Shown: positions 1-64,000 of the stretch, piece after piece
How positions within the stretch are numbered: position 1 is the first letter of the stretch
How the letters are laid out: the number at the start of each line of letters is the position of its first letter
Assembly (NCBI GenBank): GCA_003963245.1
Contig: RXJX01000025.1
Coordinates: forward strand, 1-64,000
Source: Neisseriaceae bacterium
GTDB lineage: Bacteria; Pseudomonadota; Gammaproteobacteria; Burkholderiales; UBA11063
DNA: 64,000 nt
Reading direction: 5' to 3'
The notes under the pieces: generated by a model
The model's database searches: none
Seen by the model: only the letters and a program-made list of their open reading frames with translations
Told to the model about the DNA's origin: nothing
Translations under genes and position numbers: made by a program

Positions 1-40
1 ATTTATCTGACATATCATGACGGTGTTGCAACTCTGACAT
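1..40 (-). CDS. possible 5' end of a gene leaving the window (unidentified)
   Basis: An ATG on the minus strand opens a frame (MSELQHRHDMSDK) that runs off the left edge without a stop. A weak GGAA lies a few bases upstream. Thirteen residues are too few to name a family. The divergent arrangement with the channel gene at 305 would make 41-304 a shared promoter region. Only sequence to the left can tell whether this is a real gene. Confidence 0.3.
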   Translation of the reverse strand, partial: MSELQHRHDMSDK

Positions 41-304
41 TTTTGATTCCGGTTAACATTAATTCACCGTATTTTATCAAATATTTAAATAATTGACGAC
101 ACTATCTAAAAGAGCATAAGCCAATATTATTTGCTTGAATTATAACACACACAAATAACAATATCGTTCTTACGTGCAATAAAAGTATAGTAAAGAATTT
201 GATTAAAAAAGTCTTAAAGAGCAACTATAAAATTTATCCGGTATAATAGTGTATTAATTGTACCCATAGCAGCTAAAACGAGTGAACGCACCAAGGAGAA
301 AAAA
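41..304. other. intergenic region upstream of the channel gene
   Basis: No convincing gene is visible here. A TATAAT lies at 242-247 without a good -35 element, and an AAGGAG ribosome site at 293-298 sits six bases before the TTG start at 305. The stretch is A+T-rich and probably holds the promoter for the plus-strand gene. Confidence 0.45.
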
Positions 305-1432
305 TTGAAGCTTAGCAAATTTTTATCAAAACTATTTATATTACTTTGTTTAGTTGCGTGTACTCATAATGCTTTTGTTGTAGATAAAAACCCAAATTCA
401 GCAACAACAATTCCTAAGCTCATTCACGTCGGCGTAATCATGGACATGCCTTTTGCGCAAAATATTGATGGTCACTATTCTGGTATAGCAGTCGATATTT
501 GGGAAAGGATTGCCAAAATAAATCATTGGCAGTTTGTTTATACACCGTTAAGTAGCAACCATATGGAAAGCATAATTGATACATTGGCTAGCTCAAATAA
601 CCTCGACGTGGTTATTGGTCCGATTTCAGTTTCTGCTGCTCGGTTAGAAAAAGTTGATTTCTCACGCCCATTTTATCTAAGTTCAATCGGTGTCATTACT
701 AAGCGTAATGAACTAGGAATTATAGATATAGCAAGTATGCTACTTAGTAAAAATTTACTTCATATTATCATGATCTTGATTTTATCCTTTGCTATTTACC
801 TAACTCTACTATGGTTTTTTGAACGAAATAAGGCTCGCGAAGGCGTAACAATTAATCATCAATACCCTAATTTAACGCAGCGTATCTGGTTACATCTCTT
901 TCAAAAAAAAGTTGATTATATGCCAATAACGACACAAGGAAGGATTATTGGAATCTTCTGGATAATTATTGCCGCTGCAATTTTTACGGCAATCAACGCT
1001 AACTTTACTTCAGCATTAACTATTGCGCGTTATAAAAGTAGCCAAACTACATCGACATTAGCAGGTTTACAAGCGTCGAAAGTGGCAGGTATCAATGGAC
1101 AATTTAACGTTGAAGTTGCTGAAAAAAATGGGATAATGGTAACAAAAGTTAAAGACATTGAAGAGGCAGTTGAGCTGTTAAACTCCGGAAAGGTAAATGG
1201 AATAGTTCGAGATACTCCAGTTGCCGTAGAATATCTGCGACAACATAATTTACCACAACTGATGCTCAGTCCAGTAATATTAGAAAATGATGAATTGGCT
1301 TTTGCTGTAAAAGCAAACAGCCCGCTCCGTCACGCAATTGATTTAGGAATTACTTCATTTCAAGACGATGATAGTGTAGAACCGCTATGCAAACGTTATA
1401 TTGGTGAAGAAGCCAGCCATTGTGATATTTAA
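305..1432 (+). CDS. glutamate-receptor-like ligand-gated ion channel (lipoprotein signal)
   Basis: The protein has the layout of a prokaryotic ionotropic glutamate receptor: a type 3 solute-binding domain split by a membrane pore. The N-terminus has a signal with lipobox LVAC. Lobe 1 follows (HVGVIMDMPFA, then GPISVSAARLEKVDFSRPFY, the usual amino-acid-binding segment). Next come a hydrophobic M1 near residues 148-168, a short pore segment, and M2 around 210-235 ending in FTSALTIARY. Lobe 2 finishes the binding domain. The pore lacks the TVGYGD potassium filter of GluR0 and reads QKKVDYMPITTQGR instead. The start is TTG, preceded by AAGGAG. Ligand and ion are unknown. A binding protein with an accidental hydrophobic insert is less likely, because the M2 sequence matches the channel pattern well. 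Confidence 0.75.
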   Translation: MKLSKFLSKLFILLCLVACTHNAFVVDKNPNSATTIPKLIHVGVIMDMPFAQNIDGHYSGIAVDIWERIAKINHWQFVYTPLSSNHMESIIDTLASSNNLDVVIGPISVSAARLEKVDFSRPFYLSSIGVITKRNELGIIDIASMLLSKNLLHIIMILILSFAIYLTLLWFFERNKAREGVTINHQYPNLTQRIWLHLFQKKVDYMPITTQGRIIGIFWIIIAAAIFTAINANFTSALTIARYKSSQTTSTLAGLQASKVAGINGQFNVEVAEKNGIMVTKVKDIEEAVELLNSGKVNGIVRDTPVAVEYLRQHNLPQLMLSPVILENDELAFAVKANSPLRHAIDLGITSFQDDDSVEPLCKRYIGEEASHCDI

Positions 1433-1437
1433 ACCAT

Positions 1438-2193
1438 TTAAACAGGATTATATAGTTCAATAAACTCAGCGTTATAACCGATGGTGTTTAAATAATTGGC
1501 AAGCGCCATAATCCCGTAACGCTCAGTTACATAGTGACCACCAGCCAGATATAGAACATCATTTTCTTCGGCTAATGACTTCATTGGCTCGCTAACTTCA
1601 CCGCTAATAAAACAATCCACACCTAAATTAATTGCTTCACTAAATAAACTATTCGCACCACCAGTACACCATGCAATTTTTTTGATTTGTTTTTGCGGAT
1701 TGCCAAGTAACAATGCTTGATGCCCTGTTGCATGTGCATAATGCTCGATAAATTCACTACCGCTTAATGTTTTAATCAACTCACCATGCCAAATTAAGTC
1801 TAATTGATACTGTGCATCAAATGCTTGTCCATGTACGTTTAAGCCTAATACACGGGCTAATTGTGCATTATTACCTAATTCAGCGTGACAGTCAAGCGGC
1901 AAATGATAGGCGATCAGATTAATATTATTTCTAATTAGCTTAGCGATACGCTGATATCTAATACCAGTTATCTGATACGGATCTTTATTCCAAAATATGC
2001 CATGGTGAACAATTATGGCATCAGCATTTTGTGCTATCGCATAATCAATCAGTTCTTGACTAATCGAAACACCACAGACAATTCTGTTTACTTCAGATGC
2101 GCCTTCTATTTGTAAGCCATTTGGACAATAATCTTTAAACTTATCGGCTTGAAATAAACTATTTAATTGCTTAACCAATTCATCACGTTGCAT
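1438..2193 (-). CDS. Nif3-like (YbgI/DUF34) dinuclear metal-centre protein
   Basis: This is a member of the Nif3/YbgI family, which forms toroidal hexamers with a two-metal site and has been linked to GTP cyclohydrolase-like and repair functions, none firmly settled. Visible family features are the N-terminal YCPNGLQIEG segment, the metal-binding VHHGIFW motif, and the C-terminal GHYVTERYG motif. I start at the ATG at 2193, which has GGAG seven bases upstream. A longer frame begins at 2223, but that codon lies inside the terminator hairpin of the upstream ahpC, so it is unlikely. The gene follows ahpC on the same strand but is separated from it by that terminator. It meets the channel gene tail to tail. 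Confidence 0.85.
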   Translation of the reverse strand: MQRDELVKQLNSLFQADKFKDYCPNGLQIEGASEVNRIVCGVSISQELIDYAIAQNADAIIVHHGIFWNKDPYQITGIRYQRIAKLIRNNINLIAYHLPLDCHAELGNNAQLARVLGLNVHGQAFDAQYQLDLIWHGELIKTLSGSEFIEHYAHATGHQALLLGNPQKQIKKIAWCTGGANSLFSEAINLGVDCFISGEVSEPMKSLAEENDVLYLAGGHYVTERYGIMALANYLNTIGYNAEFIELYNPV

Positions 2194-2207
2194 AAATGAT
2201 CTCCAAT

Positions 2208-2232
2208 AAAAAAATCCCACCAAAGTGGGATT
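2208..2232 (-). terminator. Rho-independent terminator of ahpC
   Basis: Read on the minus strand this is an 8-bp perfect stem, AATCCCAC at 2213-2220 on the plus strand pairing with GTGGGATT at 2225-2232, with a 4-base loop. It is followed by a run of T (plus-strand A run at 2208-2214). It lies just after the ahpC stop codon. Confidence 0.85.
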
Positions 2233-2266
2233 ATAGTCTACTTAATGTACTTGCAGTAAGTACAAA

Positions 2267-2899
2267 TTATAGCTGTTCAGCGTGGCTAGCTAAATACTCA
2301 GCAACGCCTGAAGTTGATGCTTTCATCCCAGCCTTACCTTTGTTCCAACCAGCAGGACAAACTTCGCCATGCTCTTCAGTAAATTGCAATGCATCAACCA
2401 TACGTAACATTTCATCAATATTACGTCCAAGAGGTAAATCATTTACTACCATGTGACGAACCACACCATTTTTATCAATTAAGAATGAACCGCGGTATGC
2501 AACACCACCAGCAGCTTCAACACCAAAGCTTTGGCAAATTTCATGTTTAATATCTGCAACTAACGGATAACCAACTTGACCAATACCGCCTTGGTTAACT
2601 GGAGTATTACGCCATGCTGCATGCGTAAAGTGTGAATCAATAGAAACACCAATTACTTCAACATTTTTTGCTTTAAAATCAGCTAAACGGTGATCAAAAG
2701 CGATTAATTCAGAAGGACAAACAAAAGTAAAATCTAACGGATAGAAAAATACCACAGCATATTTGCCTTTAGTAGTTTCTTTAAAATTGAAATTATCAAC
2801 GATTTCACCAGAACCTAATACTGCAGCAGCAGTAAAATCGGGTGCTTCTTGACCAACTAGTACTTGAGGGTAAAAATAATTTGTGTCACAACAACTCAT
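2267..2899 (-). CDS. ahpC: peroxiredoxin, AhpC/Prx1 type (2-Cys)
   Basis: A cytoplasmic thiol peroxidase that reduces hydrogen peroxide and organic peroxides. The peroxidatic cysteine is Cys61 in FYPLDFTFVCPSE and the resolving cysteine is Cys181 in GEVCPAGW, as expected for a typical 2-Cys enzyme. At 210 residues it is a little longer than E. coli AhpC (187) and matches the Prx1-like bacterial subgroup. An AGGAG lies before the ATG. No ahpF is nearby, so electrons may come from thioredoxin; trxA is at 24205-24528. A terminator follows directly. Confidence 0.93.
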   Translation of the reverse strand: MSCCDTNYFYPQVLVGQEAPDFTAAAVLGSGEIVDNFNFKETTKGKYAVVFFYPLDFTFVCPSELIAFDHRLADFKAKNVEVIGVSIDSHFTHAAWRNTPVNQGGIGQVGYPLVADIKHEICQSFGVEAAGGVAYRGSFLIDKNGVVRHMVVNDLPLGRNIDEMLRMVDALQFTEEHGEVCPAGWNKGKAGMKASTSGVAEYLASHAEQL

Positions 2900-3088
2900 A
2901 ACATGCTCCTAAATAATTTAGTAAAAAACTCAGACATTATTTTAGCACCAAATTAAACTAACAATTTGGAATAATTTCACCAGAATATTTAATTCAAATT
3001 CTAGCCTATAAACCCTATATAAGGCTAGTGTACTCTAATTTCAAGAGACAATCCTTGCTGCAGCGCACAAAATAATTGCAAAAAAATA

Positions 3089-3117
3089 TTGCATAATTTT
3101 TGAGTATAGTGTAGAAT
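3089..3117 (+). promoter_or_regulatory. candidate sigma-70 promoter of the small exported protein gene
   Basis: TTGCAT at 3089-3094 and TAGAAT at 3112-3117 are separated by 17 bases. The gene starts at 3198, which leaves a leader of about 75 bases. This is a pattern match only. Confidence 0.4.
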
Positions 3118-3197
3118 ATCGCCAAATGTATTGTCATTTAGATTATACAAATAACGATACTTTATATATAAATTGTTGTACTTTTAAGGAAATTTAC

Positions 3198-3389
3198 ATG
3201 AAAAAATTATTAGCTGTTCTTATCGCTGGTGCTTTCGCTACTTCTGCTTTTGCTGCTGAGGCTTCTGCTCCTGAAGCTGCTGCTGCAAAACCTGCTGCTT
3301 CTAAAGCTCACAAAAAATCTCATAAAAAATCTCATAAAAAAGCTGCATCACACACTGCTGCTGCACCTAAAGCTGAAGCTTCTAAATAA
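3198..3389 (+). CDS. small exported Ala/Lys/His-rich protein
   Basis: A 63-residue protein with a clear Sec signal (MKKLLAVLIAGAFATSAFA) followed by a mature part made almost only of Ala, Lys, His, Ser and Pro. It contains three HKKS/HKKA units encoded by 12-bp repeats at 3309-3344. The start is chosen at 3198 because AAGGA lies eight bases upstream and the signal peptide begins there; the longer frame from 3126 adds residues with no family support. A strong terminator follows. The signal and the EASAP run resemble the lipoprotein at 43152-43373. Function is unknown. The basic tail could bind nucleic acid, LPS or metal, but that is a guess. Confidence 0.75.
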   Translation: MKKLLAVLIAGAFATSAFAAEASAPEAAAAKPAASKAHKKSHKKSHKKAASHTAAAPKAEASK

Positions 3390-3422
3390 TTACCCACACC
3401 TTTATAGGTGTATGATTATTAA

Positions 3423-3450
3423 AAACCGAGCGTTAAACCTCGGTTTTTTT
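3423..3450 (+). terminator. Rho-independent terminator
   Basis: The 8-bp stem AAACCGAG (3423-3430) pairs with CTCGGTTT (3439-3446) across an 8-base loop and is followed by TTTT. It ends the small exported-protein transcript before greA. Confidence 0.85.
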
Positions 3451-3498
3451 ATTTTAAATAAAATAATAACTATTTAACTTAAATCGGATTTTATTGAT

Positions 3499-3975
3499 AT
3501 GCAAAAATTCCCTATGACTCAAACTGGTGCCAAACAACTTGAAGAAGAGTTGCGCCATCTTAAAAGCGTTGAGCGTCCAAATGTTATTCAAGCTATTTCT
3601 GAGGCAAGAAGCCATGGCGACCTCTCAGAAAATGCTGAATATGATGCGGCTAAAGAGCGTCAGGCATTTGTTGAAGGACGTATTGCAGAAATTGAATCCA
3701 AATTATCTCATGCTCAAATCATAGATCTTAGCAAAGTCGATAGCGAAGGCAAAATTGTGTTTGGCGCGACTATTGAGCTACTAGACTTAGAAAGCGATGA
3801 AACAATCCGTTATCAAATTGTAGGTGATGACGAAGCTGATGTTAAATTACGCAAAATTTCAGTTAATACTCCTGTCGCCAGAAGCTTAATTGGCAAGCGT
3901 AATGGTGATATTGTTGAAGTAAAAGTACCTAGTGGAATCAAAGAATACGAGATCCTAGACGTTTCATTTGAATAA
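3499..3975 (+). CDS. greA: transcription elongation factor GreA
   Basis: GreA enters the RNA polymerase secondary channel and stimulates cleavage of backtracked transcripts. The 158-residue length is standard. The N-terminal coiled coil carries the acidic tip region in [17 protein letters not shown], and the C-terminal FKBP-like domain includes [11 protein letters not shown] and SPVGRSLIGK-type residues (here [13 protein letters not shown]). The start at 3499 gives [18 protein letters not shown], matching the family N-terminus; no strong ribosome site is visible. In many proteobacteria greA follows carB, but here it stands alone after a terminator. Confidence 0.95.
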
Positions 3976-4072
3976 ATACATAGTCAAATATAAGCACGCG
4001 CTTGAACGCTAAGAAAATTTATCTTCCAGGCGCCAAGTAACGTGCTCATAAATAGTTAATAGTTGCTACTAA

Positions 4073-5548
4073 TCAATCTCCATGAAATTTATAGGTTTTA
4101 TTAATTTCGTCAGATTTATCAGTGATGATTTGATTGGCTAACTCATCAGACACCAAAAATGCTTCATTTACCGTTGCCAGAGTAAATTGATCTAACAGTT
4201 GCTTAGCTTTTAATGGGTCTTTCTTATACTCTTTGCGATATAGCTCTTCAAATTCTTTTTGTTTCAAACTAATTTGCTGATTTAACTCTGCATAACGCGC
4301 CTGAACCAACGGAGCATATTTTGGAAAATTAAGTAGCGTCAAAGCCTGAACTTTACGGAATTTCCAGTAAGCTGAATCATTATCGGCTTTCCCTGTAGCT
4401 AACTTATAGCTTTCAGGAATCGTCGCTCCTTGATAAAATGGCAAATAGATTCCCAACGCAGTCATTCCCAACTCTAAATATTCAACGTTTGCAATTGGTG
4501 CTGGTAAATCTGGACGCACCTGCAGAACATGAGATTGCTGAGTACGATAAACAGCAATCGGGCGAGCAGTGGCTTTGGGATTTTGTGAAGTATATGGATC
4601 AGCTTTTGTTCCCTGAAAATAATTTTGCAATCCACTTTCAACATCCGCCACGCTTAACTTATGATCAGGTTTCAAAAACACCGGAAAATCACCATCACTT
4701 ACAGGATGTTTTAGAGTTTTAGCCGTATATTTACCCTGTAAATAGCTTACTCTTGGATAATTATACACTACATCAGTAGCATCATTCTGTCCATAAACTT
4801 TATGAAAATTAAATTCTCCATCCTGTTTTGGCTTATATAAACCACTCTTCTCTGCAAAAGAAATCAGATTAGGTGAAGCAAGATAATTTTTACTATCTTT
4901 AAGATCAACCTTACCTAAGCGCGATTGATTGGCACTAACAAAATAGGCATTATCCGGTACACGAACTGCTAACCATTGGTGACCCCCAGCATTTTCCAGA
5001 TACCAAACCTCATTTTTATCAACAAATGCCACACCAAATCCCTCGCCAGAACCCTGAGTTTCAATAATTTTACCCAGCAACAGAACTCCTTCACGGGCTG
5101 ATTTCATTTGTGGCAGCAAAACTGTAGGGATTGCCTCTTCAATGATTCCGTTGCCCGTTACATAAGGATCAACTTTAAGCGTTTGCGGGTTACTTTGTAT
5201 AGTTTCGGTTGCTGATATACCCACCCCTGCATCATTAAATCCAACTTCTTCAAAGCTGCTATAATTAGTCTGCCAATCAGGAACTCCACTATACCCCATT
5301 AGATTATTTGGTAATTGATAGGTAAAGGTATTATCAGATTCTTCAATATTTTTATAGACATAACCATCTTTACGTGGAGGATGGTATAAGAAATTTACGG
5401 CAGAATTTCCACTTCCTGCATCAACATTACGCCCAACTAAAATAGAACCATCAACAGTGGCATTTTTACCGACAATAATAGTCGTACATGCAAAACTACT
5501 CGCGAATCCACTCAAAGCCAACATCAAAAAATAATTTAGTTTTTTCAT
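4073..5548 (-). CDS. peptidase family C69 dipeptidase (PepD-like), exported
   Basis: An N-terminal-nucleophile hydrolase of family C69, which cleaves dipeptides with broad specificity. The sequence begins with a Sec signal; cleavage after Ala20 would expose Cys21 of CTTIIVG, the expected catalytic nucleophile. The DGSILVGRNVD segment that follows is characteristic. At 491 residues the length fits. Export suggests a role in scavenging periplasmic or external peptides. The C-terminal 100 residues are helical and charged (QISLKQKEFEELYRKEYKK). It is transcribed alone, downstream of the DUF1566 lipoprotein gene and with a 197-base gap from it. Confidence 0.85.
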   Translation of the reverse strand: MKKLNYFLMLALSGFASSFACTTIIVGKNATVDGSILVGRNVDAGSGNSAVNFLYHPPRKDGYVYKNIEESDNTFTYQLPNNLMGYSGVPDWQTNYSSFEEVGFNDAGVGISATETIQSNPQTLKVDPYVTGNGIIEEAIPTVLLPQMKSAREGVLLLGKIIETQGSGEGFGVAFVDKNEVWYLENAGGHQWLAVRVPDNAYFVSANQSRLGKVDLKDSKNYLASPNLISFAEKSGLYKPKQDGEFNFHKVYGQNDATDVVYNYPRVSYLQGKYTAKTLKHPVSDGDFPVFLKPDHKLSVADVESGLQNYFQGTKADPYTSQNPKATARPIAVYRTQQSHVLQVRPDLPAPIANVEYLELGMTALGIYLPFYQGATIPESYKLATGKADNDSAYWKFRKVQALTLLNFPKYAPLVQARYAELNQQISLKQKEFEELYRKEYKKDPLKAKQLLDQFTLATVNEAFLVSDELANQIITDKSDEINKTYKFHGD

Positions 5549-5745
5549 AGTTTATTCCTTTTATGCGATTAAACCAATATAATTAAAGAAGCATCAACTC
5601 AGATTATTATAGCATAAAATCTCTACTAGGCAGCAATACTGATTTATTCCAGCCAACCATGTTACCCTTGATACAGTTATCAGCACTATATACAAGGTAC
5701 CCCTCAAACAAGGTTGGCAATGAAATTGATATTACAGTTGGTGCT

Positions 5746-7650
5746 TTATTGTTGTTTTGCCCAAGCGAAGCTCGCCCACTGACCAATAACTGGATCATAA
5801 TATGCATTTGAGTAAGCATAATTACATGCAGCTTCGACTAGACAAGAATATTGCTTATTATCACGACCAAGTACTATTGTACCAACAGTATAGCTGCCTA
5901 TACCAATAGGGTATTTCTGCGGTTGGCTTGGTGCGGAAGTCGGTGTTGGTGTAGGTAGTGGCTTACCTTCACTTACTTTAGCTGAAGTTACCGGAAATAC
6001 ATTTAACATATTACTTTGAATACCAAAAGTAAATTCACCATCGCTATTCATATACCAGACACGACCAGGAAAACCAGGTGAAACAGTTTCTGCCACAATG
6101 CTGCCAGTCCAGAAACTATTCCAGTAATCACCCGCTTTATGCATATTAAACCCCTGTGTATTTAACCATGCGGCAAAATCAGGCTGGTTATAATTTACTA
6201 ATGTACTGAGTTCTTTTACTGATGGCAAATGCCAATCCTTAACACCGCAAAAACCAGTTGCATTCATGCGATCGACAGTAGCTTTAGCATCTTTATATAA
6301 CGCCAGCACATTTGAACCACCGATAGTTTGCAAATTAGCTTGATCTTTGACCCAGGTTAGTCCAGTCAGTTTATCCACCATACATTGCTCGCTAACATCT
6401 GGGATAAATCTGCTAGTAGGCCATGCCTTACCATTATCTGCTTTATCAGTGGTGGCTAAAATTGGTGTAATTGCATTTACCGTTGCAGAAGAACTACGTA
6501 CTGGCCAGACATATAATGCAGAAGGCTGTTTTACTTCTGAACTATATGTTCCCACAGAAAAAGAAGTTCTTCCCTTACCTGTTTCTGACATCATTGATAT
6601 CCAATTATAGCCTGCCCATGGAGCTTCCTGATTTGGTGCAAAACTAGTACTAGTCCAATAATCACCATCACCAGGTGCAAGATTAGCAAAACCTTTACTT
6701 GTCAGGTAAGTTTGCGGATTTTTGGCAGTATAGTTAATTAAACTAGATATTTCGTTAATTGAAGGCAAGCGCCAATCAATATGCCCACAATAGCCAGTCT
6801 TATTCATTTCTGCTATTGTAGTTATCGCATTTTGATAAGAGGTGGCAGATGGATAACCAACTGCTGAACTAGTTGGAGACCCGATTACTGGTACAGTTTT
6901 CAAATCTTTAACCCACATTAAACCAGTATTGTTATCAAGCATACAGCCAGCTTCCGAAGCAGTGCCAGAGCTAAAAAATAGCGTATCTTGTTCAGATACC
7001 TGTTGATTCATAAGGTTTTTACCCTGACTTAGATTTCCAGATAGAGTAATAGTAATAGCTGGAGATTTATTTAGATCACAGGTAAATGAGCTGTAGTTAT
7101 CATTAGTCAATACGTTACTCACTACCTTACCTGAACTATCTGAGCAACTTACCGTTGTTTTACTACTATCAAGACCATAGCCAATAAATGTTAGTGTATT
7201 ACTTTCAGTATTGTGGGTAATATAATATGCGCCCTCCTCACTATTGGGACCCTGTGGACCCCAGCCGGTATTATAAGAACAAACTGAAGTTCTGGTACTT
7301 GAGAGAAAAGATTTACCATTTTGGTAATCTTTGATTGTGTCAATATAATTCCAAGTAACACTACTACCAGGAGTAATATTTCTTGCCTGTTGATTTATAG
7401 TCTGACCATAGGGTTCTCCATTTGGTCTAGTTATATAATACGCACAATTTGCGTTAGTTTGACTATTATTAGCAATAGTAATAACTGGAGTAATTATTGA
7501 GGCAACAGTCGCAGCTTGAGTTGATGCGGCTTGCGGAGTTGTGTCAGTCGTCGCATTAGTCTGACCAGAACTACAGCTTGCCAGAAAAAATGGAGTTATT
7601 ACACTAAAACTAAACATTTGTACAAGTGGATTAAATTTAAACTTTTTCAT
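5746..7650 (-). CDS. lipoprotein with two DUF1566 domains and a C-terminal CBM5/12-like module
   Basis: A 634-residue surface or periplasmic lipoprotein. The signal has lipobox LASC near residue 26, followed by a Thr/Gln/Ala linker. Two copies of the DUF1566 (Lcl C-terminal) domain follow. Copy 1 runs from TGLMWVKDL through DWRLPSINEISSLINY to YWTSTSF. Copy 2 runs from TGLTWVKDQ through DWHLPSVKELSTLVNY to a DYWNSFW region. After a Thr/Pro linker the last 50 residues (SYTVGTIVLGRDNKQYSCLV to QWASFAWAK) have the spaced aromatic residues of a family 5/12 carbohydrate-binding module. DUF1566 domains occur in adhesins and collagen-like surface proteins. I infer attachment to a polysaccharide such as chitin. 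Ligand and partner are unknown. Confidence 0.7.
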   Translation of the reverse strand: MKKFKFNPLVQMFSFSVITPFFLASCSSGQTNATTDTTPQAASTQAATVASIITPVITIANNSQTNANCAYYITRPNGEPYGQTINQQARNITPGSSVTWNYIDTIKDYQNGKSFLSSTRTSVCSYNTGWGPQGPNSEEGAYYITHNTESNTLTFIGYGLDSSKTTVSCSDSSGKVVSNVLTNDNYSSFTCDLNKSPAITITLSGNLSQGKNLMNQQVSEQDTLFFSSGTASEAGCMLDNNTGLMWVKDLKTVPVIGSPTSSAVGYPSATSYQNAITTIAEMNKTGYCGHIDWRLPSINEISSLINYTAKNPQTYLTSKGFANLAPGDGDYWTSTSFAPNQEAPWAGYNWISMMSETGKGRTSFSVGTYSSEVKQPSALYVWPVRSSSATVNAITPILATTDKADNGKAWPTSRFIPDVSEQCMVDKLTGLTWVKDQANLQTIGGSNVLALYKDAKATVDRMNATGFCGVKDWHLPSVKELSTLVNYNQPDFAAWLNTQGFNMHKAGDYWNSFWTGSIVAETVSPGFPGRVWYMNSDGEFTFGIQSNMLNVFPVTSAKVSEGKPLPTPTPTSAPSQPQKYPIGIGSYTVGTIVLGRDNKQYSCLVEAACNYAYSNAYYDPVIGQWASFAWAKQQ

Positions 7651-7882
7651 AGAATAACCTTCCTTATTTTAACAACATCAATTAATCATTCAAACTATCT
7701 TAAAAGAGTAAATTAAGAAGCAAATCATAATTGAACAGCGGAATTTTACTCCAGCAAAGAACTCCACTTACTTGTATAGCTGCAATCTACACTTGCATTA
7801 ATGCAGCAATCTGCAACTTTTTTAATTCTCGTTATCATTTATCGGCTATAATCTTAATATCAACTTAATAAGCGATTAGTTA

Positions 7883-8809
7883 ATGATGAAACGGACTAGA
7901 GGAAATACCTTTCGGGACCTACAGATTTTTGCGGCAATTGCCGAATTTGGAAATTATACCGATGCCGCAACCAAACTAGGAATTGATGCCATCAGTGTCA
8001 GGCGGCGCATTAGTGCTCTGGAAGCAAAACTCAATCATTTGCTGGTTATAAAAGAAGGTCGAAATATCAGGATAACGCCGGAAGGAATAGAGCTTTATCA
8101 GGAGTTTATTCAGCAAGAGCGCTCATTCAAAGAAATGCTTACAGAATTTCAATCTACAAAACAAGTGAAAAAGGATAGCCTAATTGACATTGTTATTCCT
8201 AACGGGATAATTGAATATATCTTAGCTGCAAAATTACCACAGTACCTACAAAATAACTTGGATGTAAGATTAAACCTAACTTGTGATAACTTGAATACCA
8301 ATATTCTTGCTGAAAAATACGACTTTGTAATATTACGGACTATTCCATCACAAAATCAGCTAGTCATTAAAAAGCTATATAATCCTAAATTCTATCTCTA
8401 CTGCACCCCCGAATATAAAAAATGCTACGGAATCCCTCAGACAATTGATGAGTTATCCTCTCATATGTTTATTCACCGTACTTATGCCAATATCAAAGAA
8501 CAAAAATATTTTTATGCCAGTAATGGATTTGAAACTATAACCTTTGTCAACAACTCTCGTTTTGGTACTAGTAGCTCGACAACTGACAAAAATATTGTCA
8601 TGGGTAATCATGCTATAGTAAGCGGAACTGATGCCTTGTATGAGACTGAATTGAAACAGGGGAAGATTATTAAAATTTTTCCGGAATATTATTTTTCTGA
8701 TGACTCCAATGGCTTCTATTTAATCTATGATAAAAATCGCCCCCCAAATAGAATCGTACAAAACTTAATTGACTTTATTATAGAAGTCTTTAATGTAGAT
8801 CATAGTTAA
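7883..8809 (+). CDS. LysR-family transcriptional regulator (copy 1)
   Basis: A 308-residue LysR-type regulator. The winged helix-turn-helix covers residues 8-68 (FRDLQIFAAIAEFGNYTDAA, then IDAISVRRRISALEAKL). The effector-binding domain starts near residue 95. Compared with canonical LysR proteins the recognition helix is charged (VRRRISALE). The next gene (8891-9811) is a clear paralogue in the same direction, with FRDLQIF/FHDLQIF, LGID, ITPEG/ITPNG, IIEYILA and PEYYF blocks in the same order. A TATAAT at 7847-7852 lies upstream. Effector and targets are unknown; the DUF1566 gene is divergent and may be a target. Confidence 0.88.
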   Translation: MMKRTRGNTFRDLQIFAAIAEFGNYTDAATKLGIDAISVRRRISALEAKLNHLLVIKEGRNIRITPEGIELYQEFIQQERSFKEMLTEFQSTKQVKKDSLIDIVIPNGIIEYILAAKLPQYLQNNLDVRLNLTCDNLNTNILAEKYDFVILRTIPSQNQLVIKKLYNPKFYLYCTPEYKKCYGIPQTIDELSSHMFIHRTYANIKEQKYFYASNGFETITFVNNSRFGTSSSTTDKNIVMGNHAIVSGTDALYETELKQGKIIKIFPEYYFSDDSNGFYLIYDKNRPPNRIVQNLIDFIIEVFNVDHS

Positions 8810-8890
8810 TGTAGTTTTAATTAATCCATATAAACAGTAAATCAGATAAAAGTAGAATATTTAATCTTAAACCGTGCAGGAATTATATTT

Positions 8891-9811
8891 ATGAGCGCTT
8901 TCAATGACATAATGTTCCATGATTTGCAAATTTTCTCTGCAGTTGTGGGAGTTAGGAGCTACAAGAATGCAGCCCAGAAATTAGGAATTGATTTATCAAA
9001 TATCGGACGAAGAATCAAGGCACTGGAAGAACAGCTTGGTTGCCAACTAGTTGTCAGAAATAAACAAAATATCGCAATTACTCCGAATGGAATGCGTTTG
9101 TATCAAGCATTTATAAAACACGATGCTGCGTTTAATGAAATGCTGGATAAATTTCAGAATAATATGGGAAGTGAAGGCGGAGATATTGATATTGCCATCC
9201 CTAGCGGAATTATTGAATACATTCTCGCAAGAAAAATACCTCAATATCTTAAACAAAATCCTAAAATCAACATCAATTTAATAAGTCAGACTAGAGAAAT
9301 GAACTTAGTTGCAGAAAAATATGACTTTGCAATTTTACGTCATATTCCACAACAAAACGCCTTAAAAATAAGAAAAATCTATGAGATAAAAATTCAATTA
9401 TATTGTACCAGAGAATACAAGGAGCGCTATGGAGTACCCGAGAAATTAAATGATCTGGATAAGCATATGCTTTTAGGGCGGATACAGGATGATTTAACTA
9501 AAATCAGATATTATCAGGTTTATGGTGAAAACGAACATAGTGCTGCTCTTCATATAAATAGTCGATTTATGACGAATAATGTAGGATTAGACAAGCAGGC
9601 AGTGATGAGCAACGAAGTAATTGTTGGTGGAAATGATTATTTATATAAAGAAGAACTGGCAACGGGTAAAATTATCAAGGTTTTACCGGAGTATTATTTT
9701 CAGAGTGATTTTCAATCGTTCTATCTGGTGAGTGATGGGAATAAACATCGACGTAAAATTGTTCAAGATTTTATAAATTATATTATTAAAATTTTTGAGG
9801 AGGTTAACTAG
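8891..9811 (+). CDS. LysR-family transcriptional regulator (copy 2)
   Basis: This 306-residue regulator has the same build as its upstream neighbour: a helix-turn-helix at residues 8-68 (FHDLQIFSAVVGVRSYKNAA, then NIGRRIKALEEQL) and a substrate-binding-like effector domain. The two genes are 81 bases apart in tandem and probably arose by duplication. Differences concentrate in the recognition helix (VRRRISALE against IGRRIKALE), so their operators may differ. An AGGA lies before the ATG. The effector is unknown. Confidence 0.88.
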   Translation: MSAFNDIMFHDLQIFSAVVGVRSYKNAAQKLGIDLSNIGRRIKALEEQLGCQLVVRNKQNIAITPNGMRLYQAFIKHDAAFNEMLDKFQNNMGSEGGDIDIAIPSGIIEYILARKIPQYLKQNPKININLISQTREMNLVAEKYDFAILRHIPQQNALKIRKIYEIKIQLYCTREYKERYGVPEKLNDLDKHMLLGRIQDDLTKIRYYQVYGENEHSAALHINSRFMTNNVGLDKQAVMSNEVIVGGNDYLYKEELATGKIIKVLPEYYFQSDFQSFYLVSDGNKHRRKIVQDFINYIIKIFEEVN

Positions 9812-9932
9812 GCTTCTAGTTAAATAAAACAACATAACTAGCCAAGAATCAATTAGCCTCCCAATAGGTTATTAACCCTCTTTTCACCATTAGATCAGAT
9901 CACTATCTATCTAACACTTTCAGAACCATAAT

Positions 9933-9941
9933 TGCTATAAT
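9933..9941 (+). promoter_or_regulatory. extended -10 promoter of msrA
   Basis: TGCTATAAT is a perfect extended -10 element. Transcription would begin near 9948, leaving about 25 bases before the ATG at 9973 but only 10 before the ATG at 9958. That favours the later start for msrA. Confidence 0.5.
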
Positions 9942-9972
9942 ACGCAATTAATTTATCATGGGAATGACTTCT

Positions 9973-10542
9973 ATGCGAAAAATTATAATACCAATTTTAC
10001 TAGCTTGGTGTGCAATTAGCCACGCCAGCACAGAACAGGCAGTTTTTGCTGGTGGATGCTTTTGGTGTATGCAAGCTGATTTTGATAAATTAAAAGGTGT
10101 TGAAAGCACTATCGCAGGCTACGATGGTGGTACAACACCCAATCCTACCTATGAAACTGTTTCCGCTGGCGGTAGCGGCTATTCGGAAGTAGTCAAAGTA
10201 ATTTTTGACAATAAGAAAGTTACTTATTCCCAAGTGGTTAATTATTTCTTGCACCATGTTGATCCAACTAATAATGTTGGACAGTTTTGTGATACAGGCT
10301 CACAATACAAGAGTAAGGTTCTTTATCTAAATGCAACACAGCAACAACAAGCTCTTGAGGAATTTAAAAAAGCGCAGAAAAAAGTTAATCCTTTTTATAC
10401 TGAATTAGTCCCAGCGACTACTTTCTATCCTGCAGAGGATTACCATCAAGAATATTATCGCAAAAATGATTACCGTTACCACTTTTACCGCTGGAATTGC
10501 GGACGTGATGCTAAAGTTAAGGAGGTCTGGGGTGAAAAATAA
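9973..10542 (+). CDS. msrA: peptide methionine sulfoxide reductase MsrA, exported
   Basis: Reduces the S-epimer of methionine sulfoxide in oxidised proteins. The catalytic motif GGCFWC is present (Cys29 counting from 9973), with the substrate-site segment [17 protein letters not shown] and C-terminal YHQEYY. The N-terminus [19 protein letters not shown] is a Sec signal, so the enzyme acts outside the cytoplasm. ATGs at 9958 and 9964 are also in frame; 9973 best fits the signal peptide and the promoter. The stop overlaps the start of msrB by 11 bases, so the pair is translationally coupled. Together they form a periplasmic repair pair like the Neisseria PilB/MsrAB enzyme, but here encoded as separate proteins. 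Confidence 0.93.
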
Positions 10543-11038
10543 ATATTTGATTATTGGCTTAGCTATTTTATCAGCAAGTGTTTTTGCTGATAATAACTAC
10601 CAAAACTTTAATAAAGCTGCTCGCTTAAAAGAATTAACTCCCGAACAATATCAAGTGACTCAAAAGAGCGCGACTGAGCGAGCATTTCACAATCAATATT
10701 GGGATAATCATGCTGCAGGAATTTATGTTGATGTAGTCTCTGGAGAACCATTATTTAACTCTAAAGATAAATATGACTCAGGAACTGGTTGGCCAAGCTT
10801 TAGCAAACCGATTGATAGCAAATACATCACAACCAAAGTAGACCACGGATTTTTTACTACCCGAACTGAAGTTATGTCTCGCTACGCAAATTCGCATCTT
10901 GGACATGTTTTTGATGATGGACCTGCTCCAACAGGAATGCGCTACTGTATGAATTCTGCTGCAATGCGTTTTATACCAGAGAGTCAAATGAAACAACAAG
11001 GATACGGACAATATTTACCCTTAGTGGCGGCTAAATAG
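10532..11038 (+). CDS. msrB: peptide methionine sulfoxide reductase MsrB, exported
   Basis: Reduces the R-epimer of methionine sulfoxide. The catalytic cysteine is in [11 protein letters not shown], with supporting motifs GTGWPSF and [12 protein letters not shown]. The zinc CxxC pairs found in some MsrB are absent, and the Cys that often sits in SGCGWPSF is Thr. The GTG start at 10532 follows a near-perfect AAGGAGGT at 10519-10526 and gives a Sec signal ([19 protein letters not shown]). The longer frame from 10466 has no such support and lies inside msrA. The start overlaps the msrA stop. Confidence 0.93.
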
Positions 11039-11063
11039 CACAGAGCAAAGAGAAAGTAGCAAA

Positions 11064-11234
11064 ATGAAATCATTAGACATTATTATCATCACCTTGATAG
11101 GGGTAGGTGCTCTATTTTGGATTGGCAGATTGTTGTTGCGAATCAAAAGAAAAACTGGAGCGTCAATTTGTAATGGTTGTAGTATAGACACGCCAAAAGT
11201 AAAAAAATTTGCTAAACAAGATTGTAATAGCTAA
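11064..11234 (+). CDS. small membrane protein with a cysteine pair (FeoB-associated-like)
   Basis: A 56-residue ORF. It has one N-terminal membrane helix (LDIIIITLIGVGALFWIGRL), a basic stretch (RIKRKTG), then CNGCSIDTPKVKKFAKQDC. Single-span proteins ending in a CxxC-type cluster occur beside feoB and redox genes. Here it sits 25 bases after msrB and nine bases before the next gene, inside a continuous operon, which supports it being real. The cysteines suggest metal or disulfide chemistry at the membrane face. No function can be assigned. Confidence 0.6.
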   Translation: MKSLDIIIITLIGVGALFWIGRLLLRIKRKTGASICNGCSIDTPKVKKFAKQDCNS

Positions 11235-11243
11235 TTTTAGTAA

Positions 11244-12059
11244 ATGAATGTGAGTAATTACCTAGTGCTTCATGAAAGCTTATTTCGGCTAATGATTTTC
11301 ATTATCGTTTTGGCTAGCGTAGCAATCTGGGAGATAATCTCACCACGACGTGAGTTAAAGATTAGTAAACCCTATCGCTGGATAAATAATCTAGGTTTGG
11401 TATTTTTAAACACTGTCTTACTCCGGCTTATTTTTCCAGTGGCTGCAACTGGGGTCGCATGGTGGGCAATCCAACATGATTTCGGTATTATAAACTATTG
11501 GCATTTATCTGGCTGGTGGATGATTGGGTTGTCTATTGTTATTCTTGATTTTGCGATTTATCTACAACACGTCCTATTTCACAAACTACCTTGGCTCTGG
11601 AAGCTGCATCAAGTTCATCATGCGGATTTAGATTACGATGTCACCACCGGAGCACGTTTTCATCCTCTCGAAATTATTCTATCGATGCTAATTAAATTTG
11701 CAGTAGTTATAACTTTAGGTATCCCAGTAATAGCAATAATTATTTTTGAAATTTTATTAAACGCTACCGCAATGTTTAATCACGGCAATATTGAGCTACC
11801 ATACTCGATAGACAAGCTATTACGCTATATTTTAGTAACCCCAGACATGCATCGCGTGCATCATTCGGTAGTAACAAAAGAACTAAACTCCAATTTTGGA
11901 TTTAACATTCCGTGGTGGGATCGACTCTGTGGAACCTATCATGCTCAACCACAAGCTGGACACAAAAATATGGTGATTGGGTTGGATTATTTGCGTGATG
12001 AGCGAGAAGCACAAAATTTAGCTAAAATGCTGTGTTTACCATTTAAACAAGCTAAATAA
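11244..12059 (+). CDS. sterol desaturase/fatty acid hydroxylase family membrane protein
   Basis: An integral membrane di-iron oxygenase of the fatty acid hydroxylase superfamily. At least three hydrophobic helices occupy residues 15-115. The histidine clusters expected to bind two irons are visible: HVLFHKLPWLWKLHQVHH, a GARFHPLE site, the NHGNIE site, and HRVHHS near residue 209. The substrate (a membrane lipid, carotenoid or hopanoid) cannot be read from sequence. It lies between the Cys-rich peptide and a DUF547 gene in a tightly spaced operon. Confidence 0.85.
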   Translation: MNVSNYLVLHESLFRLMIFIIVLASVAIWEIISPRRELKISKPYRWINNLGLVFLNTVLLRLIFPVAATGVAWWAIQHDFGIINYWHLSGWWMIGLSIVILDFAIYLQHVLFHKLPWLWKLHQVHHADLDYDVTTGARFHPLEIILSMLIKFAVVITLGIPVIAIIIFEILLNATAMFNHGNIELPYSIDKLLRYILVTPDMHRVHHSVVTKELNSNFGFNIPWWDRLCGTYHAQPQAGHKNMVIGLDYLRDEREAQNLAKMLCLPFKQAK

Positions 12060-12086
12060 CACAAGTACTTAAATAGAAAGAAAATC

Positions 12087-12902
12087 ATGAGTAAATTCAA
12101 ATTATTGGTTATGATGTGGAGCGTGTTCTTATCAACACTAGCTCTGGCAGCTCCGCAAAAAGATTTATGGCCAATTTGGCAAGTAAATAACTCAAAGTCA
12201 GTGGCTACTATAGACAATAGTAACTATCAAAAATTTCTCACCAAGTATATCACTACTGATTCTAGTGGCGTCAACTTAGTTGCTTACTCTAAGGTGAATA
12301 CTTCAGACCGACAAATGTTGGAAGGATATCTCAGCTATCTCTCTAGTATTAAAATTTCTGAGTACAATCGTAATGAACAATTGGCCTACTGGGCAAATTT
12401 ATATAATGCGCTAACTATTGATACTGTTTTAAAGCATATGCCAGTAGAAAGTATTTTGAAAATAAAACTCGGTGGCGTATTTAGCTCAGGTCCATGGGAT
12501 GCTAAATTAATTAAAGTCGAAAATCAAAAACTTTCTTTAAATGATATTGAACATCGCATAATTCGCCCAATTTGGAATGATTCACGCACACACTATATCT
12601 TAAACTGTGCGTCATTTAGCTGCCCAAACCTGCAAAAAATTCCGTTTAGCGGTGCAACGATAGACAGCTCACTAAATAGTGCCGCGATTGCTTACGTAAA
12701 TAGCCCACGCGGAGTTAGTATTAACAATGGAATATTAACTGTTTCACAGATTTATGAATGGTATGGCGATGATTTTGGCATTAATCAACAACAAATTATT
12801 AGCCAAATAAGTAAATATGCCAATCCCACACTCAAATTGCAATTGACAAAATTCACTCACATCAATAAATATGCTTATAACTGGTCATTAAATGGAAAAT
12901 AA
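12087..12902 (+). CDS. DUF547 family exported protein
   Basis: A 271-residue protein with a Sec signal (MSKFKLLVMMWSVFLSTLALA) and the DUF547 domain. Its marks are LAYWANLYNALTIDTVLKH, then LNDIEHRIIRP, and YILNCASFSCPNL with its conserved Asn, Cys and Ser residues. The conserved Cys-His-Asn content has led to the suggestion of an enzymatic thiol fold, but no activity is established. DUF547 genes are often found near TVP38 and flavin reductase genes, as here. AGAAAG precedes the ATG. Confidence 0.85.
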   Translation: MSKFKLLVMMWSVFLSTLALAAPQKDLWPIWQVNNSKSVATIDNSNYQKFLTKYITTDSSGVNLVAYSKVNTSDRQMLEGYLSYLSSIKISEYNRNEQLAYWANLYNALTIDTVLKHMPVESILKIKLGGVFSSGPWDAKLIKVENQKLSLNDIEHRIIRPIWNDSRTHYILNCASFSCPNLQKIPFSGATIDSSLNSAAIAYVNSPRGVSINNGILTVSQIYEWYGDDFGINQQQIISQISKYANPTLKLQLTKFTHINKYAYNWSLNGK

Positions 12903-12909
12903 CAATTAA

Positions 12910-13617
12910 ATGAAAAACTTAAAACGCTTTATACCATTAAGCATAATTGCTATAATTATCATTACAGCGATTAAATTTAATATTATGCAATATCTTAACT
13001 TTGCAAGCCTACAGCAACACCATACTCAATTAGCGCTATATGTGCAAAATCACTATTTCTTGTCAATTAGCGTTTTTTGTATTTGTTACATAGTGCTTGT
13101 AACTGCGTCAATTCCTGGAGCTAGTATTTTCTCCTTGTTAGCCGGATTTCTATTTGGTAGTATTATTGGTACTTCTCTAGTAGTAACTTCTGCAACCATT
13201 GGTGCGACTCTACTACTAATTGCAGTTAAGCTGGCGTTTGGTGAAAGTGTGGCTGCTAAGATCGGTAGTAAAGTAAAATTTATGGAAACTAATTTTAAAC
13301 AAAATGCTTTTTATTATCTACTAAGTTTAAGGTTTCTCCCGATCATGCCTTTCTGGTTGATAAATCTAGCTGCTGGAATCTTTAATGTCAAATTACGTGA
13401 TTTTATTTTAGCTACTTTTTTGGGGATAATCCCAGGCACTTTTGTTTATGTAAATATTGGCTCTAGCTTAACTAGTATTTTTGCACAAAATTCAAATGAG
13501 TTTAAATTAAGCTCGTTAATTAGCCCTCAAATTTTACTGGCGCTAACTTTACTTGGCGTCATTTCATTTATTCCGGTAATTGCTAAGTCATTAAAAAAAG
13601 GGAAAACCAGTGACTAA
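12910..13617 (+). CDS. TVP38/TMEM64 (DedA-superfamily) membrane protein
   Basis: A 235-residue inner-membrane protein with about six hydrophobic segments. The family signature is visible as IPGASIFSLLAGFLFG, followed by SLRFLPIMPFWLINLAAGI and GIIPGTFVYVNIG. Members of this family act in lipid scrambling or transport and in undecaprenyl-phosphate recycling in related branches; the role of the TVP38 branch is less clear. The stop overlaps the start of the next gene by eight bases, so the two are probably co-translated. Confidence 0.9.
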   Translation: MKNLKRFIPLSIIAIIIITAIKFNIMQYLNFASLQQHHTQLALYVQNHYFLSISVFCICYIVLVTASIPGASIFSLLAGFLFGSIIGTSLVVTSATIGATLLLIAVKLAFGESVAAKIGSKVKFMETNFKQNAFYYLLSLRFLPIMPFWLINLAAGIFNVKLRDFILATFLGIIPGTFVYVNIGSSLTSIFAQNSNEFKLSSLISPQILLALTLLGVISFIPVIAKSLKKGKTSD

Positions 13618-15037
13618 TCATCATTATGATATTTGTATTATCGGTGCTGGCGCTGGTGGTCTAAGTGTGGCTGCTGGTGCCTGTCAATTTGGTATCAAAG
13701 TTGCATTAATTGAGGGACATCAAATGGGTGGTGATTGCCTTAATTATGGCTGCGTCCCCTCTAAAGCCTTACTTGCCAGCGCTAAGCACTATTTTGCAAT
13801 AACTGAGTCGAGCAAATTTGGCTTCCATGCTAGCGCTAAACCTGTAATAATTAGCGAAGTAATGGAATCCGTGCGCCAAGTGATTGCTAATATAGCACCG
13901 CATGATTCGGTGGAGCGTTTTACTGGACTAGGTGCTAGCGTTTATCAAGGTTATGCTAGCTTTATAGACAGTAAGAGCGTCAAAGTTAATGATGATATTA
14001 TTACCGCCAAATATTTTGTCATTGCGACTGGCTCTTCACCAGCAATACCAACAATCCCCGGCTTGGACAAGGTAAGCTATCTAACGAATGAAACCATTTT
14101 TAACTTGACTGAAACCCCAGAGCATTTATTGGTAATTGGTGGTGGTCCAATTGGCTGTGAATTAGCTCAAGCCTTTTTAATGCTCGGTATCAAGGTAACA
14201 CTGCTTAATTTAGGTAAAATCTTACCGCACGACGAAGCTGATTTAGTCGCTGAGTTACGCCAAAACATGCTTAACCAAGGGCTAAACCTTCTGGAAGATA
14301 TTAAAATACTCCGAGTTGGCTATGATAAGGCTCAACAAATTGAAATAGTGATAGAAGTAAATGGCAGAGAACAAATTATTAATGGTTCGCATCTCTTGCT
14401 TGCTACTGGGCGTAAAGCTAATTTAGATAAACTAAATCTAGCTGCCGCAAATATCGAACATACACCACGCAAAATTACCGTCGATCAAAGATTAAGAACC
14501 TCAAATAAGAAAATTTTTGCCATTGGCGATGTAGCTGGAGATTATCAATTTACCCATATAGCGGGCTACCATGCAGGAATTGTGATTCGCAATATCATTT
14601 TTCGACAACGAGCAAAAGTAAATTATCAGGCAGTACCATGGGTAACATATACTTATCCCGAGTTAGCTCATGTCGGATTACTTGAGCGCGAAGCCCAAAC
14701 TCAACATCCTAATGACACACTAGTTAGTCAATTTGAATATAAAAGAAATGACCGCGCTCAGGCTGAACGTGAGCTCTTAGGGAAAATTAAACTAATTACC
14801 ACTAAAAAAGGTAAAGTATTGGGTGTGTCAATTTTGGGATTGAATTCTGGCGAATTGCTTGCTCCATGGATAGATTTAATTAATCGCGGTGAGAGCATCA
14901 AAGCATTAATCAAAAACATCATCCCCTACCCAACTCTGAACGACCTAAATAAACAAGTTATTGGCGAATATTATAAACCGCTACTTTTCTCGACAAAAGT
15001 AAAATTTATTGTTAAAATTCTCAAGTTTTTCTGGTAA
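13610..15037 (+). CDS. FAD-dependent pyridine nucleotide-disulfide oxidoreductase (MerA-like)
   Basis: A class I flavin disulfide reductase of 475 residues. The FAD-binding GAGAGG (residues 12-17), the redox pair Cys43/Cys48 in GGDCLNYGCVPSK, the NAD(P)-binding GGGPIGCE, and the second FAD motif AIGDVAGDYQ are present in order. The C-terminal dimer domain has YPTLNDL where lipoamide and glutathione reductases have the base His in HPT. Mercuric reductase also lacks this His, but MerA's C-terminal Cys pair and N-terminal metal domain are absent here, so mercury reduction is unlikely. It shares an operon with TVP38, DUF547 and a CDP-alcohol transferase. I infer a membrane-lipid or quinone-linked reductase role. 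Confidence 0.85.
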   Translation: MTNHHYDICIIGAGAGGLSVAAGACQFGIKVALIEGHQMGGDCLNYGCVPSKALLASAKHYFAITESSKFGFHASAKPVIISEVMESVRQVIANIAPHDSVERFTGLGASVYQGYASFIDSKSVKVNDDIITAKYFVIATGSSPAIPTIPGLDKVSYLTNETIFNLTETPEHLLVIGGGPIGCELAQAFLMLGIKVTLLNLGKILPHDEADLVAELRQNMLNQGLNLLEDIKILRVGYDKAQQIEIVIEVNGREQIINGSHLLLATGRKANLDKLNLAAANIEHTPRKITVDQRLRTSNKKIFAIGDVAGDYQFTHIAGYHAGIVIRNIIFRQRAKVNYQAVPWVTYTYPELAHVGLLEREAQTQHPNDTLVSQFEYKRNDRAQAERELLGKIKLITTKKGKVLGVSILGLNSGELLAPWIDLINRGESIKALIKNIIPYPTLNDLNKQVIGEYYKPLLFSTKVKFIVKILKFFW

Positions 15038-15045
15038 GTAAATCT

Positions 15046-15645
15046 ATGCTCGAACAAAAATTTCGTCACCATTACCAAAAGATATTTATTACCCCGATAC
15101 TAAAAATGGGTTGTAAATTTTCTCCAACTGCAATTACGGTGCTATCTGGTATAGTTGGTCTATTGGTTATTCCAGCGGTATATTTTCATTATCCGTGGCT
15201 GGCAATATTTATACTGGCTTTATCAGGTTATCTGGATACCTTGGATGGGTCTGTCGCACGAGCTTGTGATAACTCAAGCCAATTAGGTGGCGCTTTAGAT
15301 ATCGTAATGGATCGAATCGTCGAAAGTGCGGTAATTTTTGCACTTTATCTGGTTGATCCAAGCCGTGGAATTGCTTGTTTTTTGATGCTATTTGCTAATC
15401 TAATCTGCATCACCAGTTTTCTCGTCGTTGGGATCTTCGTCGAACAAAATAGTAACAAGAGCTTTTTTTATCATAATGGTCTGATTGAACGAGCCGAAGC
15501 GTTTATTTTTTATGCTTTGATGATTATACTTCCTGGTTTATTTATTCCATTAGCCTATGCTTATATTATTTTAGTTTTATTAAGTGCCTTTTTACACCTG
15601 CGCTTTTTTCATTTTTGGCAGAAGGATAATGCTAAATGGGAGTAA
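15046..15645 (+). CDS. CDP-alcohol phosphatidyltransferase family protein
   Basis: An integral membrane enzyme that transfers a phosphatidyl group from CDP-diacylglycerol to an alcohol, or a related reaction. The full catalytic signature is visible: DTLDGSVAR, then an eight-residue spacer, G, and DIVMD, matching DxxDGxxAR...GxxxDxxxD. About six hydrophobic helices follow the usual pattern. At 199 residues it is short, like archaetidyl/phosphatidylglycerophosphate synthase types, but the acceptor alcohol cannot be decided. It overlaps the next gene by ten bases. Confidence 0.88.
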   Translation: MLEQKFRHHYQKIFITPILKMGCKFSPTAITVLSGIVGLLVIPAVYFHYPWLAIFILALSGYLDTLDGSVARACDNSSQLGGALDIVMDRIVESAVIFALYLVDPSRGIACFLMLFANLICITSFLVVGIFVEQNSNKSFFYHNGLIERAEAFIFYALMIILPGLFIPLAYAYIILVLLSAFLHLRFFHFWQKDNAKWE

Positions 15646-16976
15646 TTTCAGCCTCACTCTGCTTTTTATTGATTGCTTACTATAGCTTTAGAAACTCAAA
15701 TCGAGTAAAGTCACAAGATGAATATTTGTTAGCTGGGCGACATACTAGGCTCTTGCCTTTGGTTGCAACACTGGTAATGACTGAATTTAATACCGGAACT
15801 TTGATTTCTTTCTCATCTTTGGGATACTTAGCTGGCTACTGGGCATTAGCAATGCCATTTATCTTTCTAATTGGACTACTTTTTTATACTTTAACCGTAG
15901 CTAAGAAATGGAAACAATTCAATGGAGTATCCGTAGCACATTTTTTTGCCACTCGTTATGGACGAAAATTAGAATTATTAGTCGCAGGAGTACTATTTCT
16001 AGCTATGCTTGGCTTTAGTGCTGCTTATATCAAATCACTAACTTTGCTCATGCTACCGCTAATCCCAGTTAAGTCTTTAATCCTAAGTGCCGTGCTAGTA
16101 ATAATCATTTTATTATTAACCCTACGTGGAGGATTAAGTTCTATCATTGCATTAGATGTCTTGTCTTTTATTTTTGTTCTAATTTTCTTTCCGCTTTTAG
16201 TCTATTTTAGCTATCATCTTCCACAGAGCAATCAAATTCCAGCATTTAATTTAGCGCAAATGCAAACATTACTGCCACCCAAATTTATTATTTCATTAAC
16301 AATTCTTACCATGTTTAGCTATATTATTGCCCCATGGTACGGACAAAAAATCGTTGCTGCCAAGACTCAACAAACCGCCTATTTAGCAGCAGCAATTGCC
16401 GCGGTAATAATATTCTTACTTTATGGCTTGGGTATTTTGGCAACAGCTATTTTGCGTAGTAAGGGCGTACAATTAACAGATATTCAATTGGGCTTACCGT
16501 ATTTGATTCATAATGCACTACCAAATGCCCTACAGGGGGTAGCATATGTTGTGCTATTTTTTGTTGCGGCAAGTACTTTAGCTGGAGTGTGGAATGCGAT
16601 GGTGACATTGGTAGTGGGTAGTATTTTTAAGTCAAACTCAAGTAAGGTTAATACCAATATTTTTTGGGTGCTAATCTGTGCAATCGCTGCATACATTATT
16701 GCAAATACCTTGATTGATAATATTTTAAGTAAGATGATTTTGTTTAATATTCCTATCGTCGCTTTTTGTTTTGCACTACTTGCTGGGTTTTACTGGTCAA
16801 AAGCAAACATTCAAGGCGCTTATGTTAGTATTCTAGCCGGAATAGCTTGGGGAGTATTTTGTTATTTTTATTTTGGTGAAGCAGGTAATTACACTTGGTA
16901 TTGGGCTATTTACGGTATCCCACTAATCTTTATCAGTGGAATAAGCGCATCACTTTTTTATGCTAAAAAATCTTAG
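15636..16976 (+). CDS. sodium:solute symporter (SSS) family protein
   Basis: A 446-residue transporter with 11-13 hydrophobic helices. The N-terminus has the SSS pattern: DEYLLAGRHTRLLPLVATLV, then MTEFNTGTLISFSSLGYLAG and a GVSVAHFFATRYG segment. A GLSSIIALDVLSF segment marks the middle helices. The solute is unknown; the family covers sugars, proline, pantothenate, carboxylates and others. Overlap with the phosphatidyltransferase gene suggests a shared pathway, perhaps import of a head-group alcohol. That last point is inference. Confidence 0.82.
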   Translation: MGVISASLCFLLIAYYSFRNSNRVKSQDEYLLAGRHTRLLPLVATLVMTEFNTGTLISFSSLGYLAGYWALAMPFIFLIGLLFYTLTVAKKWKQFNGVSVAHFFATRYGRKLELLVAGVLFLAMLGFSAAYIKSLTLLMLPLIPVKSLILSAVLVIIILLLTLRGGLSSIIALDVLSFIFVLIFFPLLVYFSYHLPQSNQIPAFNLAQMQTLLPPKFIISLTILTMFSYIIAPWYGQKIVAAKTQQTAYLAAAIAAVIIFLLYGLGILATAILRSKGVQLTDIQLGLPYLIHNALPNALQGVAYVVLFFVAASTLAGVWNAMVTLVVGSIFKSNSSKVNTNIFWVLICAIAAYIIANTLIDNILSKMILFNIPIVAFCFALLAGFYWSKANIQGAYVSILAGIAWGVFCYFYFGEAGNYTWYWAIYGIPLIFISGISASLFYAKKS

Positions 16977-17009
16977 TTGTTTAATCATTCTCTTTAAGAA
17001 AGAATATTT

Positions 17010-17435
17010 ATGAATAAAAAAATTATCTTTATTGGCTTTATCGCAGGATTTATCTCCACAATAGTTTTTCATCAGGGTATTTTGGAGATTTTATTTCAGT
17101 TCGGAATTATTCCTAAAGCACCATATGCAATGACTCCAACCAAACCTTTTGCAATTCCAGCCTTTATTTCACTAGCATTCTGGGGTGGAATATGGGGGAT
17201 TATCCCCGCGGTGATTTTTAAACATAATTCGGTTAAGTTTGCTTATTGGCTAAAACTATTCATTTTTGGCGGAATTTTTCCTCCGCTATGCGCCGCATTG
17301 ATTGTTTTTCCACTAAAAGGAATTGCAATGAATTATACCCCGCCAACTATATTTCTCATGTTTATGATTAATGCAATCTGGGGTGTTGGCACAGGAGTTG
17401 TAATTCAAATTTGTCGAAAATTTTCCCGAATTTAA
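17010..17435 (+). CDS. hypothetical four-helix membrane protein
   Basis: A 141-residue protein with four hydrophobic segments (about residues 4-30, 48-68, 80-100 and 110-132). It has no cysteine cluster and no recognised motif beyond Gly/Pro-rich helices (FWGGIWGIIPAVIF, GGIFPPLC). It starts 33 bases after the symporter and appears to be the last gene of the run. I do not recognise the family with certainty. Confidence 0.65.
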   Translation: MNKKIIFIGFIAGFISTIVFHQGILEILFQFGIIPKAPYAMTPTKPFAIPAFISLAFWGGIWGIIPAVIFKHNSVKFAYWLKLFIFGGIFPPLCAALIVFPLKGIAMNYTPPTIFLMFMINAIWGVGTGVVIQICRKFSRI

Positions 17436-17441
17436 TAGCGA

Positions 17442-18152
17442 TTAGCTAATCCGGATGCTAAACTGCTCGCTCATAATTCGCGGCAGAATGGTGTCGTAGC
17501 CACAAAAAATTGCCTTATCAATCAACTCTTCGACACTGACTACCGCAAATTTACGTAAGAGTTGTTGATGAATCGTATTGCGCACAGTGCTCACCGCAAT
17601 GTTTTTATGTAAAATTGCATTGAGATGTAAGGTTACTACTTTAGGCTTAACATACATAATCAGCAAGAACAGAATCAGCTCTTCAATCATGGTTAGCTCA
17701 ATTTTTTGCCGTGTAGATACTTCTGATGCATCAGAGGCATACTGAACAATGTGGCTATTAATATACGGTTTAAAATGCCCGAGCGAATAAATCGGGAAAA
17801 AATCAACGCGTACGCCCACGCCAACTTTACTCACCGGATCAATAACTGGAGTTTTTTGCTTCAGAAATAATTGAATCTCACCTTGATGGTTTTGCGAGCT
17901 GATGTATTGCTGCACTTTAAGAGTTATAAGACACTCACTATCTTCAGCAACACAACTAGGCGCAATCTGACGGATTGGCGGCAGGTCAACATAACTTGCA
18001 TTACGATAATCCGCGCCATCCAAACCATAGTCCTCTCTGATAGCTGGCGATAAATAAACAAAGAGCGACTCAGGATTAACAACTATCGTTTTTTGCTCCG
18101 GCAAAATAACCATGTCCAGAGCCGCTACATAATGTTCTAAATAATTTTGCAC
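17442..18152 (-). CDS. PAS-like sensor with C-terminal LuxR-type helix-turn-helix
   Basis: A 236-residue protein. The first ~140 residues look like a PAS-type ligand domain (NPESLFVYLSPAIREDYGLD). The C-terminal part (IELTMIEELILFLL, then LNAILHKNIAVSTVRNTIHQ and LLRKF) has the spacing of a LuxR/GerE helix-turn-helix, with STVRNTI as recognition helix. It ends in an unusual extension that completes a second small helical unit. It overlaps nagA by 16 bases on the same strand, so it is probably co-transcribed with nagA and may control amino-sugar use. The assignment rests on pattern only. Confidence 0.6.
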   Translation of the reverse strand: MQNYLEHYVAALDMVILPEQKTIVVNPESLFVYLSPAIREDYGLDGADYRNASYVDLPPIRQIAPSCVAEDSECLITLKVQQYISSQNHQGEIQLFLKQKTPVIDPVSKVGVGVRVDFFPIYSLGHFKPYINSHIVQYASDASEVSTRQKIELTMIEELILFLLIMYVKPKVVTLHLNAILHKNIAVSTVRNTIHQQLLRKFAVVSVEELIDKAIFCGYDTILPRIMSEQFSIRIS

Positions 18153-19267
18153 GAGTAATCTTTCAGATTTAATGCGATCAAATCCGCGCGATATCCTGCC
18201 ATGATCTTACCAATTTGTTGATCTACCCCCATCAAACGCGCGGGTGTTAGAGTTGCCATCGTAAGCGTTTGCTCTAAACTTAACTCACATTCATTGACAC
18301 ATTTCTCTACTGCTTCATTCATCGTTAAATACGCACCACCAAGGGTGCCAGCATCATCGACACAACGCCCTTCACGCACATAAAGATGTTTACCTGCAAA
18401 GTCAAACTCTGTCATATCTGTTCCTGTCGGCGTAACTGCATCTGTTACGAGATAAGTAGTAGTTGGTTTTAGCTGTGCTAACAAGCGCACATTTGCTTTA
18501 TCAACATGTAATAAATCAACAATCAAACCTAAATATGGAGCATTTGCCAATACCGCCCCAATCACTCCAGGGTTACGTCCAGTCATCCCACTCATTGCAT
18601 TAAACATATGTGTTACAGTTGTTGCGCCGTGATTAAATGCATCCTCAGCTTGTGCATATGTCGCATTAGTATGTCCAACTGCTACAATCACACCATGTTT
18701 GACCAGATACTCAATCTGTGCAGCAGTAAAGTTTTCTGGTGCCAGCGTCATTTTAATTGGAAAAAATTTAGTATAAGGAACAATTGCCGCCAATAAATCG
18801 TCAGTTGGCTTAATGATAAACTCCAAAGGATGAATCCCGCGCTTTTCAACTGACAAAAATGGACCCTCCAGATGTAGGCCTATCACGCCACGAGTATTAC
18901 CATATAGTTTAAACCATTGTTTAGTTACTTCCAAAGCCTGTATTACATCTGCGACGGCGGAGGTAATCAAAGTTGGCAAATAGCTGGTAGTACCATAACG
19001 CAAATTAGTTTGGTGCATCGTTTCTAGCGTTTCTAAGCTAATTGAATCATTAAACAATACCCCACCACAACCGTTTAATTGTAGATCGATTAAACCAGCA
19101 CTAATTACGCTATCACCAAAATCTTCAATCTGGCTTGCATCATAGACTTTATCTTTATCAATAACATCAATAATGGTACTACCATCAATTAAAACAGCCT
19201 TATCTGAAAGTAAACTTACTCCATCAAAAACATATTTAGCACTAACAACCCGCATATTTTGTCCCAT
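18137..19267 (-). CDS. nagA: N-acetylglucosamine-6-phosphate deacetylase
   Basis: Removes acetate from GlcNAc-6-phosphate to give glucosamine-6-phosphate in amino-sugar recycling. The amidohydrolase signature is clear: GLIDLQLNGCGG near residue 58, LHLEGPFLS for the metal-binding Glu, VAVGHTNATY and THMFNAMSG for the metal His residues, and LVTDAVTPTGT with the catalytic Asp. Its 376-residue length is standard. The ATG at 19267 has AAGGGG seven bases upstream. No nagB or PTS gene is in view. It overlaps the putative regulator downstream. The DUF1566/CBM lipoprotein at 5746 may hint at chitin-related sugars, but that link is speculative. Confidence 0.93.
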   Translation of the reverse strand: MGQNMRVVSAKYVFDGVSLLSDKAVLIDGSTIIDVIDKDKVYDASQIEDFGDSVISAGLIDLQLNGCGGVLFNDSISLETLETMHQTNLRYGTTSYLPTLITSAVADVIQALEVTKQWFKLYGNTRGVIGLHLEGPFLSVEKRGIHPLEFIIKPTDDLLAAIVPYTKFFPIKMTLAPENFTAAQIEYLVKHGVIVAVGHTNATYAQAEDAFNHGATTVTHMFNAMSGMTGRNPGVIGAVLANAPYLGLIVDLLHVDKANVRLLAQLKPTTTYLVTDAVTPTGTDMTEFDFAGKHLYVREGRCVDDAGTLGGAYLTMNEAVEKCVNECELSLEQTLTMATLTPARLMGVDQQIGKIMAGYRADLIALNLKDYSCKII

Positions 19268-19427
19268 AACCTAACCCCTTAATTGGAAATTTATTTTAAT
19301 CCTATATTGTACCTTATTGTAGGATAAATAAGATTTGAAATGCATCATTGCGCTGCACTTGTTTTTATAGATTCTATATAATCAATCATGTTATACTACT
19401 CACTACAAAAAATGCAAAAGAGTTATT

Positions 19428-20417
19428 ATGTTAACCAAAATTAAAGATCATCAGCGTAATTTTTTTCAACAGCTTCGTAATATTGATTTATTAGATTTCA
19501 ATCGGTTCATTTTTAGTAATTTGATTTTAAACTTATTCAAAACTGAAAATATTTTACCATTTGTTCTTGCTACTTGCTCAGTCGCCTTTAGCATTATTAT
19601 CCAAGAGTCTCGTTACTTATTCATTCCGCAAACTAGTGTGGCAGCGTATGCTTCATTTTTCATCTTCACAATTATTGTTTCCATCATAACATTAGTAATT
19701 TATCCAGTTATAATTATCTTTTTAGTAAATTTTCTTACCAGTTACTTTAAAAATGATACGAATCTAAAGTTTTGGCTAAAATTCAGTTTACTGATTACTA
19801 GCTTTATATATGGCGCTTTTACTTTTATTACACAGGATGTTAATCTTGGTTTTAAGATTCAATTAGTTTTAATCTGGCTAGGAATTTATTATTCTTTAGT
19901 GAGCTTATACCTTACACATCTTAAACACCAAACACTCAGCAAATTGTCCAAAACTAAAATTATTTTCATTTTAGTCGTTGCAATTGCAATGAGTCGCCCA
20001 CTACTTCTTATTTTTTTGCACACTAATGAAGCGTTGAACTTTACCAATGTGGATGCTCAAGTTTATCTGGATGCTCATAATTGTAGTCTATTACGCAACT
20101 TAGATGGTAAAAGTGCTGTTGAATCTGATAACAGTACTTTTAACAATGCAAATTATTTTCGGATGCTACCTGATAATCAGGGATGTTATGTTTACGGAAA
20201 TAGTATTCGTTATAGCTTTGCTTATGATTTTGTATTATTGGTTAAAGCAAATATTCACCCAATAATTGGAAAAAGCGGTGTTCTTTATAACCAATATGTG
20301 CGTTTAAATTGTTATGCAGGTAATTGTTATAGTGAAACAAATATCTTTCTTAGGGATAATGGAGATATTTATGCAAACTTTATAAAAAATGGTGGGAAGT
20401 TTGATCGTCCGCTATAG
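19428..20417 (+). CDS. hypothetical membrane protein with C-terminal soluble domain
   Basis: A 329-residue protein. Five hydrophobic segments occupy roughly residues 40-60, 75-105, 115-135, 142-165 and 176-197, after a basic, amphipathic N-terminus. The last 130 residues are soluble and contain four cysteines (HNCSLL, QGCYVY, NCYAGNCYS), which would suit disulfides in the periplasm. No known family is apparent. The gene is alone, between the divergent nagA and the convergent hydrolase gene. Confidence 0.65.
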   Translation: MLTKIKDHQRNFFQQLRNIDLLDFNRFIFSNLILNLFKTENILPFVLATCSVAFSIIIQESRYLFIPQTSVAAYASFFIFTIIVSIITLVIYPVIIIFLVNFLTSYFKNDTNLKFWLKFSLLITSFIYGAFTFITQDVNLGFKIQLVLIWLGIYYSLVSLYLTHLKHQTLSKLSKTKIIFILVVAIAMSRPLLLIFLHTNEALNFTNVDAQVYLDAHNCSLLRNLDGKSAVESDNSTFNNANYFRMLPDNQGCYVYGNSIRYSFAYDFVLLVKANIHPIIGKSGVLYNQYVRLNCYAGNCYSETNIFLRDNGDIYANFIKNGGKFDRPL

Positions 20418-20520
20418 ACTCTACTGACGCAGAATAACTATAGATTCAGATCAAACAATGAATGAAATAAAATTGATATCTCAACTAGAAATTAACATCT
20501 CTGGTGAGTTGTTTATACCA

Positions 20521-21087
20521 CTACGAAACTAAAGAATCACTCTGAACTATATTTGCTATATACGACAACATTTCTAAAGAAACTCCATGAAATTGGGGTC
20601 TAGAGCTAGCACAACAATCTGCAATCACATTTACTTTATAACCACGATCATGGGCATCTCTTGTGCATGATTGAATCGCTACTTCGGTGGAAACTCCGCT
20701 AATATATAACTCCTTAACACCATTCACACGCAAGACATGATCCAAATTCGTTGCATGAAAAGGATTTATCGCATTTTTGCAAATAATCAGTTCACCAGTT
20801 TGATAATCCAAATCTGCCAAAATTTCAGTACCCCAAGATCCACGCTGGAATTTCTGAAATTCTTTTGCTCGAGTAAACAGAGGGGAATACGGACTGGCTT
20901 CCGAATAACTTTCATCAAAACCAACAATGATCCACACTACCAACCAAGAGTTTTCACGAGCATATTTAAGTAAACGATTTAGCTTAGCTATTGCCTGATT
21001 TGCCTCTAACATAGGGAAACAACCAAATGCACCATCTTTGTGGCAAATCTCGTTAATGTAATCTACCAAAATTAATGCCTTCTTCAT
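20521..21087 (-). CDS. isochorismatase-fold hydrolase lacking the nucleophile cysteine
   Basis: A 188-residue protein of the isochorismatase-like superfamily. The first catalytic residue Asp9 (LVDYINEI) and the Lys of CKNAINPF are present, and the superfamily's cis-peptide loop is seen as SGVSTEVAIQSCTRDAHDRG. In cysteine hydrolases of this fold the position reads GVxTDVCV with Cys as nucleophile; here it is Ala. True isochorismatases such as PhzD also lack the Cys, so the enzyme may act on a vinyl ether, or may be inactive. A strong GGAGGTG lies seven bases before the ATG. Confidence 0.8.
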   Translation of the reverse strand: MKKALILVDYINEICHKDGAFGCFPMLEANQAIAKLNRLLKYARENSWLVVWIIVGFDESYSEASPYSPLFTRAKEFQKFQRGSWGTEILADLDYQTGELIICKNAINPFHATNLDHVLRVNGVKELYISGVSTEVAIQSCTRDAHDRGYKVNVIADCCASSRPQFHGVSLEMLSYIANIVQSDSLVS

Positions 21088-21149
21088 AATTCACACCTCC
21101 ATATAAGTTATTAATCGCAATTTATTTGGTCTTAATTCAACTTTCTAAT

Positions 21150-21181
21150 AAAAAAACAAGGCTAACATAATGTAGACCTTG
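21150..21181 (-). terminator. Rho-independent terminator upstream of the hydrolase, downstream of tolC
   Basis: CAAGGCTA at 21157-21164 pairs with TAGaCCTTG at 21173-21181 (one bulged base). On the minus strand it is followed by a seven-T run (plus-strand A run at 21150-21156). It ends the tolC transcript before the isochorismatase-fold gene. A T run on the plus side could let it work in both directions. Confidence 0.75.
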
Positions 21182-21221
21182 CTTATTTTTTATTAATCAA
21201 TCCGCGATAACCCTAGATTGA

Positions 21222-22568
21222 TTAATTCTTGATGTTAGCGTTAATATCTTGCATAAAGCGCCCATCAATTAGCCCAGCAAGATATTGAAGCTGAATCTCA
21301 GCCATTAAGTAATTATAACGCGCTTGTTGATATGTCTGAAAAGTCTGATAATAATTCTTTTGAGAGCTAACTAAGTCAACACTATTTCGAATTCCAACTT
21401 GATAACCAAGTTTATCCGAAGCTAATTTAGTCTTAGCAGAAAGTAATGCAGCTTTTTGAGCTTTGACAATACTTACCCCATTTTGCACATTCCAATAAGC
21501 ATTACGAATATTTTGATCTGTTTGACGCTTAACAGAAACATATTGCTGCTGAGAAGACTCAAATACATCAATTGCCTGCCTAGTTTGCGCATTGACCGTG
21601 CCGCCCGATGAAATCGGAATACTTACCTGTAAACCTACCGAACCAGTACTATAATTGGAGAGTACACTACCAGGAATGTTGAACATTTGCATCTGAGTTG
21701 GAGTAGCATTAGTTGCATCCAATCCTGCCGTATCTTGATACTGATACTGAGCGTTAAGCAAAACTATTGGAAAGTGCCCGGAACGTGATATTAAAATATC
21801 CTGCTTCGCCATGTCTATCTGTTTTCCGGCAATTCTGTTGTTAACATTACCACTCTCAGCCATCGACGACCATGACGCATCACTGCTTGGGTTAGGTAAA
21901 GTAAGTTTCAGTTCATCCTGAATTGGTTGAATCTGTTCTGGATCAACTCCAGTTAAATTACGAAAAATATTTTTTTTAAAAATTAAATTATTTGTATCTT
22001 GAATCTCTTGTGCCGCGGCTGAATCATAACCAGCCATAGCATCATTCACATCTGCAACTGTTACCGAACCAACCTTAAACGCAGCTTGAGCCTGAGTCAT
22101 TTGTTGCTTCAAGGCTTCTTTAGTCATACGGGTCGCCAACAAGGTATCTTCTGCGTACAGCACATCAAAATAAGCTTGTGCTACATTAACCATTAACTGT
22201 TGTTGTGCATTAAGCAACTGTAAATCAGAAAGCTGAGTAGCAAATTTACCCTTGGTATAAGCAGAAAATTTACTAAAATCAAAAACAACCTGATTGAGGG
22301 ACGCACTATAAACCGGTTGATGATAATATGCTTGCACTCCGCCTTGATTAAAATAGTTTTCAGTCAAAGATCCAGTCGCGTTGATTTGCGGCAATAGTGC
22401 CGCGCGCGCAAGATTTTGTTGCTCTTGTCCAGCTTGATTTAGTGCAATCGCACTCAAATAATCAGCGTTATAAGCCAGAGCCTTCTGATATGTTCCAAAC
22501 AAGTCAATTGCTTGCACATGGAAAAACATAATAACAAGACTGAAAATTAATAAGGATTTTTTCTTCAT
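21222..22568 (-). CDS. TolC family outer membrane channel protein
   Basis: A 448-residue outer-membrane efflux protein of the TolC family, forming the trimeric channel-tunnel of type I secretion and RND pumps. It has a Sec signal (LLIFSLVIMFFHVQA), then the two repeated outer-membrane-factor domains: ARAALLPQINATGSL and SGHFPIVLLNAQYQ mark equivalent points of repeats 1 and 2. Helical heptads with Ala/Gln predominate. No membrane fusion protein or pump gene is adjacent, so it probably serves several partners. The type I secretion TolC subgroup is favoured by DLFGTYQKALAYNADYLSA, but the exact partner is unknown. Confidence 0.9.
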   Translation of the reverse strand: MKKKSLLIFSLVIMFFHVQAIDLFGTYQKALAYNADYLSAIALNQAGQEQQNLARAALLPQINATGSLTENYFNQGGVQAYYHQPVYSASLNQVVFDFSKFSAYTKGKFATQLSDLQLLNAQQQLMVNVAQAYFDVLYAEDTLLATRMTKEALKQQMTQAQAAFKVGSVTVADVNDAMAGYDSAAAQEIQDTNNLIFKKNIFRNLTGVDPEQIQPIQDELKLTLPNPSSDASWSSMAESGNVNNRIAGKQIDMAKQDILISRSGHFPIVLLNAQYQYQDTAGLDATNATPTQMQMFNIPGSVLSNYSTGSVGLQVSIPISSGGTVNAQTRQAIDVFESSQQQYVSVKRQTDQNIRNAYWNVQNGVSIVKAQKAALLSAKTKLASDKLGYQVGIRNSVDLVSSQKNYYQTFQTYQQARYNYLMAEIQLQYLAGLIDGRFMQDINANIKN

Positions 22569-22661
22569 AGTCGATTATTATACCTTGTTTTGCACTCACT
22601 TTTGGCTGATAAATCATAATGCCTAGCATAAGATCACCAACGGTAACCAATCATTAGTAAA

Positions 22662-22684
22662 CCCCGACTCTAGAAAAGCCGGGG
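22662..22684 (-). terminator. candidate terminator of rho
   Basis: CCCCGAC at 22662-22668 pairs with GCCGGGG at 22678-22684 with one mismatch and a nine-base loop. On the minus strand it is followed by TTTACT, a weak T tract. Position just after rho supports the call; strength is uncertain. Confidence 0.55.
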
Positions 22685-22734
22685 CATAGTGAACACATAA
22701 TAGCGGTTCATTACATAAATATATAGGTTACAGC

Positions 22735-23994
22735 TTATGAGCGGGTCATCGCATTAAAAAAATCACCATTATTTTTAGTTTCGCGAATTTTCTCTAAGAC
22801 AAAACCGCTGGCTTCGATTGATTGTTTCTCGGCCAAATATTTGCGCAACACCCACATTTTCTGTAACTGATCCTTACTAAGGAGAAGTTCTTCACGACGT
22901 GTACCAGAGCTAAGGATATCAATAGCGGGATAGATACGGCGCTGAGCAATATCACGATCCAAATGCAGCTCCATATTTCCAGTACCTTTAAACTCTTCAT
23001 AAATCACATCATCCATCCGTGATCCAGTTTCAACTAAGGCTGTTGCAATAATTGTCAGCGATCCGCCTTCTTCGATATTACGCGCTGCACCAAAGAAACG
23101 TTTCGGGCGGTGCAAGGCGTTAGCATCTAAACCACCAGTTAATATTTTACCAGAAGCAGGCGCTACTGTATTATAAGCACGAGCTAAACGAGTAATTGAA
23201 TCCAGAAGGATAACGACATCTTTTTTGCTCTCAACCAAGCGCTTAGCTTTTTCCATAACCATTTCAGCAACCTGAACATGACGAGCAGCTGGCTCATCGA
23301 ATGTAGAGGCAACAACTTCACCCTTAACAGAACGATGCATCTCGGTTACTTCCTCAGGGCGTTCATCAATTAGCAAAACAATCAATTCAACTTCAGGATG
23401 ATTAGTAGTAATTGAATGCGCAATATGTTGCAACATAACTGTTTTACCAGTTTTAGGTGGTGCAACCAATAAACCACGCTGCCCCTTACCAATCGGAGCA
23501 AATAGGTCAATAATTCGACCCGTATAGTTTTCTTCGCCTTTAATATCACGCTCTAAATGAATTTGTTGCTCAGGAAATAATGGTGTCAGATTTTCAAATA
23601 AAATTTTATGTTTATTAGCTTCAGGTGCATTACCATTAACTTTATCTACCCGCACTAATGCAAAATATTTCTCACCCTCTTTAGGCATTCTGATTTCGCC
23701 ATCAATGGTATCACCAGTCTGTAAATTAAAGCGGCGGATCTGGCTTGGACTAATATAAATATCATCATGACTAGCTAGATAAGAGGTATCAGGCGAACGT
23801 AAAAAGCCGAATCCATCAGGTAAAACCTCAAGAACACCACCACCAGAAATATTCTCACCTTGTTCAGCAACTTTACGTAAAATAGCAAAGATTAAATCAT
23901 GTTTACGTAAACGGCTTGCGTTTTCAATATTATACCCAGCAGCCATTTCCAATAACTGAGCGACATGGATATCTTTAATTTCAGATAAATGCAT
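22735..23994 (-). CDS. rho: transcription termination factor Rho
   Basis: The hexameric RNA helicase that ends transcripts at C-rich unstructured sites. At 419 residues it matches E. coli Rho. The N-terminal RNA-binding domain includes [19 protein letters not shown], the primary RNA site. The Walker A motif reads APPKTGKT, Walker B is [16 protein letters not shown], and the Q-loop and R-loop regions follow ([20 protein letters not shown]). It is transcribed after trxA in the same direction, an order common in proteobacteria (trxA-rho). Confidence 0.97.
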
Positions 23995-24160
23995 AAATAC
24001 ACCAAAAAATTTTAAATTATGATTATACGGCTAGATTCACTTTGCGCATTAGATCTCAGCTTTCAGGCTTTATCGATCCCTTGATATTGCGATGATGCTA
24101 TTGATTTGATTTTAGATTTAAAAGTGAACTCGACAGTCTAAGAGTGTTTGAAAAGTGGAC

Positions 24161-24194
24161 AATAAAAAATGGTCACCTGTCACAGGTAACCATT
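24161..24194 (-). terminator. Rho-independent terminator of trxA
   Basis: AATGGTCACCTG (24168-24179) pairs with CAGGTAACCATT (24183-24194) with one mismatch and a three-base loop. The minus-strand T run corresponds to plus-strand A's at 24164-24168. It separates trxA from rho, so rho probably has its own promoter in 23995-24160. Confidence 0.85.
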
Positions 24195-24204
24195 GTAATC
24201 TACT

Positions 24205-24528
24205 TTAGATGTTGCTGTCAATAAAAGCTGCTAACTGACCTTTTGGCAGTGCTCCAACTTTAGTTTCGGCTAATTCACCATTTTTAAACAAAAGCAGAGT
24301 TGGAATTCCGCGCACACCGTACGTAGCCGCTGAAACACTGTTTTCATCAACATTTACTTTAACGATTTTTAAGCGTCCAGCATATTCTTTCGACAAATCA
24401 TCCAAGATCGGCGCAATCATACGACATGGCCCGCACCATTCAGCCCAGAAATCAACTAATACAGGGGTTTCAGCTTTAATAACATCAGCTTCAAATGAAG
24501 CGTCCGTAGTATGAACAACATTACTCAT
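24205..24528 (-). CDS. trxA: thioredoxin
   Basis: A 107-residue cytoplasmic disulfide reductase with the canonical WCGPC active site (Cys32 and Cys35), the buried Asp26 and the cis-Pro in RGIPTLLLF. It supplies electrons to peroxiredoxins, Msr enzymes and ribonucleotide reductase, so it may serve AhpC (2267-2899). The exported Msr pair would need a membrane relay. It has its own terminator before rho. Confidence 0.97.
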
Positions 24529-24857
24529 TGTTAGATTAACCTTTAAAAAATGTCATCGTTATTATAGCATAATAAAATTTTGATAGTTTTAATTTTTGCC
24601 TTAAATAATTTCTTAAAAGATTCGGATTAATTCTACTGTAACTACAATAAGACGATTGATAAATAACTCAAAATCATTAGAAAAAGAGGGCTTCTCCAAA
24701 ACAATAGATTAGAAGACATTTCTTATCCTGCATAAGTGAGCAATTGCAAAATTAAATATTGAATTACCAATGCTTAAAGTTGCTATAATCTCAAGTGTTA
24801 GAGTTTATAGACTCAAAGAATATTTGTACAATCAGCCATAACCAAAGGATTACATAA
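24529..24857. other. divergent promoter region between trxA and maeA
   Basis: There is no gene in this 329-base stretch. The right part holds a promoter match for maeA (see 24759-24789) and an AAAGGA ribosome site at 24843-24848. The left part should contain the trxA promoter. I see no repeat or RNA gene. Confidence 0.55.
24759..24789 (+). promoter_or_regulatory. candidate promoter of maeA
   Basis: TTGAAT (24759-24764) and an extended -10 TGCTATAAT (24781-24789) are 19 bases apart, slightly long. The extended -10 can compensate. The leader to the ATG at 24858 would be about 60 bases. Confidence 0.5.
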
Positions 24858-26570
24858 ATGAAATTAAATATTAAACGAGATGAAACCGGACAAAAATATA
24901 TTGAAGTTGATGTCAGTGGTTATGATTTAATTAATAACCCAGTCCTAAACAAAGGAAGATCGTTTACGGCTGAAGAACGAATCGCTTTTCGGCTACGGGG
25001 GATCGTACCACCAGCATATTTACCGCCATCAGAGATTGTTGATAAAAATTATCAGATTGTCGTGAATAGCCCCAGTGATCTAGAGCGCCATATTTATCTG
25101 CGCAATTTACAAGATCGCAATGAAACATTATTTTATGCTCTTTTAGATAAGTATACTGAGCAAATCATGCCTTTGGTTTACACCCCCACAGTCGGACTCG
25201 CTTGCCAAAAATTTGGGCAGATTTATCGCCGTGCCCGTGGCGTATTTATTAGTTATCCAAACCGTGATTATATTGATGAAATTTTAGATCATATCCATTT
25301 TGATGATACTGAAGTAATTGTAGTGTCGGATGGTGAGCGTATTTTAGGTCTTGGCGATCAAGGTGCTGGTGGAATGGGAATTCCAATTGGTAAATTATCT
25401 CTATATACTGGCTGCGCTGGGATTGCACCTAACAAAACCCTACCAATTATTTTAGATGTTGGAACAGACAATCAAGAACTATTAGACGATCCACTATATT
25501 TAGGCTGGCGTCATAAACGAGTACGCGGACAAGAATACGATGATTTTGTGGATAAATTCGTTCAAGCCATCAAACGCCGCTTTCCTAATGTACTATTACA
25601 GTGGGAAGACTTTGCGCAAAACAATGCATTAAAATTACTCAATCGTTATAAAGATCAATTATGTACTTTTAATGATGATATTCAAGGTACTGCTTCGATT
25701 GTGGTTGGTGCATTGTTATCAGCAATTAATGCTTCGGGAATACCGTTAGAGCAACAAAAAATCACCGTGGTTGGTGCTGGCTCTGCAGGCGTTGGAATTA
25801 GTAATCTAATTGTAGATGCAATGGTTGATGCCGGTTTATCACGTGAAGCTGCCTATGCCAATATTTTTCTGGTAGATCGTTTTGGCTTGATCAGCGACAA
25901 AGTAAACAGCCTTGATTTCCAAAAGCCTTTTGTTAAAGAACTAAAAAACTATCCAAATTGGCAATTCGCAGATAGTAGTAACATTAGTTTATTGGAAACA
26001 GTGCAAAATGTCAAAGCAACCATGCTAATCGGGGTCTGCGCACAGGGTGGAATCTTTACTCGTGACATAATCAATGTTTTAAGTCAGAACTGTCCACGTC
26101 CAATCGTATTTCCATTATCCAACCCAACAGAGAAAGCGGAAGCAAATCCACACGACGTACTTGACTGGACGGATGGAAAAGCTATTGTTGGAACTGGAAC
26201 TGCGTTCCCTTTATATGATACGGGCTCTGGATTACGACGAATTGACCAAGTTAATAACTCATATATTTTCCCAGGAATAGGCTTAGGCGTTCGTGCGGTA
26301 AATGCGCAAAGAGTCACCGATCGAATGTTTTTAATTGCAGCCAAAGCATTGGCAGAAATTTCTCCATCTAAAAATGATCCACAAGCTAACTTATTGCCGC
26401 CGCTAAAAGAAGTACGTGCGGTTTCTCGCCATATCGCACAAGCAGTAGCAAAAGAAGCAGTAGCAGCTGGATTGACGGACTATGAGTCTTTGGATGAAAA
26501 AACTATTGCCAATCTTATTGACGAATATATGTGGGCACCAGTATACCTACCATATCGTAAAAAAGCATAG
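24858..26570 (+). CDS. maeA: NAD-dependent malic enzyme (oxaloacetate-decarboxylating)
   Basis: Converts malate to pyruvate and CO2 with NAD. At 570 residues it belongs to the long malic enzymes (E. coli MaeA is 565). The catalytic Tyr lies in MPLVYTPTVG, the metal-binding Glu and Asp in QWEDFAQNNALKLL and CTFNDDIQGTA, and the nucleotide-binding GAGSAGVGI is clear. VVSDGERILGLGDQGAGGMG is the signature block. It is a single gene with its own promoter, followed by a large perfect hairpin. Confidence 0.96.
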   Translation: MKLNIKRDETGQKYIEVDVSGYDLINNPVLNKGRSFTAEERIAFRLRGIVPPAYLPPSEIVDKNYQIVVNSPSDLERHIYLRNLQDRNETLFYALLDKYTEQIMPLVYTPTVGLACQKFGQIYRRARGVFISYPNRDYIDEILDHIHFDDTEVIVVSDGERILGLGDQGAGGMGIPIGKLSLYTGCAGIAPNKTLPIILDVGTDNQELLDDPLYLGWRHKRVRGQEYDDFVDKFVQAIKRRFPNVLLQWEDFAQNNALKLLNRYKDQLCTFNDDIQGTASIVVGALLSAINASGIPLEQQKITVVGAGSAGVGISNLIVDAMVDAGLSREAAYANIFLVDRFGLISDKVNSLDFQKPFVKELKNYPNWQFADSSNISLLETVQNVKATMLIGVCAQGGIFTRDIINVLSQNCPRPIVFPLSNPTEKAEANPHDVLDWTDGKAIVGTGTAFPLYDTGSGLRRIDQVNNSYIFPGIGLGVRAVNAQRVTDRMFLIAAKALAEISPSKNDPQANLLPPLKEVRAVSRHIAQAVAKEAVAAGLTDYESLDEKTIANLIDEYMWAPVYLPYRKKA

Positions 26571-26615
26571 CCGAAACATAATAAAGCAACAAAACATCTG
26601 AGAACCAAAACTCTG

Positions 26616-26666
26616 TAGAGAATGAATTACCAGCCAGCTTATTTCTAGCTGGTAATTCATTCTCTA
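26616..26666 (+). repeat. 19-bp perfect inverted repeat (large hairpin) after maeA
   Basis: Bases 26616-26634 (starting TAGAGAATGAATTACCAGC) pair perfectly with 26648-26666 around a 13-base loop. No T run follows, so it is not a standard Rho-independent terminator. It may act as a 3' stabilising structure or a U-tract-free terminator for maeA. Confidence 0.85.
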
Positions 26667-26779
26667 CTCTTCACCTTATATAAATGTCTTATCCATAGTA
26701 ATAAATTAAGCACATGTTTCTATTTATCAATAGTGTAAAATCTTGGTAGATTGTAACACAGCCTCTACTGGATAACTAA

Positions 26780-27037
26780 ATGACAGATATTATTAAATTC
26801 TCAAAACCACAACAAGAACTCTTGACTCAAAAATTACAGCATTATTTTGCGCGAGAACTAAATTATGATCTTGGTGGATTTGATGCGCAGTTTCTTTTGG
26901 ATTTTTTTGCCGAGGAAATTGGTTGCCATTTTTATAATCAAGGACTATTAGATGCTCAGGCAGTATTAAGCAAAAAGATTGATGATATTCAGGATGCAAT
27001 TGAGCAATTAGAGAAATTTCCCAAGCCAAATAGATAG
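26780..27037 (+). CDS. DUF2164 family protein
   Basis: A small 85-residue acidic protein. The middle carries the family pattern of DUF2164: YFARELNYDLGGFDAQFLL, then FFAEEIGCHFYNQGLLDAQ, with the FYNQGL motif and an acidic C-terminal helix (KIDDIQDAIEQLEK). No function is known. It starts a possible three-gene unit with the GNAT and AvcD-like genes, with a nine-base gap to the GNAT start. Confidence 0.85.
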   Translation: MTDIIKFSKPQQELLTQKLQHYFARELNYDLGGFDAQFLLDFFAEEIGCHFYNQGLLDAQAVLSKKIDDIQDAIEQLEKFPKPNR

Positions 27038-27046
27038 AGTAAGCAA

Positions 27047-27553
27047 TTGGAAATCAAACAAATTTCAGAAATTACCCCAGAACAGAAGAAGCAGCTGTCT
27101 CACGTTTTAGTAGAAGCAGTTAATGGTAATGCATCAGTTGGCTTTATGTTGCCATTTTCTCTTGAGGATGCGGAGCATTATTGGTCGATGCTTGGTTCTA
27201 GTCTAAATAATCATCATCTTTTATGGGTTGCTGTCGAAAATAATTTAATTGTTGCAACTGTACAACTCATCCTTACAAAAAGTCAAAATGGACAACATCG
27301 GGCTGAAGTTGTTAAATTACTAGTATCACCTCATTTTCGAGGGCAGAAAGTTGCAACAAAACTGATGAATGCGCTAGAAACAGAAGCTCATAAATTAGGA
27401 ATCACCCTTTTACTACTGGATACGCAAACCAGCTCTACAGCAGAATCTATATATCAACACTTAGGTTGGCAGAAAATCGGCGAGATTCCAGATTATGCCA
27501 AAAATCCAAGAGGTGTACTCTGTAGCACCAGTTATTTTTATAAATTAATTTAA
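27047..27553 (+). CDS. GNAT family N-acetyltransferase
   Basis: A 168-residue acetyl-CoA-dependent acetyltransferase. The acetyl-CoA-binding motif A is seen at VVKLLVSPHFRGQKVATKLM (the Q/RxxGxA type, here RGQKVA). The C-terminal strand-helix (GITLLLLDTQTSSTAESIYQHLGWQKIGEIPDYA) is typical of small-molecule GNATs, similar to enzymes that acetylate toxic amines. The start is TTG at 27047, with a weak AGAG upstream. It ends 39 bases before the AvcD-like gene. The substrate is unknown. Confidence 0.85.
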   Translation: MEIKQISEITPEQKKQLSHVLVEAVNGNASVGFMLPFSLEDAEHYWSMLGSSLNNHHLLWVAVENNLIVATVQLILTKSQNGQHRAEVVKLLVSPHFRGQKVATKLMNALETEAHKLGITLLLLDTQTSSTAESIYQHLGWQKIGEIPDYAKNPRGVLCSTSYFYKLI

Positions 27554-27555
27554 GA

Positions 27556-27577
27556 GCGCAGCTGCGCATTTGCAAAT
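27556..27577. promoter_or_regulatory. two abutting palindromes before the AvcD-like gene
   Basis: GCGCAGCTGCGC (27556-27567) is a perfect 12-bp palindrome and ATTTGCAAAT (27568-27577) is a perfect 10-bp palindrome directly after it. They fill most of the 39-base gap between the GNAT stop and the avcD start, just before the GGAG ribosome site at 27582-27585. They may be an operator or an RNA structure that controls translation of the deaminase. Confidence 0.55.
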
Positions 27578-27592
27578 AGTTGGAGATTTATA

Positions 27593-29845
27593 ATGACAGA
27601 GATTACTTTTAACAATTTTGAAGATTTAAAAAGTGAGATTCGTAGATTGTGTGTGGATGGCACTCCTAAGACGCCGTTAAAGCTATGTGGCATTAAATTA
27701 ACAAGTAATTCTGAAGAAATTGAAATAATGGATACATCGCTAGAATTTTTTATAAATCGATATCATGGCGTCAACTATTATAATTTGGAATTTTTAGGTC
27801 TGGAGAAAACTACATCAAGCTTTAATGAAATCCAAAAATTATTATCTGATAATAAAATTAGAAATAAGCAAGATTGGGACACATATCCATCAATATATTT
27901 GTTGCATGATGAAAGTGATGGATTCTTTGGAAAAATCCAGATTAGTGATAAAGATTGTTTAAAAATTAATTTTTCACAATATAATGATAAATTGATGACT
28001 GTATTAGAGATTTTATTAAAAAAATACTGTGCTAATAACAAGCATAAAACGACTTTAGCCGAGCATGTTTTGAATATAATTGCTAAAGATCAGATTGATA
28101 TTTATGAAGAAACTGACTGCAAATATGAAGAAGGTTTCTGGGATATCGCACTAAGTAATAATTGTGGGTTTACTTATTTTTATGATAAACCTAAAGAAAA
28201 TCATTATTTAAACTTTCGTGGATTTTACCTTGGCAATAATAGTAATGATTTTATGGAAAAGATAAAAGATATATTTGGTGGTGATCTGGAAGTCAAACTT
28301 AAATCCTCAACTCGATTGGGTTCAGATGTTGCTGATGAAATTTGTATTAATTTTAAAGGTGAAGATAATATCTTCGAGAGTCAAGATGATTTCAAGATTA
28401 ATTTCAAAAGTACTGATTTCTTTGCTATTGTTTCTAGGGATGAACAAAAATTAATTGATAACCCAAAAATTAAGCAATTTATTGAACATCTACTTAAACT
28501 GCAGAAAATTAAATTAGGCATTCCAGAAAGCCCACCTACAATGCAAGGCATTGGCTTTGCCATCGGATTAATTAATGAATTTGCTTTTCCAGTGGACATC
28601 CTTAAAGAACAAATCCAATCTATATTAATTAATCTTGGACATCAGACAGATAATATTCAGTTGTTAGACATGGATAATATAACCTCGATTGATTCATCAA
28701 AAGTTAACATTATTTCCAACATCTCAAGCACAGACGACATTGAGTCAGTTGGGAATAAAACTGACAATAAAGCGATGTTTATCGCCTGCGGGTTAGAGCA
28801 TGATTTAGCATCAGTCTCTAAACAGAAAATTGTTAAAGAATTTAAAACTCGTATTCAAAGAGATACTAATAATCCAAAAGAATTTGATTATAGAAATATC
28901 GGTCAAAATCTAGCAACTAATGAAAAATTAAAGAAGCTAAGAGAAAATATCAACAAATGCTATCATCAAGCAGATTTTTTCTTAACCTATGAAAGCGATA
29001 AAAATAGTAAATTAAGTAAATACAAGATGAAACAGCAGTTAAAACGTTTTTTCAACTTACTGCATGGATTTCCTTTTGCTACACCAACCAAAGATGAATA
29101 TGCTATGCACATGGCATTCTCTTCGGCCTTACGTTCGTCGGATTTATCACGTCAGGTTGGTGCGATTATTACTACATCAAATGGCGATATTCTTGCTACT
29201 GGAGCGAATGACATTCCAAAAAGTGGAGGTGGCTTGTATCGTTCTCATCTTAATGAAGAAAATGGTAGTATATATGATGACGCTCTTGGGCGCGATTATA
29301 TGCGCGGGTTTGATTCTAACGCCATTGAGAAAAATCTATTAATTGATAATATCTATGATGCTCTGGAAGATTATGTGGATGTTAGTAAGGTTGAAGCTAT
29401 TAAATTAGCAATTGCAAACAGTAAACTAAAAGACATTACCGAATATGGACGGGTAGTACATGCAGAAATGGATGCATTAATGGCATGTGCTCGTGGTCAT
29501 GTTAGCTCAGATGGGGCTATTTTATATTGTACTACTTTTCCTTGCCATAACTGTGCAAAACATATCATTGCAGCAGGAATTAAACGCGTAGTTTATATTG
29601 AGCCTTATGCTAAAAGCAAAGCCTTACCATTCCATTTTGATTCAGTAGTGGATGAAGAATCAAACCCGATTGAGGAGTTGATTAAGAGCAAACTCCCAAC
29701 TCAACTACAAAAGAAAGTTAGTTTTGAGAGCTTCGTCGGCGTGGGACCACATTTATTTCGGCAACTATTTAAAATGCGTGATGGCAGTCGCAAAGACAAA
29801 AATGGTCTAATTAAAAGCTGGAAACCACAATTAATTGATTTATAA
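27593..29845 (+). CDS. AvcD-like antiphage deoxycytidylate deaminase with N-terminal extension
   Basis: The C-terminal half matches AvcD antiviral deaminases, which deplete dCTP/dCMP in infected cells. The block LKRFFNLLHGFPFATPTKDE and FSSALRSSDLSRQVGAIITT leads into the zinc site: His623 and Glu625 (HAEMDALM), Cys651 and Cys654 (PCHNCAKHI). Before it, around residues 315-500, lies a segment corresponding to the degenerate NTPase-like domain (IGLINEFAFPVDILKEQIQ); no canonical GxxGxGKT loop is visible. Known AvcD proteins are about 530-560 residues, so about 200-270 N-terminal residues are extra, with no family I recognise. The known RNA antitoxin AvcI lies upstream in other species; only 39 bases are free here. 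Ordinary dCMP deaminase is far shorter. Confidence 0.8.
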   Translation: MTEITFNNFEDLKSEIRRLCVDGTPKTPLKLCGIKLTSNSEEIEIMDTSLEFFINRYHGVNYYNLEFLGLEKTTSSFNEIQKLLSDNKIRNKQDWDTYPSIYLLHDESDGFFGKIQISDKDCLKINFSQYNDKLMTVLEILLKKYCANNKHKTTLAEHVLNIIAKDQIDIYEETDCKYEEGFWDIALSNNCGFTYFYDKPKENHYLNFRGFYLGNNSNDFMEKIKDIFGGDLEVKLKSSTRLGSDVADEICINFKGEDNIFESQDDFKINFKSTDFFAIVSRDEQKLIDNPKIKQFIEHLLKLQKIKLGIPESPPTMQGIGFAIGLINEFAFPVDILKEQIQSILINLGHQTDNIQLLDMDNITSIDSSKVNIISNISSTDDIESVGNKTDNKAMFIACGLEHDLASVSKQKIVKEFKTRIQRDTNNPKEFDYRNIGQNLATNEKLKKLRENINKCYHQADFFLTYESDKNSKLSKYKMKQQLKRFFNLLHGFPFATPTKDEYAMHMAFSSALRSSDLSRQVGAIITTSNGDILATGANDIPKSGGGLYRSHLNEENGSIYDDALGRDYMRGFDSNAIEKNLLIDNIYDALEDYVDVSKVEAIKLAIANSKLKDITEYGRVVHAEMDALMACARGHVSSDGAILYCTTFPCHNCAKHIIAAGIKRVVYIEPYAKSKALPFHFDSVVDEESNPIEELIKSKLPTQLQKKVSFESFVGVGPHLFRQLFKMRDGSRKDKNGLIKSWKPQLIDL

Positions 29846-30047
29846 TTTTGAGCTCAAGGATAATTAAACCATGGCAATTATCTGTTAAGAAAGTCAAAAC
29901 ATTGAATTTAAGCTTTCATGAGAAGATGATTATCTGATTTGTCCGTTTAGTTTAAATTTTAAATAAAGGTCACTAATTAGTTCACAGATAAAACACTATT
30001 GATAAACAGACATTAATTACACAAAAATGAATTAGAAAGTATTTTAG

Positions 30048-33000
30048 ATGCAACAATCACCATTAATCAATGAATTACAACAAACCTTAACTAAACGCAT
30101 CATGTTCCTTGATGGAGCAATGGGTACGGTAATCCAGAACTACAAACTTAGCGAAGCTGATTTTCGTGGCGAACGTTTCCTCGATCACTCAATGGATTTA
30201 AAAGGCAATAATGATTTATTGGTTTTAACTCGTCCAGATGTAATCAAGGAAATTCATAAGAATTATTTACTTGCGGGCAGTGATATTGTTGAAACCAATA
30301 CTTTTTCGGCAAATATAATTTCACAGAAGGATTATGGATTAGAGCATTTGGTTGAAGAATTGAATATTGCAGCAGTTAAATTGGCAAAAGAAGCCTGTAC
30401 CGAAGTAATGCTGGAGCAGCCCGGACGCAAATGTTATGTTGCTGGCGCTATTGGTCCTACTAACGTAACATTATCAATTTCCCCTGATGTTAATAATCCA
30501 GCCTATCGCAGCCACACCTTCGCCCAATTAAAAGCAGTTTATTATCAACAAGCCAAAGCCTTAATTGAAGCCGGAGCTGATATTCTCTTGCCTGAAACAT
30601 CTTTTGATACCCTCAACATGAAGGCCTGCTTGGCAGCAATTGGGCAAGTTGAAGCCGAAACCAATACCAAATATCCGCTGATTATTTCAGTAACCATTAC
30701 TGATTTGTCAGGGCGGACGCTTTCAGGGCAAACAATTGAAGCCTTTTGGTACTCAATCGCTCATGCAAAACCTTTAGCCGTCGGGATTAATTGCGCCTTA
30801 GGTGCAAAAGACATGGCACCCTACATCGCAGCACTAGCTAAAGTTAGTGATTGCTTTATTAGCTGTTACCCAAATGCAGGGTTACCTAATCCTCTGGCAC
30901 CAACTGGCTATGATGAAACTCCGGAAATGACCGCAGAATATATCTATGATATTGCCAAGCACCATACTTTAAATTTAATTGGTGGCTGTTGTGGTACTAC
31001 CCCAGAGCATATTGCAGCAATTGTTGCTAAAACCAAAGATATCACACCACACACACCAAGTTTAGCGACTAATGCAACATTTTTATCTGGGTTAGAGCCA
31101 CTACTGATAGATAATAGCCAAACACCGCAATTTTACATGGTTGGTGAACGGAGTAACGTTGCCGGATCGCCCAAATTTGCCCGCTTAATTCGTGAAGGAA
31201 ATTTTAGCGAAGCACTTGAAATTGCCAAACAACAAGTCGAAAATGGCGCAAATGTAATTGATATCAACTTTGATGACGGAATGCTTGACGCTATCGAATG
31301 TATGACTAAATTTCTTAATTTAGTTGCCAGTGAACCAGAAATCAGCCGTGTACCAATCATGATAGACTCATCCAAATTTGAGGTAATTGAAGCTGGTTTG
31401 CAATGTATCCAAGGTAAAGGAATCGTTAATTCCATCTCTCTTAAAGGCGGTGAGGAGGAGTTTTTACGTCAGGCACAAATTATTCAGAATTACGGCGCTG
31501 CAGTAGTAGTAATGGCGTTTGATGAACAAGGTCAAGCAGCAAGCAAAGAAGATAAAGTCGCAATTGCCAAGCGTGCATACAAATTACTTACTGAAGAAAT
31601 AAACTTCAATCCAGCAGATATCATCTTTGATGTTAATATCCTGACCGTAGCCACCGGAATTGAAGAGCATAATAGCTATGGGATCAATTTTATTGAAGCA
31701 GTACGTGAAATCAAGCAAAGTTGCCCACGTGCGCTAACCTCAGGCGGTGTATCCAATTTATCGTTTTCATTTCGTGGCAATAATATTGTCCGTGAAGCGA
31801 TGCATGCAGTATTTCTCTACCACGCAATTAAAGCTGGCTTTGATATGGCAATCGTTAATGCCGGAATGCTCTCAATTTATGATGAAATTGACAAGCCATT
31901 ACGCGATGCCTGTGAACGGGTTATTCTCAATCTGGATGATAAAGCAACTGAAGATTTATTGGATCTGGCAGAACAATACAAAGGACAAGCAAATACGGTT
32001 GAACAAATTGATGCTTGGCGCGGATGGGAATTGGAAGAGCGTATCAGCCACGCATTGATTAAAGGGATTGAAACCCACATCGTTGAAGATACTGTCCTTG
32101 CATTGGAAAAATACGGCACACCGCTCAATGTAATTGAACAACCCTTGATGAATGGGATGAAAATTGTCGGCGAACTCTTTGGTGAAGGTAAAATGTTCCT
32201 CCCTCAGGTCGTAAAATCGGCACGGGTAATGAAACGCGCGGTTGCCTATCTGGAACCTTTTATGGAAGCAATCGCCGCAGAACAACAAACCAGCCAAGCC
32301 AAACCAGTTGTCATTATGGCAACCGTCAAAGGTGATGTTCATGATATCGGTAAAAATATCGTTGCTCTGGTCTTACGTTGTAATGGTTATGATGTAGTTG
32401 ATCTCGGCGTAATGGTTAGCTGCCAAAAGATAATTGATGCTGCTCGTGAACATAATGCAGCATTTATTGGTATGAGTGGATTAATCACACCATCGCTGGA
32501 TGAAATGATTTATAACGTGCAGCAGTTTGAAGAACAAGGTTTCACTATTCCGATCTTGATTGGTGGCGCAACTACTTCCAAACTACATACCGCAGTTAAA
32601 ATTATGCAACATTACAGCTCACCTGTCGTCCATGTCAATGATGCCTCGCTAGTAGCAGAAGTATGCAGCAAACTACTCAATCCGCTAAGTTATGATAGCT
32701 ATGTTGCCGAAGTCCGCGCACAATACACCAAATTACGTGACGATCATTACACAATGCAACGTAAGGTCGAATTACCTAGCTACAGCGAAGCACTTGCTAA
32801 AAAATTTACCAGCGATTGGACAACTCTGGAAATCGCCCAACCTCAGCAACTTGGTGTGCATAAATTAAAGCTGGAATTAGCTGAGATTGCCGAGTACATT
32901 GATTGGTCACCATTATTCTGGGCATGGGGCTTTAAAGGAATGTTCCCCAAAATCATGGACAATAAAGATTATGGTCGCGAATGTCTTAAAATCTATAATG

Positions 33001-33728
33001 ATGCCAAAAAAATGCTTGGCGAGATAATCCGTAAACAATTATTTACCCCACAAGCTGTAGTTGGCTGGTGGCAAGCGCAAAGCCATAATGATGACGTCTA
33101 TCTGTATAACCCTGATGGATCACCACTGGAGACCCTATGTTTTCTTCGCCAGCAAAATGACAAAGCAGTCAATTACTCATTAGCTGATTACATTGCACCG
33201 CGCGACTCTGGTCGAATTGACTATCTGGGCGCTTTCGTGGTTACAATGGAACATGTTGAGAAACTAGCTCAGCACTACGAAGCACAAGACGATGACTATC
33301 ACTCAATCATGGCAAAAGTCCTTGGCGATCGGTTAGTCGAAGCACAGGCGGAATGTGCCCATAAGAAAATGCGCGAATTTTGTGGTTATGGAATTGGTGA
33401 AAATCTATCCAATGAAGATTTGATTTATGAACGTTATCGCGGGATTCGCCCGGCACCTGGCTATCCAGCCTGTCCGGAACACACCGAAAAAGGTAAAATC
33501 TGGCAATTACTCGATGCGCAAAACAATACCGGAGCAATCTTAACCGAAAGCTATGCGATGTATCCAGCAAGCTCAGTTTCTGGCTTTTATTTTAATCATC
33601 CAGAATCCAAGTATTTTGCAGTCGGTAAATTAACTCAGGATCAAGTTACTGATTATGCTAGCCGCAAGGGTATGAGCTTGGAAGAAGCTGAGAAATGGTT
33701 AGCTCCGAACCTTGGTTATGGTAAATAA
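30048..33728 (+). CDS. metH: cobalamin-dependent methionine synthase
   Basis: Transfers a methyl group from methyltetrahydrofolate via B12 to homocysteine. At 1226 residues it has all four modules. The homocysteine domain has zinc cysteines in GINCALG and [11 protein letters not shown]. The folate domain has [13 protein letters not shown] and [13 protein letters not shown]. The B12 cap and Rossmann domain carry DVHDIGKNI with His765 as the cobalt ligand. The reactivation domain has the AdoMet site [15 protein letters not shown]. It stands alone after a 202-base gap. It is a plus-strand gene, yet sampled parts have more C than G on the coding strand, in line with lying on the lagging strand. 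Confidence 0.97.
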
Positions 33729-33827
33729 TGCTAATTGATTTCTTCAAGCAACTAAATTAGAAATAAATTACTATCTTATACAGATACTTATGCTTGCTAA
33801 ATAAAAATTACCTAATGTTGTTAGGCA

Positions 33828-33857
33828 TTGACATATTGTATCACGGGTTGATAGAAT
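33828..33857 (+). promoter_or_regulatory. candidate promoter upstream of the quinone reductase gene
   Basis: A consensus TTGACA (33828-33833) is followed after 18 bases by TAGAAT (33852-33857). The next gene starts at 34009, which would leave a leader of about 145 bases. No structured RNA is obvious in that leader. Confidence 0.45.
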
Positions 33858-34008
33858 AACGGATTCCGCGCCCTCATGTCAGTTAATTTTACATAGTTCA
33901 AACTTAGTAATACATTCGGCTAGGTAATTTGGCGGTAAGCAATAATTAGAAAATTTAATTACAACTATTATTAATATGTTTTGGGTATCAAAGTTAGGAT
34001 AGGTAAAG

Positions 34009-34989
34009 ATGATAGCAAAGAAAATCCAGATTAATAGTTTTGGAAAACCCGAAGTGATGCAACTGGTTGAGCATGAATTACCGGTGTTAAATGATCATGA
34101 AGTTTTAATCCGCCAAACCGCAGTTGGATTTAATTATCTTGATTTAAGTCAGCGAGCTGGTCATATGTATAAGCTAAATTTGCCTAGCGGGTTGGGGCAT
34201 GAAGCTGCCGGAGTTATTGAAGCAGTTGGTAAAGAAGTTGCAGATTTTGTAGTTGGCGAGCGTGTTGCGTACATGAATGCCCCGATAGGAGCATATGCAA
34301 ATTACCGGAATATCCCTGCAGAAAAACTAGTAAAAATTCCGGACAATATAAGTGATGCTCAGGCTGCCTCTATACTCTTTAAAGGATTAACCGCTCAGTA
34401 TCTGGTAAATAAAACCTATCCTGTAAAGCGTGGAGACATTGTTTTGATTCATGCAGCAGCGGGAAATGTTGGACAAATTTTATGTAGTTGGGCAAAGTCT
34501 CTTGGTGCATATGTGATTGGGTCAGTAACTTCAGAAGCCAGATTTGATATTGCAAAAGATGCCGGGTGTGATATGGTAATAGATCAATCAAAAGAAGATT
34601 GGCATCTCCAATTATTAAATGATTTAGATGGCAAAAAGGTAAATGTTGTTTTTGATTCCGTAGGCAAGGATACATTTATGAAATCATTGGATTGTATAAA
34701 AAAATTTGGCACAATGATTATCTATGGAGCTAGTTCTGGCCCGGCACCAGCTATTGATCCAGAAATATTAAATCAGAAGGGTTGCTTGTATTTAACCAGA
34801 CCATCAGTATTTGCGCATAACGCTACTACTGACGAATTAAGAAGCAATGCGAAACAATTATTTGAAGCATTTGCAGCAGGTTATATTAAGCTTAATAATA
34901 TCAATCAGTTCAAGTTAGAAGACATTGTCAATGTTCATAATGAAATTGAGGCTCGCAAAATATCTGGAAGTATTGTATTTATTCCATAA
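34009..34989 (+). CDS. NADPH:quinone oxidoreductase (zinc-independent MDR family)
   Basis: A 326-residue medium-chain dehydrogenase/reductase of the quinone oxidoreductase (QorA) type. It starts with a GroES-like domain (IRQTAVGFNYLDLSQRAG, GLGHEAAGVIEAVG) and has the Rossmann motif in VLIHAAAGNVGQILCSWAK, with VFDSVGKDTF after it. The zinc-ligand cysteines and histidines of alcohol dehydrogenases are absent. It reduces quinones or reactive enones with NADPH. A hairpin terminator lies about 150 bases downstream. Confidence 0.9.
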   Translation: MIAKKIQINSFGKPEVMQLVEHELPVLNDHEVLIRQTAVGFNYLDLSQRAGHMYKLNLPSGLGHEAAGVIEAVGKEVADFVVGERVAYMNAPIGAYANYRNIPAEKLVKIPDNISDAQAASILFKGLTAQYLVNKTYPVKRGDIVLIHAAAGNVGQILCSWAKSLGAYVIGSVTSEARFDIAKDAGCDMVIDQSKEDWHLQLLNDLDGKKVNVVFDSVGKDTFMKSLDCIKKFGTMIIYGASSGPAPAIDPEILNQKGCLYLTRPSVFAHNATTDELRSNAKQLFEAFAAGYIKLNNINQFKLEDIVNVHNEIEARKISGSIVFIP

Positions 34990-35143
34990 ACGATATAGGC
35001 GGTGATAAGCATTGTTTTCTTGTAAATACAGTGCTTATCAAATGATCAAAATATTTTGCTTATTCTTCACTGCATCATTGACTAAAATAGTAATTTTCAG
35101 GTACTACAACTACGAGATCCCGACTTCCGCTTTAAATTATGAC

Positions 35144-35190
35144 ACCTCTTTCAGACCTGCCCAAAATCAGGATATGAAAGAGGTTTTGTT
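35144..35190 (+). terminator. candidate Rho-independent terminator
   Basis: ACCTCTTTCA (35144-35153) pairs perfectly with TGAAAGAGGT (35175-35184), with an inner CTG/CAG pairing in the loop, followed by TTTTGTTT. It lies 155 bases after the quinone reductase stop codon. Confidence 0.7.
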
Positions 35191-35242
35191 TCATCTCTTT
35201 ATTAGCTTACCCTATTAAGCGTTTACAGAACATAAATTACAT

Positions 35243-35293
35243 AATAATTGTACCATTAGTAAATAAAATTCATTTACCAATGGTACAATTATT
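35243..35293. repeat. 15-bp perfect inverted repeat (long hairpin)
   Basis: AATAATTGTACCATT (35243-35257) pairs exactly with AATGGTACAATTATT (35279-35293). Six more inner pairs extend the stem to about 21 bp with one mismatch. No T run follows on either side. It is similar in size to the hairpin at 26616-26666 but differs in sequence. Confidence 0.8.
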
Positions 35294-35536
35294 ACCTGAC
35301 TAATATTTACTGTAGTCAATCATGTTACTTCAAAATATATTTATTAATTGCTGAAAAGAATTAGTGCTTGGATGTAATTTAATAATGGAATCGGTGAACG
35401 ACTATATCTTGATAAACAAGCCATTCGTGTTATGCACTCGCTAATTCGAAATCGTTAGCACGTACAAACCAAATTAATTTATCTACTCGCTGATTAATAC
35501 CTAACAACAAGCCAATTTTTTAAAAAGAACTCCCAC

Positions 35537-36298
35537 ATGAAACACATACCACGCAAAAGATTTGGACAAAATTTTCTACAAGACAACTATGTCATCAACC
35601 AAATTATTGAATGTATCAATCCACAACCCGATCAAACCATCGTTGAAATTGGTCCCGGTCTGGCAGCCCTAACCAAACCACTAATTGAGCGGCTCGGACA
35701 TATTAATGTTGTTGAGCTAGACCGCGATATTATTGATTTTCTTAAAAAAAACTTTACTTCACAACAACTTACTATCAATGAAGGTGATGCGCTAAAATTT
35801 GACTTTGCAATGAATGGACAAAAAATCCGGGTTGTGGGTAATCTCCCCTACAATATCTCAACGCCAATCATGTTTTATCTGAGTAATTTTAGCAATATTC
35901 AGGACATGACATTTATGCTCCAAAAAGAAGTTGTTGAGCGAATTTGCGCCACTCCCAATAATAAAGACTACGGCAAATTATCAATAATGTTGCAATATAA
36001 ATACAAATGCCGACACTTATTAGATGTCGCACCAGAGAGCTTCTATCCAGCACCTAAAGTTGATTCAGCAATTGTTTCATTAACACCGCGCACTGATTAT
36101 GACTGGCAATCTGTAGACGAACAGAAATTAAATCATGTTGTAAGTCAGGCATTTAATCAACGGCGTAAAACTATAAATAATAGTCTCAAAAATTTATTAA
36201 GTACTGAACAAATCCAATCTTGTGGTATCGAACCAACTGTTCGAGCAGAAAATATCCCTTTGGAAAATTTTATAAAACTAAGTCAGTTAATTGTTTAA
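35537..36298 (+). CDS. rsmA: 16S rRNA dimethyladenosine transferase RsmA (KsgA)
   Basis: Dimethylates two adjacent adenines near the 3' end of 16S rRNA (A1518/A1519 in E. coli). Visible motifs are RFGQNFLQD at the N-terminus, the SAM-binding VEIGPGLAALTKPL, the acidic VELDRDII, and the catalytic NLPYNISTPI. The C-terminal helical domain has QAFNQRRKTINNSL. Its 253 residues are slightly short but within the family range. Kasugamycin sensitivity is linked to loss of this enzyme in other species. No pdxA or surA is next to it, unlike E. coli. Confidence 0.96.
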   Translation: MKHIPRKRFGQNFLQDNYVINQIIECINPQPDQTIVEIGPGLAALTKPLIERLGHINVVELDRDIIDFLKKNFTSQQLTINEGDALKFDFAMNGQKIRVVGNLPYNISTPIMFYLSNFSNIQDMTFMLQKEVVERICATPNNKDYGKLSIMLQYKYKCRHLLDVAPESFYPAPKVDSAIVSLTPRTDYDWQSVDEQKLNHVVSQAFNQRRKTINNSLKNLLSTEQIQSCGIEPTVRAENIPLENFIKLSQLIV

Positions 36299-36392
36299 CA
36301 AATTTCTTTAATTTACTAAAGTTTTACCCACTATCTACCTCATAAAAAGTGGTAGAATACTATATGTCATTAACAAAACAAAGGAGATTTGA

Positions 36393-37055
36393 ATGCCAAA
36401 ATCAAAATTAACCACCCTTGATGAATTCAAGGCGTTATTAAAAGATGGAATGACTATTATGGTAGGAGGTTTCATGACTGATGGAACTCCAGAGCAACTA
36501 ATTAATGCAGTTGTTGAATCAGGTGTAAAAAATTTAACATTAATTAATAACGATGGTGGCTACCCAGAACGTGGAATCGGTAAACTGATTGCTAACGGTC
36601 AAGTAAAAAAGTTAATAGCTTCGCATGTTGGTCTTAATCCTACTGTCGCTAAATTAATGAATTCTGGCGAAATGGAAGTAGATTTAGTACCTCAGGGTAC
36701 TTTAGCTGAACGAATTCGCGCTAAAGGAGCAGGACTGGGCGGAATACTTACCCAAACTGGATTAGGAACGCTGGTTCAGGAAGGCAAGCAGGTTATCGAG
36801 TCAGAAGGTAAAAAATATTTATTAGAAGTTCCGCTTGCTGCTGATTTAGCAATTATTGAAGCTACTTACGCAGATAAATTTGGTAATGGCGTAAATATCG
36901 GTACTACGCGTAATTTCAATCCATTAATGGCATTAGCTGCCGATAAAGTTGTGTTAGGTACTTACAAGCTACACGAGCTTGGTGAAGTAGACCCATCAAT
37001 CGTAACTATCTATGGTGTATTAGTTGATCATATTGTTCAAATCGAGGAAATGTAA
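36393..37055 (+). CDS. scoA: 3-oxoacid CoA-transferase subunit A
   Basis: Alpha subunit of a succinyl-CoA:3-ketoacid (or acetoacetate) CoA-transferase. The family 1 alpha pattern is present: DGMTIMVGGFMTDGTPEQLI, then LTLINNDGGYPERGIGKLI, and a GNGVNIGTTRNFNP block. Strong AAAGGAG precedes the ATG. The stop codon is followed at once by the beta-subunit start, so both are translated in equal amounts. The enzyme activates acetoacetate, which could link to ketone body or polyhydroxybutyrate turnover. Confidence 0.92.
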   Translation: MPKSKLTTLDEFKALLKDGMTIMVGGFMTDGTPEQLINAVVESGVKNLTLINNDGGYPERGIGKLIANGQVKKLIASHVGLNPTVAKLMNSGEMEVDLVPQGTLAERIRAKGAGLGGILTQTGLGTLVQEGKQVIESEGKKYLLEVPLAADLAIIEATYADKFGNGVNIGTTRNFNPLMALAADKVVLGTYKLHELGEVDPSIVTIYGVLVDHIVQIEEM

Positions 37056-37709
37056 ATGGATGCAAAACAAATTATTTCTAAACGGGTTGCCTTAGAGTTA
37101 AAAGATGGCGAGTTGGTTAACTTAGGTATTGGCTTACCTACCATGGTTGCGGATTACTTGCCAGAGGGGGTTGAAGTTATTCTTCAATCAGAAAATGGCA
37201 TGATTGGAATGGGACACATTGCTTCAGGTCCGCATAATCGCAACTTCACCAATGCTGGTGGTACTTCAGTTACTATTCTTCCGCATGGTGCATGTTTTGA
37301 TTCGGTATTTTCTTTTAGTTTGATCCGTGGTGGACATGTAGATAGCACTGTTTTAGGCACTCTGGAAGTAGATCAGCATGGTAATATTGCCAACTATATG
37401 ATTCCCGGTAAAATGGTACCAGGGATGGGTGGAGCGATGGATTTAGTAACTGGCTCGCGCAAAGTAATAGTAGTAACTACTCATACTGATAAAGCTGGTA
37501 ACTCCAAAATTTTAAAACAATGTAGCCTGCCATTGACAGGTGTAGCATGCTGTGATCTGATTGTAACTGAACTAGCAGTAATCGAAGTTACTCCAAGTGG
37601 ACTTAAACTACTTGAGATTGCAGATAACACTACGGTAGAAGAAGTGATTGCTAAAACTGAAGCACCTTTGACGTTAGCCGATACGATAAAGACTTTCACT
37701 ACTAATTAA
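37056..37709 (+). CDS. scoB: 3-oxoacid CoA-transferase subunit B
   Basis: Beta subunit with the catalytic glutamate in LQSENGMIGMG, which forms the enzyme-CoA thioester. The beta signature LGIGLPTMVADYLPEGVEV lies just before it, and GGAMDLVTGSRKVIVVT follows. The 217-residue length is normal. The start is adjacent to the scoA stop with a GAGGAA ribosome site inside scoA. Its stop codon lies within the shared bidirectional terminator. Confidence 0.92.
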   Translation: MDAKQIISKRVALELKDGELVNLGIGLPTMVADYLPEGVEVILQSENGMIGMGHIASGPHNRNFTNAGGTSVTILPHGACFDSVFSFSLIRGGHVDSTVLGTLEVDQHGNIANYMIPGKMVPGMGGAMDLVTGSRKVIVVTTHTDKAGNSKILKQCSLPLTGVACCDLIVTELAVIEVTPSGLKLLEIADNTTVEEVIAKTEAPLTLADTIKTFTTN

Positions 37710-37735
37710 AAAAGACCTTACGGTCTTTTTTAATT
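37704..37735. terminator. bidirectional terminator between scoB and aroK
   Basis: A 14-bp perfect stem (37704-37717 with 37722-37735) around a four-base loop, with A6 on one side and T6 on the other. The scoB stop (37707-37709) and the aroK stop (37730-37732) both lie inside the stem, so one hairpin ends two convergent operons. Confidence 0.92.
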
Positions 37736-38254
37736 AGTGTGTAAATGTTTTTCAACCTGTTCAATCACTTGATGAGGTTTGAGCAAAGTTGTATTAATGG
37801 TAACATCACTAACCATTTTATAAAACTCACGACGCTCTTCAAAAAGCGACTCAATTTTTTGCTTAAGATCTTGATTAGCTAATAATGGACGTTTATTTGG
37901 TGAACGAGATAAACGTTCGACAATAATCTCCAAATCAGCAACCAACTGAACAACTAGATTCTTTTGCCGAGTAATAATTTGCCGATTTTCCGGGCGAATA
38001 ACACAACCGCCACCTAAAGAAAGCACGTAATCATTAGCTTCAGCCATGACTTGATTTAGCGCAAAGGTTTCTCTATCCCGAAAACCATTTTCACCTTCCA
38101 ATTCAAAAATAGTTGGAATATCAACGCCACAAGTTTGCTCAATATATTTATCAAGATCAATAAACTGCTTATCCAGTTTTTCAGCCAAAAACTTGCCAAT
38201 AGTGGTTTTACCAACCCCTGTAATACCTACAATAATAATATTTTTAATTGTCAT
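37730..38254 (-). CDS. aroK: shikimate kinase
   Basis: Phosphorylates shikimate in the path to aromatic amino acids. Walker A is GITGVGKTTIGK, with the shikimate-binding DLDKYIEQ and the ENGFRDRE segment (conserved Arg), then LSLGGGCV and the lid RSPNKRPLL. At 174 residues it is standard. It overlaps the end of pilQ by 11 bases, as in many proteobacteria where aroK follows pilQ. This gene would be affected by polar effects of the pilQ frameshift. Confidence 0.95.
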   Translation of the reverse strand: MTIKNIIIVGITGVGKTTIGKFLAEKLDKQFIDLDKYIEQTCGVDIPTIFELEGENGFRDRETFALNQVMAEANDYVLSLGGGCVIRPENRQIITRQKNLVVQLVADLEIIVERLSRSPNKRPLLANQDLKQKIESLFEERREFYKMVSDVTINTTLLKPHQVIEQVEKHLHTN

Positions 38255-38795
38255 TATCCAAACTACTCGAAATAATCCGCGGAGTTATAAAAATTAATAA
38301 TTCCTTTTTCGCGGTTTTAGTTGATTGTGATTTGAACAACCAGCCTAAATATGGAATATCCCCTAATAATGGTATCTGTTCTTCAACTTTTTGCTGATCA
38401 TCAACATAAATACCACCAACTAAAATTGTTGAGCCATCTTTTACCCGTACCTGCGTATTAACACTGTTGGTATCAATTGAAGGAGTTCCTTGTACCTGTA
38501 ACTTAGTATTCGGACTATCTTTCTGCACTTGAACATTAAGCAAAACATACCCATCATCCGTAATCTGTGGCGTAACCTGCAACGACAATGTCGCATTAAC
38601 AAATGCAACGTTAGTATTACCAGCGCTAGTCGCCTGTTGGTATGGAATCTGTACCCCTTGTTGAATATTAGCTGCCTGATAATTTGCTGTCATTACTTTT
38701 GGACTGGAAATAGTCCTGCCCTGACTTTGCAATTCTAAAGCATCAACTTCCAGGCCAATAAGAGTATTACTATTTGGTGCAAAAATGGTTGACAT
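38244..38795 (-). CDS. C-terminal fragment of PilQ (possible separate translation)
   Basis: The second frame has an internal ATG at 38795 that would give 183 residues of the secretin C-terminus (IFAPNSNTLIGLEVDALELQ through ELLIFITPRII). It has no signal peptide, so it could not assemble in the outer membrane on its own. Its upstream open part extends to about 38880, where it joins the N-terminal frame. It overlaps aroK by 11 bases. Confidence 0.6.
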   Translation of the reverse strand: MSTIFAPNSNTLIGLEVDALELQSQGRTISSPKVMTANYQAANIQQGVQIPYQQATSAGNTNVAFVNATLSLQVTPQITDDGYVLLNVQVQKDSPNTKLQVQGTPSIDTNSVNTQVRVKDGSTILVGGIYVDDQQKVEEQIPLLGDIPYLGWLFKSQSTKTAKKELLIFITPRIISSSLDNDN

Positions 38796-40390
38796 TGATG
38801 CGCCACCCGAAATACCAAAGTTTTGGTTAACAAAACTCGCTGGGTTAGCGCTAACTGCATTAATACCAGTTTGGTTGTTACACCATTCTCCAAGGTATTA
38901 GAATAAGTTAAGCTGCCACCAATTCCAGCTAACAATAAGCGCATACCAAGGTCTTTTTCAAAGTTGCTATTTGCCTCAACTATTCTGGCTTCAATCAAGA
39001 CTTGTTTCACCGGAATATCAATTTTATCAATTAATTCTTTAATATCTTTTAAGTGTGACGGTGTATCATTAACAATAATCGTGTTAGTCCGTGTATCAAC
39101 TAAAATACTACCTCGCGAAGACAATAACGAATTCGCATTACTACCCTGAGCAAGTGTAGTACTACTACCCCCAGGACCAGTTGAAGTACCTGTAGAAACA
39201 CTTCCACCGCTAGTAGATGAACTACTGCCAACACTTCCAGATCCCTTTTGTTGAATCATTGATTGAATTGTTGCAGCCTGAGAATATTTCAAACGAATAG
39301 TCGCAGTATCTAAAGGCTCAGTTGCCTCTTGAGTTTTCCTACCTTCTTGCTGTAGTTTACTCATTGCATCTAATTCACCAACTGGAGCAATCCGAATAAC
39401 ATTGCCATCACGTTTCATCCCCAACCCTTTAGTTGTCAAGATAATTTGTAATGCTTGATCCCAAGGTACATTATTCAATTTAATTGACATTGAACCAGTA
39501 ACACTATCACTAACTAAAATATTATAACCACTAAAATCAGATAATAACTGTAATAAAGCTCTAACATCAATATTTTGAAAATTAAAGGTTACTTTATCTG
39601 ATTTATTATTATCATTAAGCGTTGGAATTGAACTATCTGATAAGGTAACTTTACGAATATTAATAATTAATTTATTTTGTAGTTGATACAATGCGTAATC
39701 CCATTGATTACGATTGACAATAGTTAGAAATAGTTTGTTATTTCCAGCTTTAGTATCAATATATTTAATAGGTGTATCAAAATCAGTTGTATCAATACGC
39801 TTAATTATGTTTGAATTAAAACCTACGGCATTTAAAGTTAATTTTAAGTTATCTCCAAAACGCTCTTCTTTTACATCAATTTTACTATCGCCAGTATAAG
39901 GAATTTCAACAACACCACCACCGTTATCATCACGAGTAAACTTAATATCATTAATTTGCGTAGCATAATTAGCAGCTGACTTCTTAGGTAAGCCAATTAA
40001 CCCCACATTCTCATGACCAATCTGGCTTTGCCCAATGCTATAAGTAAAACTAAGATTGATTAAAGTTCCATTTTGGCTAATCTGATATTTATATTTAGCG
40101 CCACCAACAATAACTGTTCTTGTTCTAGAACCAACCGTCACTAAATCAACTTCTCTGACAAAGCCACTTTCAAAAGTATATGTGCTTTGATTAGTTGAGG
40201 TACTAATATTTTTAAAATCAACAATTAAATCATTGCCTGCCACAAATAGCTTTGGTACAGCATTACTTGCAGAATCAAAGCCAAATGAGATGATTTGGCT
40301 TTGATTTGTTAGACTATTATTAACACTTTGCAAGGTAAGTGCACCAGCATAAGTATTTATCAACATAAAAAGAAGCGTGTATTTTTTCAT
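38244..40390 (-). pseudogene. pilQ: type IV pilus secretin PilQ, frameshifted
   Basis: The gene for the outer-membrane pore through which type IV pili pass. The first frame (40390 down to 38735) has a signal peptide, AMIN-type domains (about residues 25-260), an STN/N0 domain (VTFNFQNIDVRALLQLLSDF), and the start of the secretin domain (VLIEARIVEANSNF). After Val504 (near 38879) the frame carries unrelated sequence to a stop. The second frame continues the secretin with NNQTGINAVSANPASF and then ISSPKVMTANYQAA, GVQIPYQ and ELLIFITPRII. Rereading one A joins them into a 715-residue PilQ. The site GTAACAACC is not a standard slippery heptamer, so this is a real loss of one base or a sequence error. 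Confidence 0.88.
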
Positions 40391-40881
40391 TTTTGGATTA
40401 ACTTCAATTGTTTCTTGGCTTGATTATTCTGATCTAGCTTAAGCATAATTTTATTAATAAAGGTTTTCTTATCTTCAATTTGTGGCTCATCAATTTGTGC
40501 AGAAACAGGTGTAATTAAGCTAACTTCGCCATCTTTTATTTTATCGCCAACCTTTAGTTTCAAAGTTTCATAGGGTGTTCTAATAAAAACATAATCCTTG
40601 CCTTCATACTTTAAATATCCCACCATCTGTACTTGATTTAAATTATAACTTTGCAAAATATCTGACTCTCTTCTATCCAAACGGTCCTGACTAAAAATAT
40701 TATCGTACTCAATCATTTTATAGTTTGCTGGCTTAAATGTAAACTCAGGTAGAGCTGGTGGTATATTGGTTGATGGTTTTGCGCGCAAATCCTGAACAAA
40801 CTGCTCTAGATCGCTAGTATCAGCCATTGCCTGTGTTACCACTAACATAAATACAATACCTAATTTAAGCACGTTAGTCAC
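40387..40881 (-). CDS. pilP: type IV pilus assembly protein PilP
   Basis: Links the inner-membrane PilN/PilO pair to the PilQ secretin in the periplasm. The 164-residue length fits. The C-terminal beta domain has QVQMVGYLKYEGKDYVFIRT and LKVGDKIKDGEVSLI. Family members are usually lipoproteins, but here the signal ends in TQAMADTSDL with no cysteine, so it is probably processed by signal peptidase I or kept as a membrane anchor. It overlaps pilO and pilQ by a few bases. Confidence 0.9.
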   Translation of the reverse strand: MTNVLKLGIVFMLVVTQAMADTSDLEQFVQDLRAKPSTNIPPALPEFTFKPANYKMIEYDNIFSQDRLDRRESDILQSYNLNQVQMVGYLKYEGKDYVFIRTPYETLKLKVGDKIKDGEVSLITPVSAQIDEPQIEDKKTFINKIMLKLDQNNQAKKQLKLIQK

Positions 40882-41470
40882 TATAAAAAATCGTTACGTC
40901 ACAACTAATATTAATCTGAGCATCATCAATCCGAGACATCTGAAAATTTGATAATTCCATTACCCGAGGAATTTTAGCAATTTGATAAAAAAATTTAATT
41001 GCATCATCAAAAGTACCACTGGCACTAAGCGAATATACTCTCGAATTGATTTTATCACTTTTCTCAGCTGAAGAATTCTCTTTTGCTACTGCAGGAGACT
41101 TGGGAGTAAAATTTTTTATTTTAAAATCAGAATCTTCAGAGACCTGATTAATCTGAATTAGAACATTTGGAAGTTCTTCTGACGTTGGAAATTGTAATCC
41201 AACCTTAGCAGAAAGGTCATTTAAAGCTGATTCTTTTTCTTTATATAAATCAATACTATTTAACAGTGAAACTTTACGAACAAGATCATCTTTTAAAGTT
41301 TGCTCATCTTGTTGCAATTGAGATAACTTATCTTTATTCTCATAAGTAAAATTTTTATAAATTAGAAAAGACAATACCAACATCAACATCAGAGTAAACA
41401 AAATTAGTGTTGTTATTTGCCACATATAAATGGGCTTGATCTTCAACTTACCTAGATTCAGACTTGCCAT
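40874..41470 (-). CDS. pilO: type IV pilus assembly protein PilO
   Basis: Inner-membrane protein that pairs with PilN. Residues 17-40 form the membrane helix, followed by a coiled coil (residues 45-85) and a ferredoxin-like periplasmic domain with FKIKNFTPKSP and ALSASGTFDDAIKFFYQIA-type strands (here SLSASGTFDDAIKFFYQIAK). Its length of 198 residues is typical. It overlaps pilN by 23 and pilP by eight bases. Confidence 0.9.
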   Translation of the reverse strand: MASLNLGKLKIKPIYMWQITTLILFTLMLMLVLSFLIYKNFTYENKDKLSQLQQDEQTLKDDLVRKVSLLNSIDLYKEKESALNDLSAKVGLQFPTSEELPNVLIQINQVSEDSDFKIKNFTPKSPAVAKENSSAEKSDKINSRVYSLSASGTFDDAIKFFYQIAKIPRVMELSNFQMSRIDDAQINISCDVTIFYSD

Positions 41471-42020
41471 CGGGAACCGCTACTAAATTGGGTTTAATTT
41501 GTACTGTTATCATAAAGTCGTAACTACCATCTGCTCCTAAATTATTAGAAACTAACTCAGGATTATCAAATATACCTTTTTTATCACGCAACTTATCTAA
41601 AAGACTTGCAAGATAAAGCGGGCTTGCAGCAGTACCTGTTAATTGACACATCATTCCGTTCCAGATAATTTGTTTATAGTAAACCTGCTCCGGAGTTACT
41701 TCCCCCAACTGCTGAAAAAAAGTCACTGTATCGTCTCGCTTATCTTCAACAACTTGCAATAAACGCACTTGCTTTCTTATCAGCTCGACTTTTTTATCAA
41801 ACTCTCTAATTGGTTTTAATTTTACATCTACCAGATTAATATTTGTAGTCAAGAACGTATTTCTGGTATTTTGATAAATAATATGTACTTCATAATAACT
41901 ATAAATAATAAAGTTTAAAAATAGTGAAAATACAATACCAATACCAAGAAATAAATAAACCCTTAATTTACCAAAATTAACTTCCTTAATTCGATAATTA
42001 TAAAGATTAATTCTATTCAA
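41448..42020 (-). CDS. pilN: type IV pilus assembly protein PilN
   Basis: Inner-membrane partner of PilO whose cytoplasmic N-terminus docks on PilM. I choose the TTG at 42020, which gives MNRINLYNYR, the match to the family INLLPYR docking motif; GGGGAC lies nearby. A longer frame from 42041 adds seven residues. One membrane helix follows (VYLFLGIGIVFSLFLNFIIY), then a coiled coil and a periplasmic alpha/beta domain. It overlaps pilM and pilO. Confidence 0.88.
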   Translation of the reverse strand: MNRINLYNYRIKEVNFGKLRVYLFLGIGIVFSLFLNFIIYSYYEVHIIYQNTRNTFLTTNINLVDVKLKPIREFDKKVELIRKQVRLLQVVEDKRDDTVTFFQQLGEVTPEQVYYKQIIWNGMMCQLTGTAASPLYLASLLDKLRDKKGIFDNPELVSNNLGADGSYDFMITVQIKPNLVAVPDGKSESR

Positions 42021-43095
42021 TTTTCTGTCCCCAAGTTGCAAGAGAAATCGCTGTTATTATCCGCAAGAGATCCAATTCAGGAATATAAGAATTTCCACCT
42101 TGAAATAAGCTAGTTATTGATTTAACATCAGCTTTAGTGTAGTTTATAACTTTATCAATTAACCCAGGAATAACCGTATTTCCACCCATTAATATAATAG
42201 GTACATTAGCAGACAGCGTAATCTTTCTTTCAACCAGTAAATTAGAGCGAATCAATTGCAATATCTTAGTTATGTCAGATAACATTAATTCAACAAGCTG
42301 GTCATCTGTTATTTGTTTTTCATTTAGTAATTTTAAGGTTTGACTATAAATATCCGTAACATCTTGTAATCTTACCTTCTGGTCTAACTGTAAAAATATC
42401 TCTTCAAACATATGGTGATAATTAACAGCAATCTCATTGAAGATAATTGATTCACAATTATCAAAGACAAAAGCTCTGATTTTGGTTGCACCTAAATCCA
42501 ACAAAATTACTTTACCATCAATCTTATTTCTACGTAACAGTAACTTTAGCAAATGTTGTATCGCAAATGGTTCAACATCAATTGCTGCAACCTGAATACC
42601 AGTCATTTGTATAATAGCCTGATATTCCTCAATTTTTTCCTTTTTTGCCACCACAACTGATAATAGCTGCTCACTTGCTTCTTTATTGACTATTGAATAA
42701 TCAAAATCAATATCATCAGTATCAAGCTCTTTAATTAATTGTTCTAAAATAAATTGATCTAATTCGTATTTATTTTTAAATAGCGGCGCTTTTACTTCTT
42801 TAATGATTATCGCATTATATGGTATTGAAATAGCTACATCACGATTAGTTGGATTCAATTTAGCCCATTGATCACTAATAATATCAGATACTTTTTCAAT
42901 GTCATTAATAACACCTTCATTAACCATGTTTTTTGCTAATGGGGCAATTGTATATTTAGCTATCTTAAGTGTATTTGGCACCAACTCAACCATTTTAATT
43001 GCAGTAGAAGCAATATCTAATCCAACGCAAGCTGGGGTTTTATAACCAACTATAATACTTTTTATTTTACTAATGTACTGATGTATTTTTTTCAT
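42013..43095 (-). CDS. pilM: type IV pilus assembly ATPase-like PilM
   Basis: A cytoplasmic actin-like protein that binds PilN. The phosphate 1 motif is CVGLDIASTAIKMVEL, the phosphate 2 region is VILLDLGATKIRAFVF, and the adenosine site is PIILMGGNTVIPGL. The 360-residue length is standard. It begins the pilMNOPQ-aroK operon, just downstream of a terminator that ends the small lipoprotein gene, so the operon promoter must be close (within the terminator to start interval) or use read-through. Confidence 0.93.
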   Translation of the reverse strand: MKKIHQYISKIKSIIVGYKTPACVGLDIASTAIKMVELVPNTLKIAKYTIAPLAKNMVNEGVINDIEKVSDIISDQWAKLNPTNRDVAISIPYNAIIIKEVKAPLFKNKYELDQFILEQLIKELDTDDIDFDYSIVNKEASEQLLSVVVAKKEKIEEYQAIIQMTGIQVAAIDVEPFAIQHLLKLLLRRNKIDGKVILLDLGATKIRAFVFDNCESIIFNEIAVNYHHMFEEIFLQLDQKVRLQDVTDIYSQTLKLLNEKQITDDQLVELMLSDITKILQLIRSNLLVERKITLSANVPIILMGGNTVIPGLIDKVINYTKADVKSITSLFQGGNSYIPELDLLRIITAISLATWGQKIE

Positions 43096-43101
43096 AACTT
43101 A

Positions 43102-43137
43102 CAACAAAAATTAGCCAAGCAAAAGCTTGGCTAATTT
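43102..43137 (-). terminator. Rho-independent terminator of the small lipoprotein gene
   Basis: A 13-bp perfect stem: AAATTAGCCAAGC (43108-43120) with GCTTGGCTAATTT (43125-43137), four-base loop. On the minus strand it continues into TTTTTGTTG. It separates the small lipoprotein from pilM, which starts only 12 bases further on. Confidence 0.85.
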
Positions 43138-43151
43138 CAGTAAATATTAAA

Positions 43152-43373
43152 TTACTTAGCAGCTGACGCTTCCGGAGCTGATGCTTCAGCAGCGGCAGGA
43201 GCTGACGCTTCAGTAGCAGCAGGAGCTGACGCTTCAGCAGCAGGAGCTGACGCTTCAGCAGCAGCAGGAGCTGACGCTTCAGTAGCAGACGCAGCAGGAG
43301 CAGAAGACTCTTGATTGTGAGAACAAGCAACCAAAGCAAGACCAGCAACTAATACAGCTAACAATTTTTTCAT
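43152..43373 (-). CDS. small Ala/Ser/Pro-rich lipoprotein with EASAPAA repeats
   Basis: A 73-residue lipoprotein: lipobox LVAC with Cys17, then SHNQESSAP followed by five or more copies of an EASAPAA-like unit. It is encoded by 21-30 bp tandem repeats at 43177-43299. An AAAGG lies before the ATG and a strong terminator follows, so it is expressed as a single gene. The signal MKKLLAVLVAG matches the exported peptide at 3198, hence a likely paralogue. Its low complexity suggests a spacer or surface role. No function is known. Confidence 0.75.
   Translation of the reverse strand: MKKLLAVLVAGLALVACSHNQESSAPAASATEASAPAAAEASAPAAEASAPAATEASAPAAAEASAPEASAAK
43177..43299. repeat. 21-30 bp tandem repeats inside the lipoprotein gene
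   Basis: Five units start with GCTGACGCTTCAG (the first with GCTGATGCTTCAG): 43177-43200, 43201-43224, 43225-43245, 43246-43269 and 43270-43299. All unit lengths are multiples of three, so gain or loss of a unit keeps the frame. Copy number is likely to vary between strains. Confidence 0.85.
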
Positions 43374-43503
43374 ATTTATTTACCTTTCAGAATTTTATTT
43401 ATTTTATTGTTTTAAAACAATCACCATGAGGCGTATTTTATCATACAAAGTAATGCAGAGACTAAATTAATCCAATAATCAAATCAATTTAGTCAATAAA
43501 ATA

Positions 43504-43938
43504 TTAGCTTCTTCGTGATTGTTTATGTAAATAATCAACAGCTTTTAACTGTGCAATTATTAATTCAAGTGCAGCATAAGCTTTAACATCATCAACGTCC
43601 ATACTAACATTAGAACGTTTAAGTCGCTCTTCTGCAATACGTTTTTCTTCCAATAACTTAGCTTCATCTAAATCATCAGTACGTTCAACAACATCAGCCA
43701 ATACTGTAACTTTATTACCTTGGATTTCCACGTAGCCACCAGAAATAGCATAAACCAAATGCATTTCTTTTTGTGGTAATTTGACACGCACAACTCCAGG
43801 ACTCAATTTACTAATTAATGGAATATGGTGCGGATAGATACCAATTTCACCTTCAGAACCTGGAACTACAAGAAACTCAGCTTCACCAGAGAAAATTTGT
43901 TCTTCCGAACTAACCAAATCAACCTGCATGGTAGTCAT
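43504..43938 (-). CDS. atpC: ATP synthase F1 epsilon subunit
   Basis: Central-stalk subunit that couples rotation and can inhibit hydrolysis. The N-terminal beta sandwich shows VPGSEGEIGIYPHHIPLIS and AISGGYVEIQGNKVTVLAD. The C-terminal helical hairpin follows (EAKLLEEKRIAEERLKRS). At 144 residues it is standard. It is the last gene of the atp operon, 10 bases after atpD. Confidence 0.95.
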   Translation of the reverse strand: MTTMQVDLVSSEEQIFSGEAEFLVVPGSEGEIGIYPHHIPLISKLSPGVVRVKLPQKEMHLVYAISGGYVEIQGNKVTVLADVVERTDDLDEAKLLEEKRIAEERLKRSNVSMDVDDVKAYAALELIIAQLKAVDYLHKQSRRS

Positions 43939-43948
43939 AACATCCCCA

Positions 43949-46227
<2,279 letters not shown>

Positions 46228-46254
46228 TTTATATCCTTATGAAATAACAGCTAA

Positions 46255-47796
46255 TTAAACCGCAAAAATTGTTTTAAACTCATTTAACGCTTTAACCAAA
46301 ATCTGTTCATCATCTTTAGACAAATCACCACTTGCTTCAATTCTAGCTAATACATCAGCACAATTAGACTCTGCATATGACATAAACCCAGATTCAAAAG
46401 CCAATGCTTTATCTACTGGAATAGAATCATAGAAGCCATTATTAATTGCATATAAAGTTAAAGCCATTTCAGAAACTTTTAGCGGAGAATATTGCTTTTG
46501 TTTCATTAATTCTGTAACTACCTGACCATGACGCAATTGTTTACGAGTTGCATCATCCAAATCAGATGCAAACTGAGCAAATGCTGCCAATTCACGATAC
46601 TGAGCTAATGCCAGACGAATACCACCACCTTGTTTTTTAATAACTTTGGTTTGAGCAGCTCCACCAACCCGTGATACTGAAATACCAGGATTCATTGCTG
46701 GACGAATACCAGAGTTAAATAAATCAGTTTCCAAGAATATCTGACCATCGGTGATAGAAATCACGTTAGTTGGTACGAATGCGGATACATCACCAGCTTG
46801 GGTTTCAATAATCGGCAAAGCAGTTAATGATCCTGTTTTACCTTTTACAGCACCATTAGTAACTTCTTCGACATAATGTGCATTAACACGAGCAGCACGT
46901 TCCAATAAGCGAGAATGTAAATAAAACACATCCCCAGGATAAGCTTCACGCCCAGGCGGACGACGCAATAATAATGAAATCTGGCGATAAGCAACTGCTT
47001 GTTTAGATAAATCATCGTAAACAATCAAGGCATCTTCGCCTATATCACGGAAATACTCACCCATCGAGCAACCAGAATAAGGTGCAAGATATTGTAATGC
47101 AGCTGACTCAGAAGCCGATGCAGCAACTATAATTGTATGAGCTAAAGCTCCATTCTCTTCAAGTTTACTAACCACATTGGCAATTGATGAATTTTTCTGA
47201 CCAATCGCAACATAGATACATGTAACCCCAGTACCTTTTTGGTTAATAATAGCATCCAATGCTACTGCAGTCTTACCAGTCTGACGATCACCAATGATTA
47301 ATTCACGCTGACCACGCCCAACCGGAACCATTGAATCAACCGCTTTTAAACCACTTTGCAATGGTTGACTAACAGATTGACGCGCAATTACACCAGGCGC
47401 CACTTTTTCAACTGGAGCAGTTAGTTTTGCATTGATTGGACCTTTTCCATCAATAGGACGACCAAGTGCATCGACAACGCGTCCAACCAATTCAGGACCA
47501 ACTGGTACCTCTAAAATGCGACCAGTACAAGATACTTCATCGCCTTCTTTAATATGCTCATAATCACCAAGAACCACAGCACCGACAGAGTCGCGCTCCA
47601 AGTTCATTGCCATACCATAAACATTCCCGGGAAACAGAATCATTTCCCCTTGCATAACTTCTGATAAACCATAAATACGAACAATACCATCAGTAACCGA
47701 TACTACTGTACCTTTACTGCGATAGTCACTACTATTTTGAGTGCCGTCGATTTTTGATTTAATAATATCACTAATTTCAGAAGGATTTAATTGCAT
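46255..47796 (-). CDS. atpA: ATP synthase F1 alpha subunit
   Basis: Non-catalytic nucleotide-binding subunit, 513 residues as in E. coli. The Walker A motif is GDRQTGKTA, the Arg finger lies in [12 protein letters not shown] region, and [15 protein letters not shown] is the ATPase alpha/beta signature. The N-terminal crown domain starts [17 protein letters not shown] precedes the ATG. Confidence 0.97.
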
Positions 47797-47811
47797 GAAT
47801 CGCTCCTATTT

Positions 47812-48348
47812 TTATTTAGTAAGTTGAGTAGATAAATCATTTATTCTACCCTTAACGGACCCATCAATAACTTTATCATTGATAGTAATTTTGATTCCAG
47901 CTAATAATTCAGGGTTAATTACTACTGTTGCAGTAATCTTCTTGCCAAATTTTTTAGACAACAAATCTTCAAAGTCTTGTTTCTCTGCCTGACTCATTGC
48001 ATAAGCTGATTCAATAATTGCATCACCACGCTTTTGATCTTCAAGAACTAAATTACGAAAGACTTCATAAATTTCAGGTAAAACTGAAACCCGATTATTC
48101 TCAATCAACACAGTCAAAAGATTCGTAACTTCTGCTGAAGCTTTATCCTTTAATAATGCATTAATCACAGAAATAACTTGCGAATCCTCAATTTTCGGAC
48201 TATTCAATAACTCAGAAAATTGGGGATCAGCAACAATTTGTTGCAAATCAGATAATCTACTGAGCCAAGCATCTTCTTGTTTTCCTTGCTTTGCTAAGTT
48301 AAACAATGCTTGTGCATATGGATGCGCAATTATACTCAATTCTGCCAT
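47812..48348 (-). CDS. atpH: ATP synthase F1 delta subunit
   Basis: Connects the peripheral stalk to the top of the F1 head. The N-terminal helical domain begins AELSIIAHPYAQALFNLA, a typical OSCP/delta start, and the C-terminal part has the signature VVINPELLAGIKITINDKV. The length of 178 residues is standard. Confidence 0.95.
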   Translation of the reverse strand: MAELSIIAHPYAQALFNLAKQGKQEDAWLSRLSDLQQIVADPQFSELLNSPKIEDSQVISVINALLKDKASAEVTNLLTVLIENNRVSVLPEIYEVFRNLVLEDQKRGDAIIESAYAMSQAEKQDFEDLLSKKFGKKITATVVINPELLAGIKITINDKVIDGSVKGRINDLSTQLTK

Positions 48349-48353
48349 GATTA

Positions 48354-48824
48354 TTATAACTCCGCTTTAAGCTGAGCTAAAATTTTCTCATGTCTAGATT
48401 GATCAATTTCAACACGCAGAATCTGCTCAGTACCACGTATTACTAAATCAGACACACGAAGTCGTAAATCTTCTTTCATACGTACAAAATCTTGTTCAAT
48501 CTGAGATTTAGCATCAGCAATAATTTTATCACCTTCGATACGAGCACGCTCTTTTGATTCTTCAATAACTTGATTGGCTCTTTTTTCAGCATTTGCAATT
48601 ATTTCACCTGCGCGAGCTTGAATTTTCTTCAACTCTTCGGCGATATTTGCTTCAGCATCCAGTAATTGTTGCTTACCTTTTTCAGCAGCAGCCAAACCAT
48701 CATTAATTTTGCTTGCGCGTTCTTCAAGCATACCACTAATCGGTGGCCAGACAAATTTCATTGTAAAGAGTACCAACAAAATGAAGGTAATCATTTCTCC
48801 GAGCATTGTTGCATTAATATTCAC
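48354..48824 (-). CDS. atpF: ATP synthase Fo b subunit
   Basis: Peripheral stalk. A single membrane helix (LGEMITFILLVLFTMKFVW with a Pro-Pro break) is followed by a long charged helix with Ala/Lys/Glu repeats (about residues 30-150). The 156-residue length equals E. coli b. One copy only, so it is a homodimer. Confidence 0.95.
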   Translation of the reverse strand: MNINATMLGEMITFILLVLFTMKFVWPPISGMLEERASKINDGLAAAEKGKQQLLDAEANIAEELKKIQARAGEIIANAEKRANQVIEESKERARIEGDKIIADAKSQIEQDFVRMKEDLRLRVSDLVIRGTEQILRVEIDQSRHEKILAQLKAEL

Positions 48825-48853
48825 GAGGAATCTCCTTTAAATATTAATTACGA

Positions 48854-49150
<297 letters not shown>

Positions 49151-49188
49151 CTAAAAAATTAAAAACAAAAAACACCGAACAATAAAAA

Positions 49189-50369
<1,181 letters not shown>

Positions 50370-50408
50370 GATTATAGCATAAATCTAATTTTTTTATTAC
50401 GCAAAAGC

Positions 50409-51782
50409 TCATTGCTTACGCCAAATTGTGCCATTTTTACTATCCTCCAAAATAATATTGTTGGATAATAACTCTTCACGAATTTTATCCGATAAAATAA
50501 AATCGCGATCTATCCGTGCTTGGTCACGTCTTGCTATCATTTCTTCAATAACTTGAGATGATAATTCAACACCTGACTGTAGAAATTTTTGTGGACTATT
50601 ACTTAATAAACCAATTGTATTGGCTAATCTATAGAGTAATTTCGCCAATTCAGAATTTTTAGTACGATTAATTTCATTAACTAATTCAAATAGTATACTA
50701 ATCGCTAACGATGTATTAAAATCATCGTCCATAGCATTTTTAAAATTTGCTGCATAATTAATAGACCAGTCTATTTTATTAACATCACAAATATCATCAT
50801 CAAAATTATATTCGCGCAAGGTTTGATAAAGTTTACTAAGGCTATTTTTTGCATCTAACAAATTATCATAACTAAAATTTAATGGGCTGCGATAATGACT
50901 TTTTAACATAAAATATCTAATTATTTCAGGATGATATTTATTTAAAACATCACGAAGAGTGAAAAAATTCCCCAAAGATTTAGACATTTTTTCATCATTT
51001 ATGTTTAAAAAACCATTATGCATCCAATAATTAGCAAACTGACACCCATTATGTGCTTCACTTTGGGCGATTTCATTTTCATGATGTGGAAATTGTAAGT
51101 CTTGACCACCACCATGAATGTCAAAATTTTTACCTAAAATGTCCTCCGACATTGCTGAACATTCTATATGCCACCCAGGTCTTCCATTTCCAAAAGGAGA
51201 ATCCCAATAAATTTCGCCTTGTTTTGACGCTTTCCATAAAACAAAATCTAATGGGTCTTCTTTATTAAGGTCAACTTCTACACGTTCACCAGACTTTAAG
51301 TCATCTAAAGATTTTCCCGATAATTTGCCATAACCTACAAATTTACGAACACGATAGTAAACATCTCCGTTTTTTGCTTGGTAAGCATAATCTTTATCGA
51401 TGAGATCTTGAATTATCAAAAGCATCTGAGGTATATATTCAGTAGCTTTTGGTTCATAATCTGGACGCATTACCCCTAAAGAAGAAAAGTCCTCATGCAT
51501 ATATTTTATATAGCGTTCGGTTAATTGATAAATAGTTTCATCATTTTCTTCTGCACGGCGTATTATTTTGTCATCTATATCAGTAATATTTTCAATAAAT
51601 AGTACCTTATAGCCACTTGCTATGAACCATCGGCGTACCATATCAAACACAACTGCTTTACGGGCATGACCAAGATGACAATAGTCATACACAGTTTGCC
51701 CGCAAACATACATCTTAACTTCATTATGTTTAATTGGTACAAAATTTTCTTTTTGTTTAGATAAGCTATTATAAATTTTCAT
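50409..51782 (-). CDS. cysS: cysteine--tRNA ligase
   Basis: Class I aminoacyl-tRNA synthetase. The HIGH motif appears as [10 protein letters not shown], the zinc-binding Cys in [13 protein letters not shown] and [11 protein letters not shown] with [10 protein letters not shown], and KMSKS as [10 protein letters not shown]. The 457 residues match the family. It lies between atpI and ntrX in a continuous minus-strand run; a 39-base gap precedes atpI. Confidence 0.97.
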
Positions 51783-51813
51783 AAATTAACTATACTTATT
51801 ATCCACTTAAATA

Positions 51814-52395
51814 TTATTTAATTTTAATACCTAAATTTTTAAATTTACGATATAAATGTGCTCTATCTACACCTGAAACTTCTGCAATTTTAGTTATATT
51901 ACCTTTTTGCTTATTCATGTGATATAAAAAATATCTACGTTCTAAAGTTTCTTTAATTCCTTTTAGTTGATTATTCAAATCAAGTGTAATAATTTCTGAG
52001 ATATCTTCTAAAATTCCATCACTATTAGTACGCTCTTTTAAAATATGCTTATCAACTAACGGTAATAATTTGCTTAATGAAAGTGGTTTTTCAAGAAAAT
52101 CTCTGGCACCAATCCTAATTGCTTCAAGCGCACTGGTTATTGAGGCATGTCCAGACATCATGATAACCGGAGCGGTGATACCATTAGATAAAAATCTTTT
52201 AAATAATGATACACCATCCATATCAGGTAACCATACATCCATCAAGATTAAATCAAATCGATGCTCCTTAACTATTTTATCAGCTTCCAACGCATTTTCA
52301 GCTAATTTTACAACGTAACCTTCATCCTCTAAACACTCGCGAAGTAACTCGCGAATGCCAAGCTCATCATCCACAATTAATATTAATTTATCCAT
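51814..52395 (-). CDS. ntrX: response regulator, short NtrX type without AAA+ domain
   Basis: A 193-residue regulator. The receiver domain has Asp9-Asp10, phospho-acceptor Asp53 (LILMDVWLPDMDG) and Lys in FLEKPLS. After a linker the C-terminus is a Fis-type helix-turn-helix (GNITKIAEVSGVDRAHLYRK). The receiver matches NtrX, but the sigma-54 AAA+ domain is missing, so it should act as a simple DNA-binding regulator with sigma-70, like the Neisseria protein as I recall it, or RegA/PrrA. It follows ntrY with a 10-base gap. Confidence 0.85.
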   Translation of the reverse strand: MDKLILIVDDELGIRELLRECLEDEGYVVKLAENALEADKIVKEHRFDLILMDVWLPDMDGVSLFKRFLSNGITAPVIMMSGHASITSALEAIRIGARDFLEKPLSLSKLLPLVDKHILKERTNSDGILEDISEIITLDLNNQLKGIKETLERRYFLYHMNKQKGNITKIAEVSGVDRAHLYRKFKNLGIKIK

Positions 52396-52405
52396 TTATT
52401 CTAAC

Positions 52406-54526
52406 CTATAATACAGTATTTTGACTAATAAGTGGTAATTTTACTACTACATTAGCACCGTTGTCATTAAATACTTCAATTTTACCATTATGTTCATCAA
52501 TAATTTTCTTCACAATAGCCATTCCAAGGCCACTTCCTTTGACTCCTTTAGTAGTACGGTATGGTTCAAATAAGTTTTCCATTATTATACTTTCAAAACC
52601 ATTTCCATTATCTTTAATTGTAATCCCTAGATGTTCATTTTCAATATTTAAAATAATTCTAATTGATTTATCTTCAATATTTTCAATGCTTTCTATTGAA
52701 TTTTTTAATAAATTATGAAAAACTTGTCTTAGTAAACTTGAATCTCCCATAATCGAAATTTCATTTTCGGGTATTTTTACTTCAAATTTTATATAGTTAA
52801 TATTTTCATATAACGCCAAAAATTGATTAAAAAAATGAACCATTTCTATTTTAGATAAACTAGGTTTATTTATATTAGCAAAATCCCTAAATTTATTAAC
52901 TAAATCTTTTAAATCCTCCACTTGAATAATGATTTGTTTAACTAACCTTTGCAGAAAAATTTGATCTTCACTTGCTAGCTTAGGAATCAGCTTCATTTCA
53001 ATTCGTTCTGCCGACAATACAATTGGTGTTAATGGATTTTTTATTTCATGAGCCAAACGCTTTGCAATATCAGCCCAAGCCTGATTTTGTTTAGCTTTAA
53101 TCAAATTTGTTACATCACTTATTAAAGTCATATATTGACTATTTTCATGAGTTTTAAATTTTACTGTCTTAATGTACAAATTTTTAATATTGTGCTTATT
53201 ACGCACAATCACATTTTCTTCCCACTCATTATTTTGTTTTGAATTAATTTCAATTATGTTTATTAAATCTTCAAGATGAGGATACAAATTTCCCCATTGG
53301 TTTAAAGGAGTTCCTTTTACATTTTCTAATTCTATATCGAGTATACTATGGCTTATTATGTTAATACTTTTAACAACATAATCCTGATCATAAACAAGAA
53401 CACTTAAATTTAAATTATTAATCAAATTCTCAAGAAAGTTTTTCGAAGCTGTAATTTGATCTTTTTGAAATTTTTCTAATTTTCGTACGCGGTCTAGATT
53501 ATGACTCATCTCATTGAAAGAAGTTATTAATTGTGATAATTCATCATTACCTTGAAATGAATTATTATTTGAGAAAGAACCTCTTTTAATTAATTCAATA
53601 TTTTCAATTAAATTACTTATTCTTTTAATCAAATATTGAGAGAAAAACATTGACAATAACACAGCTATTGAAATTGATAATAATACACTTATAATTAACG
53701 TACTAGTATATACATCCTTTAAATGATCTTTATTATTAAGTAATCCTAGATATAACTCTTTATTTTGAATTAGTTTAGTATTATCTATTCGAATAAAATC
53801 TGGTGCAAACTGAGTTAATGCTATTATCTTATTATTGTCATAGAATTGATAATAATAAAATAAATAATTACCACTATTATCTTTATTTATTTCATAATAA
53901 TAACCTGAGTTTTTTATTTTATCAATAATGTACTTTGGTAATAATTTAGGAAAATACTTACTATCATTTTGCTTGTCTTGTAGTTCTAATACACCATTTT
54001 CTTTATAGATAGTTAAACTAGTAACATCTAAAATATTTCGAATTTTAGCTAAATCTGCTTTATCATCATTCTTATCAACTAATTTTAAATATTCTGCTGC
54101 AATTACTGATTTTTTCCGTAATTCTTTAGAAAAGTATTTAATACTTTCTTCGGCTATATTAAAACTATTATCAAATAATTCTTCTATTTGAGGATTAAAT
54201 AAACGATTAACTGTATTATCAATAAAATAATTTGCAATTTTTATATTTATTAATGATGGTATTACTATAACTGAAGATAAAAGAATAAATATTTTTTTTG
54301 TTATTCTTGAACCAAAAATATAACTACTTCTAAAAAAAATTTTATAGACAAAAAATATAATAGTTACAAATAGTAACACTTCAATAACACGATTAAGCTG
54401 AATAATTTCCTTATAATCATTCAAGTATAACATAACATCATACTTTGAATATATTGTTACATAAAAATAGCTAAAAATTATTAATATAAATAATACTATT
54501 ATAAATCCAATATTAGTTCTTTTCAT
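52406..54526 (-). CDS. ntrY: sensor histidine kinase NtrY
   Basis: A 706-residue membrane kinase. Three N-terminal helices (residues 7-28, 45-65, 78-100), a periplasmic region of about 180 residues, another helix near 285-305, then HAMP (LIKRISNLIENIELIKRGSF), PAS (residues 375-480), HisKA with RLAHEIKNPLTPI, and the HATPase (NLLKNSIESIE, DNGNGF, GSGLGMAIVKKI). It pairs with the short NtrX next to it. In related bacteria NtrYX controls respiration and nitrogen genes. Placed after rsmB as in Neisseria. Confidence 0.9.
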   Translation of the reverse strand: MKRTNIGFIIVLFILIIFSYFYVTIYSKYDVMLYLNDYKEIIQLNRVIEVLLFVTIIFFVYKIFFRSSYIFGSRITKKIFILLSSVIVIPSLINIKIANYFIDNTVNRLFNPQIEELFDNSFNIAEESIKYFSKELRKKSVIAAEYLKLVDKNDDKADLAKIRNILDVTSLTIYKENGVLELQDKQNDSKYFPKLLPKYIIDKIKNSGYYYEINKDNSGNYLFYYYQFYDNNKIIALTQFAPDFIRIDNTKLIQNKELYLGLLNNKDHLKDVYTSTLIISVLLSISIAVLLSMFFSQYLIKRISNLIENIELIKRGSFSNNNSFQGNDELSQLITSFNEMSHNLDRVRKLEKFQKDQITASKNFLENLINNLNLSVLVYDQDYVVKSINIISHSILDIELENVKGTPLNQWGNLYPHLEDLINIIEINSKQNNEWEENVIVRNKHNIKNLYIKTVKFKTHENSQYMTLISDVTNLIKAKQNQAWADIAKRLAHEIKNPLTPIVLSAERIEMKLIPKLASEDQIFLQRLVKQIIIQVEDLKDLVNKFRDFANINKPSLSKIEMVHFFNQFLALYENINYIKFEVKIPENEISIMGDSSLLRQVFHNLLKNSIESIENIEDKSIRIILNIENEHLGITIKDNGNGFESIIMENLFEPYRTTKGVKGSGLGMAIVKKIIDEHNGKIEVFNDNGANVVVKLPLISQNTVL

Positions 54527-54602
54527 TTATTAATACCCAAATATTGATAACTTAAACATTTAAAATATATCTTATATAAATGTATACTCGTCAATAATAA
54601 AA

Positions 54603-55820
54603 CTATAAAGCAATTTTTTTTACTAATGCATAATACAATGAGTCATTATATTCCGTTGGATAAATTTGTAATTCATCAATTATATTAAAACCTTTAATGT
54701 TTTCCCTAAACCATAATAAATTATCTTGATTTTCTTCACGAAAAATAGAACAAGTTATATAAAGTAAAAATCCATTATACTCTAAACATTCCCACATGTT
54801 TAGAATTATTTTACGTTGTGTTTCTACAAATTTCAAAACATCATTATAGCTTCGATTTATTTTTATATCTGGATTTCTTTTAATTGTTCCACTTGCAGAA
54901 CATGGTACATCAGCAACAACTAAATCAACTTTTTCTTTATTCCACCAATTTTTATTTCCAGCATCACCAACTAGTACTGTTGCTTTTAGATTTAATCGAT
55001 TTAAATTTTGATTTATTTTTTCTAATCGATTATTATTAATATCTAGGGCAATTAATTCACAATTATAATTTTCTAATATTTGACAAGCCTTACCGCCAGG
55101 TGCAGCACAAGCATCAATTACTTTTCGTGGAATAACATTATTCTTATTTAGAAAATCCACCAAATATTGTGCCGCTATATCTTGTATACTAACATCACCA
55201 ATACTAAAATTAGGTATATCCTTAATATTTAAGGGTTGATTTAAGCATATTTTATTTGTTATTACTTTATAGTTAATACCACTATTATCAAGTATTAATA
55301 AATATTCTTGCACCGATTTATTTCTATTATTTACCCTCAATCCAAAAGCTGGATGAAAATTAAAACCTTCAAGAAAAATTTTATATTCTTTTTTATATTG
55401 TTTTTTTAAAATATCAATTATCCAATTAGGTATATTATATTTTAAAGAATAATTCTTCTCAACTGCTTTTTTTAACAATTCAGAATTTCTTTGATATTCA
55501 CGCAATAACCAATTAATAAATTTTTTACTACTTACGTTTGAAATATCGACTAAATTATTTACTACAGCATATTCTGGTTTATTACTTTCATTTAACTCAA
55601 ATATACCTATCTGGGCTAAAAGCAGATCTTTCTTTGATATATTTTTAGTTATATTTTCTATATAAAAATTTATCGAAAAATAATTACGAATAACACCATA
55701 AACTAAAAATTTTATTTTAGCTATATTATTTTCATTTTTATAATTAGATAACTCTTCACTTAGATTCTTACCATTATATACATTAGTTAATATATTTATT
55801 ACAGACTTATATTCATCCAT
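54603..55820 (-). CDS. rsmB: 16S rRNA m5C967 methyltransferase RsmB
   Basis: The N-terminal RNA-binding domain is NusB-like (residues 1-135). The SAM site reads DACAAPGGKA and ALDINNNR; the catalytic Cys is in DVPCSASGTIKRNPDI and a second in YITCSIF. The 405 residues are slightly short. The gene begins just left of a parS-like site (55846-55861), which lies in the 48-base gap between it and fpr. The gene is A+T-rich, like all genes close to the origin candidate. Confidence 0.93.
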   Translation of the reverse strand: MDEYKSVINILTNVYNGKNLSEELSNYKNENNIAKIKFLVYGVIRNYFSINFYIENITKNISKKDLLLAQIGIFELNESNKPEYAVVNNLVDISNVSSKKFINWLLREYQRNSELLKKAVEKNYSLKYNIPNWIIDILKKQYKKEYKIFLEGFNFHPAFGLRVNNRNKSVQEYLLILDNSGINYKVITNKICLNQPLNIKDIPNFSIGDVSIQDIAAQYLVDFLNKNNVIPRKVIDACAAPGGKACQILENYNCELIALDINNNRLEKINQNLNRLNLKATVLVGDAGNKNWWNKEKVDLVVADVPCSASGTIKRNPDIKINRSYNDVLKFVETQRKIILNMWECLEYNGFLLYITCSIFREENQDNLLWFRENIKGFNIIDELQIYPTEYNDSLYYALVKKIAL

Positions 55821-55845
55821 TTATATTTACAACTTTATTTTTAAA

Positions 55846-55861
55846 TGTTTCACATGAAACA
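55846..55861. other. parS-like centromere site 1
   Basis: TGTTTCACATGAAACA differs from the classical bacterial parS (TGTTTCACGTGAAACA) at one central base. It lies between rsmB and fpr and has extra flanking symmetry, AA before and TT after. Site 2 at 59642-59657 is its exact reverse complement. ParB is expected to bind here. Confidence 0.85.
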
Positions 55862-55868
55862 TTTTATA

Positions 55869-56645
55869 TTACCAATAATTTTCAACTGCCATATTACCAG
55901 GATTTCCTCTTTTTGATACTGTAAGACCTCGATCTGATAACATATGTCTAGTATCACTTACCATTTCTGGGTTACCACAAATCATAATCCTACTATTTTC
56001 AATAGTAATTGGAATATTCACAAATTTTTCAAGTTCACCATTTTTTAATAACTCAGTAATACGCCCATAAAGATCTCCGCCAATATTTTCTCGAGTTACA
56101 ACCTTAACATAAATTAATTTATCTTTAACCAAATCGCCATAGTATTCATGGCTAAAAAAATCATTTATAGTATCTTGATATGCTAATTCTTCAGCAGTTC
56201 TTACACCATGGACAAGTATTACTTTATCATATTGTTCCCATATGGTAAAATCATACAAAATTGAAATAAAAGGTGCTAAGCCAGTACCGGTTGATAAAAA
56301 CCATAAATCTTTACCATTCTCAAATCGATCCGTTGTTAATAATCCATAATTAGTTTTATCTATATATATATCATCGTTAATTTTAAGGTTTTTTAAGCGT
56401 TGAGTAAATTCACCATCCGGAACAACAATTGAATAAAATTCTAATTCTTCATCATAATCTGCAGACACAATTGAATAAGGTCTCCAAACAATAGAATCAT
56501 CTTCTTTTTTTACTCCAAGTCTAGCAAATTGACCTGGAATAAATTTAAAAGCTTCATTTCTTGTTATTCTAAAACTAAATAAATGATCAGTCCATTGTTT
56601 TAAATATGTTATTTTCTCTATAGTATATTTATTTTCTTTACTCAT
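55869..56645 (-). CDS. fpr: ferredoxin--NADP+ reductase
   Basis: A 258-residue FAD enzyme that moves electrons between NADPH and ferredoxin or flavodoxin. FAD binding is seen at RPYSIVSADYDEELEFYSI and the NADP domain at LSTGTGLAPFISI; the protein ends in an aromatic residue (NMAVENYW), typical of bacterial FNR. AGGATATACC precedes the ATG. It is the first minus-strand gene left of the AT-rich island and transcribes away from it. Confidence 0.92.
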   Translation of the reverse strand: MSKENKYTIEKITYLKQWTDHLFSFRITRNEAFKFIPGQFARLGVKKEDDSIVWRPYSIVSADYDEELEFYSIVVPDGEFTQRLKNLKINDDIYIDKTNYGLLTTDRFENGKDLWFLSTGTGLAPFISILYDFTIWEQYDKVILVHGVRTAEELAYQDTINDFFSHEYYGDLVKDKLIYVKVVTRENIGGDLYGRITELLKNGELEKFVNIPITIENSRIMICGNPEMVSDTRHMLSDRGLTVSKRGNPGNMAVENYW

Positions 56646-57106
56646 GGTATATCCTCACTAATAACAACCCGCAATTTTATCATTTATAAATTATTTATAT
56701 AATATATATACTTTATTATGATTATTAATTACTAATATTAGTGTTAATATCTAATAAATATTAAATTAAAACAAAATATTATTAATATTTTAAAATAGTT
56801 AGTAATTAAATATTAAAGTAATTGTATTTTGTTGATATTATTAAATACTACTATTTAGCTGTTAATAAGTTAATACTTGCTAACATTTAAATACAAATTA
56901 ATTAACAAGTAATAAGAACAAAATATTTTAAATATTATTAATATTTATTTGAATTATAGTTATTATTAATAATATAATACTTATATATATTATTATAATT
57001 ATTAATGAGTATTATCTATGTTATTAAGTTATATTTTTATAATAATATCAAATAGTTATAATATGTTTAACTGGGTTAACATTAATATTGATTAATATGT
57101 TTATAT

Positions 57107-57115
57107 TGTTGATAA
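57107..57115 (-). promoter_or_regulatory. near-match DnaA box
   Basis: TGTTGATAA on the plus strand reads TTATCAACA on the minus strand, one base from the TTATCCACA consensus. It lies 60 bases left of the perfect box. Confidence 0.45.
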
Positions 57116-57174
57116 ATAAATAGATAAAAATTATTTTGTTAGTAATATAAATTTATTAACAGTTGTTTATTGAT

Positions 57175-57183
57175 TTATCCACA
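57175..57183 (+). promoter_or_regulatory. perfect DnaA box
   Basis: TTATCCACA is the strong-affinity DnaA consensus. It sits at the right end of the AT-rich island, 25 bases before the waaC start. A one-mismatch TTATTAACA lies at 57153-57161. Confidence 0.7.
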
Positions 57184-57207
57184 ATTATCTGTTAGTAAAT
57201 AAACTTA

Positions 57208-58170
57208 ATGATTAAAAAAATTCTTATACTTAGATTATCTTCGATTGGAGATATTCTCCACACTATGACTGTGTTACCTGATATAAAACAAGTATTACCA
57301 GACTCTGAAATTGATTGGCTGGTAGATAGTAACTTTGAAGGTATAGCTAAATTATCACCTTTGATAGATAATGTAATTTCGATTCCTTTAAGGAAATGGA
57401 AAAGAAATAAATTTAGTTGGCTATTTAAAGTATTACAATTTAGAAAATCAACAATAGATAAAAAATATGATTATATAATTGATACTCAAGGATTAATAAA
57501 ATCTGCAATTTTAGCTAAATTTCTTTTTAATGGTAAAGTATATGGTCTTGATTATGCCAGTGCTCGTGAAAAATTAGCAAGTTGTTTTTATAATTATAAA
57601 TACTGTGTTAATCAAAATGCGGTTGCCGTAATTAGATTGCGGGGATTAATAGCAAAAATATTTGATTTACAAAATAACTTAAAAGAATTCAGTTTTATTA
57701 TTAATACAATTAATCCTAAGTTAAATTTTGATAATTATATACTGATTTTACATGGTACTTCAAAGGAAAGTAAGAAATGGGATTTAGATAATTGGCTATA
57801 TTTAGTTAATTGGTTTATTGAAAATACTAATAAAAATATTGTTGCTACATATAGTAATTCTGATGAGTTAAATTTTGTAACTAGACTAAATGAAAAATTA
57901 ACTAATAGTAGATTTTTAGTAATTGACAAGCTCAATTTTTCTGAATTAAGCGGCGTAATAAAACAAAGTAGCTTAGTTATTGGAGTGGATACAGGTTTTA
58001 CCCATATGGCTAATTTATTAAAAGTTCCAACAGTAGCAATTTATTTAGATAGTAAACCATCTTATGTAGGAATTTTAGAAAGTGAAATTGGTTTTAATTT
58101 AGGTGGATATAAGCAAGAGTTAAAACCAAATGAAGTAATTAATTGTATTACACAAAATAAACTGATATGA
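57208..58170 (+). CDS. waaC: lipopolysaccharide heptosyltransferase I
   Basis: Adds the first heptose to Kdo in the LPS inner core. The N-terminus (KKILILRLSSIGDILHTMTVL) and DIDWLVDSNF-like segment (EIDWLVDSNFEGIAKL) match the family, and the C-terminal GT9 domain has VIGVDTGFTHMANLLKVPTVAIY. The 320 residues are normal. It is the first plus-strand gene right of the origin candidate. Confidence 0.93.
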   Translation: MIKKILILRLSSIGDILHTMTVLPDIKQVLPDSEIDWLVDSNFEGIAKLSPLIDNVISIPLRKWKRNKFSWLFKVLQFRKSTIDKKYDYIIDTQGLIKSAILAKFLFNGKVYGLDYASAREKLASCFYNYKYCVNQNAVAVIRLRGLIAKIFDLQNNLKEFSFIINTINPKLNFDNYILILHGTSKESKKWDLDNWLYLVNWFIENTNKNIVATYSNSDELNFVTRLNEKLTNSRFLVIDKLNFSELSGVIKQSSLVIGVDTGFTHMANLLKVPTVAIYLDSKPSYVGILESEIGFNLGGYKQELKPNEVINCITQNKLI

Positions 58171-58182
58171 TAAGGAATAGAA

Positions 58183-58410
58183 ATGTTTAATAATGAAATG
58201 TTTACATCACCAGATAAATGTATAAGTGAATGTGAAAAACAGATTGAGTTTTCTAATAATTTAATAATTTATTTACAACAATATATTGTTCAGCTTGAAA
58301 CAATGAAAAACATGGCTAATTCTGCTAAAGCTTTTCAGGATGTAAATCCAGTAAATATGATGCTTCAATTTATGGATTATATGCAGAAAAAGCCGAAAGA
58401 AGATAAATGA
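58183..58410 (+). CDS. small hypothetical protein, helical (phasin-like?)
   Basis: A 75-residue ORF between waaC and waaA. AAGGA lies before the ATG, and the stop overlaps the waaA start (ATGA), so it is very likely translated. It is helical and amphipathic: EKQIEFSNNLIIYLQQYI, then AKAFQDVNPVNMMLQFMDYM. The pattern of the second half recalls phasin-type granule proteins, as does the larger protein at 61097, but the match is weak. It is not known as an LPS gene. Confidence 0.6.
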   Translation: MFNNEMFTSPDKCISECEKQIEFSNNLIIYLQQYIVQLETMKNMANSAKAFQDVNPVNMMLQFMDYMQKKPKEDK

Positions 58411-59675
58411 GATTAGTTTATTCACTAATTACGTATTTATTAGCACCTTTATTACCTTTGTATTTATTGAAGCGTGGCAAAAAAAATCCAGCATATCTAC
58501 ATAATTGGAATGAACGTTTTGGTATAAACTTAAAAAATTCTTATAGTAAACCAATAATATGGTTACATTCCGTTTCTGTTGGTGAAACTAGGGCAATGCA
58601 AAAATTAGTTGAATTAATTTCTCGCAAATTACCTGATTATCAGATTTTAATTACGACAATGACGCCAACAGGAAGACAAACTGCGCAGGTTTTATATCCA
58701 CAGGCAATTATTCATTATATTCCTTATGATATTGGTTTTTGTGTAAGGAAATTTTATAATAATTTTAAACCAAAATTTGGAATAATAATGGAAACTGAGA
58801 TTTGGCCTAATTTAATTCATTTTGCTGAGCGCTATAAGCTTCCTTTGTACTTGGTTAATGCCAGACTATCAAATCGCTCATATAATGGCTACAATCGCTT
58901 TAAAAAGCTATTGTTGCCGATATTAAATCAATTTACAGGAATACTCTGCCAGGATGATAGTAGTAAAAATAATTTTTTTAAGCTTGGCTATGGCGGAAAT
59001 TTAAAAACTATAGGTAATACCAAATTTGATTTAGTATATGATAGTGCAAACGATATTAAGATAAAAGAATTAGAGCAGTTATTTGATGATCGTAAAATTA
59101 TTACATTTGCATCTACCAGAGATGGTGAAGAAGAGATTTTATTAAATAATATTGATTTAGATCAAGATGTTATTTATTTGTTTATTCCACGTCATCCAGA
59201 AAGATTTATTGAACTTGAGAATTTACTAATAAAAAATAATATAACCTATTGTAAACGTTCTGAAAATAAGAGAATAGATTCTGAAACTAAAATTATGATT
59301 GGTGATAGCATGGGTGAAATGCTAGCTTATTATGCGCTTAGTTATTTTGTTATCATCGGTGGTAGTTTTAAAGAATTTGGTGGGCAAAATCCGATTGAAG
59401 CAATTTATATGAATAAACCTGTGATTTTTGGTAGTTCAATGTTTAATTTTGCAGATGTTGCGAAAAATTCCATAAATACTGGATGTGCAATACAAATTAA
59501 CTCTCTATCTGAATTAAAAATATTAATTAATAATTTAATTGAAGATAATGATAAATATAATAATTTAAAAGTATATTGCTCAAAATTTATAGATGAATAT
59601 TGCGGAGCTTCTGAAAAAATATTTAATATAATATTTGAGAATGTTTCATGTGAAACATTTAATGGTGTGGTGTAA
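58407..59675 (+). CDS. waaA: 3-deoxy-D-manno-octulosonic acid (Kdo) transferase
   Basis: Attaches Kdo to lipid A precursor at the inner membrane. A membrane anchor (residues 4-21), ERFGINL, then WLHSVSVGETRAM and TPTGRQTAQVLYP, which are conserved in KdtA. The C-terminal half has IIGGSFKEFGGQNPIEAIYMNKPVIFG. The 422 residues are typical. The 3' end contains the second parS-like site as part of the coding sequence (NVSCETF). It overlaps the small ORF upstream. Confidence 0.95.
   Translation: MRLVYSLITYLLAPLLPLYLLKRGKKNPAYLHNWNERFGINLKNSYSKPIIWLHSVSVGETRAMQKLVELISRKLPDYQILITTMTPTGRQTAQVLYPQAIIHYIPYDIGFCVRKFYNNFKPKFGIIMETEIWPNLIHFAERYKLPLYLVNARLSNRSYNGYNRFKKLLLPILNQFTGILCQDDSSKNNFFKLGYGGNLKTIGNTKFDLVYDSANDIKIKELEQLFDDRKIITFASTRDGEEEILLNNIDLDQDVIYLFIPRHPERFIELENLLIKNNITYCKRSENKRIDSETKIMIGDSMGEMLAYYALSYFVIIGGSFKEFGGQNPIEAIYMNKPVIFGSSMFNFADVAKNSINTGCAIQINSLSELKILINNLIEDNDKYNNLKVYCSKFIDEYCGASEKIFNIIFENVSCETFNGVV
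59642..59657. other. parS-like centromere site 2 (inside waaA)
   Basis: TGTTTCATGTGAAACA is the reverse complement of site 1 and differs from consensus parS at one central base. It lies in the last 40 bases of waaA and is translated as VSCET. The two sites are 3.8 kb apart and flank the AT-rich island. Confidence 0.82.
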
Positions 59676-59677
59676 TA

Positions 59678-60358
59678 ATGTATAAAGTAATTTTAATAAC
59701 TGGTGCAACTAGTGGTATAGGTTTAGAGTGTGTTAATAAATTTTTAGAAATAAATAATACAATTATTTTTGCACTTGGACGTAATTTGTCTAAAATTAAT
59801 ATATGTAATGATAGATTAATTATTAAAGAGTGTGATGTAACTAAAGTTAATGAAATATACTCTATTGTTAATGAAGTGAAAAGCTATGGAATGATTGATT
59901 GTGTAATTAATGCTGCTGGAGTTGCAAGTCGAGGAGATAATACGATTGATGAACATGATTCAATACAGGAAATGATTGAAACTAATATATTGGGTACAAC
60001 TAATGTAATTGAATGTGTTTTACCAATTATGCGCGAAAATAAATCTGGGACAATTATTAATTTAAGTTCTCTTGCTGACCGTTATCCACGTCCAAACAAT
60101 GCTGTTTATGCAGCAACTAAAGCGTATATAAAAAGTTTCTCTGATTCATTGAGATTGCAAAATGCTAAGTATAATATAAGAGTTATAAATTTAGCTCCAG
60201 CATTAGTTGCAACTCCAATGGTTAATGACGTACTTGGAATAAAAGATGGTACAATAAAAATAAAAGATTTTGGTGAGATTATTAAGTTTATGTATATGCA
60301 ACCACAAGATATATGTATTAGAGATATAGTAATAGCACCGACTAGCTATGAAGGTTAA
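59678..60358 (+). CDS. short-chain dehydrogenase/reductase
   Basis: A 226-residue SDR. The cofactor motif GATSGIG is at residues 8-14, the NAAG motif and the catalytic Ser (INLSSLAD) and YAATK (Tyr-Lys) follow in order. It belongs to the classical YdfG-like group by its FALGRN start, so the cofactor is likely NADP. The substrate is unknown. It is two bases after waaA and probably co-transcribed. Confidence 0.88.
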   Translation: MYKVILITGATSGIGLECVNKFLEINNTIIFALGRNLSKINICNDRLIIKECDVTKVNEIYSIVNEVKSYGMIDCVINAAGVASRGDNTIDEHDSIQEMIETNILGTTNVIECVLPIMRENKSGTIINLSSLADRYPRPNNAVYAATKAYIKSFSDSLRLQNAKYNIRVINLAPALVATPMVNDVLGIKDGTIKIKDFGEIIKFMYMQPQDICIRDIVIAPTSYEG

Positions 60359-60428
60359 TCACTAATATTATTGAGATATTAATTAATATGATAAGATAAT
60401 GTGAGATTTAAATTAAAAGTGTATAAAA

Positions 60429-61076
60429 ATGAGTGCAAAAGTTATAGTTGTAACAAATCAAAAAGGTGGTTGTGGGAAAACAACCCTAACCATGAATTTA
60501 GCGGGTACTATTGGTCTAAACGCAAAAGTATTATTGATTGATGGTGATCCTCAAGGAAGCGCAACTCGTTGGGCTTATAGTAGTAGTGATGATAAACCAT
60601 TTCCTGCTGCTGTTATGAGTTTGGCAAATGTTACTGATAAAGTGAATCGTGAAATTAAGAAATATCTTGAAGATTATGAATATATATTTGTTGACTGTCC
60701 ACCAGCAATTGACAATAATTTCACTTCTTCTGCTTTATTAATTGCTGATTTAGCTTTAGTGCCTGTTATACCTAGCCCAACCGATTTGTGGGCGGCAGTT
60801 GGAATTCAAAAATTGATTTCTAATGTAAGCGAGATAAACGATAAACTTGTGTCGCGTTTAGTTGCTAACATGTGTCAAAGTAATATTAGCATATCTAAAG
60901 AAGCTTTGGAATTAATTACTGAATTTGACTTTCCTAAAACTGATACCGATATTTATCAACGAACTGCGTATCGTCAGGCTGCTGCGTTTGGTGGAACAGT
61001 GTTGGATTTAGATAATCAGAAGGCAAAATTGGAAATAAGTGATTTAGTCAAAGAAATTTTGGCAATATTAAATTAA
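60429..61076 (+). CDS. orphan ParA-family ATPase
   Basis: A 215-residue ParA/MinD-family ATPase without the N-terminal DNA-binding helix-turn-helix. It has the deviant Walker A with signature lysine (QKGGCGKTT), the A' motif DGDPQGSATRW, and Walker B FVDCPPA. It is shorter than Soj-type chromosomal ParA (about 255) and resembles ParF/McdA-type ATPases, which position plasmids or cell organelles. No parB follows; the next gene, 20 bases on, encodes a charged, phasin-like protein that may be the adaptor. Located 3.2 kb from the origin candidate. Confidence 0.88.
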   Translation: MSAKVIVVTNQKGGCGKTTLTMNLAGTIGLNAKVLLIDGDPQGSATRWAYSSSDDKPFPAAVMSLANVTDKVNREIKKYLEDYEYIFVDCPPAIDNNFTSSALLIADLALVPVIPSPTDLWAAVGIQKLISNVSEINDKLVSRLVANMCQSNISISKEALELITEFDFPKTDTDIYQRTAYRQAAAFGGTVLDLDNQKAKLEISDLVKEILAILN

Positions 61077-61096
61077 AATTATCAGGAGTAATTAAA

Positions 61097-61657
61097 ATGG
61101 CAACTAAATTAACCTCATCATTAAGAAAATCAATTAATGCAGAAAAACAAAGTGTCGAAGACAAACAACCGGAAATAAATAAGAAACGAGTTGTTCGTAA
61201 GACTGCCACAAAGCCAATAGAAGTGCCTAAAGTCGAAAGCACAGAGCTTCCAGTGGAACCTATGAAATCTGAAATAGCGAAAGATATTAAACTGGCAGCT
61301 AAAACTGATAATGCAAGTGTGCAAGTTGAAACCAAGAAATCTGTGGGACCAATACTTGAATTAGGAAATATTAGCCCATTTTTGCAAAAAAATATGGATA
61401 TGATAAAAAATTCAAATGCTGAAATTACTAACTATAGTCATGAGTTTATTTCTTCTTTTTTAGAAAATTTATTGGTAATTAATGATGATTTAGCTGATTA
61501 TATAAAAAAATTGCTAGATATAAAAAATGTAAGTAATATACACAACGTTAATTTGGAGTTTTTAACAACATTACGTAAAAGACAAAAAGAACTTATTGAT
61601 AAGAATATGCAATTAACCAGTCAGTTGGAAATATTTAAATTACCAAAATTGTTTTAA
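61097..61657 (+). CDS. charged disordered + helical protein, phasin-like partner of ParA
   Basis: A 186-residue protein with two parts. The first ~90 residues are rich in Lys, Glu, Pro and Thr with no hydrophobic core (NKKRVVRKTATKPIEVPKVE). The last ~90 are helical and resemble a phasin-type granule-binding domain: ISPFLQKNMDMIKNSNAEI, DIKNVSNIHNVNLEFL, and KRQKELIDKNMQLTSQLE. AGGAG precedes the ATG. The gene is 20 bases after the ParA ATPase and followed by a terminator, so the two form one operon. Adaptors of ParA-type ATPases often have a basic disordered end that stimulates ATPase and an end that binds cargo. Homology is not proven. Confidence 0.65.
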   Translation: MATKLTSSLRKSINAEKQSVEDKQPEINKKRVVRKTATKPIEVPKVESTELPVEPMKSEIAKDIKLAAKTDNASVQVETKKSVGPILELGNISPFLQKNMDMIKNSNAEITNYSHEFISSFLENLLVINDDLADYIKKLLDIKNVSNIHNVNLEFLTTLRKRQKELIDKNMQLTSQLEIFKLPKLF

Positions 61658-61661
61658 ATTT

Positions 61662-61695
61662 AAAAATCCTTAGTTTTTAACTAAGGATTTTTTTA
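61662..61695. terminator. bidirectional terminator between the ParA operon and the PLP enzyme gene
   Basis: A 14-bp perfect stem: AAAAATCCTTAGTT (61662-61675) with AACTAAGGATTTTT (61679-61692), three-base loop, T run to the right and A run to the left. It serves both convergent transcripts. Confidence 0.9.
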
Positions 61696-62555
61696 TATCT
61701 TTTCAACATGGTTGTATTACCAATAGTACCACCACAATGTATATAAAGAATAGGTGATGATATTTTATTTAAATGATTAAGAAGAATGTTCCACGCGATT
61801 GGATCATATACCATATCAAATTCAATTTGACTGGTATTTTGAATGTCAGTAATTGTTTTATATAGCTCAGCATATGGAGTAGCAAAACGATATGTGTCGT
61901 TAACCAAAATATTAGGTTTGTTTTGTTTTGTAGTAATTAATGCTTCAAATTGTTTTAATAAGTATTCTGGACTACCTACGCAATTGGTTGTATAAACTTC
62001 AAACTCTGGTAAATGCTTTTGTAAGTACAGGGCACTGGTTCCTGTGCCTGAAGCAATGAAAATTGCAAGTTGTTGAAAATTCTGCTGTTGAGCCCATGCT
62101 CTGATCTCATGTGCAAGTTGTTGTATTCCATATTCAGCTTCAATTTGTGCACCACCTTGCTTTATCAATAGTTGATTGCTTTTGATTGTACTAGCTAAAT
62201 TGTCACAGAATGAATTATAATCATTTTTAAGCTCGATAAGTTGCATTCCATTTTGTAAGCTATATGTTAAATTTCCTGAAGTTTCACTTTTTGCTTGAGT
62301 GGAGAGTGTTTTAATATAATAAATAAAATTCCACTGCTTTAATTTTGCCAAGCAAGATAAGGAGTACATTAAATTAGATTGACTACCGCCATAACTTACT
62401 AATGTATCAATATGTGGTAGTGAATTCTCTAGGTAATAAGCTAATTTACGTGCTTTGTTGCCACTAAATTGTGGATCAAGCAGATCATCGCGTTTGACGT
62501 AAAATGTGTGTTGTTTATAATCAAATTGACTAATAGGGGAATTTATTAAACGCAT
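61677..62555 (-). CDS. PLP-dependent deaminase (ACC deaminase/D-cysteine desulfhydrase family)
   Basis: A fold-type II PLP enzyme of 292 residues. The PLP lysine is in FSGNKARKL near residue 33, with the SQSNL motif (VSYGGSQSNLMYSLS) and the phosphate loop ASGTGTSALYL. Members act on D-cysteine, ACC or related amino acids, releasing ammonia and a keto acid. The substrate cannot be told. It is tightly followed by the RibD-C type gene upstream on the same strand (2-base gap). Confidence 0.85.
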   Translation of the reverse strand: MRLINSPISQFDYKQHTFYVKRDDLLDPQFSGNKARKLAYYLENSLPHIDTLVSYGGSQSNLMYSLSCLAKLKQWNFIYYIKTLSTQAKSETSGNLTYSLQNGMQLIELKNDYNSFCDNLASTIKSNQLLIKQGGAQIEAEYGIQQLAHEIRAWAQQQNFQQLAIFIASGTGTSALYLQKHLPEFEVYTTNCVGSPEYLLKQFEALITTKQNKPNILVNDTYRFATPYAELYKTITDIQNTSQIEFDMVYDPIAWNILLNHLNKISSPILYIHCGGTIGNTTMLKRYKKILS

Positions 62556-62557
62556 TT

Positions 62558-63421
62558 TTAATAACTAACTTTATAGCGAGGATACACGAAATTATAACCT
62601 AAGCTGTGTAAAGTAAGAATTGTATAATGAGGATGTGTATTTACGGCAAATGAATTATTAAATTGCCCTAAACTACTTGTATCACCACCAATATATACCC
62701 CTGATTGATTAATCCAAGCTTCATCTAATAATTGTAATTGTTGTAAGTGGTGATGGTAGTATGGGGATTCATTTAAAATAGTTTGTACTCCGTTTTGATA
62801 AAGTTTTTGGATTAATTTATTTAGATCTAAAGTATTATCTAATATAATTTGTTTTTTATTTACCAAATTTAGTTGTTTAATATTGCCTAGGATAAAATGT
62901 TGTGGAAGTAATTCAGGTGCTTGTTGAGTAAAGATGATCAGAGGAATATCATTATCTTGGCAAAGTAATTCATTAGTGAAATCAATTTTATTAGAATTAC
63001 GAGTGAGAATAATATGCAGTAAATTTTGGGGTTTATCTAGCTTTGTGCGTAATTGCTGTAATTCTGGGGCATTTATTTGCGCTGTAAAATCGTTTTTTTC
63101 TATATAAAGGCTATTGCTGCCAATTATAACTGCATCACTAATTGAACGCGCAAGCTGCAAAATCCACCAATCTGCATAGCGCTCACCTTCGCTTGCAGCA
63201 AAATTATGTTTGGCTATGGCAAATCCACTACTGAAATCTGGGTAATTTAATTTACCATCCACAGAAAGCGCGAAGCAACTGAAAATAAATGGACGGTTAG
63301 TAATTTGTGGTAAGTGTAGATATGAGGATAAGCATTGATTCAAATATTCTGATTTTATTGGAGTATAGCTCATTGTCTCTAATATTGGGTTATTGATTAA
63401 TAGCTTAAATTGAGGATGCAT
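62558..63421 (-). CDS. RibD C-terminal-domain (riboflavin reductase-like) protein
   Basis: A protein of the dihydrofolate-reductase-like RibD C-terminal family. It has RPFIFSCFALSVDGKLNYPD and later SISDAVIIGSNSLYIEKNDF, the NADPH-binding core. I start at the ATG at 63421 (MHPQFKLLINNP), which leaves a short gap to recG; a longer frame from 63469 overlaps recG by 44 bases. The deaminase domain of bifunctional RibD is absent. It may reduce a pyrimidine-like compound; the role is unknown. Confidence 0.75.
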   Translation of the reverse strand: MHPQFKLLINNPILETMSYTPIKSEYLNQCLSSYLHLPQITNRPFIFSCFALSVDGKLNYPDFSSGFAIAKHNFAASEGERYADWWILQLARSISDAVIIGSNSLYIEKNDFTAQINAPELQQLRTKLDKPQNLLHIILTRNSNKIDFTNELLCQDNDIPLIIFTQQAPELLPQHFILGNIKQLNLVNKKQIILDNTLDLNKLIQKLYQNGVQTILNESPYYHHHLQQLQLLDEAWINQSGVYIGGDTSSLGQFNNSFAVNTHPHYTILTLHSLGYNFVYPRYKVSY

Positions 63422-63425
63422 TTTA

Positions 63426-64000
63426 TTATATTCCGGAATAAATTTGCTTATTATGAAACCACAATTCAACTAATTGCTTAGCTTTAATTGGATATGTTTC
63501 TACCAATAATTTAGCAATTTCTCGCGCCGCATGTAGTATATCCAAATCTTCTTCTAAATTTGCAAAGCGTAGAGCTGGTAATCCGCTTTGTCTTTGTCCA
63601 AGTAACTCACCCGGTCCACGAATAAGTAAATCTTGTCTGGCAATTTCAAAACCATCCGTTGTAGTTGAGATTACTTTGAGGCGTTGTTTAGCAATTTCGC
63701 TGAGTTTGTTTTCATAAAGTAAGATACATTGGCTCTCGATGTCACCACGACCAACGCGACCGCGTAATTGATGAAGTTGTGCTAGACCCATACGCTCACT
63801 GTGTTCAATAACCATTATACTTGCATTGGGAACATCAACACCGACTTCAATAACCGTGGTTGCAACTAGAACCTGAGTCCATCCTGACACAAAATCTGCC
63901 ATGATTTCTGCTTTGTCTTTAGGTTTCATCTTGCCATGCACTAAGCCAACTTTTATTGGTGCTAATGCTGTGCAAAGTTCGTTATAGGTATTAATTGCAT
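63426..64000 (-). CDS. recG: ATP-dependent DNA helicase RecG (3' part, cut by the window edge)
   Basis: The C-terminal 190 or so residues of RecG, which remodels stalled replication forks. Helicase motif V is in VLVATTVIEVGVDVPNAS and motif VI in QLHQLRGRVGRG, followed by the DLLIRGPGELLGQRQSGLP block. The frame continues without a stop to base 64000 (upstream residues ELCTALAPIKVGLVHGKMK), so the gene extends to the right beyond the window. It is followed by the RibD-C gene after four bases. Confidence 0.93.
   Translation of the reverse strand, partial: AINTYNELCTALAPIKVGLVHGKMKPKDKAEIMADFVSGWTQVLVATTVIEVGVDVPNASIMVIEHSERMGLAQLHQLRGRVGRGDIESQCILLYENKLSEIAKQRLKVISTTTDGFEIARQDLLIRGPGELLGQRQSGLPALRFANLEEDLDILHAAREIAKLLVETYPIKAKQLVELWFHNKQIYSGI

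Follow-up and report, generated by a model that had tools for sequence, protein, structure and literature searches.

A candidate chromosomal replication origin in the fpr/waaC gap, distant from dnaA, in an Aquella-like bacterium

Genomic context of the fpr/waaC intergenic region

The window analysed here comprises positions 1–64,000 of a 70,084-bp contig (C18) from a draft genome of 2.82 Mb in 54 contigs (G000). Near its right end, two divergent genes are separated by a 562-bp gap, and the three features are arranged as follows:

55869–56645, minus strand: fpr, ferredoxin–NADP+ reductase, left flank (NF008178, 6.4e-58, below the model cut-off; adjoins the origin in congeners)
56646–57207, no strand assigned: candidate oriC, comprising the entire gap that separates the divergent genes fpr and waaC (13.3% G+C, stability, contig skew minimum, equivalent gap in eight congeners)
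57208–58170, plus strand: waaC, heptosyltransferase I, right flank (TIGR02193, 5e-83, above the cut-off)

The initial annotation had given a G+C content of about 12% over 480 bases for this gap, and the very low value is borne out, with 13.3% over the whole gap and 10.8% in its best 480-bp stretch. Whether stretches of 100, 200, or 480 bp are compared, the one lowest in GC within the window lies inside the gap, which also contains the window's least stable DNA at each of the four sizes tested (50–560 bp), a property expected of the easily opened element of an oriC. To the left, only minus-strand genes are found from 37,730 to 56,645 (18.9 kb), in agreement with the nearly 19 kb reported before; the plus-strand genes said to lie on the right run from 57,208 only as far as 61,657, after which the genes are again on the minus strand. 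The sign change in GC skew and the switch in gene strand coincide at the gap.

Two genes of the minus-strand block deserve separate mention. pilQ (38244–40390) is split into two overlapping frames, and in the closed genome of a congener (G017) it is also frame-shifted, about 150 bases further on, where a G run is one base shorter than the reading frame needs; a sequencing or assembly error in each genome is possible. A 193-aa NtrX-like response regulator (51814–52395) has its match to NtrX mainly within residues 1–120 and is 95–99% conserved in the congeners G014, G017, and G002.

DnaA boxes and a five-box array with fixed spacing

The gap contains the perfect DnaA box TTATCCACA that had been placed at 57175–57183, a sequence with an expected count of 0.00 that was found as often in 1 of 300 shuffles, and holds four copies of TTATNNACA vs 0.94 expected (as many in 5 of 300 shuffles). 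Three further boxes had been described as having one mismatch, which is correct for 57107–57115 (TTATCAACA), while those at 56860–56868 and 57153–57161 (both TTATTAACA) have two. The number of perfect boxes was considered as an origin marker and rejected, as 49 perfect sites occur genome-wide and the gap was singled out not by their count but by box spacing. Of the boxes in the window's species, a single one is perfect and several are degenerate; the box count alone is thus modest for the window, and the case is made by spacing, conservation, and skew. Five boxes in the right part of the gap form an array:

57107–57115, minus strand: right-array DnaA box 1, TTATCAACA, one mismatch
57137–57145, minus strand: right-array DnaA box 2, degenerate TTACTAACA, conserved spacing, 30 bp after box 1
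57153–57161, plus strand: right-array DnaA box 3, TTATTAACA, inverted, 16 bp after box 2
57175–57183, plus strand: right-array DnaA box 4, perfect TTATCCACA, 22 bp after box 3
57190–57198, minus strand: right-array DnaA box 5, degenerate TTACTAACA, 15 bp after box 4

The resulting pattern (minus, 30 bp, minus, 16 bp, plus, 22 bp, plus, 15 bp, minus) was searched for in 23 genomes, allowing at most three mismatches and using the reversed pattern as a control. The array was recovered in nine genomes, the window's own and those of eight congeners, once in each, and the reversed control in none of the 23. The copy at 57107–57198 has two mismatches and is the sole match in G000; similarly, the copy at 161475–161566 is the sole match in the closed congener and has no mismatch. 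The array is therefore a single site per chromosome that is conserved among relatives, as is expected of an oriC, and the spacing of its boxes is constant across congeners while the intervening sequence diverges. This fixed-spacing array (30/16/22/15 bp), which was missed by the initial annotation, is the strongest sign of an origin at the gap.

Conservation of the gap among relatives

In the eight congeners, the equivalent gap measures 335–804 bp with 15–19% GC, and the order fpr-gap-waaC is common to all of them. DnaA boxes are enriched over dinucleotide shuffles in each of the nine genomes compared, including seven perfect boxes and 12 copies of TTATNNACA in G007 and five perfect boxes in G005. 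In G004 and G021, boxes were found upstream of fpr, with waaC not seen in the fetched stretch. The array of G009 lies on a second contig (G009:C237:3062-3153), which carries another waaC homologue; with 5% contamination listed for this genome, the assembly may be mixed (two strains). Beyond the genus, no boxes were present upstream of the fpr homologues of other families, where the GC content is ordinary.

Alternatively, the AT-rich gap in front of the lipopolysaccharide genes could be foreign or silenced DNA in which DnaA boxes arose by chance, given that the neighbouring genes are likewise AT-rich (22–29% GC at 53–60 kb) and that waaC is less conserved than fpr. The gene order shared by the eight congeners, the excess of boxes over shuffles in every genome, and the retention of box spacing amid diverging sequence argue against such an explanation, which is extremely improbable.

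GC skew and the dnaA locus

A chromosomal origin at the gap leads to the expectation of a minimum in cumulative GC skew at this place. In the window's own genome, where skew was computed within the one 70-kb contig, the cumulative minimum of the whole contig falls at 56,711, inside the gap. The closed congener is a single contig of 2,820,660 bp, from which 39 stretches (480 kb of 2.82 Mb, 17%) were sampled with interpolation between them, and its whole-chromosome cumulative skew, taken from the terminus side, has a minimum near 160 kb and a maximum near 1.49 Mb. Single-base skew over 140–240 kb of the same chromosome places the minimum at 161,127, approximately 120 bp inside the start of fpr, and the minima fall at the fpr/waaC gap (161,246–161,586). 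No match to the usual dif pattern of related proteobacteria was found in three genomes at up to three mismatches, and the terminus is placed by skew.

In the window's genome, dnaA is found not on C18 but on contig C3, as the first gene of a dnaA-dnaN-gyrB operon with a phasin-like gene upstream, these names being assigned from the sequences. The dnaA gene of the closed congener is at 208.7 kb, 47 kb from its fpr/waaC gap. When the 600 bp upstream of dnaA were searched for TTATNNACA or a one-mismatch variant, no box was present in seven of nine genomes (G000, G014, G017, G007, G009, G021, and G005), and a single weak box was present in each of the other two, G012 (TTATTAACA) and G016 (TCATCCACA). 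The GC content upstream of dnaA is ordinary in the nine genomes, none of which has a box cluster adjoining the gene, and a better origin next to dnaA was accordingly not found.

These results bear on the possibility that the true origin lies beside dnaA and that the gap serves only as a divergent promoter that is rich in A+T, with DnaA boxes scattered across it. The intact dnaA-dnaN-gyrB genes on C3, a local change in skew near dnaA in the closed congener (207–208 kb), and a perfect box at most 151 bp upstream of dnaA in 7 of 13 other families of the order would all fit an origin at dnaA, although such a box does not by itself locate the origins of those families. This arrangement is nevertheless very unlikely in the present lineage, in view of the near absence of boxes and the ordinary GC upstream of dnaA, the cumulative skew minimum at the gap and not at dnaA, and a box array that is unique to the gap in both G000 and G017. 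Separately, contig C1 of genome G037 gave 21 DnaA-domain matches, mostly nearly identical short frames of 266–279 aa, which are presumably repeated insertion-sequence ATPases.

Candidate AT-rich opening elements

Two AT-rich stretches of the gap resemble DnaA-trio elements in degenerate form:

56696–56741, minus strand: left AT-rich opening element, degenerate DnaA-trio-like run (CTAATATTAGTAATTAATAATCATAATAAAG then TATATATATTATATA on the minus strand), assigned from sequence and the homologous place in congeners
56969–57027, minus strand: right AT-rich opening element, degenerate trio-like run with a weak box-like TTAATAACA at 57019–57027, assigned from sequence and alignment to congeners with clear elements

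At the place homologous to 56696–56741, congeners have runs of three to five TAA/TAG triplets adjoining a box. More generally, G007, G009/G002, G014, and G017 contain a DnaA box followed on the same strand by a spacer of 11–17 bp, three to five TAA/TAG triplets, and TATATA-type DNA. Under a strict definition (a DnaA box, a spacer of at most 16 bp, and at least three trios, TAA or TAG only), the element was found in G007, G009/G002, and G014; in G017 the spacer measures 17 bp. Shuffles matched the box-spacer-trio element in 0–1 of 200 cases, except in G014 (15 of 200). Counting TAA and TAG only, no run of three trios was found in the window, G005, G019, or G016.

Apparent tandem duplication of the origin unit

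Local alignment of one half of the gap against the other identified two similar copies, and a second, weaker register of the array falls at the left one:

56677–56847, no strand assigned: left of the two unit copies, preceding the right one by 277 bp
56954–57122, no strand assigned: right copy of the duplicated unit (the part aligning to the left copy)
56830–56838, minus strand: left-unit box 1, ATATCAACA, two mismatches, from the second-best register of the array, which precedes the right array by 277 bp
56860–56868, minus strand: left-unit box 2, TTATTAACA, two mismatches, from sequence and the second-best array register
56877–56885, plus strand: left-unit box 3, degenerate TTGCTAACA, from the second-best array register

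The two halves of the window's gap align with a score of 87 vs a shuffle mean of 45.5, and none of 200 shuffles did as well. The same comparison revealed a duplication in G009, G007, and G005 (0 of 200 shuffles each), a weak one in G014 (9 of 200), and none in G017, G019, and G016. In all five duplicated gaps, the second-best placement of the array lies one period (275–300 bp) before the best, which indicates that the duplicated unit includes the opening element as well as the boxes. Judging from these alignments, the window's species and several relatives seem to carry the whole unit (opening element and box array) as a tandem duplicate. An exact 17-base repeat (AAATATTATTAATATTT) previously noted at 56774–56790 and 56930–56946 is indeed present, and an exact repeat of this length occurred in 1 of 500 shuffles; as the repeating unit of the origin it was rejected, because its period is 156 bp vs 277 bp for the unit and G014 showed no exact counterpart of it.

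The duplication can be read in two ways, both of which are compatible with an oriC at the gap. The origin may be a head-to-tail duplicate of a complete initiation unit (period ∼275–300 bp) in which both copies are able to open, giving two neighbouring opening sites, a tentative and rather doubtful proposal. That only the right unit works, the left resemblance being a decaying leftover or a convergent AT-rich sequence, has a somewhat better than even chance of being correct; the left array of the window has kept three weak boxes and lost the last two, three congeners have no duplication, and that of G014 is weak, with 9 of 200 shuffles as good. Against the latter reading stand the second-best array located one period before the best in five of five genomes, and the perfect box adjoining a TAA/TAG run in both copies of G007, where the left copy is consequently not decayed.

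parS-like sites and partition genes

Sites resembling parS were sought in G000, G017, and G016 with the sequence TGTTNCACGTGNAACA at no more than one mismatch, with the reversed sequence as a control. Two sites, the only ones in G000, were found in the window:

55846–55861, no strand assigned: parS-like site TGTTTCACATGAAACA
59642–59657, no strand assigned: parS-like site TGTTTCATGTGAAACA, inside waaA

These sequence matches lie within 2.5 kb of the gap, one on each side, as near-origin parS sites would. Similarly, the closed congener has a single parS-like site 2.7 kb from its origin, and two of the three sites in G016 flank its array within 2.5 kb. The reversed control matched once per strand in G000 and not at all in G017 or G016. 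Each genome has one ParB gene, which in G017 is located at 2.31 Mb and not near the origin. About 3 kb from the origin of the window, the plus-strand stretch 60429–61657 encodes a partition ATPase of the ParA family (NF041546) and, after it, a 186-aa protein that matched no NCBIfam model; no parB adjoins them.

The fpr/waaC gap as the probable oriC

Taken with the skew minimum at this place and the lack of a box cluster at dnaA, the evidence supports the earlier proposal of an origin between fpr and waaC and away from dnaA, and the gap at 56646–57207 can be regarded with high confidence as the chromosomal oriC of this Aquella-like bacterium. In the proposed course of initiation, DnaA-ATP would bind the five-box array at 57107–57198 and probably also the weaker copy at 56830–56885, and a DnaA filament would grow into the adjoining AT-rich element (56954–57027 and/or 56677–56741), where the duplex would open. 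The helicase would then be loaded and two forks would move outward, passing through fpr and the atp operon on one side and through waaC on the other, after which ParB on the parS-like sites at both sides would move the new origins apart.

A published description of Aquella oligotrophica (PMC6612550) mentions neither oriC nor dnaA, and a search of literature titles and abstracts brought up no account of an unwinding unit duplicated in tandem. As far as these searches reach, the fixed array, the tandem unit, and the location of the origin in this lineage are new, although a DoriC prediction of the A. oligotrophica site may already exist. The oriC of the Aquella lineage is placed in the fpr/waaC gap, away from dnaA, and the fixed-spacing array provides an origin marker that can be used in draft genomes. 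Relatives with one or two units also form a natural series in which any effect of duplicating the opening element on initiation control could be examined.

Comparison with known origins

In the basal unwinding system (BUS), a DnaA box is followed by a spacer and DnaA-trios (PMC8287927; PMC6669920), with spacer lengths peaking at 10–13 bp (PMC8287927). The elements of G007, G009/G002, G014, and G017 have the same order, and their spacers of 11–17 bp are close to the published lengths; the element of the window's species differs in being degenerate and falls below the strict definition.

Origins separated from dnaA are already known. Those of the E. coli type combine an AT-rich element with an adjacent DnaA box array, are flanked by mnmG and mioC, and lie tens of kb away from dnaA. 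The fpr/waaC gap likewise has an AT-rich element beside a box array and, in the closed congener, is 47 kb from dnaA, but it differs in its flanking genes, in its 30/16/22/15 spacing, and in the duplication of its unit in some species. The bipartite origin of Bacillus subtilis has two differing DnaA box clusters flanking dnaA. Such an arrangement has also been described in Helicobacter pylori (PMC8235120). The present origin resembles both in having two DnaA box clusters, whereas here these belong to two similar head-to-tail units within one gap that does not contain dnaA.
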